Part shown: positions 1 through 64,000 of the stretch, piece after piece
Position numbering within the stretch: the stretch's first letter is position 1
How the letters are laid out: the number at the start of each line of letters is the position of its first letter
Assembly: GCF_037975245.1 (NCBI RefSeq)
Contig: NC_092572.1
Coordinates: 13,396,269-13,460,268 of the forward strand
Source of the DNA: Apostichopus japonicus
Taxonomy: Eukaryota > Echinodermata > Holothuroidea > Aspidochirotida > Stichopodidae
Length of the DNA: 64,000 bases
Direction of reading: 5' to 3'
Notes under the pieces: generated by a model
What the model was told of the DNA's origin: nothing
The model's input: the letters and a program-made list of their open reading frames with translations, nothing else
The model's database searches: none
Translations under genes and position numbers: made by a program

Positions 1-720
1 CCATCAAAATAGCTTAACTCTGCTCGCGGCAAGTAAATAGCTTCAATTAACTGGTTTCGACCTTAATCTGAGAGTTGTTGTGTGGCTTCCGGAACTGTAA
101 TCTTTTCACTCCGGTGAAATTCTAGAGCTCCAGGACGCAACACAGCACCTTCGCTTTCAACTGCATTGGAAGAATTTTTAACACAACTCAGATCAACCTT
201 ATGCTCTACCACCATGTAGGCCTTCTCTTCTGCGGCCAAAGCTATTTCCATCCTGAGGTCTAGCTCATCTTTCTGCTGTTTCAACCTCAGCTCTGCTAGC
301 TGGAGATCGTTGGCTCTCTCATTTGTGATGGAGCTACTTGAGCTTGTTTGGCTTACCGAATCAGAAGGCATGACCAATGGGACATCCTGGGATCTCTGCC
401 ATGTCGAAATCTCCTGACTGAACTCATCAACATCACGATGAATGACTAACATATATGCTTCGGCTTCATGAATATCATCATCCTCTCTGAACTCTTCCAG
501 GTATGCGTTATGTGCTTCTTCAAGCTCTCCAATTGCCTGACTGTAGGCTTCATTCTTTTGTTGCACAGTAGCCCTACAACTGCTGTCTGACTGTGGGTTT
601 TCTGTTATTATGGCCTATATTTCATTTCCCAAACGGGTGAGACTTACCCTCTTGGTGGCTCTAGCCTTCTTCAGTCCTTTCACGACTGCTAGGTCTGGCT
701 CTACTGAACCTTGCGACATC
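1..720 (-). pseudogene. BEL/Pao-type retrotransposon gag relic, cut by the window edge
   Basis: Reading the minus strand from an ATG at 720 gives a charged, coiled-coil-like gag N-terminus: MSQGSVEPDLAVVKGLKKAR, then an acidic EELEEAHNAYLEEF-like stretch and a Gln/Glu-rich helix. After an in-frame stop the frame continues into LPRAELSYFDG, the type of motif that opens the DUF1759 region in BEL/Pao gag proteins. Two in-frame stops are visible (TAG complement at 615-617, TAA complement at 63-65), so the copy is dead as it stands. The remainder would lie left of the window. The family call rests on motif resemblance only. The LTR expected at higher coordinates could not be delimited. Confidence 0.6.
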
Positions 721-3700
721 ATACTTGATCACATATGACAACCTATTCAACAGACGTTTTCATTGAACTTATGTTGACGGTAAAAATGACAAAACATCAA
801 AACAAATAAAGCCCTGGCACCTCCGCCGATTATGTATTGACACACACCAAACAATGGTAACGATGATGGTTCAATCTGTAAAAGGACACAACAAAATATC
901 CATATGTACAGATTTACAAACACATAATAGATATAATATACATAGATGTAACAACTATCCCACTAATGCCAAGAATGCAGGTCATATTAGATTCATCACA
1001 CATGAACAACAATTGTGAACATACACTATTCTACTTTAAGCTTAATAGTCACTAAATCACTGAACCCGATACTCAAATATCAGAAGGTGACCTTAATTAT
1101 GATCATATTAACGAATATGCTCTCAAGCACATAGAGGATAAACAAGTACAAGTACAACACATCCTGACACACATACTCCACTATGCTTAATGCACAACAC
1201 AATAGGTTAATAAGTAATATGCAACGCTGCCCTTCCGTGAAGTCTAACCACATGGCCCCTTAACAACGTTAACAATATACATTCCTTAAGGCCTAGGTTC
1301 ACGTCCCAAACAAACTTATATACCAAAAGTTAAATGCCTCAATGAGGTTAACAATCATACTAGGGAACAGGAAAACAAACAATACAGCACACAAATGCCA
1401 TAACTAAAGACTGATAATAGAGAAATCAAATAAATCGGCTAATTCGATGCAAAATTAAGAAAACTTACGACATTGGGTCTCTCTAGGAGGTGCATGGGTG
1501 ACGCGACTTAAATCCAAGTAACCCAACTCTCAAATATGACGAGCGCAACCTATTGACTGCTCTCTGCCTCAACAATGATCACCATACGGAAAACTTGAGG
1601 TGCCATGAAATCAATAGTGATGGGTAGCGTAGCTAGTGAGAACTTCTATCTAGACTTAGATACAACATTACTTTTATGATTTAGTGTGTAAGTCAATTGG
1701 GCTTTAAAAGACGTAAACTACTATATACGCGATGAGACGGTTAAAATAATTTTTTTTTTTTTTTGAACGACTTTCCTACAATCCGTGTCTAGAATATTGA
1801 GGTTACACACTACTGGCTAATGAATCAGACGAAATAATAAGATCAGTTCCCTAAACTAACTGAAAGGGCGCATACTGTCTAGGCCGGCCTACTTTTATTC
1901 ATGAAAAGGAAATCTTAACGCGGGACAGCTGTGGGACAGGCCACGGCCCTGTTCTTGGCATCAGTTATAACACAAATAAATTATTTACTATAAAATAGAA
2001 CTGAGGTATAACGAGTAAAATGGTTCTAGCAACAGCATGACTAGCAGCTTAGGACCAAGGCTTAGCACCATGTTTGTATCTGTCTCAAAAACTCCCATGA
2101 AATAAGTAATGATATCGAAAATACATAAAACTATCATGTGTGGCATTATTAACAAAACTGATTGCACAATAAAATTTACATGTAGTGTTATATTGCTTGT
2201 ACGTGATAAAACCACATATAGGATAACAGTTGAAAGATAATTTACTGGAAATGTGATTAGCATATGCCGCGGGCTTTCATCATCTGCTTAGCATGTAACC
2301 TCATCAATGTATGCGAGCGTTTTTTCATTTAATTTACGCGATAATGAAATCCGTAAGTCTTGTTTCAACCCAGTTGAAAGTTTTATTTTTCATGAGCATA
2401 TAATAATAAGACATTAGTAACTTCGTATCTCATAGCACAATGTTTCAGCTCCTTTTATGACATACACGTGTCCTTAAGAGAATGGACAGTAGATATTGTG
2501 CCCCTACCCTTCGGAAAGTGTGGGGGGGGGAAGGACGGGTCCCCCTGTCCCCAAATGACGCCCTTGGTTTTGGTTAATCACTGTAATTACGGCGTCCTGT
2601 TTTCAATCGAAATGCGTTAGTCATAAAATGGATGACTTTTGTTAGTATATGGTTAAAGACCAGGCACCACCAAAATAAACAGTTACATTTGAAGCGAAGT
2701 GTGTCATAATCAGGGAGGTGCTTTTTTGGATGCCTATACCAACCTATATAGGCTTGTGAATTCCAGAACACCGAACTTTGGTCCATTATCTTGTTTTAGT
2801 GTTATATTTTTGGACACATCAAATTCGCGTCAAGAGGACTAACTGTAAGGCTAATGTAAAGTTACCCGGAATATGTGTAAGCCTAACTTAGGCTATAGTG
2901 TAAGCCTAGAATGAAAGGGCTAGTTAGACATGTCCACAGCAATGGTAGTATTTAGCCAAGGCCTATATGGTAACATTATGTCTAGGCCCACTATGGTTAA
3001 TGCAAGTTTTCATCTTGCCTGTCTTTATAATACAACATGTAGGCTAAGCATACAGTTGCAATACTGATGCAAGAAAATAATGTTTTGTACCTTCGTGAAA
3101 CATTTCACTGAACTACTGGAATAAAATAGAAAAGTATGGAGTATACGTATTTGCACATAGGGTCAGGGAATGTTTTCCTAGCTAGTAGGAAAGGCCTAGG
3201 CTAGCTGAGCATGTTGATTTAATTCAGTTCAAATAAAAAGTATTTCTTGTCTGTTAAAAATATAACACAACATACAGTAGCAAGGTAGGTAAAACATCTC
3301 CATCCTTTGCATTGTCTTTGCAAAATGTAGAGCTCTACTATTGTATATTTTGCAAATTTCCAAAAGAATGCAAAATCGATAAAAATGTCAATAACGACTG
3401 TAGATCTTAATTTTTTTGAAAATAAGACAGCGGCCATTTCGTTACCTATCATGGCTGGCCCATCTATACCAACATAAAAATTATGCAACTTAAATTCACC
3501 AACCGTACGTGAGTTACACATACCATCTTATGAATCTAATAAGGTCATTTAAGGAAGGACTCAAAAAAATACTCTGGGTATAGTTTTTAATTTTCCATTG
3601 TACAGAATATAGTTTATCCAGTACTGTATCACAAAATGCTATGTAAATAGTGAATTTATATATCCAGAAAAGTACTACCAAAGATATATATGTTATTTCT

Positions 3701-3930
3701 TTTGCACAAGAACCATATAGTATTTTATATGAGATGAAATTCAGAGCTTTCTAACTTGCTACACAACATTTGGAACGCTAAATTATTCTCTGCATTAAAA
3801 CAAATACATAACACAAATTAGTAAATGGTAACTGTATGGTAACTTGTCAAAGGTTGATAGATCAGTCAAGTAAGTTATAGGGTAAAGGAATTCAACTTTC
3901 AGTTTTAAGTAAGTTCCGGGGTTGTTCTTG
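721..3930. other. Non-coding, no gene recognised
   Basis: This AT-rich stretch carries only short open frames without recognisable motifs. It holds a poly-T run near 1748-1764, a poly-G run near 2521-2530 and several TAGGCCTA-like words around 2870-3200. The left part may include the LTR and leader of the BEL/Pao relic, but I cannot find defined LTR ends. No 5' or signal-peptide exon for the HYR gene was identified here. Confidence 0.5.
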
Positions 3931-3931
3931 T

Positions 3932-4121
3932 CTGTATTTAATATTAATGTGCTGGCATTTATGGGTAAGTTTTCTCTTCTTTATTTAGTTCATTTACTAT
4001 CAGTGTTCTAAGTAAGTAAGAAGACATTGTTGAATCAGACTGACATCAGTGTACCTTTCCTTGAACAAGCTTGGAAGGTAAATTCTTGTCAGAGTTGTCA
4101 CATTTGTTGTCACTGTGCTAA
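3932..4121 (+). pseudogene. Mosaic of three HYR exon tails
   Basis: Three 3' ends of different HYR exon types, each followed by its own donor and intron start, are packed into 190 bp. 3932-3964 resembles the end of the type-C exons (compare 21515-21547). 3993-4012 plus the next 80 bp match the end of exon 15029-15271 and its intron. 4099-4121 and what follows match the end of exon 11617-11859 and its intron. None has an acceptor or an exon body. These are recombination scars at the left edge of the duplicated array. A fourth shorter similarity (TTAAGTAAGTTCC) is at about 3904-3917. Confidence 0.7.
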
Positions 4122-4745
4122 GTAAGTTCCATATCCACAATTGACACAGATAATTTGTATGATTGGTATCTTTTGATTGAGTTGATTCACCACAATGCTT
4201 CATCTACATTGAATATGTGGTTGAGCATATATATGATTAGAGCAAAGAAAGTGAAAGTGTCTCATGTCATTTTGATGCAATACTATATTACTTATATGGG
4301 GAATCAAATATTTTGTAACATATTTCAAACTTTTTTGGTATGATATATCTATCTCTTAGTCTTCACCAAGGTTGCATTTCACAATTCAATAAATTAACAA
4401 GGTTTGGCATAAATCTTTGTACTAAGTAGCTATTAAAAGAAGTAAAGATTTATTGGAGTCTGCTAGAATTATATTGTAGGTCCACACTATGGAATCTATC
4501 AGAGTTTATATTGGCTAAACAGTCTGTTGTAAGATTAATGCCAAAAGAAAGTAGAGGTATTTTTCGGACTTTGGTGTAACATAGGTAGTCTTTGATATTA
4601 TGCAGCATGTACAGACAGCTGTGTTTAAGTTAATCATGTCCTCATATCCACTGTAACTTAAATATTTCAAGGGTTCTCAAGCCTTTCACAACAGTTAAAT
4701 GTGATTTTCTTCAACAGTAAAATCAAACCTTTCATTTCTTTACAG

Positions 4746-4976
4746 CTGTGAACTCTCCTCCACAAATTGGGCCCTGTCCAACGGATTTCAATAGCGTTGC
4801 ATTTAATAACCAATTCTTCCTTCAGTTCACAACACCTTCCTGTACAGATCCTAATGGAGATGCAGTAACCGTGACATGTAATCCTGGTGCTAGCTCTACT
4901 GTAGCCAACTTTCCTAGTGTTATAACTTGTACATGCACAGATTCATCTCAGGCAACTGATTCAGTTGCTTGTCCAG
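4746..4976 (+). CDS. P1 HYR exon B1 (type B)
   Basis: The acceptor TTTACAG ends at 4745 and the donor CCAG/gtaaga follows 4976. The exon has 231 bp and phase 1-1. It encodes a 77-residue HYR domain beginning [13 protein letters not shown], with [17 protein letters not shown] and the typical [10 protein letters not shown] strand. It is nearly identical to 12481-12711, its partner in the second duplicate. Confidence 0.85.
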
Positions 4977-7900
4977 GTAAGACACGGTCTTAAGTTTTTG
5001 TTAAATTTTCGAAGTAAAAACACCTTGTAAAATTTCAATTGTGTTCATGGCACAATGCATAAGGTGTTGGACATATGTCATTGTGTTGTTCTTGAAGTTC
5101 AGTTATGGGAGTTGATCTTGTGCCGGTTTGTCATAGTTACATGATAAAGTCTGTAGTAGTTTATGTTGAAGTAGACATGACAGGAAATGTTGGTTTCAGT
5201 TTTGATCAAGGTCAACAAGAGACAGATGCACTGTTACAAACGTTTTTTTCTGAACAGTGTAAACCTTAACCCATGTTCTTTCATCATGACTGGCAGAATT
5301 GAGAGACGAGCATTAGTTATTACTTAATAGTGTAGCCACTGTTTGGTGTCTAACGTTTTGTCGAACAAAACGTTCTGTTTGTTCTATCTGCTATCGCGTA
5401 GAAAAATGCTATGCAAGCAAGTGCAAGATAGCAGTTTTCGTACACAGGAACCAGACTATTTTTAAAGACCAAATTCAGAGCTTTCTCAACTGCTACATAA
5501 ATAATGAAACACTTTATTATTCCCTGCTGTGTATGTTGGTACATTTATTTGATCAATCAGATTCCAAGTGACACATTGCCTTGATGTAACATTGAATAGG
5601 TTTAATATGTTGTTTTGTTTGAAGGCCTGGCTATGTGATATATATGTTTTACATCTTGTTTGTAGAAAGGACATCCCAGATGTTTCATTGTTAATATTCA
5701 GAAAGATGTTACTGGAATTGCCCGAATTAATTAAGGAACATAGGATGTATGTAGGACTGACTGACACTTACCTTGAATTCATGCCAAGTTTTTCACAAGA
5801 AATTGTATAGGATCTGTCTACCAATTTGTCTATCATTACAGCTTTAGTGAAAGTTAGGCTTGTTGGTACACTGCATGTCTGGAGAACTAAGTTGCTAAAT
5901 GTGCACACATTGTTTTATAAAGAAAAGGATAGGGGAAGGAAAAGAGATGCTCTTTTTTTCTATGTTTGGTAAAGTTAAGCATTAATTAGTAATTGACAGA
6001 CCAAGATTAGACATTGTTACTTTGTGTAGGCCTATGCGTGGGCTAGTAACACTTTGTTATTAAACTTTTCTTCACATTGTGGTAACCAATAAGAAGGGAT
6101 ATTCATGGCAAATGGAGTATGAAATTAGAACTTTAAAAGGTCCTGAAATGTAATCATTCACCAGTTAGTGAAATCAATTGAAACCGGTAATAGTGATGGT
6201 TATTGTGAAGATAACAAGCAACAATTAGAAAGCATTGCTAAAGTATACATAGTTTCTCAATACTATTTTGCTTGTTAACAAATAAAACAAAACAGACATA
6301 TTTCAAAGCTTAGAAGTTTGTATAACAGGATCATGGTTCTCATCAACTGAAGCTGATTGTAATAATGCATGGCTGATCTCACCTTGAGTGGCAATTATGG
6401 TGGTTTTAAATGTGTACAAACTACGGATTCAGAACTGCAACAAACACACACTAAAAATGTTTGTATGTATTGCAATGACTTTATTATCTCTTTTGCCTCT
6501 CAATAAATTCTAGATAATCAGTTGGAGAAAAGTACACTTCAATCATATTTGTAGTTATATACAGTTGTCACTTAGAGTAGAAAGATAATAGGACGTGTTT
6601 ATTGGAATAATAATTCTTGTCACAGCAAAGCCAAGACAGACAGCATCTTGTAACTTGGAAATACTTCTAGTATGGAATATTAGTGACATTGTCATCTTTT
6701 ATCAAGTGAAAGCACAAACTTAGAAAATGTTAATAGTGAAATCGAGATCGTCTGCAGACTAAGAGTCATAAGCCAAAGTGAACACTTTAAAGGAAACGCC
6801 TTATAAACATACTTGGTAGAAAATTGCACCTATGATTTTCATGAACTCTTTATAACTTTTTGTGCAATCTAAGTATGTTAAGTCTAAGCTGATAGCTTCC
6901 CTTGTTTTATGAAAGTCAATGATATCTTCATGGTATCATTTGAGATATATTTCTTATCTTAATATCATCAACTTACATTTGATTTATATATGCAAGGTGG
7001 TGTAAGTGCTGCTTGGAAAGTATATTAGTTCACACATCTATTATACAAAATGCACAGCAACTGGCCTTAAACATATCTGTTAACTTAATGCCTTAGACAA
7101 AGCATAAACTTGATATGCCTCATAACAAGTGACATAAGGCTGGCTGCAATTGTTCTGCTTTTACACTTTAATGTTATCATTTTCGTCACTGACAAGTAGT
7201 ACTCAGTGACCTTGTGTAAGGTGCTTAACACAACATAAACTCTTGAGTAACTCAGAAATGGATGTTGAGAATTTACAGAAAGTGTCAAAAAGTAGAAAAT
7301 GGACCTGTTCAAGATATTGCATTAAATCCTATAATGCCTTGTTTTGACTTTTTCTTTCTCTCTGAAGTGAACCAACCTCCTACTGTCCAGTGTCCTGCAG
7401 ACTTCTCTGTAACAGCACCACTCCTTGGTGCATCAACTACTGCACAGTTCAATACTCCACAGTGTGTAGACAGTCAACCAGTGTTCGACTTATGGCCAAA
7501 AAATTGCATAGCAACAAATTTCGACAATTGCTATACAATATTTTTGTTGCATAGCAGTTCCCCAATATTGAATAGCAGTTTTGAAATTACCACAAAACGG
7601 ACCAAATGTTGGCGATCAATGTATTAACTAGAAAATGGTTGTTTATTATTATTATTTATACTAGTGTTGCTACGATAGTTGTTTTCAATATCGGTATCGG
7701 CCGATATTTGCAATATCGGCAGCATATCGGTATCGGTAAAATTTTGCCTAATTGCCGATAACAGCAAACCGATATTGAACTTTTCTTTTTAACAGCAGAG
7801 CTACCTGTACTTATTTATACTTGCAATGATTTGTTAATCTGCCCAAGACGATCCATTTCTTTAGCGTCAGTTAAACTCAGATTCATTTTCGATTAATATC

Positions 7901-10900
7901 CATGGAAACCTGACTCTCCGTAACATCTAAACACACGTCTACGGCGCGCGAATATAACCAATGACCTTCGTGAACCTTGGCCTACACACAGCATTAGTGC
8001 AGCATATATACACTGTACTAACCATTCATTTCCTCAAAGGCCTCCGTGAAAACCTTGAACATGATGCATACAGTAACTGCACAGTTCAGCAGCGTTGGAA
8101 AACCTTGTTCAATTTCCCGCGAACACACTGCCGATTTCCCGCCGGTGTTCGCCTGCCTAGCACGCGTAACGTGCGAGCATAAAGGCGTGGTGTCCAGGGG
8201 CCCGTCTTAGGGCTATGGTGGGGTCATGGGGTAGAACCCCTCGTGGGGATCCTGGGGGCGAAAGCCCCCGAAAATTGTTGTCATTTTTTGCGATGTCTGG
8301 CGATGAAAAAAATCGCAGTTGGATGAAAAGTACTGACAACTTTTTTTATTTAAATTGTCACGAAACTGATGAAAATTTTAAAATGACAAGTTAAAGTAGC
8401 TATATTATGTTATAAAATGAAAAGAGATTTAATCTGTCTTTCAATCTTTAAAAATTGCAACTTACAAAACTTCCGATATTATGAAACAAACAACGTTCAG
8501 CAAAGCGCCGTTTCTAGACTGCCTAACAATGAATAGCGTGCACTATGCGTACATTTTTACAACTGCAGTGTTTAACCCTATACCCAACTACTGTACCACA
8601 GTACATGTGCTGCGAATTTGCCTAGGTACCTTCCCAACAACTGTGAGCTCATCCCCTGTGTAACACCTGTTTGTTAACATTTTTTGGCACGTTGCCAGTG
8701 AACCTTTTAGTTACGTGAGATCCGTAACCGCCGAGGTGGTTAGGCTATTTGCTTTACACTTAACTATGGTAGGATATTAATTTTTCAGGTTTTTTTTTCG
8801 CTATACGGTCAAGTGAATAAGTTGTACATTGAGTATCAACTCAATAAATTATAACTTCTACATTGTGATCGACAGTTCGTAAGTTAAGATTTGAGTGTTT
8901 GCTCCCAAATCTGACTAGGAATTTGTATCGCACAAATCGGCACAATCTGCGATGCTGATTTGGAAACGTCTCGCAAGTTTGTCGTTTTGGATCGCATTTT
9001 GCGATGCGATACCGGAAAAATCGAACACTGCAGTCAACAAGCTAACTTCCTTGCTACCTGCACACCATCATCTGGATCTCCATTTAATGCTGGTTCAAAC
9101 ACAGTTGTATGTACATGTCAGGACAGTGGAGGTTTAACTGATTCCTGTACATTTACTATCACTGTTCAAAGTAAGTAAATATTGGCACTGGTTTCAAAGT
9201 ACACCTGACATCTAAATATACTTAATTATTATTATTTTCATCAGATATTCTTTTTTGACTATTTGTAACCTTTAACTTGTTTACAGTTCGAAATTCTCCT
9301 CCAAAAATTGGGTCCTGTCCAACGGATTTTACGACTAGCCCAAATGGAAACCAATTCTTCGTTCAGTTCACAACACCTTCCTGTACAGATCCTAATGGAG
9401 ATGCAGTAACCGTGACATGTAATCCCGGTGCTGGCTCTACTGTAGCCAACTTTCCTGGTGTTATAACTTGTACATGCACAGATTCATCTCAGGCAACTAG
9501 TTCAGTTGCTTGTCCAGGTAAGTGTTGAATTCTTACTTGAATGCTGTCATTCCTTGAAGACTCTATTTCTAAGTTTTTATTCATCATTGCAATGGGACTG
9601 TTGCATAGATCAACTTGTCACATTTATGAGACTGTTTAAATTTAAGTTATCATTGTGTTTTGATTTCTTGAGAAAGGCTACAGGAGGAATCACTAAGCAA
9701 GTTCTAGCTTTCTAACCTCTTATTTTTCTGAAAACAAAATGAGGATTGAGAGGGTTGGGTTCATGGCTTATGTCGGTATGGGCTATCCAGGTTATGTTAA
9801 TTTAGATTTTAAAGGGGACACAAATTCCACATTCATCTTCGATTTATATGACAGAGATCTTTGTGGAGAAGAACTTTCCAAAGCAGCTAAGCAATATCTT
9901 GCTTGGTTTGGTAGAGATATTAGTTTGAAGTTGTGTTTGGTTCCTGTAATGCTTTGAGTTTGTGATGACTGCACCTTTTAATCATCTTTGTTTTTCTTTT
10001 TATATCATCAATTGATGTAGAATGTGAGGAGTGTTGACTCTGAAGCCATGTCATCACTAAGGCATGTTGGCAACACTGTAATAGGCTTGTACTTAGATCT
10101 TATGACACCTTTGATGCAATTGATCATGGTATTCCCGCGATGAAGCTGAATCATTTAACGGTATTGATTGCAAAGCCCAAAACCTGCTCTCCAGCTACTT
10201 GTCAATGTACTTATGTAACTAATACATATTCTGATTATTCGTATGTCTCCAATAGAGTTCTACAAGGGTCCATCATTGGGTCCTGAATGTTTCTGGTCTA
10301 TTTTAATGACTTAAATTGTTCAATTCCAATGTTTCTTAGCAAATGACACAAATACTTTCATTTCCAAGAAGGGCTGGAATCAGTTAATATTTAAAGCTGT
10401 AAGGGCTATGAAGCAACTAATCTAATTGGTTTGATATTTTCTAATAACCTTATGCTACAAGGTGGTAAACAATATTTCATAGTTATCCCAAACAACACTC
10501 CTGTCAATAAAGATTGTTTTTGAGGTAAATAGATATTCTTAAGTTTTCCAGAACGGAGTACTTAGGTCTTACTTTTACAAAAATTGATCGTGGAAAGTTC
10601 ATGTCAATGATCTCTGTAACATCTTACTAAAGTTTAATGGTATTTTCTATTACTTTAAGGACATTGTTCCTACTGATTTAGCTATGCAGGTTTATTATTC
10701 TTCCATTCACTCTAGGGCCTCTAGGCTCACTTTTGGGATTGAGGTTTATCATACAGCCAACATTTGTGCCATTGAGCCACCCCTAATCTTGCAAAATTCA
10801 GGCATTTTTATTCCTTGCAGGAAGCAAAAGGAGTCTTGGCAATGGTGATGGTGTGTGTGTTGGTGTGCAATTGCGTGTTGTTCCTTGGCTTGTAAACACG

Positions 10901-13900
10901 AACAATTCAAAACCGATAGGGTTGGTGAACATCATTATCAAACAGTGATGTCATTTGTTTACTACTTTATCCCTAACAGAAGATTTCTTTCCAATTAATA
11001 TCAATTACTGAGAATTTTTTTCACACCAATGGAAAGACAATTAACATGTTTATATCTATATTGTCATATTTACAACTTGGAGAACTTTAAGCAGCATCCT
11101 TTAAATAACTTTTCTGCTATGGCCAGTTGTAAGAGAGCTGTCTTTCCTTGGATGTCAAAAGTTTCCATATGTACTGTATTGCAACAAAGTTTTCTTTTTA
11201 TGGAGCTTGTGCACTGCCCCCTGTGACACAATGAAATTAAATTCATAATAAATTTAATGTTTTAGTTTCGACCCTTTCTGAGCAAACATTAGAAAACTGC
11301 ATACATGAGCTATTTGCAAGCTGTAAGTATTCCAAATGATAACACAAACAGTCATTGCAACAGGTTGCTTGACCTTTAACAGATAGAACAGAGCACCTTT
11401 GTTTTTATCATGATGCATAACAGGATTATGTCCCATCAGCTGAGGGACAATAGTGATGGAATAATTAAGAAGTCTAAAAAGCACAGATTCAGAACTGCAC
11501 ATCAAAGGAAAGTTTTTGAAGATGTTGCAATGATCATGCAGAGAAGTGTTTAAAATTATGACCAAAAACAAAAAATCTTGGCTTTCATTTGCTCCTGTTT
11601 TTCTTTCTCTATAAAGTGAACCAACCTCCTACTGTTCAGTGTCCTGCAGACTTCTCTGTGACAGCACCACCACTGAGTACATCAACTACTGCACCGTTCA
11701 ATAGTCCACAGTGTGTAGACAATCAACAAGCTAACTTTCTTGCTACCTGCACACCATCATCTGGATCTCCATTTAATGCTGGTTCAAACACAGTTGTATG
11801 TACATGTCAGGACAGTGGAGGTCTGACTGGTTCCTGTACATTTGTTGTTAATGTGCTAAGTAAGTTCCATATCCATAATTGACACAGATAATTGCATGAT
11901 GGTATCTTATTATTGACTTGATTCACCACAGTGCTTCATCTACATTGGATAGGTGTGTGAGCATATATATGATTATAGCAAAGAAAGTGAAAGTGTCTCA
12001 TGTCATTTTGAAGCAATACCATGTCACTTATATGGGGATTCAAATATTTGTTAACATGTTTCTTAACTTTTTTGTATGATAGATCTATCTCTTAGTTTTC
12101 ACCAAGGTTGCATTTCACAATTCAATAAATTAACAAGGTTTGGCATGAACCTTTGTGCTAAGTAGCTATTAAAAGAAGTATATATGTATTGGAGTCTGCT
12201 AGGAATGTATTGTAGGTCCACACTATGGAATCTATCAGAGTTTTTATTGGCTAAACAGTCTGTTGTAAGATTGATGCCAAAAGAAAGTAAAAGTATTCTT
12301 TGGCCTTTGGTGTAACATAGGTAGTCTTTGATATTATGCAGCATGTACAGACAGCTGTGTTTAAGTTAATCATGTCCTCATATCCACTGTAACTTAAATA
12401 TTTCAAGGGTTCTCAAGCTTTCACAACAGTTAAATGTGATTATCTTCAACAGTAAAATCAAACCTTTCATTTCTTTACAGCTGTGAACTCTCCTCCACAA
12501 ATTGGGCCCTGTCCAACGGATTTCAATAGCGTTGCATTTAATAATCAATTCTTCCTTCAGTTCACAACACCTTCCTGTACAGATCCTAATGGAGATGCAG
12601 TAACCGTGACATGTAATCCTGGTGCTAGCTCTACTGTAGCCAACTTTCCTAGTGTTATAACTTGTACATGCACAGATTCATCTCAGGCAACTGATTCAGT
12701 TGCTTGTCCAGGTAAGACACGATCTTAAGTTTTTGTAAAATTTTCGAAGTAAAGCCACCTTGTAAAATTTCAATTGTGTTCATGGCACAATGCATAAGGT
12801 GTTGGACATATGTCATTGTGTTTTTCTTGAAGTTCAGTTATGGGAGTTGATCTTGTGCCGGTTTGTCATAGTTACATGATAAAGTCTGTAGTAGTTTATG
12901 TTGAAGTAGACATGACAGGAAATGTTGGTTACAGTTTTGATCAAGGTCAACAAGAGACAGATGCACTGTTACAAACATTTTTTTTCTGAACAGTGTAAAC
13001 CTTAACCCATGTTCTTTCATCATGACTGGCAGAATTGAGAGACGAGCATTAGTTATTACTTAATAGTGTAGCCACTGTTTGGTGTCTAACGTTTTGTCGA
13101 ACAAAACGTTCTGTTTGTTCTATCTGCTATCGCGTAGAAAAATGCTATGCAAGCAAGTGCAAGATAGCAGTTTTCGTACACAGGAACCAGACTATTTTTA
13201 AAGACCAAATTCAGAGCTTTCTCAACTGCTACACTAAATGTAAACACTTTATTATTCCCTGCTGTGTGTGGTACATTTATTTGATCAATCAGATTCCAAG
13301 TGACACATTGCCTTGATGTAACATTGAATACGTTTAATATGTTGTTTGTTTGAAGGCCTGGCTATGTGATATATATGTTTTACATCTTGTTTGTAGAAAG
13401 GACATCCCAGATGTTTCATTGTTAATATTCAGAAAGATGTTACTGGAATTGCCCGAATTAATTAAGGAACATAGGATGTATGTAGGACTGACTGACACTT
13501 ACCTTGGATTCATGCCAAGTTTTTCACAAGAAATTGTATAGGATCTGTCTACCAATTTGTCTATCCTTACAGCTTTAGTGAAAGTTAAGCTTGTTGGTAC
13601 ACTGCATGTCTGGAGAATTAAGTTGCTAAATGTGCACACATTGTTTTATAAAGAAAAGGATAGGGGAAGGAAAAGAGATGCTCTTTTTTCTATGTTTGGT
13701 AAAGTTAAGCATTAATTAGTAATTGACAGACCAAGATTAGACATTGTTACTTTGTGTAGGCCTATACGTGGGCTAGTAACACTGTGTTATTAAACTTTTC
13801 TTCACATTGTGGTAACCAATAAGAAGGGATATTCATGGCAAATGGAGTATGAAATTAGAACTTTAAAAGGTTCTGAAATGTAATCATTCACCAGTTAGTG

Positions 13901-16900
13901 AAATCAATTGAAACCGGTAATAGTGATGGTTATTGTGAAGATAACAAGCAACAATTAGAAAGCATTGCTAAAGTAAACATAGTTTCTCAATACTATTTTG
14001 CTTGTTAACAAATAAAACAAAACAGACATATTTCAAAGCTTAGAAGTTTGTATAACAGGATCATGGTTCTCATCAACTGAAGCTGATTGTAATAATGCAT
14101 GGCTGATCTCACCTTGAGTGGCAATTATGGTGGTTTTAAATGTGTACAAACTACAGATTCAGAACTGCAACAAACACACACTAAAAATGTTTGTATGTAT
14201 TGCAATGACTTTATTATCTCTTTTTCCTCTCAATAAATTCTAGATAATCAGTTGGAGAAAAGTACACTTCAATCATATTTTTAGTTATATAAGCAAAGCC
14301 AAGACAGACAGCATCTTGTAACTTAGAAATACTTCTAGTATGGAATATTAGTGACATTGTCATCTTTTATCAAGTGAAAGCTCAAACTTAGAAAATGTTA
14401 ATAGTGAAATCGAGATCGTCTGCAGACTAAGAGTCATAAGCCAAAGTGAACACTTTAAAGGAAACCCCTTATAAACATACTTGGTAGAAAATTGCACCTA
14501 TGATTTTCATGAACTCTTTATAACTTTTTGTGCAATCTAAGTATGTTAAGTCTAAGCTGATAGCTTCCCTTGTTTTATGAAAGTCAATGATATCTTCATG
14601 GTATCATTTGAGATATATTTCTTATCTTAATATCATCAACTTACATTTGATTTATATATGCAAGGTGGTGTAAGTGCTGCTTGGAAAGTAAATTAGTTCA
14701 CACATCTATTATACAAAATGCACAGCAACTGGCCTTCAACATATCTGTTAACTTAATGCCTTAGACAAAGCATAAACATGATATGCATCATAACAAGTGA
14801 CATAAGGCTGGCTGCAATTGTTCTGCTTTTACACTTATCATTTTTGTCCCTGACAAGTAGTACTCAGTGACCTTGTGTAAAGTGCTTAACACAACATAAA
14901 CTCTTGAGAAACTGAGAAATGGATGCTGAGAATTTACAGAAAGTGTCAAAAAGTAGAAAATGGACCTGTTCAAGACATTACATTAAATTCTATAATGCCT
15001 TGCTTTGACTTTTTCTTTCTCTATGAAGTGAACCATCCTCCTACTGTTCAGTGTCCTGCAGACTTCTCTGTAACAGCACCACTCCTTGGTACATCAACTA
15101 CTGCACAGTTCAATACTCCACAGTGTGTAGACAATCAACAAGCTAACTTCCTTGCTACCTGCACACCATCATCTGGATCTCCATTTAATGCTGGTTCAAA
15201 CACAGTTGTATGTACATGTCAGGACAGTGGAGGACTAACTGATTCCTGTACATTTACTATCAGTGTTCAAAGTAAGTAAGAAGACATTGTTGACTCAGAT
15301 TGACATCAGTGTACCTTTCCTTGAACAATGTTGGAAGGTAAATTCTTGTCAGAGTTACATTTGTTTAATCAAATTTGTAACTGGTTTTAAATATCATTTA
15401 GGCTGAATGGAATTAAACTTTGTTATTCTAATTTTCATAGGATATCCTTTTCTGACCATTTGTAACCTCTAACTTGTTTACAGTACCAAATTCTCCTCCA
15501 CAAATTGGGTCCTGTCCAACGGATTTTACAACTATCCCAAGTGGAAACCAATTCTTCCTTCAGTTCACAACACCTTCCTGTACAGATCCTAATGGAGATG
15601 CAGTAACCGTGACATGTAAACCTGGTGCTGGCTCTACTGTAGCCAACTTTCCTGGTGCTATAACTTGTACATGCACAGATTCATCTCAGGCAACTGATTC
15701 CGTTGCTTGTCCAAGTAAGTGTTGAATTCTTACTTGAATGCTGTCATTCCTTGAAGACTAGATTTCTAAGTGTGTATTCATCATTGCAATGGGACTGTTG
15801 CATAGATAAACTTCTTAAATTTATGAGACTGTTTAATTGTAAGTTATCATTGTGTTTTGATTCCTTGACAAAGGCTGCACGAGGAATCACTAAGCAAGTT
15901 CTAGCTTTCTAACCTCTTATTTTTAAGAAAACAAATGAGGATTGAGAGGGTTGGGGTTCATGGCTTAAGTTGGTATGGGCTATCCAGGTTATGTAAGTTT
16001 AGCTTTTAATAGGGACTCAAATTTAACAACCCTCTTTAATTGATATGACAGAGATCTTTGTGGAGAAGGACTTTCACAAAAAAAAAACTAACCAATATCT
16101 TGCTTGGTTTGGTAGAGATATTAGTTTGAAGTTGTGTCTGTGGTTCCTGTAATGCTTTGAATTTGTGATGATATAGTGCCACTAGGGACAGAAACCTTTT
16201 AATCATCTTGTTTTTATATCATCAATTGATGTAGAATGTGAGGAGTGTCATCACTTAGGCATGCTGGCAACACTGTAATAGGCATGTACTTAGATCTTAT
16301 GACAGCATTTGATGCAATTGATCATTGTATTCCTGTGATGAAGCTTCATCATTTAACTGTATTTATGGCAAAGCCCAAAACCTGCTCTCCAGCTACTTGT
16401 TTAAAAATAAGAAATGTCATTCATTCATTGGATGAAATAATAAATGTACTTATGTAAATAATACGTATTCTGATTATTCGTCAGTCTCCAATAGAGTTCT
16501 ACAATGGTCTATCTTTCGGACCTGACTGTTTCTGGTCTATTTCAATGACTTAAATTGTTCAATTCCAAAGACTCTCATTTCCAAGAAGAGCTGGAATCAG
16601 TTAATAATTAAAGCTGTCAGGGCTACAAAGCAACTTTTTCAATAGCGTTGCATTTAATAACCAATTCTTCCTTCAGTTCACAACACCTTCCTGTACAGGG
16701 CCCTATTTCATAAAGATTACTTTCGAAACTTCTTAAGTAATTCTTCGTAAGTCACTTAAGAAGTTTTAACAAGAAATAGTTCGTATCTTACGAACGATTA
16801 ATCTTCTTAAGTTACGAACGATTATTTCAGAATTTATTAAAAGTTCGTATCTTTTATAACTTTGAAAGAGGCTGAATGTGACCTTTGACCTGTAGCGCCA

Positions 16901-19900
16901 CCTTTTTCTGAAACTTTTTCTCGTAAACGCGCATTCTTGCTCACAAAAGAAAATAAGAAAATGGTAAGTAAATGACTAAAGCTTTTATTCTTTGCAGTTT
17001 TTTATCCAAAATAATAAAATACCCAATAAAACTGTTCACGGGTAGTTTTGTTCTTATTAAATACCATCAAAAAAGTTTTTTTTTTTTTAGAGCAGAAAGT
17101 TGTACTAAAACTATTCGAGTGGAGCATCCACACGGTAACTGTGTGTAGGCTATGCCTACTGTAGTGTTACTGTTACTGTAGTGTTAGGGCTACAATACTA
17201 GAGGCTACGCATAGGGTCGTTGTACTTACGGGAACAAATAGGCTAGGCCTAATGTTAGTTAGGCTTGGGCCTAAGTAATGCTGCGCACCACTGACGAAAT
17301 GAATACCGTAATCACGACTTGACAGTTGACACTCGTGATCTCTAAATTAGTCTTGAAGTGGAAATGTTCAAACCACCCCGACTTCAAAACGAGAACAAAA
17401 TAGAGGATGTGTGAATCGTAATTACATACAGGCCCTAGGCTAACTCATTAACTGTTGTTAGAGTTGACTAGGCTAGGCATAATGAGGTAAGCAATGTTGG
17501 ACGATCAGTTTAGTAGAAAAAAGGAACAGGAGGGACACTCAAGTCCCTATCAAGGACCCTATAGGAGAGGAAATAAAACTGAAGACACAAACACTCAGAC
17601 CCGATTACAATGCTTAAAGTGCTTGTCCCAAGCATTCTTAAACCCATTCAAATTACTTGCAAGTACAACTTTTTAAGGCAAACCGTTTAAAAAACAGTTT
17701 GTGCAATTTGGCTAGACTAGGCCTATTAGTTAGCATCCGTAATTTAGGCTAGGCTAATTCTTTTACTGTTTATATATATATTTTGTCAGAGATCTTAGCT
17801 CCCCTGTCGGAGATCTTAGCCCCCCCCCCGTGTCGGAGACCTTAGCCTCTGTGTTGGGGAAATCATGGCGCCACCCCAGTTTTAACAATTACATAGATAT
17901 ATGAGGAACACAAATGTATGGAACTTAGAATGTTGTTATCTTTTTTTTTCAGGAGCACAATGGTTTAGGGGACCTTCTGAGGAGAAACCCGATTGAAGTG
18001 GAGAGAGTTGGGGAGACTCTGGGAAAAGAAAGAGCTATGTTTACAGTCAAGCGACTAGAAAAAAAACAGTTCCGAGACTATAATGTGTATATCAGTTCCG
18101 AGGCGGTGGAAAACTGGGAGGACATTCTTAATGATGGTAGTCGCATTTTCAACTGTGACAAAAGTGGGTTTCCACTGGCAGGAAGCAAGGAGAAAGTGTT
18201 GGCCCCAAGAGAGACAAAGAACATCTACCAGTTGAGCAAACGGACAAAAGGCAAATCACCTTCCTGGCCTGTATGAACACTACAGGGTTTTCTTAGAGCC
18301 TATGTTAATCTTCCCGAACAGCCGCTTCTGTTACGATCCCCTGTAGGGTGCTCCAGAGGAATGGTGTGTAGGACAATCCTCGAACGGCTGGATTAACACA
18401 GAAGTTTTTTACGAATGGATCGCCAATTTGGTTTGACCGAGCGTTAAGAGAGTGGACACACCTTCCCTATCATCCTTCTAGTTGAAGGGCATAGCTCTCA
18501 CATCACCCTCGAGACTGCAAATTTCTATGCTGAAAACAAATCATCCTATACTGCCTGTCTGCCCATTCATCGCATGGACTTCAGCCGTGCGATCTGAGTC
18601 TCTTCAGAAGTATAATAACTGTAATAACTCAAGCATTCCTCATTGCCACATTCTACGTTTATTTGAGTCTTATATGGGAAGAGAGGAATTGCCCTTTATT
18701 ATCTTTTGCCGCGAATGCTATTGTAAAAGTCAGTTCATATTCGTTATAATTGAAAATTTTCACAATTCACTTTAAAATTTCTATTCCAGTATCCTATATA
18801 AATTTGTAATGTTCTTGCCAAATAAAAAATGTAGCAAATAATAGATTTCCTTTAAAAAATCTGACAGAGGCGGCGGGGGGAGGGGGAAGCCCCTACAAGG
18901 GGGGAAAAATTTATAAAAAGAGAAAAAAATGTTTAGATATCTTTATGTAGGGAAATCTATCTATATAGAGGGTGAAGCACACAAAAACATTTTGTATTTT
19001 TTTTAGAGGGGTCCCCAACGTTTTTTTTTAATTGAAAAATCGTTGTGCGGAATCTCTTAATTTTCCAACTAGGACTATTCGCATATTCCTGTGAATAACC
19101 TAATTATTTGCAAGTTTCAGTTATTTGACCGAAAATCATGCAGTTTTACCACGTTTCACTTGTCAACTTTAACAAATTGTATCTTGCGATTCTTATACTC
19201 CACCGTACAAAACTTGGTATGATTTTGAAGATAGAATTACACTGTTTGCCAGCTTCAATTCTGCGTTTTGTGTACAATTTTTGTTATTGGGTGGGTCGAC
19301 CATGTTCGCTAGCTTCAAATGAGTTCTATATATACAAAGTCAATGCAAACCGTTCCGGGAACACCCCTACTCTTAGATCCCTGCCCCAGGACAGCATCAC
19401 AAATAACCCTAAACCTCCTGCTGCCAAAAAATTTGGATCAGCCCCTGTATTTCTTTTGTAGTTCAAGTTATAATTAGTTGCCTAAACAGCTACGAGTTGG
19501 TTTGTGAAGGGAGGGTAATGGGCACAAATTTATCAACAAACCACAAACGTACCCGCCATAGGCGTACGAGGTGGGGGTGTCTGCCCCCCCCCAAAAAAAA
19601 ATCTGAAGACCTAAGATACGGGCAAAAAATCTGTGCAAATTAGGGCAAGTGATAGCAGCATTTTGCATATAATCCCCCATATATAAACCAAAATTTTTAA
19701 AGGGGAGGGGATACCCCATTAGACTCCTCCACCAGGAAGATGGTCTGAAGTCGGGCAACAGTTCGACTTTCCGTCAAGAACGGTTCTGCCCCCTCCCCAA
19801 CCTTGCAGCAAGTAGTTCTACCCTCCCTCCCACCCCAGTCAGTAATGAACATTTCTATAGTTACCCCCATTATAGTAGCTGTGATTGCCATCCCATCACC

Positions 19901-22900
19901 ACCCCCACCACTATTATAGCCTATTCTATATTAAGTAGGGCATATCCTCAAAGAAATATCATCTTGCAGCATATCAATGCTGTTGATGCACGCAAGTCTA
20001 CTGAACCGGTACTTAGCATGTATCTGCCGGTCTGTCCATTGATAGAGTGGGTTGGTTCTGTCCGTAAATACCCTTTCCCTTCGTAGAGCTCGTTGGTTTT
20101 CTCTTTCAAGCAGCCCAAAAGCCATATACATAGACATCAGTGGCATCCACATTAAACACCTAAATAAAGCAATGATGTGTTTTAATTGACATGTGACACT
20201 TAAGAACATACTGAAGAGTGATGCTGATCATTCTTAAAGTTAAGAACGATTTCAGGACAAAGATAAGAATGAATTCTTCTTAAGTTGCTTTATGAAATAG
20301 AAAATAAGAATGTTCTTAAAGTTAAGAACAGTTACAGACTTAAGAATGATTATTCTTCTTAAGTCCAAGATAAGAATGTTCTTAACTTTTATGAAATAGG
20401 GCCCAGATCCTAATGGAGATGCAGTAACCGTGACATGTAATCCAGGTGCTGGCTCTACTGTAGCCAACCTTCCTGGTGTTATAACTTGTACATGCACAGA
20501 TTCATCTCAGGCAACTGATTCAATTGCTTATCTAGGTTAGACAAAATCCTATTAAAATTGTTTTGAATTATTTGATGTCAAAAATTGCAAGAAATGGCTT
20601 TGAACACAAGACAAGAACAACATTTTTCATGATCTCATCCTCGACATATTAGTTTTGTCGCACTACATTGATCCAATCAACCATGCATTTTTTTGTAATG
20701 TACATATGTTGAATATTAATAAGTGAACATAAAATCCTTAAAAAGATATCTCTGAAATTTATTTATACATATGTACTTGGATAATACAGTGTTTTAATAC
20801 GATGTCACTAAATAGACTTTGTTAACATGATTATCACTACATTATCCATCTTCATTTGTGTGTACACTTTCATGCTAACGTGTCTAGCTAACCACAGTAT
20901 GAAATATGTTTGGGCATCGGAACGACTTATTGTTTCGTTTTCTGGTATCCTTTGTTCTTCTCTGAAGTAAACAAGCCTCTTACTGTCCATTGTCATGCAG
21001 ACTTCTCTTCTCTCCTTATACCCAAACACCACAAGAAAAAGAAAAGAGAAGAGAACAGAAACAAAAGCTTCTCAAATCTACCAAAGTCTTGTGGAAAACT
21101 TGCCATAAATATAAGGCAGATTTTTTTCTTCAGCACAGAAATATTACTAGGGTACATATAAGTTCTTTGGTTGAATTAGTCATTGATTAATATGCTGCAA
21201 GACACTAACAATGAAACATACAATGAAATGTTTTGTAATAAGCTCATCTGCTTTATGTTTTCCTATTAATTTCAAATTTGCAGCTACAAACATCCCACCA
21301 GTAGCTACTTGTCCAGCTGATGTGACAGTGGTCTCAGTTCAGGGAAACAATGGAAGTGTTGCGAATTTCGACAATGTTGCTTGTGGTGACAGTGAGGATT
21401 CTGCTGGAAGTATTATAGCTACATGTGATCGTCAGACTGGTAGTTTCTTCCAAGGACTCGGAATTACTGTAGTCACCTGTACTTGTACAGACTCGACAGG
21501 TGCCTCCAATTTCTGTGTATTTAATGTCAATGTGCTGGCATTTGTCCGTGAGTATTTTCTTCTATATTTAGTAACTGTATGCTTTCAAGATTCTCACCTG
21601 TACCCCAATTCTCTTCTTAGACCTTAAAAAACCACAACAAGAAAACCAGAACAATGAAGAAAACAAAACAGAAAAGAAGATAAGATAAGAAAGAATCATA
21701 AATTTACCAAAATCTGGTAAAAATTGCAACAAATAGAAGGCACAATTGTTTCTTGAACACAGAAAAGTTGCTAGGGCTCATGTAAAGTTATTTTGTTTTA
21801 TCAAACATTGATTAATATACTGTAAGACACTAACAATGAAACATACATTGAAATGTTTTGTAATAAAAGCTCAACTGTTTTATGTTTCATTTTAATATCA
21901 ACTTTGCAGCTACAAACATCCCACCAGTAGCTACCTGTCCAGCTGATGTGACAGTGGTCTCAGTTCAGGGTAACAATGGAAGTGTTGCGAATTTCGACAA
22001 TGCTACTTGTAGTGACAGTGAGGATTCAGCTGGAAGTGTTATAGCTACATGTGATCGTCAGACTGGTGGTTTCTTCCAAGGACTCGGAATTACTGTAGTC
22101 ACCTGTACTTGTACAGACTCGGCAGGTGCCTCCAATTTATGTGTATTTAATGTCAATGTGCTGGCATTTGTCCGTGAGTATTTTCTTCTATATTTAGTAA
22201 CTGTACGCTTTCAAGATTCTCACCTGCACCCCAATCCTCTACTTAGACCTTAAAAACCCACAACAAGAAAACCAGAACAATGAAGAAAACAAAATAGAAA
22301 AGAAGATAAAATAGAATCACAAATTTACCAAAATCTGGTAAAACTTGCCATTAATAGAAGGCAGAATTGTTTCTTGAACACAGAAAAGTTGCTAGGGCTC
22401 ATGTTAAGTTATTTTGTTCTTTATACATTGATTAATATACTGTAAGACACTAACAATGGAACATACAATGAAATGTTGTGCAATTAGCTCAACTGTTTTA
22501 TGTTTTCCTATTAATATCAATTTTGCAGCTACAAACATCCCACCAGTAGCTACTTGTCCAGCTGATGTGACAGTGGTCTCAGTACAGGGAAACTTTGGAA
22601 GTGTTGCCAATTTCGACAATGCTACTTGTAGTGACAGTGAGGATTCTGCTGGAAGTATTATAGCTAGCTGTGATCATCAGACTGGTAGTTTCGTCCAAGG
22701 ACTCGGAATTACTGTAGTCACCTGTGCTTGTACAGACTCGACAGGTGCCTCCAATTCCTGTGTATTTAATGTCAATGTAAATCCATTTGTCCGTGAGTAT
22801 TCTGTTGTATTTCATGTTTTTGTTTTCATTCATAGCTATTCAGTAACGTTATAACAAGAAACCTCGTGTATTCTGTGAACTACAACTGTGACATCCTTTT

Positions 22901-25900
22901 ATTAGATTTAACTTTATAGGCTGGCCAATGCAGTCAGACATACAATAAATGCTTTTCTATTAATCTTTCTTAATCATACATAATACAAAGTTATAATATA
23001 TAAAAACATATTGATGGTCTTGATTGGATCATAGTTTAAAGTCCGAGGAATACCTGCATGAGTTGGAGACAGGTCCCGGTCCAGCCCGCTTGGGAACAGG
23101 GGGAGAGGGTCCATTTTAACAAGTGCATAGGCAGGGCAGAAAGATATTTCAGATCTATAGCTTTGCAACTAAGAATGCACTTTTACGCCGTTTCTGAATC
23201 ATTCGAATGAACCCTTTGCACGTGCCAGGCAATTAAATTATTAATATTCGTTTTACATTTTTCTGATTTTAAGGAAATTTCAGTGAGATACTGAATATTG
23301 GAACAACATAGACAAAGTAAAAATGTTTGCACCTAACATATAAAATATGTCCATGTCCTATATTTGACACCTAATCATCTGCAAAACTCCTTTTTCTCCG
23401 GGAACGACATAAAGTCCGTCCGGTTGTCTTCATCCTCCCACTGACAGGTACAATATAAGGGAAATTGACTGTAGTCTATCTTCAATTCCCGAGTTTCTGT
23501 ACTATAGCACCACAGTTGTTTAAGTTATATCTAGTATACGGAAATGGGATATTTTATATTGCTTACTTTCTTTAAGTTGGTACACATATCATGAATTAAG
23601 TATATTTCCATGTTGATATTCTTCCTTTTATGATGTTTATCTTGTTTCCTCATTAGCGAATCCCAGTGAACTGAACTTGCTGATTATATTAGTACCTATC
23701 ATACTTGTATCGGTGTTATGCTTGGTAATACTGGCGATCTGTTTATCTTGCAGAAGGAAACGAAAAAGTAACTATGTTTTATTCGTCAGACATAATGTTA
23801 AAATAGATGTTCATTTATTGTCTTCTTATCAATGTTTTTGTAAAATTTTATCAATAACAGTATAAATTTATGATGATGCCTGTTTTGCTCTATTAGTATT
23901 AAGACTTCTGCAGAACGTACGGTACGTTTTCTAGAACGTATTGCAAGTTTCGCATAACGCATTGTAATTTCTGCAGAGAGTAATGTAATTTCTGTGGGAC
24001 GAACTGCGATCTCAAATTTATAATCACAGTTAAATTAAATAGTAGCCAACTTATTCACAGTTGAGCATTCAGTTGAAACTACTATGTCTTTCATTATCAA
24101 CCTTAATTATTTCTTAGACATATATTCTGTCTCGCCTTCTTGAGAATCATTTCTTTTTACAAGTTTCTTTGCACTGACACTAATACGTACTATAGACATA
24201 CTGTAGTACTACATATACACACCTTGGTTGTAGGCCTACTAATGTTACTGTTAGAACTACTGTGAGCGTGGCCGAAACAAATCCAGTCTAACTTTTAGCT
24301 TTCAAACTGCCCTGGTCTTTGGTGCAAGATTTCTTCCTGACTGAGGAATTTTGTTCTCCTTCTTCCTGGCATCTTGTTTGGTTCTTCATGCAGGGTACTG
24401 TTTCCTGGCAGTTTAACCATCGTAAAAGCTGAGATGGTATTCGCTTTGTTGTTGTTAGTCAATATGTGTTACAAAAATGTTACAAATTGAATGCATATGT
24501 ACTGTAAGCTTTGCGCTGATCAAAACAACGAGAAACTACATATAACGCCAATATCGACAGAAAAAGAATCTGGAATCGGTTTATATCAAGCTATATCTGG
24601 CATTATATATGACTTATCAAGCTATATACTTATATCTGGACAATAGTTTCATCAACTATATCAGGCTCTATATGGTCATATGGAACTTAATAAGTATTTA
24701 TGGAATTGGTTTATATCAAAGCTATATCTGGTATCATATGGCTTCATCAAACTTAATATGTTTTTTTTTTTCTGGACACCACTTTCATCAAGTTATATGG
24801 CTTTATCTGGCCTTATCAAACGTTATATGCTTATCTGGAATATGTTTTTGTCAAGCTTAATATGGCTTTATCTGGCCATATCAAACTTGAAATGTATACC
24901 AAGTTTTTTTTTATGTGGCATTTATATCTGACCTTATCTGGCCATATGAAGTCTTTACTCAGCCAGATATTTTCAGATATAAAGCCACATATGCATTTTG
25001 GGTGAGGGTAACTACTCCACCTAAAAGACTCTGTAAATGATGCAGCTTAGCAATAACATTTCTGCCGCATGTGTTAATGATATATTTCAAAAGAAGATGC
25101 AAATACATGTTTGTTTATTATTTAGCTTTACACATGAAATAATACTAAATCATTCGTTTATGTTCTCATTTATTTTTGTAACACAAAAGGAGCAAAACAA
25201 CAGAATATACAGTTGTAAGTACTCCTCTTTAGATTTTATTTAAAGTTGTTTTGGAGTATTAGAAATAAATACAAAATTGACAACTAATAATTCCATTTGC
25301 AAGTAAGTTCTAAGTATAAGTTGTCTGCAAATAGTTACACTTTTCTGTTAACAAAATCTTGCGTCTCCTTAGCATGTAATGCCAATATCAATTTAAGCTA
25401 TTAGAAGTAAAATCATTTTATATGCTGTGTATGCTGTAAAGTTATTAAATAACTGCAGAAGACCCAGTTAGCGAACGCGGTTGCAAATTCAGTTTTCGTA
25501 TGGACCTTACTGTATATTCAAAGATGGTAATGTGTTCTATCTTGATCCAATAAAGTGGACTACACCATAACTTATCTGAAAGACAGAGGTTTCATGTGAT
25601 ATAACATGATAATACTTTAATTAATGTCTGCTTTGTGTAATGTTGTGAGAGAAAAATAGAATATGTTGCTTAATATCTGCAATTTCTGATTGTTTTATAG
25701 GCAACCGTTGCCGAAACCATCTGTATCTGAAATCCAAATTGATGATGATTACGAGACAGCAGATGTCGGAAATGGTCAGTTCCTATTCACGAGGGGTTAC
25801 CACAGCATATCATATTCTAAACTACTGAGAGTCAATTTATGGACAAAATAAGTAGAGTAGTATATGAAAAAGCTTAGTTGCTCACAAGATGGTGTATGGT

Positions 25901-28900
25901 AATGTAACGTAATGTATGGTAAGCAAAATGCTACACATTCCCCTCACCTCGAACAAAAAGGTGAAGCTTAATCAATAAAACCAAGTTGGCATTTCATAAA
26001 GATAACTCCGGTTAAACTAGTAAAAAGTGTTATATTTATAACGTGATCGGACGGATAATACATGCTTATTTTATTTTGACGACTGTAAGGGTATTGGGGA
26101 TGTAACAAAATACCAGTGAATGAATTCCACAATCTACTTTCTTATTCTCCGGGTTACAGAAACTGTTAACTACAATGTTGATAGCGTAGTTTACCATCGA
26201 TCTGGTGTTGTTCTTTCAAACCGTCTGCAAAGTTCTGGTCGTATAATAAGGTGGATTGCATCTCTGCGAAACACAGGTCGAAAGTCATTTGTTGCAAGCA
26301 CGTTAAGTGGTAAGTGATATCTCGGAACAAATCGTAACATATAAGTATCATTGATGTCCGCTGAAATTGCACAGTATAATCAGATTGGTTTGTCTCTTTT
26401 AAATGTTATTAGTATTTACCTCTGATGTTGTTTGATACACTTATGATTGAAATATTACACAATCCACATATACACTAAGAGTAGACTGCCGTACGTAATG
26501 AATACATATAAGCATATGATATTGTATGGTCGATGCTGAGAGCATATTTGTCGATGTTAGAAATATGTGTCATTAATGGAAATGTAATTAAGGCATAGAA
26601 ATAACGGGTCCAGTAAATAACGGATCCTTCTTTTAGTAAGTTATTAGTAGTTGGTTTGTAAGTACAAATTTCACATGATTTTTACAATGGATTGTACATT
26701 TTTGCAAATCTGTTGTGCTATAGATTTCAAAGGACAATGTCGCAACTAGCTCAATTGTAAGCATTCTTCATTTGATGGTGTTATTCAATTAAAAAAAAAT
26801 GTCAAACAGTATCAAGTGTTGCTTAATTCGAATACAACGTTTATAACACTTTACCTTTTTTTCTTCAGAGAACTCTTCGAGAAATGACAAACGCGAGTAT
26901 CGTTTGTTTGCTGAACATCTTCGTAATATGCCGAGGCATAAGAATGTCGTAGATACCATCGGTTGCGACACAAATGAAGGTCATTGTCCTGTTAATTAAG
27001 TGTGTAGTATCACTCAGTAGAAACTGCTTATACTCAATAGAATATGTCAACAGTAGTTCTTGCGTTAAATTGAGAAGGTCTTATTTAAGTGTTTATGATG
27101 AATTATTTTTCGAAGTACAAGCTGTGTTCAATTCACATATACTTTGATGCATAACTGCTTTTCTGAACAGTTCTTCATTGAGGCTTTGATTGAAATCTTT
27201 GACATATTTCATTGTTTACAACAGTGCCATACTTCATTTACACGGAATACGTAATGAATGGTAGACTGAAAGACTACTTAAAAGGTATCTCAGAAGCAAA
27301 TTCAACGTATACGACATCTATTTACACTGAAGGGGAAGGTTCCAAGTCGCTGGATTCACAAAACAAGCAGTTGGCTACATTTGCATTACATGTGCTAGAA
27401 GCACTCATTTTTCTTGAATCCGTGGATGTAAGTACAACTATGACACTATGTTAAGTTACTTTGATAACAATTACTCTCCAATTCTATGCAGAAGAGATAA
27501 ATTCACTAGCATCCGTTTGGTTTTTCCGACTTTATTGAGTAAAATAATTTATTTGTATCAATATAATACTTTATAAATATTGCCATCGAAATGTTTCAGC
27601 TGATGTTTCGTTGCTGACTTTTTTACGTTACTTCATTCCATCCTGTTCTCACCAGTGCGATCACCCTGGATTATCTGCTGGAAAGGTACTGCTCGACGCT
27701 AACAACAACTGCAAATTGTACGATTTTAACCTATGCTCTACAACGAGCAAGATAATATCGCAGCTGCAATTTGAGGTACTAAACTAAAAGTTATCTTTAA
27801 TTATTGATGTGTAAATGTAAGAGGGCCTGACGTTTCGATCCTAGTAGAACCTTCTTAAGAGGCTGAATGATAAGTTAGAGTAGCAGCATGGTCAAATACA
27901 CACACACAGAATAAGGACAGGTTAATGAGCAGGGTGGACACAAAAGAGATAGCTGTAAGAGAATTAGTAGACAAGGGATGGAGAGAAGAAAGAAAGAAAT
28001 CAACAGGGGGAAGGGAAGAGGTAGGATATTAACTGTAGAGGGACAAAGAGAGGAATAAGGAAAAAAGGTAGGAAGTAAACTAGAGAAGGACAAAGACAGA
28101 AAAGTGTGCAGAAGAAAGGTGGAAGAGAGCTACGAGAAAAGGGGTGACAGAGGGTCGATGTCGATGCATTGGTTAGTTTCCACTGTTTTACACTGTATTA
28201 GCTGTACGCGAAGGCCACATATGGTTGCCCTTACCTATGATACGCTCAAACGTGAACGTCAGAATAGTTCTTATGAACATTATATGATGTTTCCTTTACG
28301 ATACATACATATGAATAGATGGAAAGCCTAGATGTATTAACGGATGCATATACAGATAAATATATGGAAAACCACTTCTAATGTGACCCTTTTCTTAGAA
28401 ATATTGGTAATTTTGTTTTATCTGTATACTTCTCTTTTCCTCTTTTTGCGCAGGGAAGTGCTCGTCTTCAGTGGTATGCTCCCGAGACTATCTTTAATCG
28501 TGAATATGCTGAAACTAGTGACGTCTGGTCGTATGCGCTCTTTTTATGGGAGGTCTTTTCGTTAGGCAAGTTCAATTACTATTAGTAGGGCTGTTGATAT
28601 TGAGCCCAGATTTGGTCATGTGTGGTCAACCTTGGAATGAACATGTCGCATTGATGGATTTGCGCCAAGAGCAGTCTAGGTGAAGTAAGGAAGGTAGGCC
28701 ACATATCTCAATGTTAAACTAAGGCCCATGTAGCCCTACATATGACACTGTCTTAGCTTAATGATTATTGCAATAATGCATATGGATGTTAAATATATTT
28801 GTTTAGTTCTATTTAATATGTTCATTTTATAGGCTTAAAATCAGCATATTGGATCTATGAATTATTACATAACTTAGTCATACCCACGTTAAACAGCATT

Positions 28901-30553
28901 ACACATAAATGTGACAACTGTCTGTGTAATGTTAACTTTGCTCCATAATTATTACTATTTTCAGGGCAAAATCCTTTCGAAAATTTGGATGCGGAAGGCA
29001 TTAAATCAGCAATTCATATCCAACCGGTCCTTCCACAGACTAAATGTTGTCCAAACATGATGTAAGTAAAATTATCAAATAATACTTTTCGCGGTATACC
29101 ATGCACTTTGTTTAACGGGAAAGAATAACTGGTCGATACTGTGATGACATTCATTTTATGGACAGTATATCGAAATGTCTCCGAACCCAATTTTCAAGCG
29201 GCTGTTTACAGTCACAGTGTCAGTAGTAACAATTCCATACGATTATCATAACTCATTTATGGTCTGCTTGAACGGATTAGCTACAGGAGGGATTTGACTG
29301 TAGTGACCCTGTTTATATGAAAATTAAACTGTGACATTTTTTGTTTGTTATGAAAGTATTCCGAAATTAGCTATCGTTTGTTTGGTAACATAATGTACCT
29401 AAATACATATTAGAGATTAAATAATAATGATAATTTTAGCGGTTGTCAGAGAAAAAAGATAAACATTGCTATACTTCAATTGGTATTCCTTTATTGTCTA
29501 CTCACTGATTATTGCAGATATTCCCTGATAAAGAATTGTCTCCAGATAGAACCAGAAAGACGAATGAAGTTTCCTGATCTACGTGATTCTTTGCAGCAGT
29601 TTATTGGAGGAAGTGCGCAGGTACTTAGGGATTAATTTCATTTTGAAAAAGAGTGTGTAAAAGAGAATCACTTTCTTAAATACAACGCAATAGTGAGATT
29701 AAACCACAGTTAACCACGAAACATAATTAAATCGTTTTTTGTTTTCCTCAATTTATACTTTAGACAATATTATCGGTATTGACATTCTTTTAGTCATAAT
29801 TTTAATGTGATTTCCTCGATATAATATATGCAACAAATACTTAATAGTGAAACAAATGAAACAAAATTAATACTGCAAAGACCCGACATTCTTAAAGTAA
29901 TCAATTTAGAAAGTAAATGTAAATAAGGTTCTATTGATATTTTCAAATCCACCAGTTGAAGTATGAACAGTTGGAAAGCAACGGAAATATACTAATATAT
30001 GTTATGTTTGAGTAATGTTTACCACGTTTGTTCACATGTCGCCAGCAAGGAATACCGTTAAATGATAAAGCCTATCCTTGAAATGGCAAAACATTTTTTT
30101 TTGTCAACACGCATCTCGTGATTACGAATTAGTTTGACAGAGACGCCTCCAATATATACTAGTGTTTGGCTTATTTATATGACTGTTCAGCTAGCGTATA
30201 CGTACTGATGGTTTTGTCTCTTCATAAATCATTTAATCTTGCAACAAGAAACGAGTCATACCACTAGTATATCAATCCAGATCAGACATGTTTACATACT
30301 TCTATGTGCCTTATAAGACGGAAAACTCAAGTCACTTTTTATTATATTATAATTGCTTGGTGAGTTTACGTGACTTGAAATTGTGAAATAATGAAACTAC
30401 TTGTTATTTTTACTGGGCTTTCGATAAGATCAATTGAAATGTAACTTGACTTTCATTTGTTTTCATTGCCAGAGCAGACGTTACCGATTCGTTAGTAAAC
30501 ATGTGAAGTATGCTATGCACAACGAATCAATAAACATATTACTTTGGTCTTGA
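4746..30553 (+). CDS. Gene P1: HYR-array transmembrane receptor with tyrosine-kinase-like pseudokinase domain (multi-exon)
   Basis: The span was assembled from splice sites and phases. The ectodomain is a run of HYR domains (about 77-88 residues, one per exon, all phase 1-1). It is followed by a transmembrane exon with basic stop-transfer, a 25-nt micro-exon, a juxtamembrane exon with a [11 protein letters not shown] motif, and a kinase-like domain in eight exons. HYR is an Ig-fold-like extracellular module found in hyalin and many adhesion proteins. The kinase fold most resembles receptor tyrosine kinases ([18 protein letters not shown]-lobe, WYAPE, SDVWS). Catalytic residues are lost: VAIK Lys is Thr, HRD is HPG, catalytic Asn is Lys, DFG is DFN. 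A scaffold or co-receptor role is inferred. No signal-peptide or first exon was found, and two HYR exons are split by transposons, so the mature transcript may use only some of the array. Confidence 0.75.
5352..5433. repeat. Two adjacent short hairpins in an intron
   Basis: A perfect 10-bp inverted repeat (AACGTTTTGT, 3-nt loop, ACAAAACGTT) at 5352-5374 is followed by CTGCTATC...GATAGCAG arms ending near 5433. Both are kept in the second duplicate at about 13088-13169. They may be a short transposon remnant or simply a fold in the intron RNA. Confidence 0.5.
7368..9170 (+). pseudogene. P1 HYR exon A1 (type A), split by a hAT element
   Basis: The exon begins after CTGAAG at 7367 with [18 protein letters not shown]. 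It is interrupted at 7478 and resumes at 9039, ending before gtaagt at 9170. Without the insertion and one copy of its 8-bp target duplication the exon is 243 bp, exactly the length of the intact paralogous exon 15029-15271, with phase 1-1. The frame entering the insertion runs into a stop at about 7627. Because the phases are symmetric, skipping this exon joins 4746-4976 to 9287-9517 in frame. Confidence 0.85.
7479..9030. mobile_element. Non-autonomous hAT-like DNA transposon, 1,552 bp
   Basis: The ends are CAGTGTTCGA at 7479 and its complement TCGAACACTG at 9030. The flanking 8-bp direct repeat CAGTCAAC lies at 7471-7478 and 9031-9038. CAGTG-type termini and 8-bp duplications are hAT hallmarks. 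The uninterrupted site is seen in the paralogous exon at 15132-15139 (CAATCAAC), which confirms the insertion. No transposase is visible. The interior has repeated TATCGG words near 7690-7740, a GC-rich segment near 8190-8270 with a GGGGGC-GAAA-GCCCCC hairpin (8254-8269), and GCGATGCGAT-like repeats near the right end. Confidence 0.92.
9287..9517 (+). CDS. P1 HYR exon B1' (type B)
   Basis: The acceptor TTTACAG ends at 9286 and the donor CCAG/gtaagt follows 9517. The exon has 231 bp and phase 1-1. The domain starts [18 protein letters not shown] and carries the paired cysteines of the family. Its counterpart in the other duplicate is 15484-15714. Confidence 0.85.
10030..10800 (+). pseudogene. 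LINE (CR1/Jockey-like) reverse transcriptase relic
   Basis: Broken frames carry the order of motifs expected in a non-LTR reverse transcriptase. First comes [13 protein letters not shown] followed by a FD-IDH-like stretch (about 10070-10140). Then comes a VLQGSIIGS-like motif (about 10258-10285) with a YFNDL motif just after (about 10300). Finally there is [20 protein letters not shown] (about 10590-10660) and [18 protein letters not shown] (about 10692-10750). Several stops and frameshifts make it dead. It lies in an intron of P1. The shorter copy at about 16230-16630 shows that the LINE was already there when the segment was duplicated. Confidence 0.6.
10801..11616. other. P1 intron between duplicate copies
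   Basis: No exon is seen. 11380-11530 is a diverged match to the introns at about 6310-6480 and 14050-14210 (TAACAGGAT..., CAGATTCAGAACTGCA...). This indicates an older round of duplication before the recent 4.8-kb one. Confidence 0.5.
11617..11859 (+). CDS. P1 HYR exon A2 (type A)
   Basis: The acceptor ATAAAG ends at 11616 and the donor A/gtaagt follows 11859. The exon has 243 bp and phase 1-1. It encodes [20 protein letters not shown], a [12 protein letters not shown] segment, [15 protein letters not shown] and FVVNVL, one complete HYR domain. Its 3' tail is the one found as a relic at 4099-4121. Confidence 0.85.
12481..12711 (+). CDS. P1 HYR exon B2 (type B)
   Basis: The acceptor TTTACAG ends at 12480 and the donor CCAG/gtaaga follows 12711. 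The exon has 231 bp and phase 1-1. Its protein is the same as that of 4746-4976, with only a silent difference noticed, consistent with a recent duplication or gene conversion. Confidence 0.87.
15029..15271 (+). CDS. P1 HYR exon A3 (type A)
   Basis: The acceptor ATGAAG ends at 15028 and the donor CAAA/gtaagt follows 15271. The exon has 243 bp and phase 1-1. It is the intact counterpart of the hAT-split exon 7368-9170. The domain runs from [13 protein letters not shown] to SCTFTISVQ. Confidence 0.87.
15484..15714 (+). CDS. P1 HYR exon B3 (type B)
   Basis: The acceptor TTTACAG ends at 15483 and the donor CCAA/gtaagt follows 15714. The exon has 231 bp and phase 1-1. The last exon base is A where the other type-B exons have G, which changes the junction codon. 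The domain starts [14 protein letters not shown]. Confidence 0.85.
16230..16630 (+). pseudogene. Truncated LINE reverse transcriptase relic (duplicate copy)
   Basis: This is the second copy of the relic at 10030-10800. [20 protein letters not shown] is clearer here and matches the palm motif of non-LTR reverse transcriptases. The copy stops near 16630, where part of a HYR exon begins. Confidence 0.6.
17950..18630 (+). pseudogene. Pogo/Tigger-like (DDE_1) transposase relic nested in the Harbinger element
   Basis: The reading frame carries [20 protein letters not shown] and [14 protein letters not shown], matching the first catalytic Asp region of CENP-B/pogo-type DDE transposases (consensus like IFNVDETG). 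Further on, in shifted frames with stops, come [27 protein letters not shown] and FYEWIANLV, in the order expected for the same domain. Frameshifts and stops make it inactive. The ends of the nested element were not found. Confidence 0.65.
19931..20209 (-). pseudogene. Harbinger (HARBI1-like) transposase N-terminal fragment
   Basis: The minus strand encodes [20 protein letters not shown], then [20 protein letters not shown] and a DMLQDDI-like stretch. This matches the N-terminal arrangement of Harbinger transposases (an ERVFRDRxNPL-like segment followed by the YRFSR helix). The frame stops at 19931 and no DDE catalytic part is recognisable further down. The copy is therefore truncated. Confidence 0.65.
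20968..21012 (+). pseudogene. P1 HYR type-A exon stub
   Basis: After a TTCTTCTCTGAAG acceptor the sequence reads [15 protein letters not shown], the start of a type-A HYR exon with substitutions. After about 45 bp it changes into intron sequence like that downstream of the type-C exons (compare 21615 onward). It is another recombination breakpoint inside an exon. Confidence 0.65.
21284..21547 (+). CDS. P1 HYR exon C1 (type C)
   Basis: The acceptor TTTGCAG ends at 21283 and the donor C/gtgagt follows 21547. The exon has 264 bp and phase 1-1. It encodes an HYR domain with [18 protein letters not shown], a [10 protein letters not shown] loop, [13 protein letters not shown] and FNVNVL. Confidence 0.85.
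21910..22173 (+). CDS. P1 HYR exon C2 (type C)
   Basis: The acceptor TTTGCAG ends at 21909 and the donor C/gtgagt follows 22173. The exon has 264 bp and phase 1-1. It differs from C1 by a few residues (for example [13 protein letters not shown] and TGGFFQ). Confidence 0.86.
22529..22792 (+). CDS. P1 HYR exon C3 (type C, membrane-proximal)
   Basis: The acceptor TTTGCAG ends at 22528 and the donor C/gtgagt follows 22792. The exon has 264 bp and phase 1-1. It is the last HYR exon before the transmembrane exon. Differences from C1/C2 include FGSVANF, ASCDHQ and VNVNPFV at the end. Confidence 0.86.
23657..23767 (+). CDS. P1 transmembrane exon
   Basis: The acceptor CATTAG ends at 23656 and the donor A/gtaact follows 23767, with phase 1-1. 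It encodes [20 protein letters not shown] followed by [12 protein letters not shown] and RRKRK. That is one hydrophobic helix of about 25 residues with a basic stop-transfer, as in a type I receptor. Confidence 0.85.
23903..24011 (+). repeat. Degenerate minisatellite, about 21-bp unit, five copies
   Basis: Successive variants of TTTCTGCAGAACGTAATGTAA follow one another (TTTCTAGAACGTATTGCAA, TTTCGCATAACGCATTGTAA, TTTCTGCAGAGAGTAATGTAA, TTTCTGTGGGACGAACTGCGA). It lies in the intron after the transmembrane exon. Confidence 0.6.
24580..24985. repeat. AT-rich degenerate tandem repeat of ATATCAAGCTATATCTGG words
   Basis: About 400 bp is made of repeated TATATCTGG, TTATATCAAGC and TGGCCTTATC words in varying order. 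It ends with the reverse-orientation words CAGATATTTTCAGATATAA near 24965. It contains short open frames that are by-products of the repeat. It is intronic. Confidence 0.6.
25190..25214 (+). CDS. P1 juxtamembrane micro-exon, 25 nt
   Basis: The acceptor ACAAAAG ends at 25189 and a strong donor TT/gtaagt follows 25214. The exon shifts phase from 1 to 2, exactly what is needed to join the transmembrane exon (ends phase 1) to 25701-25774 (starts phase 2). The joined protein reads [21 protein letters not shown]. The call is an inference from phase and the donor, because the exon is too short to recognise by content. Confidence 0.55.
25701..25774 (+). CDS. P1 juxtamembrane exon
   Basis: The acceptor TTTTATAG ends at 25700 and the donor AATG/gtcagt follows 25774, with phase 2 to 1. 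It encodes [20 protein letters not shown] followed by DVGN. The acidic YETA segment could be a phosphotyrosine site if a partner kinase acts on it. The equivalent P2 exon (49580-49659) has [10 protein letters not shown] and VQYESPDE in the same places. Confidence 0.75.
26160..26309 (+). CDS. P1 pseudokinase exon 1 (N-lobe)
   Basis: The acceptor GGTTACAG ends at 26159 and the donor AGTG/gtaagt follows 26309. The exon has 150 bp and phase 1-1, the same length as the P2 exon. It encodes [20 protein letters not shown], then IRWIASL and SFVASTLS. The glycine-rich loop is not of the GxGxxG type. At the VAIK position the residue expected to be Lys is Thr (VAST). Confidence 0.83.
26869..26979 (+). 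CDS. P1 pseudokinase exon 2 (helix C to beta-4)
   Basis: The acceptor TTCTTCAG ends at 26868 and the donor GAAG/gtcatt follows 26979. The exon has 111 bp and phase 1-1. It encodes [20 protein letters not shown] and DTIGCDTNE. The PRHKNVVxxIG motif is the standard segment after helix C in receptor tyrosine kinases. Confidence 0.85.
27225..27427 (+). CDS. P1 pseudokinase exon 3 (hinge, helix D/E)
   Basis: The acceptor TTACAACAG ends at 27224 and the donor GAT/gtaagt follows 27427. The exon has 203 bp and phase 1 to 0. It encodes [20 protein letters not shown], the hinge of a tyrosine kinase (compare xxIVxEYxxxGxLxxYL). A kinase insert-like [18 protein letters not shown] segment follows, then [17 protein letters not shown] of helix E. 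Confidence 0.87.
27656..27775 (+). CDS. P1 pseudokinase exon 4 (catalytic loop remnant and DFN)
   Basis: The acceptor CTCACCAG ends at 27655 and the donor TTTGAG/gtacta follows 27775. The exon has 120 bp and phase 0-0. It encodes [20 protein letters not shown] followed by LYDFNLCS. Compared with HRDLAARNVL...DFGLA, Arg-Asp becomes Pro-Gly, the Asn is Lys and DFG is DFN. The catalytic Asp and one metal ligand are gone. The segment after DFN has no activation-loop tyrosine. Confidence 0.88.
27810..28100. repeat. Interspersed-repeat tail and purine-rich tract in intron
   Basis: 27813-27850 carries GCCTGACGTTTCGATCC and CCTTCTTAAGAGGC, words often found near the 3' end of retroelements. They are followed by about 250 bp of A/G-rich low-complexity sequence. 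The element family is not established. Confidence 0.35.
28454..28565 (+). CDS. P1 pseudokinase exon 5 (APE, helix F), followed by a GC donor
   Basis: The acceptor TTGCGCAG ends at 28453. The exon has 112 bp and phase 0 to 1. It encodes [20 protein letters not shown] and [20 protein letters not shown] and the DVWS of helix F are intact. The exon is followed by TTAG/gcaagt, a GC-AG intron whose donor otherwise fits the consensus. P2 has a GT donor at the same place. Confidence 0.86.
28965..29061 (+). CDS. P1 pseudokinase exon 6 (C-lobe)
   Basis: The acceptor TTTTCAG ends at 28964 and the donor AT/gtaagt follows 29061. The exon has 97 bp and phase 1 to 2. It encodes [20 protein letters not shown] and [12 protein letters not shown], the G-helix region with the typical CP before helix H. 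Confidence 0.85.
29518..29620 (+). CDS. P1 pseudokinase exon 7 (end of C-lobe)
   Basis: The acceptor ATTGCAG ends at 29517. The exon encodes [20 protein letters not shown] and [14 protein letters not shown], the last helices of a tyrosine kinase, with the usual Trp of CW replaced by Leu. A donor (CAG/gtactt) after 29620 gives 103 bp, the same length as the P2 exon 54355-54457, which favours splicing here. If it is not spliced, translation ends after VLRD at TAA 29633-29635. Confidence 0.82.
30473..30553 (+). CDS. P1 candidate terminal exon
   Basis: After the pyrimidine-rich acceptor TTCATTGCCAG, phase 0 gives [20 protein letters not shown] and NILLWS, then TGA at 30551-30553. The phase fits the end of 29518-29620. 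I do not recognise the sequence and saw no equivalent in P2, so this is a weak call. Confidence 0.3.
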   Translation, partial: SRRYRFVSKHVKYAMHNESINILLWS

Positions 30554-30916
30554 TATCATTTGCAATTCGCTTCACAAAGGGAGAGACATGCTTTTTTACT
30601 TATATACGGAGTGATTCATATTTGTGTTAATATGTGTACTGAGATATAGGGTTATACTGCAACTTGGTTTTATGTTTTTCCTGGTAATGTATATGTTATG
30701 TTATGATGACTTTATTAGTAACATAAAGGCTACTCAGAGGTTACTGTTACTATATTTGATTTGTAAAACTTTTTAATAACCACACACTCACCGTCTGATG
30801 TAATAATATGTAAATGCTGCCAAGAATCATTTGACTGGTATGTAGTTTCAGACATCGGTCTTTCTAAATTAGTAATTCAGGCAACGATGACATCAGGAGC
30901 AAATGAAAAATAAGTA

Positions 30917-30922
30917 AATAAA
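30917..30922 (+). terminator. Possible polyadenylation signal of P1
   Basis: An AATAAA lies about 360 bp beyond the candidate stop at 30553, followed by GT-rich sequence. Another AATAAA at 30529-30534 lies inside the candidate terminal exon. Confidence 0.3.
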
Positions 30923-31040
30923 GTTGTTTGGAAATGTTTATTTATCACGTTCATTTATATGTTTTTCATGTATCCATGAAGATGTATATATAACTTAAAA
31001 CTGCCGAAAAGAACTTCATTTTGCTATGCAAAAGTTTGCA

Positions 31041-31084
31041 AGTAGTCGCACAGTAGTCGCACTGTAGTCGCACAGTAGTCGCAC
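31041..31084 (+). repeat. Minisatellite, 11-bp unit, four copies
   Basis: AGTAGTCGCAC is repeated four times, with one AG to TG change in the third unit. Confidence 0.85.
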
Positions 31085-31606
31085 AGTAATGACTTGAGTA
31101 ATGAGTCTCTAAAGATTTTGTCTATCAACAGAGTGAGTGACATGAGTAAGAAAAATCAATTGAAATTTTATTTGATCAATTAATAATTCACAAAATAAAT
31201 TATAATTCCAAACTAATGGGGGAGATTTTGTCCGTAGAGAAGTATTTTAAATGATTCAGTTACCTACTAGGTACATTCGTCCTGGCCTAGTGTTCTATGG
31301 CAGTAGAACGAGTCAATAGTTGGTTGTGGTACGCATGGAAATATCCCTCTGTTTACAAAGAAGGGCTAAAATGTATTTCGGCCTGGTTTGCGGTCGGAAT
31401 ATACGAGTTGATTTAGCTATTATTGCAGCTGCTTCTACTGTATTACAGCGTGAAGTTAACTCACATAAATTGCTAATATAAGGTAGGAGTAATAGGGGTG
31501 CAGCCCCATCACCACCACAATTAGGACGTATTTTAGGTAATAATTTAAGGAAATCAGTATTTTAGAAAGCTTTTTTAGGGTCGCAAGTGTAAAAGGTGTT
31601 GGGGTG

Positions 31607-31607
<1 letters not shown>

Positions 31608-31640
<33 letters not shown>
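31608..31640. repeat. TA microsatellite
   Basis: This is an uninterrupted AT/TA dinucleotide run just left of the 240-bp tandem repeat. Confidence 0.9.
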
Positions 31641-31643
<3 letters not shown>

Positions 31644-31689
31644 TCGTAACTAAAAGTATAATATAGGCATACTGGTATTAATTCTTATC

Positions 31690-32015
31690 TTTATTCATAT
31701 CTTAACCTGTTTTTAATTACGATTACTTTTAGTCGTAAGCTTACTTTGAAAGGAAGTAAGAAAAAGGTATACATACAGAGAGAGAGGAATGCCTCACATC
31801 CAAGAAAATTTTATATTACGGTGGCTTGGAAAATTGATTACAAATCTATCGAATTGAATTATACTTTGTTAATTTTTTTTTAGTGGTGATTGGTTTGTAT
31901 ACATTAGAGAATTGTGAAAAGAAATAATACATATTCATATCTTAACCTGTTTTTATTGACGATTATTTTTAGTTGTAAGCGTACTTTAAAAAGAAATAAT
32001 AAGAAACATATCAAC

Positions 32016-32056
<41 letters not shown>

Positions 32057-32600
32057 GAAAGAGAAAGAAATGCCTCTTTATCCAAAAGATTTTATATTAC
32101 GGTGGCTGGGAAAATTGATTACAATTCTTTCGAATTGAATTATACTTTGTCACATTTGTTTAGTGGTGATCGGTTCGTATAAGTAAGAGAATTGTGAAAA
32201 GAAACAATACATATTCATATCTTAACCTGTTTTTATTGACGATTAATTTTAGTTTTAAGTTTACATTAAAAAGAAATAATACGAAAACTATATACATAGA
32301 GAGAGAGGAGTGCCGCATATCCAAGAAGATTTTATATTACGGTGGTTGGAAAATTGATTACAATTATGTCGAATTGAGTTATACTTTATAACATTTGTTT
32401 AGTGGTGATTGGTTTGTATACATTAGAGAATTGTGAAAAGAAATAATACATATTCATATCTTAACCTGTTTTTATTGACGATAATTTTTAGTTGTAAGGT
32501 TACATTAAAAAGAAATAATACGAAAACTATATACATAGAGAGAGAGAAGCGCCGCATATCCAAGAAGATTTTATTTTACGGTGGCTGGGAAAATTGACAA
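31690..32600 (+). repeat. Tandem repeat of about 240 bp, four copies
   Basis: The marker ATTCATATCTTAACCTGTTT recurs at about 31693, 31933, 32213 and 32452. Each unit also holds a GA microsatellite (AGAGAGAG) followed by CCAAGAAGATTTTATATTAC and GTGGTGATTGGTTTGTATA. The second copy is about 40 bp longer because its GA run is expanded (about 32019-32052). Open frames in it are repeat by-products. Confidence 0.88.
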
Positions 32601-35408
32601 GAAAACAGCAACAAACACACATTATTTGCATTTGTTTTACTTTCTTTTGTTTTAATTGATAAAATAAATGTTCCCACCCCTCGATGACTTCCCAACACCG
32701 TTAGCATTTACAATGTCCTCAGTCTTCCTCCTCCTCCTCTTGCCACCGTATATGTATACATTGAATGAGACATGGTTAATAGGTTCGCTTATCCGAGTAC
32801 ATAGTGCCTCGTTAAGTCAAGTTGATCGTTGACGTCCGGATTTCGCCAAAACCAAGAAAATATGTTATCAATACTCAAACCTCGACTTGTGTGCGGCAGA
32901 AAAAATATAGCGTACTGCTCAAACACGGTAGAATAAGGCCAATGTAAAGTCTTCTCGTAATGCTGCTGATGGGTACAGTTTCGATTCATAAATGTTTGTT
33001 GTCGATAGATGGTGGTAAACCATCCCCCCTCTCTTTTCGTTCGTTCGAAATAAAGGTAGATACCATGATAGTGAAATATTGGCAATATATGTCCAGTACG
33101 TAAACTCAAATCAAATAGAGTCATGGATCTTACCTTTTTTCTGGTACAGATTATCTTACTTCCGAAAAGCGTCCAAAGCTACAATCGATCTTTATCTGAC
33201 TTAGTACCATAACACTGTATTGACTACCTGTAAATTTACGAAGAGTAAAATGTTTATATTCTAACCCAGCTTTTACTGTAATTAGTATAATGTTCATGTT
33301 TGCTTTTTGAAAACCTCGGTTTACCATTTTATCCAAAATAAAATCATAGTATTTTTGTATTTAACCGCAGAGTCTCATGTAAATTTACAGTAGTTATTCA
33401 GCTACATCAACACCCGGGTATATGTGTGGTACTGAATTTGCAGTTCGCACAAAGAAGACGCCGCGTTTCGTCAACTTTAGCGGTAAGTTTGATTTGTTTC
33501 CTTCCCCCACCGACCTAACTTATCCTTTGAAATATTACCATTTGGGATATAGAGCTCTTTATTGAATTATAAGTGCAACCTATGATTATTTTTAAAATTT
33601 AAACAGAGCCAGGTATATTTTCAACACGTTAGTTCGTCATCCACGGTGTTTGCTTAGTGTTAGCCTAGCGTTATAGTTAGACTTGTTACGTTCCGTGGTA
33701 GGCTGTAAGGTACGGTTTTAAAGTTAATGCCTATAGATTATGTCGTTGGTTGTACTGAACGTACTCAAGGATAATGGTCACTTTTACTTTGGAGGCATAA
33801 GTACTGATTTGGATCCAACATATATTTCTACATATTTATCTTACTTACATAACCATTGTTCATATAAAGTGGAACGGTTCCAGTTTTGAAGTGAAGCTTG
33901 CAACTCTCATAGTTTAGTTACTCATGACCGTTGTTTGGTCCTCTTGTTTGGCTTTATAGTTTTGTTTGAATGAATTTTATTCTTATAAAAAATCTGTAAT
34001 TCTACAGTAAAAAATAATGGCAACAAGTTTCCCACATATTTTATGAATTATTTTAGGGAAGTCTGTAAAAATACCTTTAATATGTTATTGTACAGACTGA
34101 CCAAAAACTAAATAAGATATTGTGTGAAACTTGTTGCCAGTTCTTTCCCTTGTAAACTTACAAAGATTTTGATTTACAGATAGTGAACACTTCTCTAAAA
34201 GTTTTCACCAGATAACAACATACATATCTTCAATATCCATTTACTTTGCAAACTCGTCATTCATAAATCTTGTCGGAGGGTACAATCGGATGAACATTTG
34301 GTATTGATACATTATACTTTTACTAGCATTATCACAGTCTATATACAGTCATCTCTGTATAGTACAGTAACACCTGTGATGAATTTTGCGGCTAGACACT
34401 CAGGCTACACCATAACCTTGCTTGTCCCCTTGCTTGACAGATTTCGAATAGTGAATTTCTCTCCAGACTGGTTTAAAATATTCACTTTGTCTAACACGTT
34501 AGTGTCTTTCAAGCATCGTCCTCTGCGGAAGATCCACCCTAATACGAAAATAAAAAGTAACATAACAAAATTTCAATACAATATTTGTTTACATTATTGA
34601 CAAATTATAAATAAATATTATTTAAATACATATAACAGTAAGAGTAAGTTTTATACGCTTTGTAAAAATAATTTTCAATTTGGTGAAAAATGTGGATATC
34701 AGTTAAATCGTAATTATATTGCAGCTTTCTAATTTGTTGGTGAAACTCCATTCGCATTCTTTTAAGAACGTCGATTACAAAACGCTTAATTTTTAAAGGA
34801 GTAAACGTTTATTTACCAACTGATCTATCCTTCCTAACTATATGTCGATCACATCTTATGTTTCGTATATTTCACTTTGTTCATAATCGTCATGCTGAAA
34901 TTCTCTTTTTATTTTTTCGTGATAACTCCTTCAAGTTTAATCCATTAAACATGGGATTTTCGATGAGTTGGAATTTAAATAAGAACGTATTGCGACTGTT
35001 TTCATGATCAATTCCCTAACATTTAGTATTTGATGGAAGCCCATATTATAATACTTACTTGAGTTTTGTTAGAAATAACGTATCCATTTTCCTCTTTTTA
35101 AATCCAATACTTCTTCAATTTCAGAATCGGAATTGATTTTCAGCACTGTTAACATAATATATACAACAGCTTAATTCGTCGGCGATATGATTAGCAGTAC
35201 GAAATGCATCTTCTAAAGAGACATTCCCGACTTAAACCGGTTAGCCGGGGATGAAGATACCTTCTTATATTATTACTCTCTGCCCCCCTCCGCCTTCCCC
35301 AACTCATGCCCGTACAGTTTCTTTTAGTGATTTCTGTTCTAATAAAATAATTTTCCAAAACTTAAACTACTCGGGGTTTTAAAACATTAAATATGTATAT
35401 CTATATAT
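32601..35408. other. Intergenic, no gene recognised
   Basis: This is AT-rich sequence between P1 and N. An open frame of 111 codons on the minus strand (32789-33124) and one of 100 codons on the plus strand (34298-34600) show no motif I recognise. No splice context suggests that they are exons. Confidence 0.5.
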
Positions 35409-35458
35409 ATACTTAGTTTGTGGTTATTGAAGCGCTTCAATAACCACAAACTAAGTAT
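35409..35458. repeat. Perfect 50-bp palindrome
   Basis: Two 25-bp arms with no spacer meet at AAGC/GCTT (centre between 35433 and 35434). The right arm is the start of the Penelope-like coding fragment and the left arm is its exact inverse. The copy therefore begins with a short inverted duplication of its own 5' edge. Confidence 0.95.
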
Positions 35459-35790
35459 CCGCAATAATAAACCAGGTTTCCCTGTTGCCAAACATTTTAA
35501 TCTCCCCAGTCACAACTTATCTGACCTCAAATTTGTCATTCTATACGGTTTCTTCAAAACCGCTCATGAAAGAAACAACCGGGAACTAAAAACCATCTTA
35601 CGCCTGAACACACACAACAATGGGCTCAACAGGGATCTCTCTTTTATGAGCATACATGCTAAGCTAAATACCAATACGGTCTAGTTTCTACCATTTCATT
35701 AGTAAAACTGAAGAAGAGCCGTGTAAACGCTCGAAATATTTTGTTACCTATTTAACGTTCTAAGTAATAAAGTTGGAAATGAAAGCATCA
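35432..35790 (+). pseudogene. Penelope-like element 3' fragment (GIY-YIG endonuclease C-terminus)
   Basis: The frame reads RFNNHKLSIRNNKPGFPVAK, HFNLPSHNLSDLKF, FFKTAHERNNRELKTILRLN and THNNGLNRDLSFM, ending with TAG at about 35682. This is the order RFxxHK, PVAxHFNxxxH, REL, and a final GLNxD typical of the C-terminal GIY-YIG region of Penelope-like elements. About 80 bp of 3' sequence (AAGAAGAGCCGTGTAAACG...) follows. It is strongly 5'-truncated. Confidence 0.72.
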
Positions 35791-36160
35791 TTTTTTTCCA
35801 TTTTTTCTTGTGGATATATATATATATATTCTTATATATATACTCATTCTTTTACGAAAGATACATTCTCACCTTCAACGTTAATGCTTTTATTCAATGC
35901 TTGAATTTTTTCTAGTGTTTCTATGTTATTTGGAAAACTACAATTTTGGAATCTGCAAGAAGAAGAAGAATTTGAAGCAGAATCATGTAGAACAATACCA
36001 AAAGAGAAATTACATTTGATGCAAAGTGTTTGTATTCCTAGTATTGGTGAATAATTGTTACACAGCAAGAACGATACAAAAAATCCCTGGCACAAAGTGA
36101 TCTTAGCGTTTAAATCCTAAACTTAATATTTTCAAAACACAAAACACAAAACATTTCTAT
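35791..36160. other. Intergenic, 3' flank of gene N
   Basis: A short TA microsatellite (about 35815-35845) is followed by AT-rich sequence. An 83-codon minus-strand frame at 35844-36095 has no recognised motif and lies beyond the likely polyadenylation signal of N. Confidence 0.45.
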
Positions 36161-36166
36161 TTTATT
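36161..36166 (-). terminator. Possible polyadenylation signal of gene N
   Basis: TTTATT on the plus strand is AATAAA on the coding strand, about 110 bp beyond the stop codon of N at 36278-36280. Confidence 0.45.
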
Positions 36167-36277
36167 TCCATTTGCTGCCGTATGGACAGTTTCGCATTAA
36201 CGTTTACACTTTTCATTGTTCTTATATGTATTTCTAAATTGTGTTTACTAATTTGTTACAACTTTTAAGACAAATAG

Positions 36278-36487
36278 CTATAATACTCCGTACCCGAGAG
36301 TTTCAATGGCATGATCATTTGCCATTCGAATAAGGGCTATCAAAGTGTCGTCACTGCCAATGGACATTTCAACAAATAAGACCTGCTTCATCTTTGGGAG
36401 AGTAATTTGTTTTGTAAATTCATCTAGAACCATCTTCGAATGAGTGTGACCATCTGAATATCTAAAAGACATACACTCTACAGAAAC
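36278..36487 (-). CDS. Gene N last exon
   Basis: The acceptor TTTCACACAG (minus strand) precedes 36487, phase 0. It encodes VSVECMSFRYSDGHTHSKMV, LDEFTKQITLPKMKQVLFVE and ends ETLGYGVL with TAG at 36278-36280. The length is 70 codons including the stop. It may be a short C-terminal region like those after NACHT/NLR helical domains. I see no leucine-rich repeats. Confidence 0.75.
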   Translation of the reverse strand, partial: VSVECMSFRYSDGHTHSKMVLDEFTKQITLPKMKQVLFVEMSIGSDDTLIALIRMANDHAIETLGYGVL

Positions 36488-38686
36488 CTGTGTGAAAGTA
36501 AGAAATATATTTTAAAAATGTAAGTTACATCAAACTAAGTGATATCGATATTGAACTGCTACTATCTTCAATATATGACTGTAACGGGTATTCAATGGAA
36601 TGAACATCAACAACAAGTTTGATAACGTGATAATAAGACTTGTTTATATGCCCTAATTAGCACAATAAAAAATAAACTTACCTTATTTGCATTACAGCTC
36701 TCGCAGAAAGCTATCGCCGCCTTCTTGTGATACCTTCTTTCCAATTTATTTATGGTAATATTGCGACTTTTTGTTAAAGTTTCGTTAATGACTTTAAATG
36801 ATGCCTTTTTTGCTTTATCCGAGGCTTCGTAATAGCAGTCCACTAATACATCCCACAGTCCTTTATTTGCCAGAAATTCTAGGACAGATCTCGCTTTATC
36901 GCCACTTGTTCCACATACAAACTGTAATACTCTTCCAATTCTATTGCTTTCTGGTGCATTTTTGATTAGCATTTCGAAAGCAAACCTCAACCTGTCAAGA
37001 GAACTGCTCGTAACATATTGAGCAATGATTAATTCCTGAATATACGGATGATAAAACTCAACACTACTTTGCGACGAATACGCTAAGTTACTAACGTCTC
37101 TTTTTGAATGATTTCTCTGCAATAATCCAATTGCTAGGGCTATATTCATTTCAGCAGCACTTAATGTGCCTTCTAACTGACTTGACTGCAAACATGAATT
37201 AAGCTCGTCATTATTTAAAGAAATCATGCCTAAACGTTTTTCAATAGATTCAATTGTTTTCTCTTCTACTGTGTTGTTAGGTTTCTGTAAATATCTCTTA
37301 ATTAAGCATGCTTTGGCGGCATTAACCAGTGATGAAAGTGAATTAATATCAATGTTCAATTCCTTCGGTCCTGTGCATATTGCCTCTGAAGCTATTATAT
37401 GAACGAACATCGTCATAAGAAGTGGACATTTACTGAACTGTTGAAATAACTCTATATCTTCCAAATGCATTTTTACAGCCGCTTTGTATGTAGCAACGTC
37501 TGGTTCCATATTATTTGGGTCTCTGTTTGATGGTAATTTATCATTGTTTTCTCGGTTCTTTGAATGTGCAGTTGCGTTATTTTTACCAAAATCTTCAGAT
37601 TTGGCAACTTGGGCTGAAGACAAATAAAACTTACATACATTTTCAACATAGTTTTCCAGCTGTTGCGTCGTGAGTGCTCGCATATGAATTTCCGTAAACG
37701 GTGAAGAAAAGTGAGCGTTATAATTATCAAGTTCCCGAGAAGTAACCCAGAGCTGCATATCAGGATAACCATCTAAATTCGAATTATGTAAAAGTTGTTT
37801 TATTTGAATATCACCAGGAGTCAGAACGTTGTGTTTCTTCATTTCTTGAGTGTTTGGTGCAATTTCATCAAATCCATCAATGACAATGCGACATTTCCTA
37901 TTCGTTAGTATATATGCTAAATCTTTTACCCTAAGGATCTGTTGAACATCAGCTGGTAGTTTGGAATACAAAGCCTCTGCTATCCCTTTATTTATGTCAA
38001 TACCTTTAGCGTGCAAGAAAAACAAAAGTCTCTCGCTCTTAGATTCTTTCGATTTTTCGGACCACTTCCACGCTAAATACTGCTGCAGCGTTGACTTCCC
38101 ATGACCGAGTGCGGCAATGAATATGATTCTTTTCATGGTATCTTGAACACCAGATTCAAGAAAGTCAGTACTCGAGACACTGCGACTGTCTTCTGGCGTG
38201 ATAACATCGAAAGATGAAGCAGTATAAACATGTTTTATATGTATTTCTCTTCCCCATGGTAAAGGCTTGATGAAGCTAAGTGTGTTGTATTCGTCTGTGA
38301 GATACTTTATTAAACGATGTGTCATTTCCTCTAGGTATAAATATGAAAGAAGGAAGAAATAGATAGAAGAGTTTTGTTTGATGTAATCAAGAGTTCATCG
38401 GTGTGTTTACAGCAATCGAATCAAATAATATTAGTATAGTGCACTAAATTTCAGTACTGAGAATTCAACGTAAGTTGTCTATTCAATTTCTTATATCGTA
38501 TAAAACAACATTATTTTGTTGTGTGAGCGAAGATTATCCTTAAGTAATGGTTAACATGATGCAGTCCTTCATATGGAATAACAAATCTGATAATACCTTT
38601 AGCGATTCCCGTAATATCTCCTTTCTCTTCTTCATTCAAAAGTGGCACTGTGGTCTAACAATCATCATTAAAACAAAACAAAACAA

Positions 38687-38772
<86 letters not shown>

Positions 38773-41700
38773 ATATATATATATCAATTTCGTTATATAA
38801 TAAATTGAATATGCAATAAAAGTATTATAACCACATGGTTAATTTTAAAATCAAGAACAATCAATTAACAGGACTGCAGTGGCGTTGCCAATATAATGTA
38901 ATCGGCGCACATTGCATAGATAACATGTAAACGACCTTGTAATCAATAAAGAGTATAACGTGTTAACACAATACAATTCTCACACTTGGTGATGACTTCC
39001 ATACTTTCCTTCTTCTAGTTTAGCGGTATTATAGCTGATGACTTAAGATCACATAAAATAATGAGGAAATAATATTACACATAAATTTTTGATACAAATA
39101 TAATTATCGTTCATCAAATTTGAATTCTAACAAATTACTATATGTTATAAAACCACAATACAGACATGCCCGATTCGTTTTAGACAAAGGCACTTTTCAC
39201 AATATAACTTACCAGTGCAACTTCTACGTTATTATTATTTCTTCGATTAGTGTTATCTGCAGAGAAAATTTAATAGACATTGTTTAGCTTAAGCTAAACA
39301 TGGTTATCGCGAATTAAACCAGACTGTTCTAATCGTTTCACCTTTCAATTATATTTAAAAGTCATGTTATCTCCACTGTCTATTGTATGTAAGGTTTTTC
39401 TTATATTTGTTTATAATTTTTCACAAAATGCCGATTTCTACCGGTTTTCTAATTCATCATATTTTGTTCATTCGTGTACTGATTTGAGCGATGATGCTTT
39501 AAATATGAGAGGTTGAACTGAAACCCTGTATTCTTAGGAATGCTCTTTGGAGTATATTATTCTCTTTAGAATTATTGATTGCACCGTTATGATCAGTATT
39601 TGAACGTCGATCTCATGCAGCAATGCGATTTCTCGGTTCTCTAATGATTGATCAGCCGATTCACACAGAGATTACAGTAACTATTGTAAATTTTCAAGTT
39701 TTGTACCACAGTAAATACTGGATCGTGCTGACAAATTTGATAAATTTGTAACATGTGCTATTAAGTTTACAGTTAGAACTGAGGATATTTATAATTCCAA
39801 ATCCCAAAACAACTGGATTTGTTGGAATTACACATATCCTTAGTTCTTACTATAATCCTAATAGCACACGCTACCGATTTATAGCACGAACTAAGTTTTA
39901 CTGTGGTACAAAACTGTAAGTTCTACAGTAGTAAATGTGTTATATATGTGTACCGGGTGATAAGGCATTTGCTGGAATTGAGAAAAGCTGACAAGATTTG
40001 TTTTGGTATACAGTTATTAGCTTTGCTTTTCTGAGATATTGTCTCTGATTATAGCCTAGTGTAGTTTAATTATCTAAGAGTTAGTTAGTTCATATATGTT
40101 CACTTGTGATCTTAGTGTACTAGTTTATATTTATAGTGTCATTTAATATCAATACATCGAACGCGCACTTGATATATTTAAATATAAATATACTGCAATA
40201 TCGTTTTAGTCCCACTTCGTTTTTCGGGCAACCGATTTCTCAGATAAGTTTGGTATCAAGTGATAGCAACTAATAGTTGACATAACCATACAATACCTGT
40301 TGTACTTAGCGGATGGCTTGAACGTATGAGATGACAGTATATGAAGTTCATATTAGTCATGAAAAGACGTACATAATGCTAAAGGCAGTCCAAATGAAAA
40401 TGACAGTTCCTTCATGCTATCATAAAAATATTAGTTTCAGTATGATATTTAGAACATCTATGTGACACTGTAGCTTTCTATGTCACCTACATGAAGAAAA
40501 TATACCACTTGAAAATCAGAATCAAATACTTACGATTCCTCTTAATAGCAAAGTAGATACAGACAAAGGTACAGAGAACTATTAGTAAAAGTGCGATCAT
40601 CAAGGCAAAAAGCCAGTGATCTTCAAAAAAAGTGGGCACACTGTGTTCCAACGACAACGTAGGTGTTGCTGACACAAAGCAACGATCTGCATGAACGAAA
40701 ATAATTTGTGACATATATTTAAGTGAATATTAAGAGCTACTTTCATCACATTCCCTTAACATGTATAACCAGCTTACAAGAACTCCATACGATATTTTTT
40801 CGCCTTAAAATGTGTATTATATGTATATCTTTATTATTTTATTACATTTCATTAATTACTCTTTTACAAAAATGTTCATTTCTAATATTGCACGTTTATT
40901 TGATGTTTGTTATATAAAACAAGCAGCATTTTAATGAACGGAATGACAAAAAAAAGTTGTTCATGTTCACGAAATCTGTATCAATGAACTATTCAGTCAA
41001 CTATTACGTGTAAGAAATGTAATACTGGTAACGAAGACGTTGTGCAAATTTTATCACCATTAAACTATTTGGTACACAAATATTATGATAGGTTTAAGCT
41101 TAAAGCGTTAACGCTTCACTTCGTCATTTAAACGAGCTCCCATTACATTATTTTACTTTGACTAGTAATAGTATATCAATATTTCGAATATTTCGAATGC
41201 ATCTGGGAGGCATTATTTTGCCTCACCCAAAGTCCCCTTGCTACTAGTATATAACAAGTCTTACCAGAAGTAAGTTCCAGAAAGCTATCACTGACGCTGA
41301 AGTCATTCTCCCCTATGACCGTGCAACGTAGTCTGATAGCTGTATCACAATTCGGTATAAGGACTACTATCATAGCTAGGCTGTCCCACGTATCACTGGA
41401 GCTATCATATGTGATATCTTCTTTTTTAAATAGAACAGTATGATTTACTGCTGTTTCAAGTAATAAGCTAAGTTTAACTAGTGGACGAGTGTTGTTGATG
41501 ATGCAAGTGACGTTATGGATCTTATTTGGAGCAGTAACACACTGACAAGACGAGCACTTTGAAACAGCCGGGCAACTTTGATGAGGCTGGACTGTAGGCG
41601 AAAGGAAGTAAAATTATTGTCCGTTAGTATAATCGTTACTCAAATTTTTAGCAATGGAAATAATATGTATTGTTACGATCATAAGAAAATACTATCTGCT

Positions 41701-44108
41701 GATGACTTTTTCTAACATATCTGATACATGTGAAAAAGTCCGTTTATTTCCAATTCAACAAACTTACTAGCAAAGAAACAAAAATGGTAGTATTGATTTT
41801 ACCATTTCACTTCAGCCCCCACTTCATCTCCTACTAGAAAACAAAATTGACTAAAATATGTGCACGTATTTATACTTCTAACGCAAACGAAGATGACATC
41901 ATATGACGACACAATGAAACACTGTGGAAACTATCTGGCTTCTCTAAAGTAATTGTAACTGAAAACTAAAAGGTCATCATACTCACTGGCAGCATCTAAC
42001 TGTACTATTTCTTCTACAAAGACAGCATCTGAGTAAATGCAAAGAATGGAGTAACGACCATAGTCTTCATACTTCACGTCGTAAATTATCAAGGCTCCTT
42101 TGTCGGTAATGTCGTAATGTCCCTCTTCCCATGTAGGTACTGTCCTTTTTCCACCAACTATCTTCACAATGGGAATTGAAGAGGACGTCTTGTCTTTGTA
42201 CCAGTATACTTCATCGAAATTGTCCAACTTGCAATCCATTGACACATTTTTACCAATAAGAGCGTAATTCCTTCTACTGCAATGAATTGTGTTACCTAAG
42301 GATAAAATATACAAATATGGAGTAGATTACAGCTAAACTGAGAGATGAATGTTGCATATCAAGGAAGAGGGGGCGTTGTGGTCAAGTGGTTAAGGCAGTG
42401 GACTTGTGATCTAAGGATAACAGGTTCGAGCCCTGGCCAGATCATTGCGTTGTGTCCTTGGGCAAGGCACTTTATCTCCATTGCCTCTCTTCACCCAGGT
42501 GAATAAATGGGGACATTCGAGGTGACTTGTAAATAGAGTTGCGTGCTGGTTATGGACTATTGTTGCTTCTGCAAGTAACTCACCCAAAAATGTCAAACAA
42601 ATATTGGTTCTACGAACTTTTCCTCAAACTGCAAGCTACTTAACACATATTGTTTAACACAAATATTATGCACCCTATGGGAAGTCCCCCAGGGGACACG
42701 TGGCTGTGGTGCACTGTGGTGCCCCAGGAGAGATTGTTTGAATTGTGCACACTTTGGTGTGTAGGTGTGACAAGTTACCAATGACCAGGGTTAAGTACAG
42801 CGCGGCGAGACTTTATTGTAAGTTGCGCTATATAAGAACTGTGAATTACTATATTATTATATCGAAACATGATCGCAACAGTCTCGGAAATGGAAGTAAT
42901 GTATTTTTCGAAAGGACCTTTCTAAATTAATCTTCGTATTTTTTATCAATAATAAATAAAAGGAGTAAGGTCCACTCAGTTGAATATATCTTCACGAATT
43001 TCTGAAAAATGGTTATGGACTATTGTTGCTTCTGCAAGTAACTCACCCAAAAATGTCAAACAAATATTGGTTCTACGAACTTTTCCTCAAACTGCAAGCT
43101 ACTTAACACATATTGTTTAACACAAATATTAACTATTCTCATTACTTTATCTCATTAGGCTGCATTGTATTTTATTGTAATTATGTGTCATTTTTTTTAT
43201 CTTGCTCTGCTAAATTTTATGTCCTATCCATTGCTGGTCGTGCAAGATGCGCAATGTTAACAAGATCGTAGGCTCGCCCTGATTCTTCCATGAAAAGCTC
43301 GTTCTCTGAACCTCACTTAGCCAAGTCTCTGAATTGTACTATTTCGAATAAGGCTATCATGCAAGACTTCATGGTATGCCTGATATCAAATAAAACATTA
43401 CCGTATGGAATTTGTGCTACTCTTCCGTCAAAGTCAGCCGTGGACAGGGCTTGACATTGGCTTGCACACGCTAGAATTGGTGCTGAAATACATTTGCACT
43501 TATTAAAATGTCATCGTATTTGTTCAATAAATTGTTAAGTGCACTAAAGCTGCCCAATATATGAAACGTTCAACAAGGAGGCTGGTCGTTGACATTACGT
43601 TGCCACTATCCGGATTGTATGTTACATTCACAGATTCGTAGCAAATCGTCAGTCAGTGTTTTTCCCAGTAAGTTTCTGTATGTGCTTTTGAAGACAGTTT
43701 GTTCGTTTATTGTCGCAGTAGTTACTTCCTTTAGGTCTAAACCAACAGTGTAAATATGGTTTATCTTTAGTTGAAATACGACCCATTCAATGCGGAAAAT
43801 GGAAACCAAATCTAACACCGATGTTTGTTATTTTCTAGGTCTACATACTTCGTTATTTTGCCACAAAACCACTTGACTAGATAATCAATTAAAGGGTGTT
43901 TCCTTTGAAATATTTTCTTTGTTGCAGTATGCTCGGAATTGATTGCAATAAAAAGCTGATATCAAGTCTACCACAGCACAACCCGAGTTAATTGTTTACA
44001 ATAATGATATAAATGAATTGTTTAGTACGCTAAGTATGAAGTCATATACTTGACCGCAGAAAACAGGCAAATGACAAGCAAAGAAATGTTTACTATATGA
44101 GCAGCCAT
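36278..44108 (-). CDS. Gene N: Ig-like transmembrane receptor with cytoplasmic NACHT domain (multi-exon)
   Basis: Minus-strand exons, in order, are: a probable signal peptide (44108-44055), 43811-43626, 43482-43402, an Ig V-like exon 42295-41987, a second Ig-like exon 41591-41265, a transmembrane exon (40686-40536), a linker exon 39256-39213, a NACHT exon 38328-36682 and a last exon 36487-36278. All junctions from 43811 on agree in phase (1,1,1,1,1,0,0). NACHT is the STAND-type ATPase of NLR sensors, which are normally cytosolic. Here the model places it behind an Ig ectodomain and one membrane helix. If correct, ligand binding outside would couple directly to a NACHT switch inside. Weak points are the unresolved junction of the signal exon and the chance that the NACHT exon is a separate gene. 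Its exon starts only one codon before an ATG. Confidence 0.68.
36682..38328 (-). CDS. Gene N NACHT exon
   Basis: This single 1,647-bp exon has phase 0-0, with acceptor CCTAGAG before 38328 and donor AAATAAG/gtaagt after 36682. Numbering from the ATG at 38325, KPLPWGREIHIKHVYTA (20-36) is the short segment that often precedes NACHT in invertebrate NLRs. Walker A is AALGHGKSTL (71-80), with the first Gly of GxxxxGK replaced by Ala. Walker B is IVIDGFDEI (147-155), and VTSRE (194-198) is the sensor. Residues 240-550 are helical, with no LRR or WD repeats. The Lys and Ser of Walker A and the Asp-Glu of Walker B are present, so nucleotide binding is plausible. Confidence 0.85.
38691..38785. repeat. 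TA microsatellite
   Basis: An AT dinucleotide run of about 95 bp with two TTT interruptions. It lies just upstream of the NACHT exon, within an intron of N on the other strand. Confidence 0.92.
39213..39256 (-). CDS. Gene N juxtamembrane linker exon, 44 nt
   Basis: On the minus strand the acceptor TTTCTCTGCAG precedes 39256 and the donor CTG/gtaagt follows 39213. It runs from phase 1 to phase 0 and encodes HNTNRRNNNNVEVAL when joined to the transmembrane exon. This is the phase change needed to enter the NACHT exon, which supports a single transcript. Confidence 0.7.
39674..39934. repeat. Imperfect fold-back (MITE-like) element
   Basis: Two arms of about 120 bp meet near 39807. For example GTTTTGTACCACAGTAAA at about 39701 pairs with TTTACTGTGGTACAAAAC at about 39897, and GTGCTATTAAG with CCTAATAGCAC further in. 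It is an intronic non-autonomous DNA element or snap-back. No clear target duplication was found. Confidence 0.7.
40536..40686 (-). CDS. Gene N transmembrane exon
   Basis: On the minus strand the acceptor GTTCATGCAG precedes the exon and the donor AATC/gtaagt follows it, with phase 1-1. It encodes DRCFVSATPTLSLEHSVPTF, FEDHWLFALMIALLLIVLC and TFVCIYFAIKRN. That is one hydrophobic helix of about 23 residues followed by basic residues. The end coordinates may be off by one or two bases. Confidence 0.82.
41265..41591 (-). CDS. Gene N second Ig-like exon
   Basis: On the minus strand the acceptor TTCGCCTACAG precedes 41591 and the donor TCTG/gtaaga follows 41265. The exon has 327 bp and phase 1-1. 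It starts QPHQSCPAVSKCSSCQCVTA and contains NVTC, NNTRP and NHTV (possible N-glycosylation) and a LRCTVIGENDFSVSDSF strand pair. It looks like a diverged membrane-proximal Ig or fibronectin-like domain. The cysteine-rich start is unusual. Confidence 0.72.
41987..42295 (-). CDS. Gene N Ig V-like exon
   Basis: On the minus strand the acceptor ATCCTTAG precedes 42295 and the donor GCCA/gtgagt follows 41987. The exon has 309 bp and phase 1-1. KNVSMDCKLDNFDEVYWYKD holds the first Cys and the core Trp of an Ig fold. GALIIYDVKYEDYGRYSILC holds the DxGxY motif in the form EDYGRY and the second Cys two residues later than usual. Confidence 0.82.
42369..42850 (+). mobile_element. tRNA-derived SINE, interrupted
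   Basis: The head resembles a tRNA, with an A box TGGTCAAGTGG (42379-42389) and a B box GGTTCGAGCC (42423-42432). A body TTGTGTCCTTGGGCAAGGCA follows, of a kind widespread in invertebrate SINEs. The 3' part with GCGCTATATAAGAACTGTGA is at about 42669-42850. The two halves are separated by the 121-bp segment 42548-42668, which also occurs at 43011-43131. It lies in an intron of N. Confidence 0.72.
42548..42668 (+). repeat. 121-bp exact direct repeat, copy 1
   Basis: It is identical by eye to 43011-43131 from GGTTATGGACTATTGTTGC to TAACACAAATATTA. The 342 bp between the copies contain the 3' half of the SINE. Confidence 0.93.
43011..43131 (+). repeat. 121-bp exact direct repeat, copy 2
   Basis: This is the second copy of 42548-42668. 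It is flanked by unique intron sequence on the right. Confidence 0.93.
43402..43482 (-). CDS. Gene N short ectodomain exon, 27 codons
   Basis: On the minus strand the acceptor GTATTTCAG precedes 43482 and the donor TACG/gtaatg follows 43402. The exon has 81 bp and phase 1-1. It encodes PILACASQCQALSTADFDGR and VAQIPY. The domain is not recognised. Confidence 0.6.
43626..43811 (-). CDS. Gene N candidate ectodomain exon, 62 codons
   Basis: On the minus strand the acceptor GGTGTTAG precedes 43811 and the donor GAAT/gtaaca follows 43626. The exon has 186 bp and phase 1-1, compatible with the next exon. It encodes FQLKINHIYTVGLDLKEVTT, ATINEQTVFKSTYRNLLGKT and LTDDLLRICE, alternating strands and helices that look like a real protein. 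The fold is not recognised. SEA-like is one possibility. Confidence 0.5.
44055..44108 (-). CDS. Gene N probable signal-peptide exon
   Basis: An ATG at 44108 (minus) starts MAAHIVNISLLVICLFSA, a typical signal peptide. The open frame continues to 44022. The end given is the GCG/gtcaag donor, which is phase 0, whereas the next exon needs phase 1. Either the donor is different, an extra exon exists, or an upstream start is used. Confidence 0.5.
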
Positions 44109-44896
44109 TTTATCTCCGCGAAACTTGGTTGTAACAGCAACGAAACTGAAAGACATTAACGGAATATCATAACCAACCTGCCGAAGAAATGTAGGCAAAC
44201 ATTGACACAAATTATTTCATAAACAAAATTGCCAATATTGTTGTAGCTTTCAACTTCGTAGTCATTAATCTTCGTAAAATTTACCAGTCGTAAAGAGATG
44301 AGATGTTATTCCACTGTTAGTACTGTGATTTTACGATAAGGCGGAGAGTCGGTGTACTTCAACCTTGTTTCAACGATGTTATCTGTAATAATTGTATTCA
44401 TAACTAGATGCACTTTGAGCGTGCTAAATTAACCTTTTTTCAATATTGATGGAATGATTTGTTTGGTTGGGAGCCAATATACGTTTGAGGGTCACTCAAG
44501 GCATTTTACAAATATATGCCATATCGTTACATTATATAGGGTTGCTAGTTTCCTCGTTGCCTTAATTTTCCCGACAAAAATGCACTTTATATAGAGAAAA
44601 TGATATGTTAACTGTCATTTTGTGATCTGGGATGGACTAGTACATTACACCTAAACTTAGGCTTTTTATATCAGTATTTCCTTATATTTGATTAGGTTTT
44701 TCTGTGTTTTTAAAGCACCCCTGTATACAATACCGCGGTACGATTGGTATATGCGTAAACAAAAAAATGGTTTGCAGTACCTCTAACTGGAAACAAAGTA
44801 AACGGGTAGATAAGGTTGAGGTTACAGAAGTAATTACTCCTTATCAACGTTAACGGGTGTAATCACCCACAGAGAACCAAACAGATAGTCCATATA

Positions 44897-45121
<225 letters not shown>

Positions 45122-45572
45122 GTTGCTATAACGTGAAACTTTAATGGTCTTGCTACAGCTTCAATAATGTACAAACTTCTTTACTAAACGTTACTAAATC
45201 CTTAGTAACAAATATTTCTATTATGCAACAGTTTCAAATAGGTTTGTTGAATATGGGGCAATTCCGAACATGCTCAACGCCGTGTTTGTCACTGCCCCAG
45301 ACTGTCGGGTAAACACGACACGAACACCACTCACAATTAGGTTTGTAGCATAACTTAGTACTGGTATAAATATATATCCCCTGGAACATACCACACAAAG
45401 ATTATTCCATTGTCAACCCACAGCAATTATACTAGTTAATTATCTTTTTTTTTTTTGAAGTTATAAGCTGAAATGATAAGTTGTGTAACATTCTTCCACC
45501 TCCTTATAGAAATATATAAACTTGAAATTGTTGTGAGTTGAAAAATCAATAACAGTGAAAGCAACTCCCAGC

Positions 45573-45641
45573 CTCCACCAAAATTCGAACCCGAAACTCC
45601 CGCTTTATATGCGGACACCCTAACCATTAGGCTATGGACGC
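45573..45641 (-). mobile_element. tRNA-derived SINE head
   Basis: The minus strand reads like a tRNA, with A box TAGCCTAATGGTTA (45621-45634) and B box GGTTCGAATT (45582-45591). Pairing in the acceptor stem is poor and the sequence continues into a non-tRNA body (GCTGGGAGTTGCTTTCAC). It is called a SINE rather than a tRNA gene. Confidence 0.6.
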
Positions 45642-46038
45642 TAATTATGTTCAGAGGTTCGAACCCGGGAAGGAAGGTCGTAATTCCATTTTAGGCGTTT
45701 GTCACCTGTATCGAACAATACTAGTTCTGTTTTGGTGACATAATTGCCTTACTCTAGAGATCAAATATCATGCTAATGAACTCGAAATTATTTGTGATTC
45801 CTAACGTCGGATCTCGAATGAGATACTTTGGAAATACTTTGCTAATGAAATGGAGGTTAACGAAAGAGTGATTAACGTTATGCATACAATGCCATGGATT
45901 AACCTATCGCTTTTCCCTTACATGAAACTGAAATTAAAAGGAATTCGCATGATCTGTCTCAATACGGAGCTTTTCAGGTGACAAGTAGTTACTAAGACCG
46001 CTCGCTCGTTCTCTCTATTAATATATGGTTATAAATAA

Positions 46039-46040
<2 letters not shown>

Positions 46041-46090
<50 letters not shown>
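46041..46090. repeat. TA microsatellite
   Basis: A TA dinucleotide run about 450 bp upstream of the P2 start codon. Confidence 0.92.
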
Positions 46091-46092
<2 letters not shown>

Positions 46093-46534
46093 CTAACCAT
46101 TACCAAATTCACGTGCAAATACAAAATATTAGTAACATGCCTAAATATTCCAGCATTGAGACATTAATAATTCCAGATCTGATATCTTAGTACTATCTTA
46201 TTATCTAGGCATATTAAAATATTGAAATGCAAGCTATTTATACATTAAGCATTAAATTAACGCCATAATGATATCTAAATATATCTATATCAAGTAATTA
46301 AATTAGACTGTACTTAAATATCAAGATGAAAGATCGTTTAAATATGTATACATTTGATACATTGATACATCAAAAGAAAAGTTATTAGTGCGTTGATCAA
46401 TGATCGTTAACATGCACTTAGAATGTCACCTCAAAAACTCCGTAGCAGTCTTTAAACTCATCTGAATGATGTGCTATGTGACTTTACATTGCTACAATAT
46501 CACCATTAACACTCGAATGGTAAAAGTGGATATT

Positions 46535-46586
46535 ATGTATTTAAAACGTGTGTTATTATTAATGGCTGTCAGCCTAGCTTTTTCAG
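46535..46586 (+). CDS. P2 signal-peptide exon
   Basis: It encodes [17 protein letters not shown], a classical signal peptide with basic start and hydrophobic core. The donor TCAG/gtatgt follows 46586, phase 1. The start was chosen because it gives the signal peptide and phase 1 for the next exon. Confidence 0.8.
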
Positions 46587-49500
46587 GTATGTATAGTTTG
46601 TTTTCCTATGTTTATGTGAACGAATATATGACAGTACATTAATGTAAATATTGCAATTCCATTTTTAAAATAATTATTTTCTATTAACAAACAGGCTTCC
46701 CAAACGGAAAATTTCAGCAATGTTTGTGGAATACAAGTTTTAGCAAGAATGTTTCTTTGGTACCTTGCCGAGTATCTAACGACAATGATTTGTGCCTGGT
46801 GTGTCCCATGTATATTTCTGTGTCCAGCGATGTAATTTGGAGACGGCACGACGAAAGGATTTTTCTGAATGAACATCGATTGGTTGATGATAACATTTTG
46901 CGGGATGTGTGTCACCCTACATTTTCCTCCCTTTTCATCCCAACTGTTACCTTCCATAACGCAAACGAGACGTACCAATGTAAAAGTCAGAATGGAACTA
47001 CCGTGACGTTTATACTGAGAGTTATAGGTAGGTACCGATATAACGTGACATGCTTATATTCCTATTTAATACAAAATCAATCCGCTATAAAATAACTTGA
47101 GAACAGTATTGTCAGTCCCAAATATTGATATCTCTAAGGCCAAATTCATACTTAACTTGATATATTACAGACACAATTTAATTCATGCAATAAATTTTTG
47201 TTCCTTCAATTTAGTCCATCCTACACTTTCGATTTCAAAACAGTCAGCCGGGTCGTTTTGTTCAGAAATAATGAAGAGACTGGAATGCATTGCAAATGAA
47301 GTTTTGCAGCCAGTGACGATGAAGTGGACAGTGAACAACCATGAGATTTCAAGTAAAACATTTTATGAGATTTCGAATCAAACAGTTACATGGACGAAGA
47401 CATTCAACATCCTTAGGGAAACTGACGTTGTTAAATGCAAAGTGTCTGGACCGTATATCACTCAGGTCACAACGTCATTCAACTGCTCTCGAAACGATGA
47501 AGAGCTAGGTAGGTCAATTTGATTAAATTCCTAACATTCAGGTAATCATTTATCAAACTGACGAAGTCGATAATTTGATCATTCTTATTATTCCGTGACA
47601 CGCTGAGTTGAGAGACGAAGTGTCCTAAACATATCCAGGTAAACAGTTCTGTTCAATATTAATAAGCAATAATGTAATGATGTAGTTTATGTTTCATGTG
47701 ACGTTTGATGCGTAAATACATTTATATGTATATAGGTGTGTGTGTGTTCGTGGGCCCGTATGCGTGCGTATGTGAGTGTACGCAGCACAAGCCTTGACAG
47801 CGGTAGACTCGGCCCTGATATTTTGATGAGAAAAGTCTCGGCTATCTTCGTACCATAAACTAAATCGAAAGCGAAAGGTAAGTAAGAACGAGTTCATTGA
47901 GACTGCAATGTCAAGTGCAAACGTTAGTATCATTTACATAAAATATCAAATTCACCATGAAAAGAAAAACTTGAACACTTTTGTTGAACTGCAACGGCTG
48001 AACGGAACAAAGAGTATTACAGTACATTTTTGATACAAAATCTAATAGTAAAATTTAATACGAAGTTATTCAGATTGATTTAATTGATATATAACGTGAA
48101 TACTTTTGAATACTAGAAATTATATCTGAAATTAAGAATTAACTATTCTCAATGCACAAACCATTTGATTACGAGAACGGTTTTAAGTAGAAAACATAAT
48201 TTAAACAGTAAATTACATAAGTTTCTTTTATTGAACCTAGCTACAGATGAGCATAATTCAGGATCCGACGGGACGAAGTTACTACTGGTTGTCTTTACAA
48301 TCACTCTCCTTTGCTTTATTGCTTTGATCATAATCTTTACAGTCACATTCATCGTAAGGAGAAGTCAACAAAGTAAGCTGTTATGTTAGATTTACTTGTC
48401 ATGTGATGGTCTTTTTACCAAACAGCTGTTCAGAAGAAGCATTTAAATATGGTTACATACAATTTGTGAAATCCGATTAGAATAGCTATGCATAATTTTA
48501 GCAATGACGAAAGCGTTCCAAACCCTACTCATAGTGGAGAAAGATGACTAAATCCGAGGGAAGGGACAAACATCGAGAGGAAGTGAAGATGAAACTTGAA
48601 TTGAAGAGCCAACCACAACTTTAACTCAAATTTCTAGCACTCCAAATTTAAGTATTAAGATGCCATATTACATTTCTTAGCTAAAAGAAATAAGGTTTTA
48701 TTAAAGAGCACTTCTTATTTAAATAGAACGAGTTTTGGCATGGTCTCTCACCAGACACGGGGCACCTGACCACGGTGTTGCCATTCTCACCTACCCCTAC
48801 CCATATCCAGACTCAATAATCCATGTTTTGTTTTTGCAAAGAAACTCATCGTTATTAGTTATAGCTGATTCTTGAAACAAAATCTATCCCGTATTAAATT
48901 GCCGTTTTTTATTCATTTTAATTTCAGTTCATATGCTTTTAGATTCCATGTTGCACTTGTATTTATTAAACGTGGTTGTACCGATAATAAGTCCATCAGG
49001 GCGAGCAGTGTTAGCAAAGAGCTCTCTTGTTTACACACTAGGCGTGCATGGGTATTTGTAGAATACAAAAAAACTTCTGACATTGATCTCTTTCTTTCTT
49101 CTATCTTCTTCAAGGAAAACGTAGCTTTAAAGTTCAGTTGTGAGTATCCCAATGTTATTGCTACATTTATATGTTATTACCTTATTACCAAACCTTCAGT
49201 ATCCATACACTCAAAATTGTACCCACCACTTAAGTGTTGTAGATTACATCTAAAGACTTGCATAATGTTGAGTGTATTGCTTGGCGCCTCAGTGGTGTTT
49301 CCTTCGTATCACAAGAAACTTATCACAGAAAATCTAAATCGGTCCTGCTTTTCCAGTAAATAAACAGTCTTAAACTTTTATGTGGTGTTCAATTTTCTTT
49401 TTCTTCATGTTAGGACCTGGAAGTATGGAAATATTTATATTAAATATATTTGTTTGAAAAGAGCATTAAATTATTGATCTAAACTCTATTAATTCTTGTA

Positions 49501-50565
49501 AGAAAATTGTTCTAGTCAGCCCTTATTTTGCTCACTTGCCTATCATCCCAAGGCTACATTTTCTTATTTGATTTCATAGAACTCCCTTACCGGATTTACC
49601 AATTTCTGAGAACCGAATACACGAAAATGTACAATATGAATCGCCAGATGAATTACAAGGTTTCCGTTCTTTTCTTTTAAAAATCGTTTCAGACAAAGCA
49701 CAATCACATGCATCAATTGTCGTACATTATATATTCTTGAAATTAGAGAAACACGATGGCTTTAGATAGTAACCAAAGAATTGTTGTTAGAGACGACATA
49801 AATGGATATAACGTTATTTCTGACTTAAATTGTTAGGATATTTTTTACTTATTGTGTGGGTGGGTGTATTGCAAGGTATTCGTAATGTAGTTTTGATCAG
49901 ACGCCTGCATGCATATATCAACTGAGTAAGACAGGCTTTGCTGCATTTTCGTACCATTACGCAATAATCTTCCTTTGTCACTTTACATTGTATTTGAAAG
50001 TCTACCTTTAACATTTCTTCATCATTTCTGTTGTAGGCTATAAAATATGCACTCAAGTTTTGTATAAAAACTAGCTGATGCAAAAATGTACATTTAAGTC
50101 TCATCAGCTTTTCAAAGAAATATTTAAAATATTATATGCATTTCCATGTCTCATTTATAGATATTGTGTACTTTTATGGAGACAACGTTGTTTATCATCG
50201 ATCAGACATTTTGCTTGAGAAACGTCTGCAGAGCTCAGGACGTATGATAAGATGGACAGCTTCTCTTCAAAATGGGAACAGACCTCCCTTTATAGCCAAC
50301 ACTTTACCAGGTTATTATATTAACCAAACAGTTTTTAAACATGCGTGAATGTTGTTATTTCTTTCGCCTATTTAATAGTTATACAATTGTTTGATATAAA
50401 AGGGAAGAAAAGAGTTTTAATTTAGTTTGTGCCCCATAGAAATTTACTGTAAATAATTGGTTATGAAATAATGTATTAATTATTTCTATTATCTCACCAT
50501 GCGAGTAAATGATATCTATTTATGTATTTAATTATATATATATAGTTATATATATAGCTATATAG

Positions 50566-50613
<48 letters not shown>

Positions 50614-53600
50614 TAATAGGAAGATTGGAATATTAGACGTATGATAGATATGATCCTAAGGTTCATTGGTACTAGAATGTTACATATTATGAAATGTTCC
50701 CATATATATTTTCCTTCGTATTTTACCCCGCCCAAATCATTTCCAGACATGGGTGAGTTGAAAGTAGACTATTATTATTATAATAACGTGATTTTCATGT
50801 GCAACAATAAATGATCTGATGTCTACTACATGGTTAATTTGACGATATCATATTTGGGGCAGTAAATACAACCAGATGACCAAGACTTTAATACATCACA
50901 TTCTATAACATCGTAAGGTGATCAAAATTACTAGGAAAACCAATGTTCTAATGTCCCCTTCACCTCCCTGTCTCACACATGCACACGCACGAATACAGTG
51001 CGTAGACATGCCCACAGTTGTCTATCGACAAAACGACAATGTTCACGGCTCGTACAATGTCGGTAACCTCTGCCTCTGCTGGTACTCTCTTACTGGTGAA
51101 CAGAAGCCCCTGTCCCTCCAATTCTAACCAAAACTGTGACTATTTGGGTACATTCACGTGTTGAAGTTCTTGATCCATATAAAACCGTTAGCCACTCAAT
51201 CAGCTTAGACAAAGATCGCTGAGCTTTTGTCGGTTACACACGTCTACAACCGTCAGAGTTGTAATTATGAATATATTCACATACCTGTGTGTGTTTGTGC
51301 ATGTTTTTTCCCTCTCTCCCTCTTTTATTTATTTATATTTATTTTTTTGGTTATTTCTTTCTTCTTGTTCATTTCTTTGGGCTTATGATTTCTTCCTTAT
51401 ATTACAGATTCTTCATCAAGGGATGATTGGTGTGAGATTCGATTGTTTGCAGAATATCTTCGTAGCATACCAAAACATGTGAATATTGTCGACATCGTGG
51501 GATGTGACACTAATAAAAGTACCGTAATAAAACCCTTTTTTATAATTCTTTTTTATTTATAAAATAATAAAACTTGATATTCTTTTTCGTGATACGAATC
51601 CCAAAATTTAATGTAAGAGAAAACATCTTTGTTGTTAAATGTTTGAAAAAAAATACGTTTCTTTATATTGTATTCTTGACAGCCCCTCACTTCATTTACA
51701 CTGAATATGTAACAAATGGAACACTGAAAGACTTCCTGGGTCAAAGTTCAGATGGATGTGAATATTCAACATCTATTTACAGCCCTCATGATGACTCAGC
51801 TACCGCGTATGTAAAAATAAAACAGTTGGCGTCGTTCTGCTATGAGGTTTTGGATGCAATGATTTTTCTAGAATCAATAGACGTAAGTTGTGAAACGTAT
51901 AGGCTAGCTAATAATGTAAAACGTGTCAATAAAAACAGCCATGTTTTTATTTCTAGTGATCGTCACCACCAACTGGCGTTCCTGCTCTCAATGATGGTGT
52001 TCGATTACCGTCTGAAGAACACGTTAGCCTAAGCAAGTGAAATAATAGCTAAAGGCATAATCATATTTGACCTGCTCCTCTCATAGTTCTAGAACTATAC
52101 GTGTAAATGTGTCTATTAGGACGAAAGGTTAATAATATTGACGCACAACTAATTTACAGGATTCTTAATATGATACAAATATATTTGGGTTCCTTTACTT
52201 TAAAGTTACTACATTCTAGAATTAATACCTATGCGTTGCCAACCAGATAAAGTCAAGTATTGTTGGGTGAAATGCTATTCTAGTCAATTATCTTTATATA
52301 AAATTGCATTCTTGTATTTTCATGTTAAATTCCATCGAGACCACAGACGAATATTTGCCCACGAGACATAAACTTGTTATTTGATTTATCACTCTAACAC
52401 ACGCATCAGTAATAAAATACGTCAAGAAATATTGTGGTAGTTGCAATATTTCATGACTAAAGTAAATATATCGTGCCCATATATATATATATATCTGATT
52501 TCTATTAAAGGAGCACTTGCATTAGGTATAGGTATATTTATTGTGATATTGTAAGTTCAGATGATTATATTCCACTGATTATAATTTCTCAGTGCGATCA
52601 TCCTGGAGTTTGTGCCAAAAAGGTTCTTATGAATTCCAGAGATGTCTGTAAATTATATGATTTCAACGCCTGTTCTACCACCAAGAAGTTTATATCCGGC
52701 ATAGACTTTGAGGTACGTACTGTATGGAAACCTTATGTGGGACAAATAACTCAAAATGTGTATTTTGGCTTAAGATCCACTTTATATTTACTTCAACTTG
52801 AAACATCACATCGCATGAACTGATAACTTTGTAAAATATATTTAATTTTCTTATATGTCCAATTAAACTTTCTTAAAGTGGATAAAGTACATAGTTAACA
52901 TATGTTAGTTGATTTGAATGCTAAAGGAAGTTAAAATCACAATCTTGTTATCATGTAATCAAAATCATGTAATTTATATAAAACTGATGGCGCTAACCAA
53001 CTTAGATGTTTCAATGTAAACTTGGAAAAGTGCCCCTCTTTGTGTGTGTCGCAGGTACTTCAGGCTTAGCTGCCTCAAAACGTTTTTCTGCTTCCATCAG
53101 AATAGATCGCCGATGACATTGTACCCTCCACTATAACATTAAGTCGTTTTAAAATTTACGAGGTATCACGTAAATGTATATATTTTACTGACACTATACT
53201 ATAATTTGCAGAGATGCAGCCGGCTCCCATGGTTTGCACCAGAAACAATATTCAAACGTGAATACAGTCGTTCGAGTGATTCCTGGTCTTTTGCAGTATT
53301 CATGTGGGAGGTCTACTCAAACGGTAAAATAACGATGATACCAATTTGGTCAAGGAAGCTACCATGCTAGAAAGAATGTTTCACTGACTGTTTCACTGAG
53401 CCAGAAAAACAAAATATTATGTGTATTCTCTCTATTGCTTGCACCAAATGAAGTTATAAAAGCTCACTTTGTATTTTTGTTGCATAAATGACTGAAAACC
53501 CTGACAAATGAATGAAATGATATGTTACATTAGTATGAGTCTTGCATATAGTTCAAGATTTTAAACGTTTAAACCAGTTGGCATTTTCCTACAGATCTGA

Positions 53601-54499
53601 GGTACAATTTCTTCTTTAGTCGGTTATTAAAAACATTCTTAAGTAATTACTATGTGATTTCAAATTGTAACAAAATTAAATCGCACATGCAAGTATATAG
53701 AAGTGAGCAAGCTGCGTAACATTTACGAGAACACTCTATGAACATGATTTCTTCATCAACAATTCGTTTTGTCTGTCCTTGACTGAATTATTGTTCATAG
53801 GCCTACACGGATTATTTTCTTGTCGCAGGTGGGACACCATTTATCCAGAGAACATTAGGCGACATTAAATCTGCATTTGATGAAAGCCCTCCTCTGTCGC
53901 AACCAAACCGTTGTCCAAATGAAATGTAAGCATTATACACATTAAATATAGCACAATTTAACATCGTATTATAACATTTTTGCTAATTTCAATGTAATCT
54001 GTACTACTATACTAATTTCCAGTTAAATTGTGCCTATTCTGAAGGGTAATCATACCATTTTAACCCCTGATATGTTCACTTAGATAATCATAGTCTTTAT
54101 TATTCTGTAACGTAAGATATATATTTTGCAGATGTCAACTGTTTGTTGTCTTCTGACGAAACTTTGATGTTTTTCTGACTGTCTTGGGTTTTTTCACATC
54201 CGAAGTAATTATGTTGCATCATGACTAAACTTTGACACAGCACTGGTTGTCAATTTCTTTTCTTTATCCTCGTGTTTGTCTGTTTATTTTTTTTTGTCTC
54301 TTTTTAAATTAAATGCACAGTATTTCACCATTGTCTTCCTCACTCCAATAATAGCTACCTGTTAATGAAACGTTGTTTTTGCCTTCAACCCGAAACGAGA
54401 ATCAAGTTGGCGAAGCTCAAAAAAGGGTTAAAACGATTTATTGATGGTGAAAGTGTCGTAAGTAAAGATTTCGATTGTTTCGATAATAAAATAATTTAG
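46535..54499 (+). CDS. Gene P2: Ig-like transmembrane receptor with tyrosine-kinase-like pseudokinase domain (multi-exon)
   Basis: Exons are: signal peptide 46535-46586, Ig-like 46695-47027, Ig-like 47215-47508, transmembrane 48241-48372, juxtamembrane 49580-49659, then kinase-like exons 50161-50310, 51408-51518, 51683-51882, 52593-52712, 53212-53323, 53829-53925 and 54355-54457 or 54499. All phases agree except one gap. The transmembrane exon ends in phase 1 and the juxtamembrane exon starts in phase 2, so a micro-exon like that of P1 must lie in 48373-49579. The kinase-like exons match P1 in phase and, with one 3-nt exception, in length. The same catalytic residues are lost (Thr for VAIK Lys, HPG for HRD, Lys for Asn, DFN for DFG). 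P1 and P2 are paralogues in the intracellular half only, and their ectodomains are unrelated. Confidence 0.83.
46695..47027 (+). CDS. P2 first Ig-like exon
   Basis: The acceptor AACAAACAG ends at 46694 and the donor ATAG/gtaggt follows 47027. The exon has 333 bp and phase 1-1. It contains two closely spaced Cys pairs ([17 protein letters not shown]), a core Trp (DVIWRRHD) and [13 protein letters not shown], the strand-F Cys of an Ig fold. NTS, NVS, NET and NGT are possible N-glycosylation sites. Confidence 0.78.
47215..47508 (+). CDS. P2 second Ig-like exon
   Basis: The acceptor CAATTTAG ends at 47214 and the donor CTAG/gtaggt follows 47508. The exon has 294 bp and phase 1-1. It encodes [30 protein letters not shown] (Cys and Trp of a C2-type Ig fold) and [11 protein letters not shown] with the second Cys. 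Confidence 0.78.
48241..48372 (+). CDS. P2 transmembrane exon
   Basis: The acceptor GAACCTAG ends at 48240 and the donor CAAA/gtaagc follows 48372. The exon has 132 bp and phase 1-1. It encodes [10 protein letters not shown], then [27 protein letters not shown] and the stop-transfer RRSQQ. Confidence 0.85.
48373..49579. other. P2 intron that must hide a micro-exon
   Basis: A phase 1 to phase 2 exon is required here. I could not choose one reliably. An open frame of 163 codons (48872-49363) has no recognised motif and is not flanked by splice sites of the right phase. Confidence 0.5.
49580..49659 (+). CDS. P2 juxtamembrane exon
   Basis: The acceptor TTTCATAG ends at 49579 and the donor CAAG/gtttcc follows 49659. 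The exon has 80 bp, phase 2 to 1. It encodes [20 protein letters not shown] and SPDELQ. The position of the single Tyr and the PLPxxPxSE motif parallel P1 exon 25701-25774. Confidence 0.75.
50161..50310 (+). CDS. P2 pseudokinase exon 1 (N-lobe)
   Basis: The acceptor CATTTATAG ends at 50160 and the donor CCAG/gttatt follows 50310. The exon has 150 bp, phase 1-1. [27 protein letters not shown] and FIANTLP align throughout with P1. The VAIK Lys position is Thr (IANT). Confidence 0.84.
50533..50611. repeat. TA microsatellite with AGCTATATAGCT core
   Basis: An imperfect TA run in a P2 intron, with two GCTATATAGC words in its left half. Confidence 0.9.
51408..51518 (+). CDS. P2 pseudokinase exon 2 (helix C to beta-4)
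   Basis: The acceptor ATATTACAG ends at 51407 and the donor AAAA/gtaccg follows 51518. The exon has 111 bp, phase 1-1. It encodes [20 protein letters not shown] and IVGCDTNK. Confidence 0.85.
51683..51882 (+). CDS. P2 pseudokinase exon 3 (hinge, helix D/E)
   Basis: The acceptor TTCTTGACAG ends at 51682 and the donor GAC/gtaagt follows 51882. The exon has 200 bp, phase 1 to 0, one codon shorter than in P1. It encodes [18 protein letters not shown], the insert [13 protein letters not shown] and [17 protein letters not shown]. Confidence 0.87.
52593..52712 (+). CDS. P2 pseudokinase exon 4 (catalytic loop remnant and DFN)
   Basis: The acceptor ATTTCTCAG ends at 52592 and the donor TTTGAG/gtacgt follows 52712. 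The exon has 120 bp, phase 0-0. It encodes [20 protein letters not shown] and LYDFNACS, with the same HPG, Lys and DFN changes as P1. Confidence 0.88.
53212..53323 (+). CDS. P2 pseudokinase exon 5 (APE, helix F)
   Basis: The acceptor AATTTGCAG ends at 53211 and the donor AACG/gtaaaa follows 53323. The exon has 112 bp, phase 0 to 1. It encodes [20 protein letters not shown] and [17 protein letters not shown]. The donor is GT where P1 has GC. Confidence 0.87.
53829..53925 (+). CDS. P2 pseudokinase exon 6 (C-lobe)
   Basis: The acceptor TGTCGCAG ends at 53828 and the donor AT/gtaagc follows 53925. The exon has 97 bp, phase 1 to 2. It encodes [20 protein letters not shown] and [12 protein letters not shown]. 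Confidence 0.86.
54355..54499 (+). CDS. P2 pseudokinase exon 7 (end of C-lobe)
   Basis: The acceptor CAATAATAG ends at 54354. It encodes [20 protein letters not shown] and [14 protein letters not shown]. Without further splicing the frame ends [13 protein letters not shown] at TAG 54497-54499. A strong donor GTC/gtaagt after 54457 would give 103 bp, as in P1, so a further exon is likely. One weak candidate is 55214-55228 (EDAK, stop). Confidence 0.8.
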
Positions 54500-57400
54500 A
54501 GATTAACAGTCTTGATTTGATGCAATGATGAACAATATTACTCTATGCACTATATATAGGCACGATTTAGAGAAAATATACGCACTCTCTCAAGAATATC
54601 ACTAAGGAAAGTTTACTCTGCATACTTTGCATACTTTAACTCATTTTGTGGAATGTGATTAAGAGAAGCGAAGTATTAGCAGAAATGTCTTACGTTCAAA
54701 TTATTTTACTACTAAACATTTTATAAATAGTGCGAGCACGGCTCCTACGACACTTCTGTAACAAGAATGTACGTTTTAATTTTATGATTGGGTTGAAGGA
54801 TAAGTTTGAATCAATTAATTTCACTCAGTTCGCCTCATAATATTTAATAGTCGCTGAACAAAATTTCGAAAATACTAGAAAGAATGACCAAGAAGAAATT
54901 AATTCGTGTATTGCATGCTTATATCTTAGGTGTCTATTCCTAGTTGTTTTGTATTCACATTTCAAAAGACCAACCATGAAACATTGCTCTATTGCTCTTT
55001 AAAGGTTGTCTGTTTAAAGCAAAGGATTTGAGAGTTAGCGTATCAGTCATTTTATTTCTTGTAGGCTAATTGCCTCTCTGAATTTCTTTACTTTCATTTT
55101 CTTTTCTGTTTAACTTAAAGCTTAAAGCTTACAGAACCATAGTTAATTTCCAAACTGTTTACAAAGAAAAGTCTTTCACAGACTGGTAAGAATTGACTAA
55201 AGATTTCCTACAGGAAGACGCAAAATAAACTGCTTGTATGAAACAGTGAAAAATTTCTATTTTCGAAGTATTTACAGTCTATATTTACAAAGCGTTCCAA
55301 CCAACTGCTTGGTTTGTGATTTATCACGTACATTTAACTATTACAGCAAAAAATTTTAATTCAGCCAGATGGTCAAGATTTTGTTGACTATTGTTATTCA
55401 AATAAGTTGAAAGCTGCGACTTTTCTTAATCCTACTGTTCACTATTAACTCCACTGGTAACATATTCTCTTCCACAGATATACACCAAAACCTACAGTCA
55501 TTCTCTTTATCGCTAAAGTTTGCAGCTGTCGTGTTGGATCAAGTATAGTTGAGCAATAAAGCAAATCTCTAGACAGAACGTGAAAACATGCATAGCTCAA
55601 TAATTCTTACCATTTACTCATTCTGATTAAAAGAACTACAACAATTTATTTACGGCGACCTATAAATGCTGAGTTTTGTCTGTATTTAAAATGAAGTGAT
55701 GAGTAACACTGTAACATGAGTATTTTAACACAAAAGTAATGAATGAATTTGTTTTCTCAAAGTTTGCAGAATTTCGCGAAATGTGACAGCCTATTATATA
55801 TAAACACCCCTACTCATGACAACATTTCTTAAAGGGAGGCTGGGCACTCTTAAGGCCCTTCCCTAGTACACACATTTGGTAGCGGATCCTTTTGCTCTTC
55901 CAATACGACCTTTCTGGAACGCCAGTTTCTTACCTCACAAATATGGAACACATACCAGCTTTGGACATTGTTGGCGAAAAACAAAGACATTTGGATGAGA
56001 AGTGCTGATAAGAAAAACTAGACGGTATACTGTACACCAAGATTGCTTCAATTGTCTTTGTTATGTATTTTTATATCTTACTAGAGTAAGTTAATTTTCA
56101 ATATCAACTTGAGTTCTTACTTTTAAGTATAACGTTCGAATAGGTTATCTTTGAAGTTTTGTATTGATTTATGCACTATTAACATGATACGCTTGTTATC
56201 ACACATAATATTTTAAGGGTTTGTGCAAATTTGTTATCTTGACATGCGCATAATGGTCAAACTGCCGTTTTTGGTTCTTTTACTTTGACCCTATGACGTC
56301 ATAGGTCACGGAGGCAATACTTCCCAAGCCTTTACAGTCAGACTAATTTCTTATATGATTCATCTCTAGTACACTTAAAGTCAATATTCTGCACACACAC
56401 AAAATCTGGAAATACATTTGGTTGGTTATGCTAACTAGGGCAACCGTATCCGTACTTTAAGGGAAACCGTACTGCAGTGCATCTCACACACTAATTCGAT
56501 TTTGCATCGACGTATGTACGTACGTGCTAAGTGTATATATAGTGTACACTAAATTATACTAGCATTCTGTAATAAGACCTTACGACGAGTTTGTCAAACG
56601 AATGCGGATACTATTGGGTTAAACAGTAGTTCCAATCACTGGAAGTATTAAAGAGTGTCACTGCGAGATACGGTTTTTAACGTTATGAACCATCATAAGC
56701 CAACCTAGCATTAGTGCGCTCTTAGTATTTTCCTTGCAATCGTTGAGATAACCTTCGGTTGTTTTGTTTCACATTTGAGTGGACTTAAAAGAATACAACA
56801 TAACATGCATGTAATTAACTTATAGTTTGGTCTAAACATCCTATTCTTTACAATGCAAAACACAGTCAACGATTGAGATATTGTCTAGAGCAGGTTACAT
56901 ATAGCCGTTGTTAATGTGTTCAATGGAAGTTATTTGACTATATAACAACGTGCTGTATATAAGCAGGCATGCCACTGCCTGTTTTATCACTATTTTATGT
57001 CAACCTATATAAATATTTCAATGGTTGCACTTAGTCTCTAAGTATGTATTGTTGGATATTGAAGTACACATTAGTTTCGGTTTTATAGCTTGTTATCGCG
57101 ATCTTAAGGTATATTGCAAAGGTCGGTATTTCCAGTACCTCCCTCTATGATATGAACACTAAGGCTAAATTTAGCTTTGATGACGGAGAATCACGAGTAT
57201 ATTCGTAATTGTGTATTTGACAAATATGTACTTTGTTTTTTTACATACGACCCGTATAAACCAACGTTTTATATAGAATCAGAATTGGGTGGGTTAATAT
57301 GTGTCAGTGTATTCTAAGACAGGATTTGGTACCAAATCATTGTAATGAAATGAAATATATCAAGATGAGTTATATAAAAAAATACATTCCAACACTGTAT

Positions 57401-60400
57401 ATGGATATTTCATATCAATGAATTATACTAAATGTTGAGGTTAAATATGATATGTATATCGTATCCACCCAGGGTCATAGCCTCATGGCTAATGCTAGCC
57501 TAAAGATTATACGCATATCCTGAATATGATAATAAAATACACTAATGACTAGTACTTTCGTTGCCGTCAAGTAGTTCCTTTGTTTAAAAACTAATACATT
57601 TGACGATATTTCGTGCTCTTGAATAGGTCCTTGATGTCTAACTTCCTTGTTGTGATTTCAATTTGGAAAATATCATCAAAAGATAGACCAGGTTTAAAAC
57701 TAATATTATTTCCAACGCACATTCTAGCCTAGGTGCCAATATTCCATATTTTTCTTTCTTTCTTTCTTCTTTTCGATCTTTTTTTTTGGGGGGGGGGCAA
57801 CAATGAAACCAAACTATCATTCAGTTCCAAAAATCTACTTCAGAGTCTCACAACCCCACCCTACCCTCACGGTTGTATTGTACGTGAGTTTCATTGTAAA
57901 AATACAAACAAAATAGCAGGATTGAGCCTGTATTTCTTTGGTACATTCTTAACCCTCTTTAGTGTGCTGAATTGTATTGACTTGTACAGCAAGACATGGA
58001 CAACGCTAAAACAACATGTAACACTAATTATATGTACTGCAGTACTAGAACCAATCATAAATACAGGGATTACATCGTATTTGGTATATCTTCAGTAGCT
58101 TTATATCAGGGAGCTGATGTAATGTTGTTGCGTAATGGTATGTATGTTAGCTCTTGTAAGAGCAACTTCGATGTTTCACCATTCGGCACCCGATTAGTAG
58201 ATACATTTCTAACTTTCGAAGATTCATTTACTTTAGTTGACAAGTATAGCACATGTTAATTAAATCCCATTATAGCTACTGTTTAGTGAAACGTTTTATT
58301 CTTGATGTTAGCATTCTTCACATTCCAGTTATGTGTTAATCCCATAACTATTCTCAGTTTCTTACTTCTAGTGTAGAAGATAAAATGTCCTTTTAATATG
58401 TTATTGATGTTGATAGACTTTCAGTGCAAATGCGCCTATTGTGGTGAACGTTTCTTTACTACTTTCTCCTTAAATATCAAACATGTATATGAGTCACATT
58501 TACGTCATCGACGCTAATTGGTTAAGCCGTATTCCGTTGAACATGTTCAAGATGTTATTTTGCAACTAATTACCAATACTACATGTTTATAATGGAATTG
58601 TATTTAGATGACGAGCCCTGGGGGTGAGGGTGTTACATATCGGAATGGGAAATATTAGGCTGAGAAAATGCGACAGCTTCAATACGGGGCTTTGATGATA
58701 CATTTCGCTTTAAGTTTAATTCCTATTAGTCAGTTATCAGTGTATTTCTGTGTTTAAAATAATTTCCAGAGAACAAAAAATTAGATAAAAGCTCTAAAGC
58801 TGAAGTACAGTATTCCCACTAGCGTTTGAAATACATTCCAGAGAACGAAAATACCTCTTTCTGAGTTATATGTGTGTAGTACTTTAAAGTTACTACAATA
58901 GATACATAATTAAGGAATGTTAAGTTAGGTAACAATTGAAGGTGTTATAATTAATGAATTATAAATAACTAGTGACATCAGATTAAAAACATGTTACCGC
59001 ACATAAGTGATTCTTTTTACACAGCAATGAAGAAGTGTGGGCGGAGATATTTTTACTTAAATAAGTTCTTCAGGTTTATTTTCAAAAGTAGGTCAAACCA
59101 ACAAATATGAAGGTCAGAACACCAGTTCGGCTCGGGGAAATTTCCCAAATGAATTGTGTGCGCTATTGAAAGTTCACAGTTACTTCTTTTTCAAAATTCT
59201 TCTCTAATTTTGTCCTTTCAAATCAACATGTGACTTGTTCCTACACTTTCGGTTTTATAATTTCAACGTCTTACGATTTCAACGATTTTTACTACGAATA
59301 AGTAGGAACTCATTGCTACACGTCTTCGGAAATATCGTGAATTACCTCTCGTAATATCTGTTTTTCTTTTTGATAGGTCACGGATAATACAAAAAATAAG
59401 GCCCAGTCTTTTTGTATAGCTAATATTTTGACTTTGCGTTTCATTCTATCAACAATTACCTATAGCGTTCAATTATTTAGCTCGTTCAAAAAAAAAAAAA
59501 CATTTAGCGTTATGTACCTTAGTAAAATAAGTACCAAAAACAGTTGATATGCGTGTTCATATGCGCATGCGCGTGCATGTATTTATGGTACCCTACCTTG
59601 CTTACATGATGTTTCGATGGGGTAGATTTGGCACTTCTCATACGAAATGAGTACAAGGGGTACGAAAGTACCAAACAAACAAACTGAATTTATCAATGCA
59701 ACTTGCATATTCTTTTAAAAAAGTTCTTGCCAGATAACATTTTTCGTACCATTGCTAACATGGAATGCCCTGACTTGCAATTGTAGAATACAAGAACATC
59801 AAGTGTACTAGGTTAACAACTAATTAGCTCTCAAATTATAGTTTAGCGTAGACCTGTTCAACTTTTCATCATATATTATGACTGCACAGTTGTGTAAAAA
59901 AATTAAGAGTTAAGCCTCATTACATTCCATTCAATTTACTGTTACTTTCTCAGAGTTTAAGCCAATATCAAAGAAATTCTGACAATTTTATGGAACACAG
60001 GTTTCAAGTGCACATACACTGAATTGTCAGTTACTTTGAGACTCTTCTTCTGTTCATGTTCATCTTATGAACGTTTAGTTATTAGATAGTTCAGCGGCAT
60101 GTGTTATGATGTTATGAATGTGTTAAAGAGTGAAATATCGTATTTATTTTTAAATTTTGCTGTTTTTCACATACATGTTTTAGCATTGCTGATTTTGGCT
60201 ACCCTGAGAACCATATAATTGTTTTCACATTCTACCTTGTAACTGTTTGTAACACGAGTACAGACCAAATTTTATTACCAGAGCTTTAACCTTGGATGGA
60301 TCAAATTTTCTCAAAACGTGGTGGAATAACAGTATTTTTTATACGTCCATGGTTGCATTCATTATAATACCCAACAACACCATATTATACAACAACATCG

Positions 60401-63400
60401 ATGAGTGGCATATTGATTATGATTTTAGGTTACACTTGTTGTTAATATGGATCCTTGATACGCAATTTGTTTTATCATGTCAAAAGGAAATACTAATGGA
60501 CCAAGATTGTAATCAAACCACCTGTTCAAATGCAATATTAAGTCAAGGTAGACAAAGAACACAACAATACAAACAAGAACGTTGTTTCTACATACATATA
60601 TGTCAAGTCCGACCAACTCCGGGGACAAGAACCTCGGAAAAGAATAAAGGATTAATACCAATGGTAATTAAAGCAATGATGTGTAAGTGAATTTGGCATA
60701 CAACACTTTAACTAACACTTTTAGCTTATCGAGTAAAACTTTTGTCTTATTGATTTAAAGCTTAGAAAAGTTAAGAAGTGAATAATGCATTTTTCAATTT
60801 CCAAATTCTGTATTCAGGTTCTGAAAATCATACTAACAAACAATTTCAAGGATACATGCTTTGATGATATTGATCTTACTATAAAGGTTACATGTTAACC
60901 CCAAAGGAAGTAAAAATAGCTGTTTACATACATACGCAGGTGGAACAGTATAGTTCACCTGTACACAAATAAATAATTCCATAAATGATTTTAGACCAAT
61001 TGGCCTTTGTATAGTATTGTTTTCAATCGTATACTGAAAATTTTACTCAAGTACAATATGCAAGCACACTTAACTCGGTAAAATAAGAAACACTATATTT
61101 ACAACAAAGACGCAGTACTTAAAACTCTTCAAGATATTTTACAAGGACTAATTCAAAGAGAGACAACATAGACGAAGTTTAATTTTTTTGTATTTTCTAG
61201 TGATTGTAACACAGTTTTGCTAAATGAAAGACCATCGTCGCTGTATGGAAAAACCTGGCTCATTCACTTTCTGGCAGACTATCTCAAGGTTTGATGAAGC
61301 AACTGAAAGTTTTCACTGATTCCCTGATTAATCAGAGATAAAGGTCGTTGTCCCTCAGGATGGTCCTCTATCACTCTGCACAATAGTTAAGATATTCTGC
61401 AACATGAACTAGTTTTGGAGTACTTTGTCTTAAAAAAACTGATTAATATACAGAGCTGCACTTTTAAACCAGTATAATTTAACTAATTTAACTAAGGTTT
61501 TTTTCATGAGAGGAGGGCTGGGAAAGGGTGGGAGGGACCATTGCTTGTCTTCCATTACCATAAACCCTCAGGGGGAGCCAGTTTCCAGGTGCTTTAATTG
61601 GGATAAATTTCTGGCACAGTTGTACACAAAGAGTATCTAATATTATCAGCTAAGCTATACCATATGGCATCACGATCTACTACTGTGTATAATTCATTAT
61701 ATCAGTCGAGCTAAAGATAGAACGCATTAATATCATTGTTCCAAACTATCGCGTAGAAATGTTGTCAATATCAAAAGCAAATTTTGCTTCATGTAGAATA
61801 GGAACACAGCGATGACAGAAATTGACTGTTGACCGAAGAAGCGAGCAATTTGTTGGAAATTTTATCAAGAATATTTTATACAAACGTAATGTCCATGTCA
61901 AATTTAAACACCATAATCATAATTTCAGTGACCTATATAACTCAGAACATGTGTGATTGACTACATATCATATATATCAAATGTTTTTGCTTACAAAATT
62001 AACTAAACCTACAAATAATGTGCATAACATAGCGATTGATGAAATTATTATCACACACCAGTTCATTTCACCTTACAGCAAGTTATAACAGTTAGCAACA
62101 TAATTCAGTATTCAGCACGTGTTCCAAACCTTTCCTATTATTCTCCATTGATTATTGCAAAAGAGTATATTATTAATCAAGGAATCAAGTTACCATCCTT
62201 ATTGATATAAGCATTGATTAGTTAAGAGATAAAACGTTGTTGCTGGTTTTAGCAGCAAAATAATCTCAAATACAAAAATATTAAAACAGATTTCATTGAT
62301 AGCCAAAGGCATGCTTCTAGAAGTCATCGCGGTACTGTTTTTAAGCTACTCAGTGTCGCCGACACAACTTTGGGTACTCTGTACCTGAAAAAAAAGAAAC
62401 ATGGTTTTAGTTACACTAAACATGATACCAGCACATGAATACGATTTTATTGTTGAATGCACAGTACGGTATTTATTCCATGTGTTTAAATCGTTCAGCT
62501 CACGTCTGTACAATATTGTAGCCATCTGCCTCTTAAATGCATAGTCCAGTTATATCACTTGAGCAAAACTTCTTTATTTTCTTTCATTTTCCTTTTGAAA
62601 ACAGTGACGGGATGTTGCCTTATGTTATTAATGTGATGTATTGTGATATAATGGATAGGTTGAAATTGTTAAGAAAGAAAACAGAATACCTATTATCGAA
62701 TACGTAATACACGAATAAAAGTATTGTACAACCCAAAGTAAAACACTGCATGGGATGTAACGCATATCCTTGCGCTATAATCATTACGACTATAATTACG
62801 ACATTATCTTAATACCAGATTTAAACTATTATATTAACATATATTGATTTAAGTTTACAATTAAGTTAATTCTAACTGTGAGAGAAGTGTTTCATCACAT
62901 TCATTATTTTAATCATTTGTAACAAGTTGTCGACTTACATAACGACACGAATGTATCATTAGCGCCATCTACTCAATAGGAAAGGAACATTAAGCAGTAA
63001 CGTTGTCGGGGCAACTATCTATAAGTACGTGCTGTAGTAATCGAATCAATCATGTTAGATTTTGGACTGCGTAACCTATAGCAATAACGTACGCCTTATT
63101 GACCAAAATATAATTTTACCGATGAAAAATATTAGAGACTGATGCGCAATTAGTAAGAAGCATACAAAAGTGAAAAGTTTATTTCCAAGTTCCATTTGTT
63201 GGGTTGAGCGTTTCTTCTTTTCCGTCGTTTTGTTTCCTTGTTACTGAAAAGGGAAAAGACATTCATGACTATGATGAAATACAACGAAGAATGATTCACA
63301 AAACTGAATGTTTAGTTAATGACATTATGTACAGTGTTCCTTTTTAGCGGACATTACAGGTATACAACACTGATGTCACCCATTACCAGGCTAGGAGTGT

Positions 63401-63692
63401 TAAGAAATAAGAGGGCGAATGTATGATAATCATACTCATGTTCAGTGTTCCTTTAACACATACAAAACAGTGATGTGATGAAGTTACGATGGAGTGTCCA
63501 GTAACACTTTCCGTAGGTGATTTCTTGATACAATTACACCGTTCCGGCGTAGAGATTGACACCATCTGAGGTAAGGGCATCGAAATTATGATTATATTAT
63601 TAAATGATATCATTACAATATTATCAAACATAATATTGGCAAGGTACGAACCAATTATAATGCTTTAGAATGTCACCACTATTAAAACTCAC
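54500..63692. other. Intergenic, no gene recognised
   Basis: About 9 kb of AT-rich sequence. Open frames at 57733-58098 and 60292-60690 (121 and 132 codons, plus strand) show no motif and no partner exons. A pyrimidine-rich minus-strand acceptor near 62380 (GTTTCTTTTTTTTCAG) is followed by a short open frame ending near 62328. It could be a terminal exon of an unseen minus-strand gene but cannot be confirmed. Confidence 0.5.
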
Positions 63693-63757
63693 TTTTAATC
63701 TTAATTTCGACACCACAAACACAATCAACCGTATTGGGAACATCGCATTCAAGAAAC
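63693..63757 (-). CDS. Candidate exon of an unrecognised minus-strand gene
   Basis: On the minus strand the acceptor CTTGTTTTCCAG precedes 63757 and the donor AAAA/gtgagt follows 63693. The 65-bp exon (phase 2 to 1) would encode FLECDVPNTVDCVCGVEIKI, a Cys-containing segment. The strong splice sites make it more than a chance frame, but the family is unknown. Partner exons may lie beyond the right edge. Confidence 0.28.
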
Positions 63758-64000
63758 CTGGAAAACAAGAAAAAGAAGACAAAGAACATAACTTTCAAAA
63801 CGTTCAACAACTATTTTGTCATCAAAGTTCCGTAAAATAATGAACCAAACATTAATCGTTTTTACTTCTCATTATGATACGTAATGGTATATCGAGTTAC
63901 GATAGCTTACACATTTTTCTCTCTTCTGATGATTTCTATCAGATATTTCTCGAGCTGCGATAGTCGACTTCAGTGTATGTTCACGACTGCGTAGCCGATT

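Follow-up and report, generated by a model that had tools for sequence, protein, structure and literature searches.

Gene A and its surroundings

The window, a stretch of 64,000 nt of DNA of the sea cucumber Apostichopus japonicus, carries on its minus strand (44108-36278) what is most likely a gene for a cell-surface immune receptor of Ig-TM-NACHT type, here called gene A. Its exons are listed in order of transcription, followed by the neighbouring genes.

44050..44108, minus strand: exon 1, signal peptide (MAAHIVNISLLVICLFSAV), with counterparts in genes B and C
43402..43460, minus strand: short exon 2, predicted to be used; 77% of 22 residues kept in gene C
41987..42295, minus strand: exon of Ig domain 1 (V-set), 309 nt, phase 1-1, by Pfam V-set on the exon alone
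41265..41591, minus strand: exon of Ig-like domain 2, 327 nt, phase 1-1, with 82-84% identity to genes B and C
40534..40686, minus strand: TM exon with basic stop-transfer, 153 nt, phase 1-1, by hydropathy
39643..39969, no strand: inverted repeats, 87-nt arms 72% complementary and inner 61-nt arms 82%
39213..39256, minus strand: linker exon, 44 nt, phase 1-0, read from the sequence
38597..38654, minus strand: further linker exon of 58 nt, phase 0-1, TTVPLLNEEEKGDITGIAK, with counterparts in P0001 and P0002
36682..38330, minus strand: NACHT exon with ALGHGKST, IVIDGFDE and VTSRE (Pfam NACHT 2e-9)
36278..36487, minus strand: last exon, 69 codons then stop TAG, a 94% match to P0002
63182..63750, minus strand: last two coding exons of gene B, the next tandem copy (annotated protein P0003)
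46535..54457, plus strand: divergent gene, partial model of 11 listed exons with signal peptide, two Ig-like exons, TM and a tyrosine-kinase-like domain

From Ig1 onward the exons of gene A are bordered by AG and GT, the last one by AG and its own stop. An earlier sequence-only reading had proposed consecutive Ig, TM, linker and NACHT exons with matching phases on the minus strand, which we confirm from exons, frames and splice sites, together with a 44-nt linker (39256-39213) that converts phase 1 to phase 0 and a NACHT exon of 549 codons (38328-36682) with a Pfam NACHT match above the cut-off. That reading had missed one exon between linker and NACHT, of 58 nt (38654-38597), whose counterpart is a separate exon in P0001 and is present in P0002 too. 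With this exon after the 44-nt linker, the NACHT exon starts at 38330 rather than 38328, and because the 58-nt exon is conserved in paralogs, the direct 39213/38328 splice assumed earlier is rejected as the main form and may be an isoform of gene A. The predicted product is 955 residues long, with a signal peptide and a single TM. We infer from the sequence that gene A would be expressed and would use its 5' exons.

Comparison with the paralogs gave Ka/Ks values of 0.30 for Ig1 (A-C), 0.35 for Ig2 (A-B and A-C) and 0.39-0.42 for the TM exon (A-B and A-C); the Ig and TM exons of gene A are under purifying selection. These values cover Ig1, Ig2 and TM, the NACHT exon being without a close paralog in its own genome. 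Since Ka/Ks is low and the exon order is repeated elsewhere in the genome and in proteins annotated as single chains, the exon set of gene A goes beyond chance.

The start of the gene is less straightforward. The phase-1 donor of exon 1 reads GCGG/GTAAGT in genes B and C and GCGG/TCAAGT in gene A. The acceptor of exon 2 at 43482 would require a phase-1 donor; an in-frame alternative is a donor 4 nt downstream combined with the acceptor at 43460, by which exon 1 may be spliced. Since the donor of the paralogs is altered in A, the gene may be impaired or may use this alternative putative splice. The copy of gene A in this individual could be decaying, loss of the signal-peptide donor (GT to TC, intact in B and C) having cut the Ig and TM exons off from a working start, and other members of the array are indeed damaged: Ig1 of gene B is split across two frames and the NACHT of gene D contains a stop, so that some array copies look broken. 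We nevertheless think decay unlikely, as the exons are open with AG/GT borders from Ig1 onward, the nearby donor-acceptor pair preserves the frame, and Ka/Ks in the Ig and TM exons is low, though this last measure would be unaffected by a recent loss.

Domains, topology and family

Two Ig-like domains had been proposed for the ectodomain. The first stands as a V-set on its exon alone (Pfam E 8.3e-6, 26.4 bits, cut-off 26), while in the joined gene A protein the same match reaches 21.1 bits, under the cut-off of 26. The Ig2 exon has no Pfam match at E up to 1, and we name it Ig-like solely from homology to the paralogs and the published naming of the family. Besides the signal peptide a single helix (about 277-299) exceeds the threshold for hydropathy, with 3.16 at residue 277; it is preceded by EHSVPTFFEDHW and followed by RNHNTNRR, a type I charge pattern that bears out the proposed single membrane helix with basic stop-transfer.

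The NACHT domain scores 38.0 bits in the exon alone and 36.4 bits in the joined protein (cut-off 26.7), with ALGHGKST as Walker A and IVIDGFDE as Walker B. The usual P-loop pattern opens with Gly; in gene A this first Gly is replaced by Ala. A four-sequence profile headed by the gene A NACHT exon found NLRC4 (5aj2, E 2.7e-4) as its nearest solved structure. Neither CARD nor LRR matched the joined protein in Pfam at E up to 1, and for want of an LRR match we do not file gene A as a classical NLR. For an NLRC4-like HD2 after the NACHT domain, Pfam gives sub-threshold matches in P0001 (E 0.0021, 19.0 bits) and P0008 (0.012, 16.6 bits), both under the cut-off of 33.1, and no match in gene A.

The order Ig-Ig-TM-NACHT recurs in 21 of the 34 proteins found by similarity, including proteins of Holothuria leucospilota; the genes form a multigene family. 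Two of the 21 run without interruption over 983 and 986 residues, and their contigs, 3,538 and 4,354 nt long, have the look of spliced transcripts. Five of the 34 lack a TM call, three of these lacking Ig too. Ig, TM-like and NACHT exons were present at all 12 loci examined, with the Ig exons at C21 tied by position only; the 11 loci besides gene A were chosen from the matches of one search, mostly top-ranked, and are not a random sample of NACHT genes. Hydropathy, position and a basic flank served to call their TM exons, and further hydrophobic frames occur in several of the stretches. Searched against its own genome at E up to 0.001, the TM exon of gene A has three matches, in A, B and C.

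The sequence-only reading had itself raised the alternative of two abutting products, a short-tailed Ig-TM protein next to a cytosolic NACHT protein that begins with the ATG at 38325. This start codon is present, the unspliced TM exon meets a stop 15 codons past its donor (frame end 40487), making a short-tailed form possible, and NACHT stands alone, with neither Ig nor TM, in three gene models (P0025, P0033 and P0011, the last marked partial). Yet TM and NACHT are bridged in gene A by two phase-matched linker exons with equivalents in the annotated P0001, and the 21 proteins above hold all parts in a single chain; we consider two separate products very improbable. Support for the proposal of an extracellular Ig sensor coupled across the membrane to a NACHT switch comes from the exon structure, the charge pattern of a type I protein, the purifying selection seen in Ig and TM exons, the shared order among the retrieved proteins and the published membrane localisation of AjNLRC4 (PMC8699970).

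Mosaic genes in the tandem array

Among the neighbouring genes A, B and C the Ig exons share 71-84% identity and the NACHTs 25-40%. The NACHT of gene C is 77-78% identical to those of D and E, and the Ig exons of D and E are 34-41% identical to those of A-C. In windows of 250 nt, gene C shows 72-92% identity to B up to one point and then 79-90% identity to D or E, with one 40-nt match to B beyond the switch. This point lies inside the TM-to-linker intron, where the similarity of A to B and C also ends (39960-39967, at the inverted repeats). The array genes are mosaics: the ectodomain half and the NACHT half differ in their closest relatives, and the change falls within the TM-to-linker intron, as supported by the identity matrix, trees with AU tests and the 250-nt windows. 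On this pattern, extracellular and intracellular halves seem to have been exchanged between neighbouring copies.

Each tree comprised 11 rows, with partial inputs for B (the longer Ig1 fragment), D (NACHT before the stop), J (one of two NACHT fragments) and P0002 (a 233-residue part of NACHT); K (C21), with no Ig in its stretch, and gene M stood outside the trees. The tree program gave a long-branch warning for both, the AU test on the ectodomain was moderate (p 0.010) and the groups for the AU tests were named after viewing the identity matrix. These points, and the repetitive nature of the array, would fit a discordance produced by unequal rates or by an assembly artefact rather than by exchange between genes. 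We judge such an origin improbable, since the introns of gene C also switch from B-like to D/E-like, and since P0002, from another assembly, joins an A-like NACHT (87%) to Ig exons whose best match in this genome is 43%. Exchange between genes is our preferred reading.

Discordant trees for recognition module and NACHT are also known from the zebrafish NLR-B30.2 family, where gene conversion is given as the cause and exon shuffling is invoked in the origin of the family (PMC4852459). The recognition half is the C-terminal B30.2 in zebrafish, whereas in this array it is the N-terminal ectodomain together with the TM that is exchanged. Among the matches listed in open-licence literature on Ig-NACHT receptors and reassortment, we found none that reports ectodomains and NACHTs being exchanged among members of this family, and such a report may exist elsewhere; the reassortment history of the array is possibly new.

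Known receptors and a model for the array

The architecture was earlier thought to be undescribed as a receptor class; in fact it is already published, and gene A, with Ig N-terminal to TM and NACHT in one predicted gene (read from the exons, Ig2 by homology), adds to a known type. Two Ig-TM-NACHT receptors have been reported from this same species, AjNLRC4 (MN607598; PMC8699970, PMC11932488) and AjNLR-new (PIK48001.1, 1197 aa; PMC13133943). For AjNLRC4, membrane localisation, ligand binding and actin-dependent uptake are published (PMC8699970), and one TM is placed at 483-503 and a second at 776-795. In gene A the TM lies elsewhere, so the two are different proteins, and a second segment is absent. 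P0001 and five other retrieved proteins have a weak hydrophobic stretch (as in TPLFIVMFIHII) in the NACHT-exon product past the Pfam NACHT match, and by this comparison the reported second TM of AjNLRC4 may be a buried helix. AjNLR-new is described with two TM segments, NACHT outside and Ig inside. Gene A resembles it in having Ig, TM and NACHT in one chain as a (predicted) membrane receptor and differs in its length, signal peptide, single TM and predicted opposite topology. TM position and length speak against identity of gene A with either protein, and we reject it. The sequences of the two were not recognised in the set of 34 retrieved proteins, so their kinship with gene A rests on published domain order. 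NLRs with an Ig V-set are also reported from Chiridota heheva (PMC8913654), in passages that describe neither TM nor gene structure.

We suggest that gene A quite likely encodes a surface receptor of type I topology that belongs to the holothurian Ig-TM-NACHT family and has the architecture of AjNLRC4. A ligand, either microbial or on a cell surface, would be bound by the Ig ectodomain, and receptors clustering in the membrane would gather their NACHT domains below. The response driven by the NACHT oligomer would most likely be actin-dependent uptake, which is published for AjNLRC4. Ligand, signalling and the route of exchange between array genes are predictions of this model.

The gene adjoining A divergently yields a joined protein with Pfam PK_Tyr_Ser-Thr at 4.2e-43 and Ig matches that are weak and under cut-offs; its kinase-like domain lacks the usual catalytic motifs, identifying it by sequence as a putative pseudokinase-type Ig-TM gene. 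More tentatively, the array could be a germline combinatorial receptor system of two cassettes, a 5' one comprising the signal peptide, Ig pair and TM with a shared promoter region, and a 3' one comprising NACHT. Exchange of the two would take place through the TM-to-linker intron, pairings would differ between individuals, and each unit would be co-regulated with its divergent Ig-TM pseudokinase partner.

Gene A connects a tandem gene family with a receptor type that is published but little known, and comparison across the family casts doubt on the published topologies with two TM segments or with NACHT outside. The sensor and signalling halves of array members have separate histories. If sensors reassort onto different NACHT switches and the pairings vary between animals, holothurians would be a case in which the modular diversification of surface innate receptors in the germline can be tested.

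Structure of gene A and published receptors of this form

Gene A (window 44108-36278, minus strand) had been proposed in the sequence-only reading to join an Ig ectodomain through one membrane helix to a NACHT domain, and its exons and phases, together with the Pfam and helix results, bear this out as a real gene whose form was well reasoned. The exons named in that reading are found in the sequence with matching phases and, from Ig1 onward, AG/GT flanks; a 58-nt exon at 38654-38597 (minus strand) had been overlooked. The annotated paralog P0001, in which it forms an exon of its own, and P0002, a related protein from another assembly, each have a counterpart of the peptide it encodes. The joined exons translate into 955 residues in the order signal peptide, Ig1, Ig2, one membrane helix, two linker exons, NACHT exon and last exon. 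Before the helix stands EHSVPTFFEDHW and after it a basic stretch with RNHNTNRR, flanks of a type I pattern. Pfam searches recovered NACHT from the NACHT exon alone (2e-9) and V-set from the Ig1 exon alone (8.3e-6, barely over the cut-off), V-set falling under the cut-off in the joined protein; the Ig2 exon gave no Pfam match. Among solved structures, a profile of the NACHT exon and three paralogs came closest to those of NLRC4 (E 2.7e-4). Within the intron before Ig1 lie two 122-nt copies (42547-42668 and 43010-43131) that are identical to each other, which suggests a very recent local duplication.

In the nearby tandem copies B and C the signal-peptide exon ends at GCGG/GTAAGT. The same position in gene A reads GCGG/TCAAGT, so the donor of the paralogs is lost from gene A in this assembly. 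A GT 4 bases downstream, joined to the acceptor at 43460, gives an open frame again as a putative splice; gene A may be functional by this route, or impaired.

The architecture, which the sequence-only reading did not know as a described receptor class, is already in print. AjNLRC4 is presented, in the available part of its report, as an A. japonicus membrane receptor that has TM, NACHT and, outside the cell, Ig domains but neither CARD nor LRR, and that binds microbes, dimerises, interacts through its intracellular part with beta-actin and drives Vibrio splendidus uptake (PMC8699970); an excerpt of a second report also places it in a complex with AjCASP-1 (PMC11932488). A further report, again in its available part, identifies A. 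japonicus genes with Ig, TM and NACHT and places the NACHT of AjNLR-new outside (PMC13133943), and NLRs carrying a V-set domain are described from the apodid Chiridota heheva in the accessible text of another (PMC8913654). Going by the TM position and length available from these sources, gene A is neither AjNLRC4 nor AjNLR-new. In the retrieved relatives P0001 (residue 602), P0008 (628) and P0010 (634), the NACHT-exon product has past its Pfam NACHT match a weak hydrophobic stretch, as in TPLFIVMFIHII, which may be what the AjNLRC4 report, in the part available, calls a second TM.

Members of the family

Searching proteins with gene A yielded three matches, and a five-sequence profile at least 10 proteins, all from A. 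japonicus. With a profile built from two paralogs at greater distance, at least 24 were retrieved: 17 from A. japonicus, 5 from Holothuria leucospilota, which share a single contig, and 2 that lie on contigs of 4,354 and 3,538 nt. Relatives may have been missed, since both profile searches scored only about 8000 candidates sharing most words. The two short contigs look like spliced transcript, as each carries an unbroken chain (986 and 983 residues) in which the domain order is complete. Among the 34 distinct retrieved proteins, gathered through similarity to the family and not an unbiased sample, 21 have Ig1, Ig2, TM and NACHT (including P0009, with incomplete Ig1), eight more have TM, NACHT and whole or partial Ig2, and five have no TM call.

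At least 106 Pfam NACHT matches were scored in the genome, and the loci examined in addition to gene A were picked from 76 matches, mostly the top ones. Of ten 10-kb stretches taken next to NACHT matches, every one includes a TM-like exon and nine include both Ig exons; for the tenth (contig C21), Ig-like exons lie on the same strand at least 1.8 kb past its end, and we infer that they are part of that NACHT gene. An eleventh locus has all parts. Counting gene A, and with the C21 Ig exons taken as belonging to their gene, Ig, TM-like and NACHT exons occur at 12 of 12 loci. On another contig, an Ig1-like exon cluster lies near distant NACHT matches (C7:15.54-15.82 Mb of the assembly, G000).

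Ancestry of the surface and NACHT halves

Genes A to E follow one another in tandem, all on the minus strand, within 13.43-13.60 Mb of contig C12, of which the window covers 13396269-13460268. Their Ig exons are 71-84% identical among A, B and C, 65-92% among D, E and the 18-Mb copies F and G, and 33-41% between these two sets. NACHT identity is 68-85% among C, D, E, F and G, and 32% for A-C, 40% for B-C and 25% for A-B. Gene A and P0002 are 87% identical in NACHT but only 38% and 28% in the Ig exons. The ectodomain tree groups A, B and C (99/99) and D-G (100/99), whereas in the NACHT tree C falls among D-G (100/99) and A pairs with P0002 (100/100). In AU tests, whose groups were chosen after the identity matrix was seen and with a long-branch warning from the tree program, forcing A, B and C together in the NACHT tree was rejected (p 6e-36), as was forcing A with P0002 (p 0.0023) or, less strongly, C with D-G (p 0.010) in the ectodomain tree. 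This genome has nothing close to either Ig exon of P0002 (best match 43% for each). The reason could be an absent paralog, a different haplotype or a join made by the gene model of the other assembly.

Gene C resembles A and B, introns included, from just upstream of Ig1, through the TM and into the following intron; its similarity to B extends past that to A, and D and E then become its matches. In 250-nt windows of gene C the parent switches at about one point, with one 40-nt B match past the switch. The similarity of gene A to B and C ends at 39960-39967, inside the TM-to-linker intron, and past it windows of gene A had no match at E 1e-4 in the portions retrieved for B, C, D and E. At this edge lies one feature:

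39643-39969, inverted repeats at the edge of gene A similarity to B and C

A probable swap of surface halves and NACHT halves by way of a single intron is one of the two parts worth following. Ka/Ks is 0.30 for Ig1 (A-C), 0.34-0.35 for Ig2 and 0.39-0.47 for the TM (both A-B, A-C and B-C), 0.47-0.49 for NACHT (C-D and C-E) and, for D-E, 0.67 in Ig1, 0.23 in Ig2 and 0.62 in NACHT. These values support coding function, and the listed pairs show no sign of positive selection over whole exons.

Between gene E and the 18.150-Mb copy, Ks is 0.94 in Ig1 against 0.29 in Ig2 and 0.27 in NACHT, from which Ig1 exons may also be exchanged on their own. Ig1 of gene B is split across two frames and NACHT of gene D has an internal TGA, so in this assembly the array looks partly decayed.

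The divergent neighbour and the proposed working of gene A

A second receptor-like gene lies 2.4 kb from the start of gene A:

46535-54457, plus strand, divergent Ig-Ig-TM-kinase-like gene whose parts are a signal peptide, a pair of exons that weakly resemble Ig, a TM and a tyrosine-kinase-like domain (PF07714, 4.2e-43)

The usual places of its catalytic motifs are altered, one reading YDFNA, and by our own reading of these places the gene has the look of a pseudokinase gene. Its Ig exons recur in divergent orientation next to B (96% and 95% identical) and next to C (80% and 89%), so the unit that was duplicated in A, B and C takes in this neighbour's 5' part at the least. The stretches retrieved for D and E, whose reach upstream of Ig1 is only about 3.5 kb, showed no Ig exon of the neighbour's type. 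Over 1.9 kb, the divergent gene's 5' part is 95.8% identical to the region beside B, a higher value than the 81-85% seen over most of the receptor gene's 5' part.

Elsewhere in the window, HYR-domain frames lie at 4164-22803 on the plus strand (Pfam HYR in both tested frames, 11562-11879 and 21187-21624). They sit in recent duplications: blocks about 7.7 kb apart that are 90-100% identical, and three copies at a spacing of about 620 bases, whose best block reaches 93-95%.

Every step past gene structure we infer for gene A. Most likely, its Ig pair would bind ligand, the receptors would cluster, the NACHT domains would oligomerise beneath the membrane, and actin-linked uptake would then follow, as published for AjNLRC4 in the available part of that report. 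The pairing of gene A with a divergent pseudokinase-type receptor gene is worth following.
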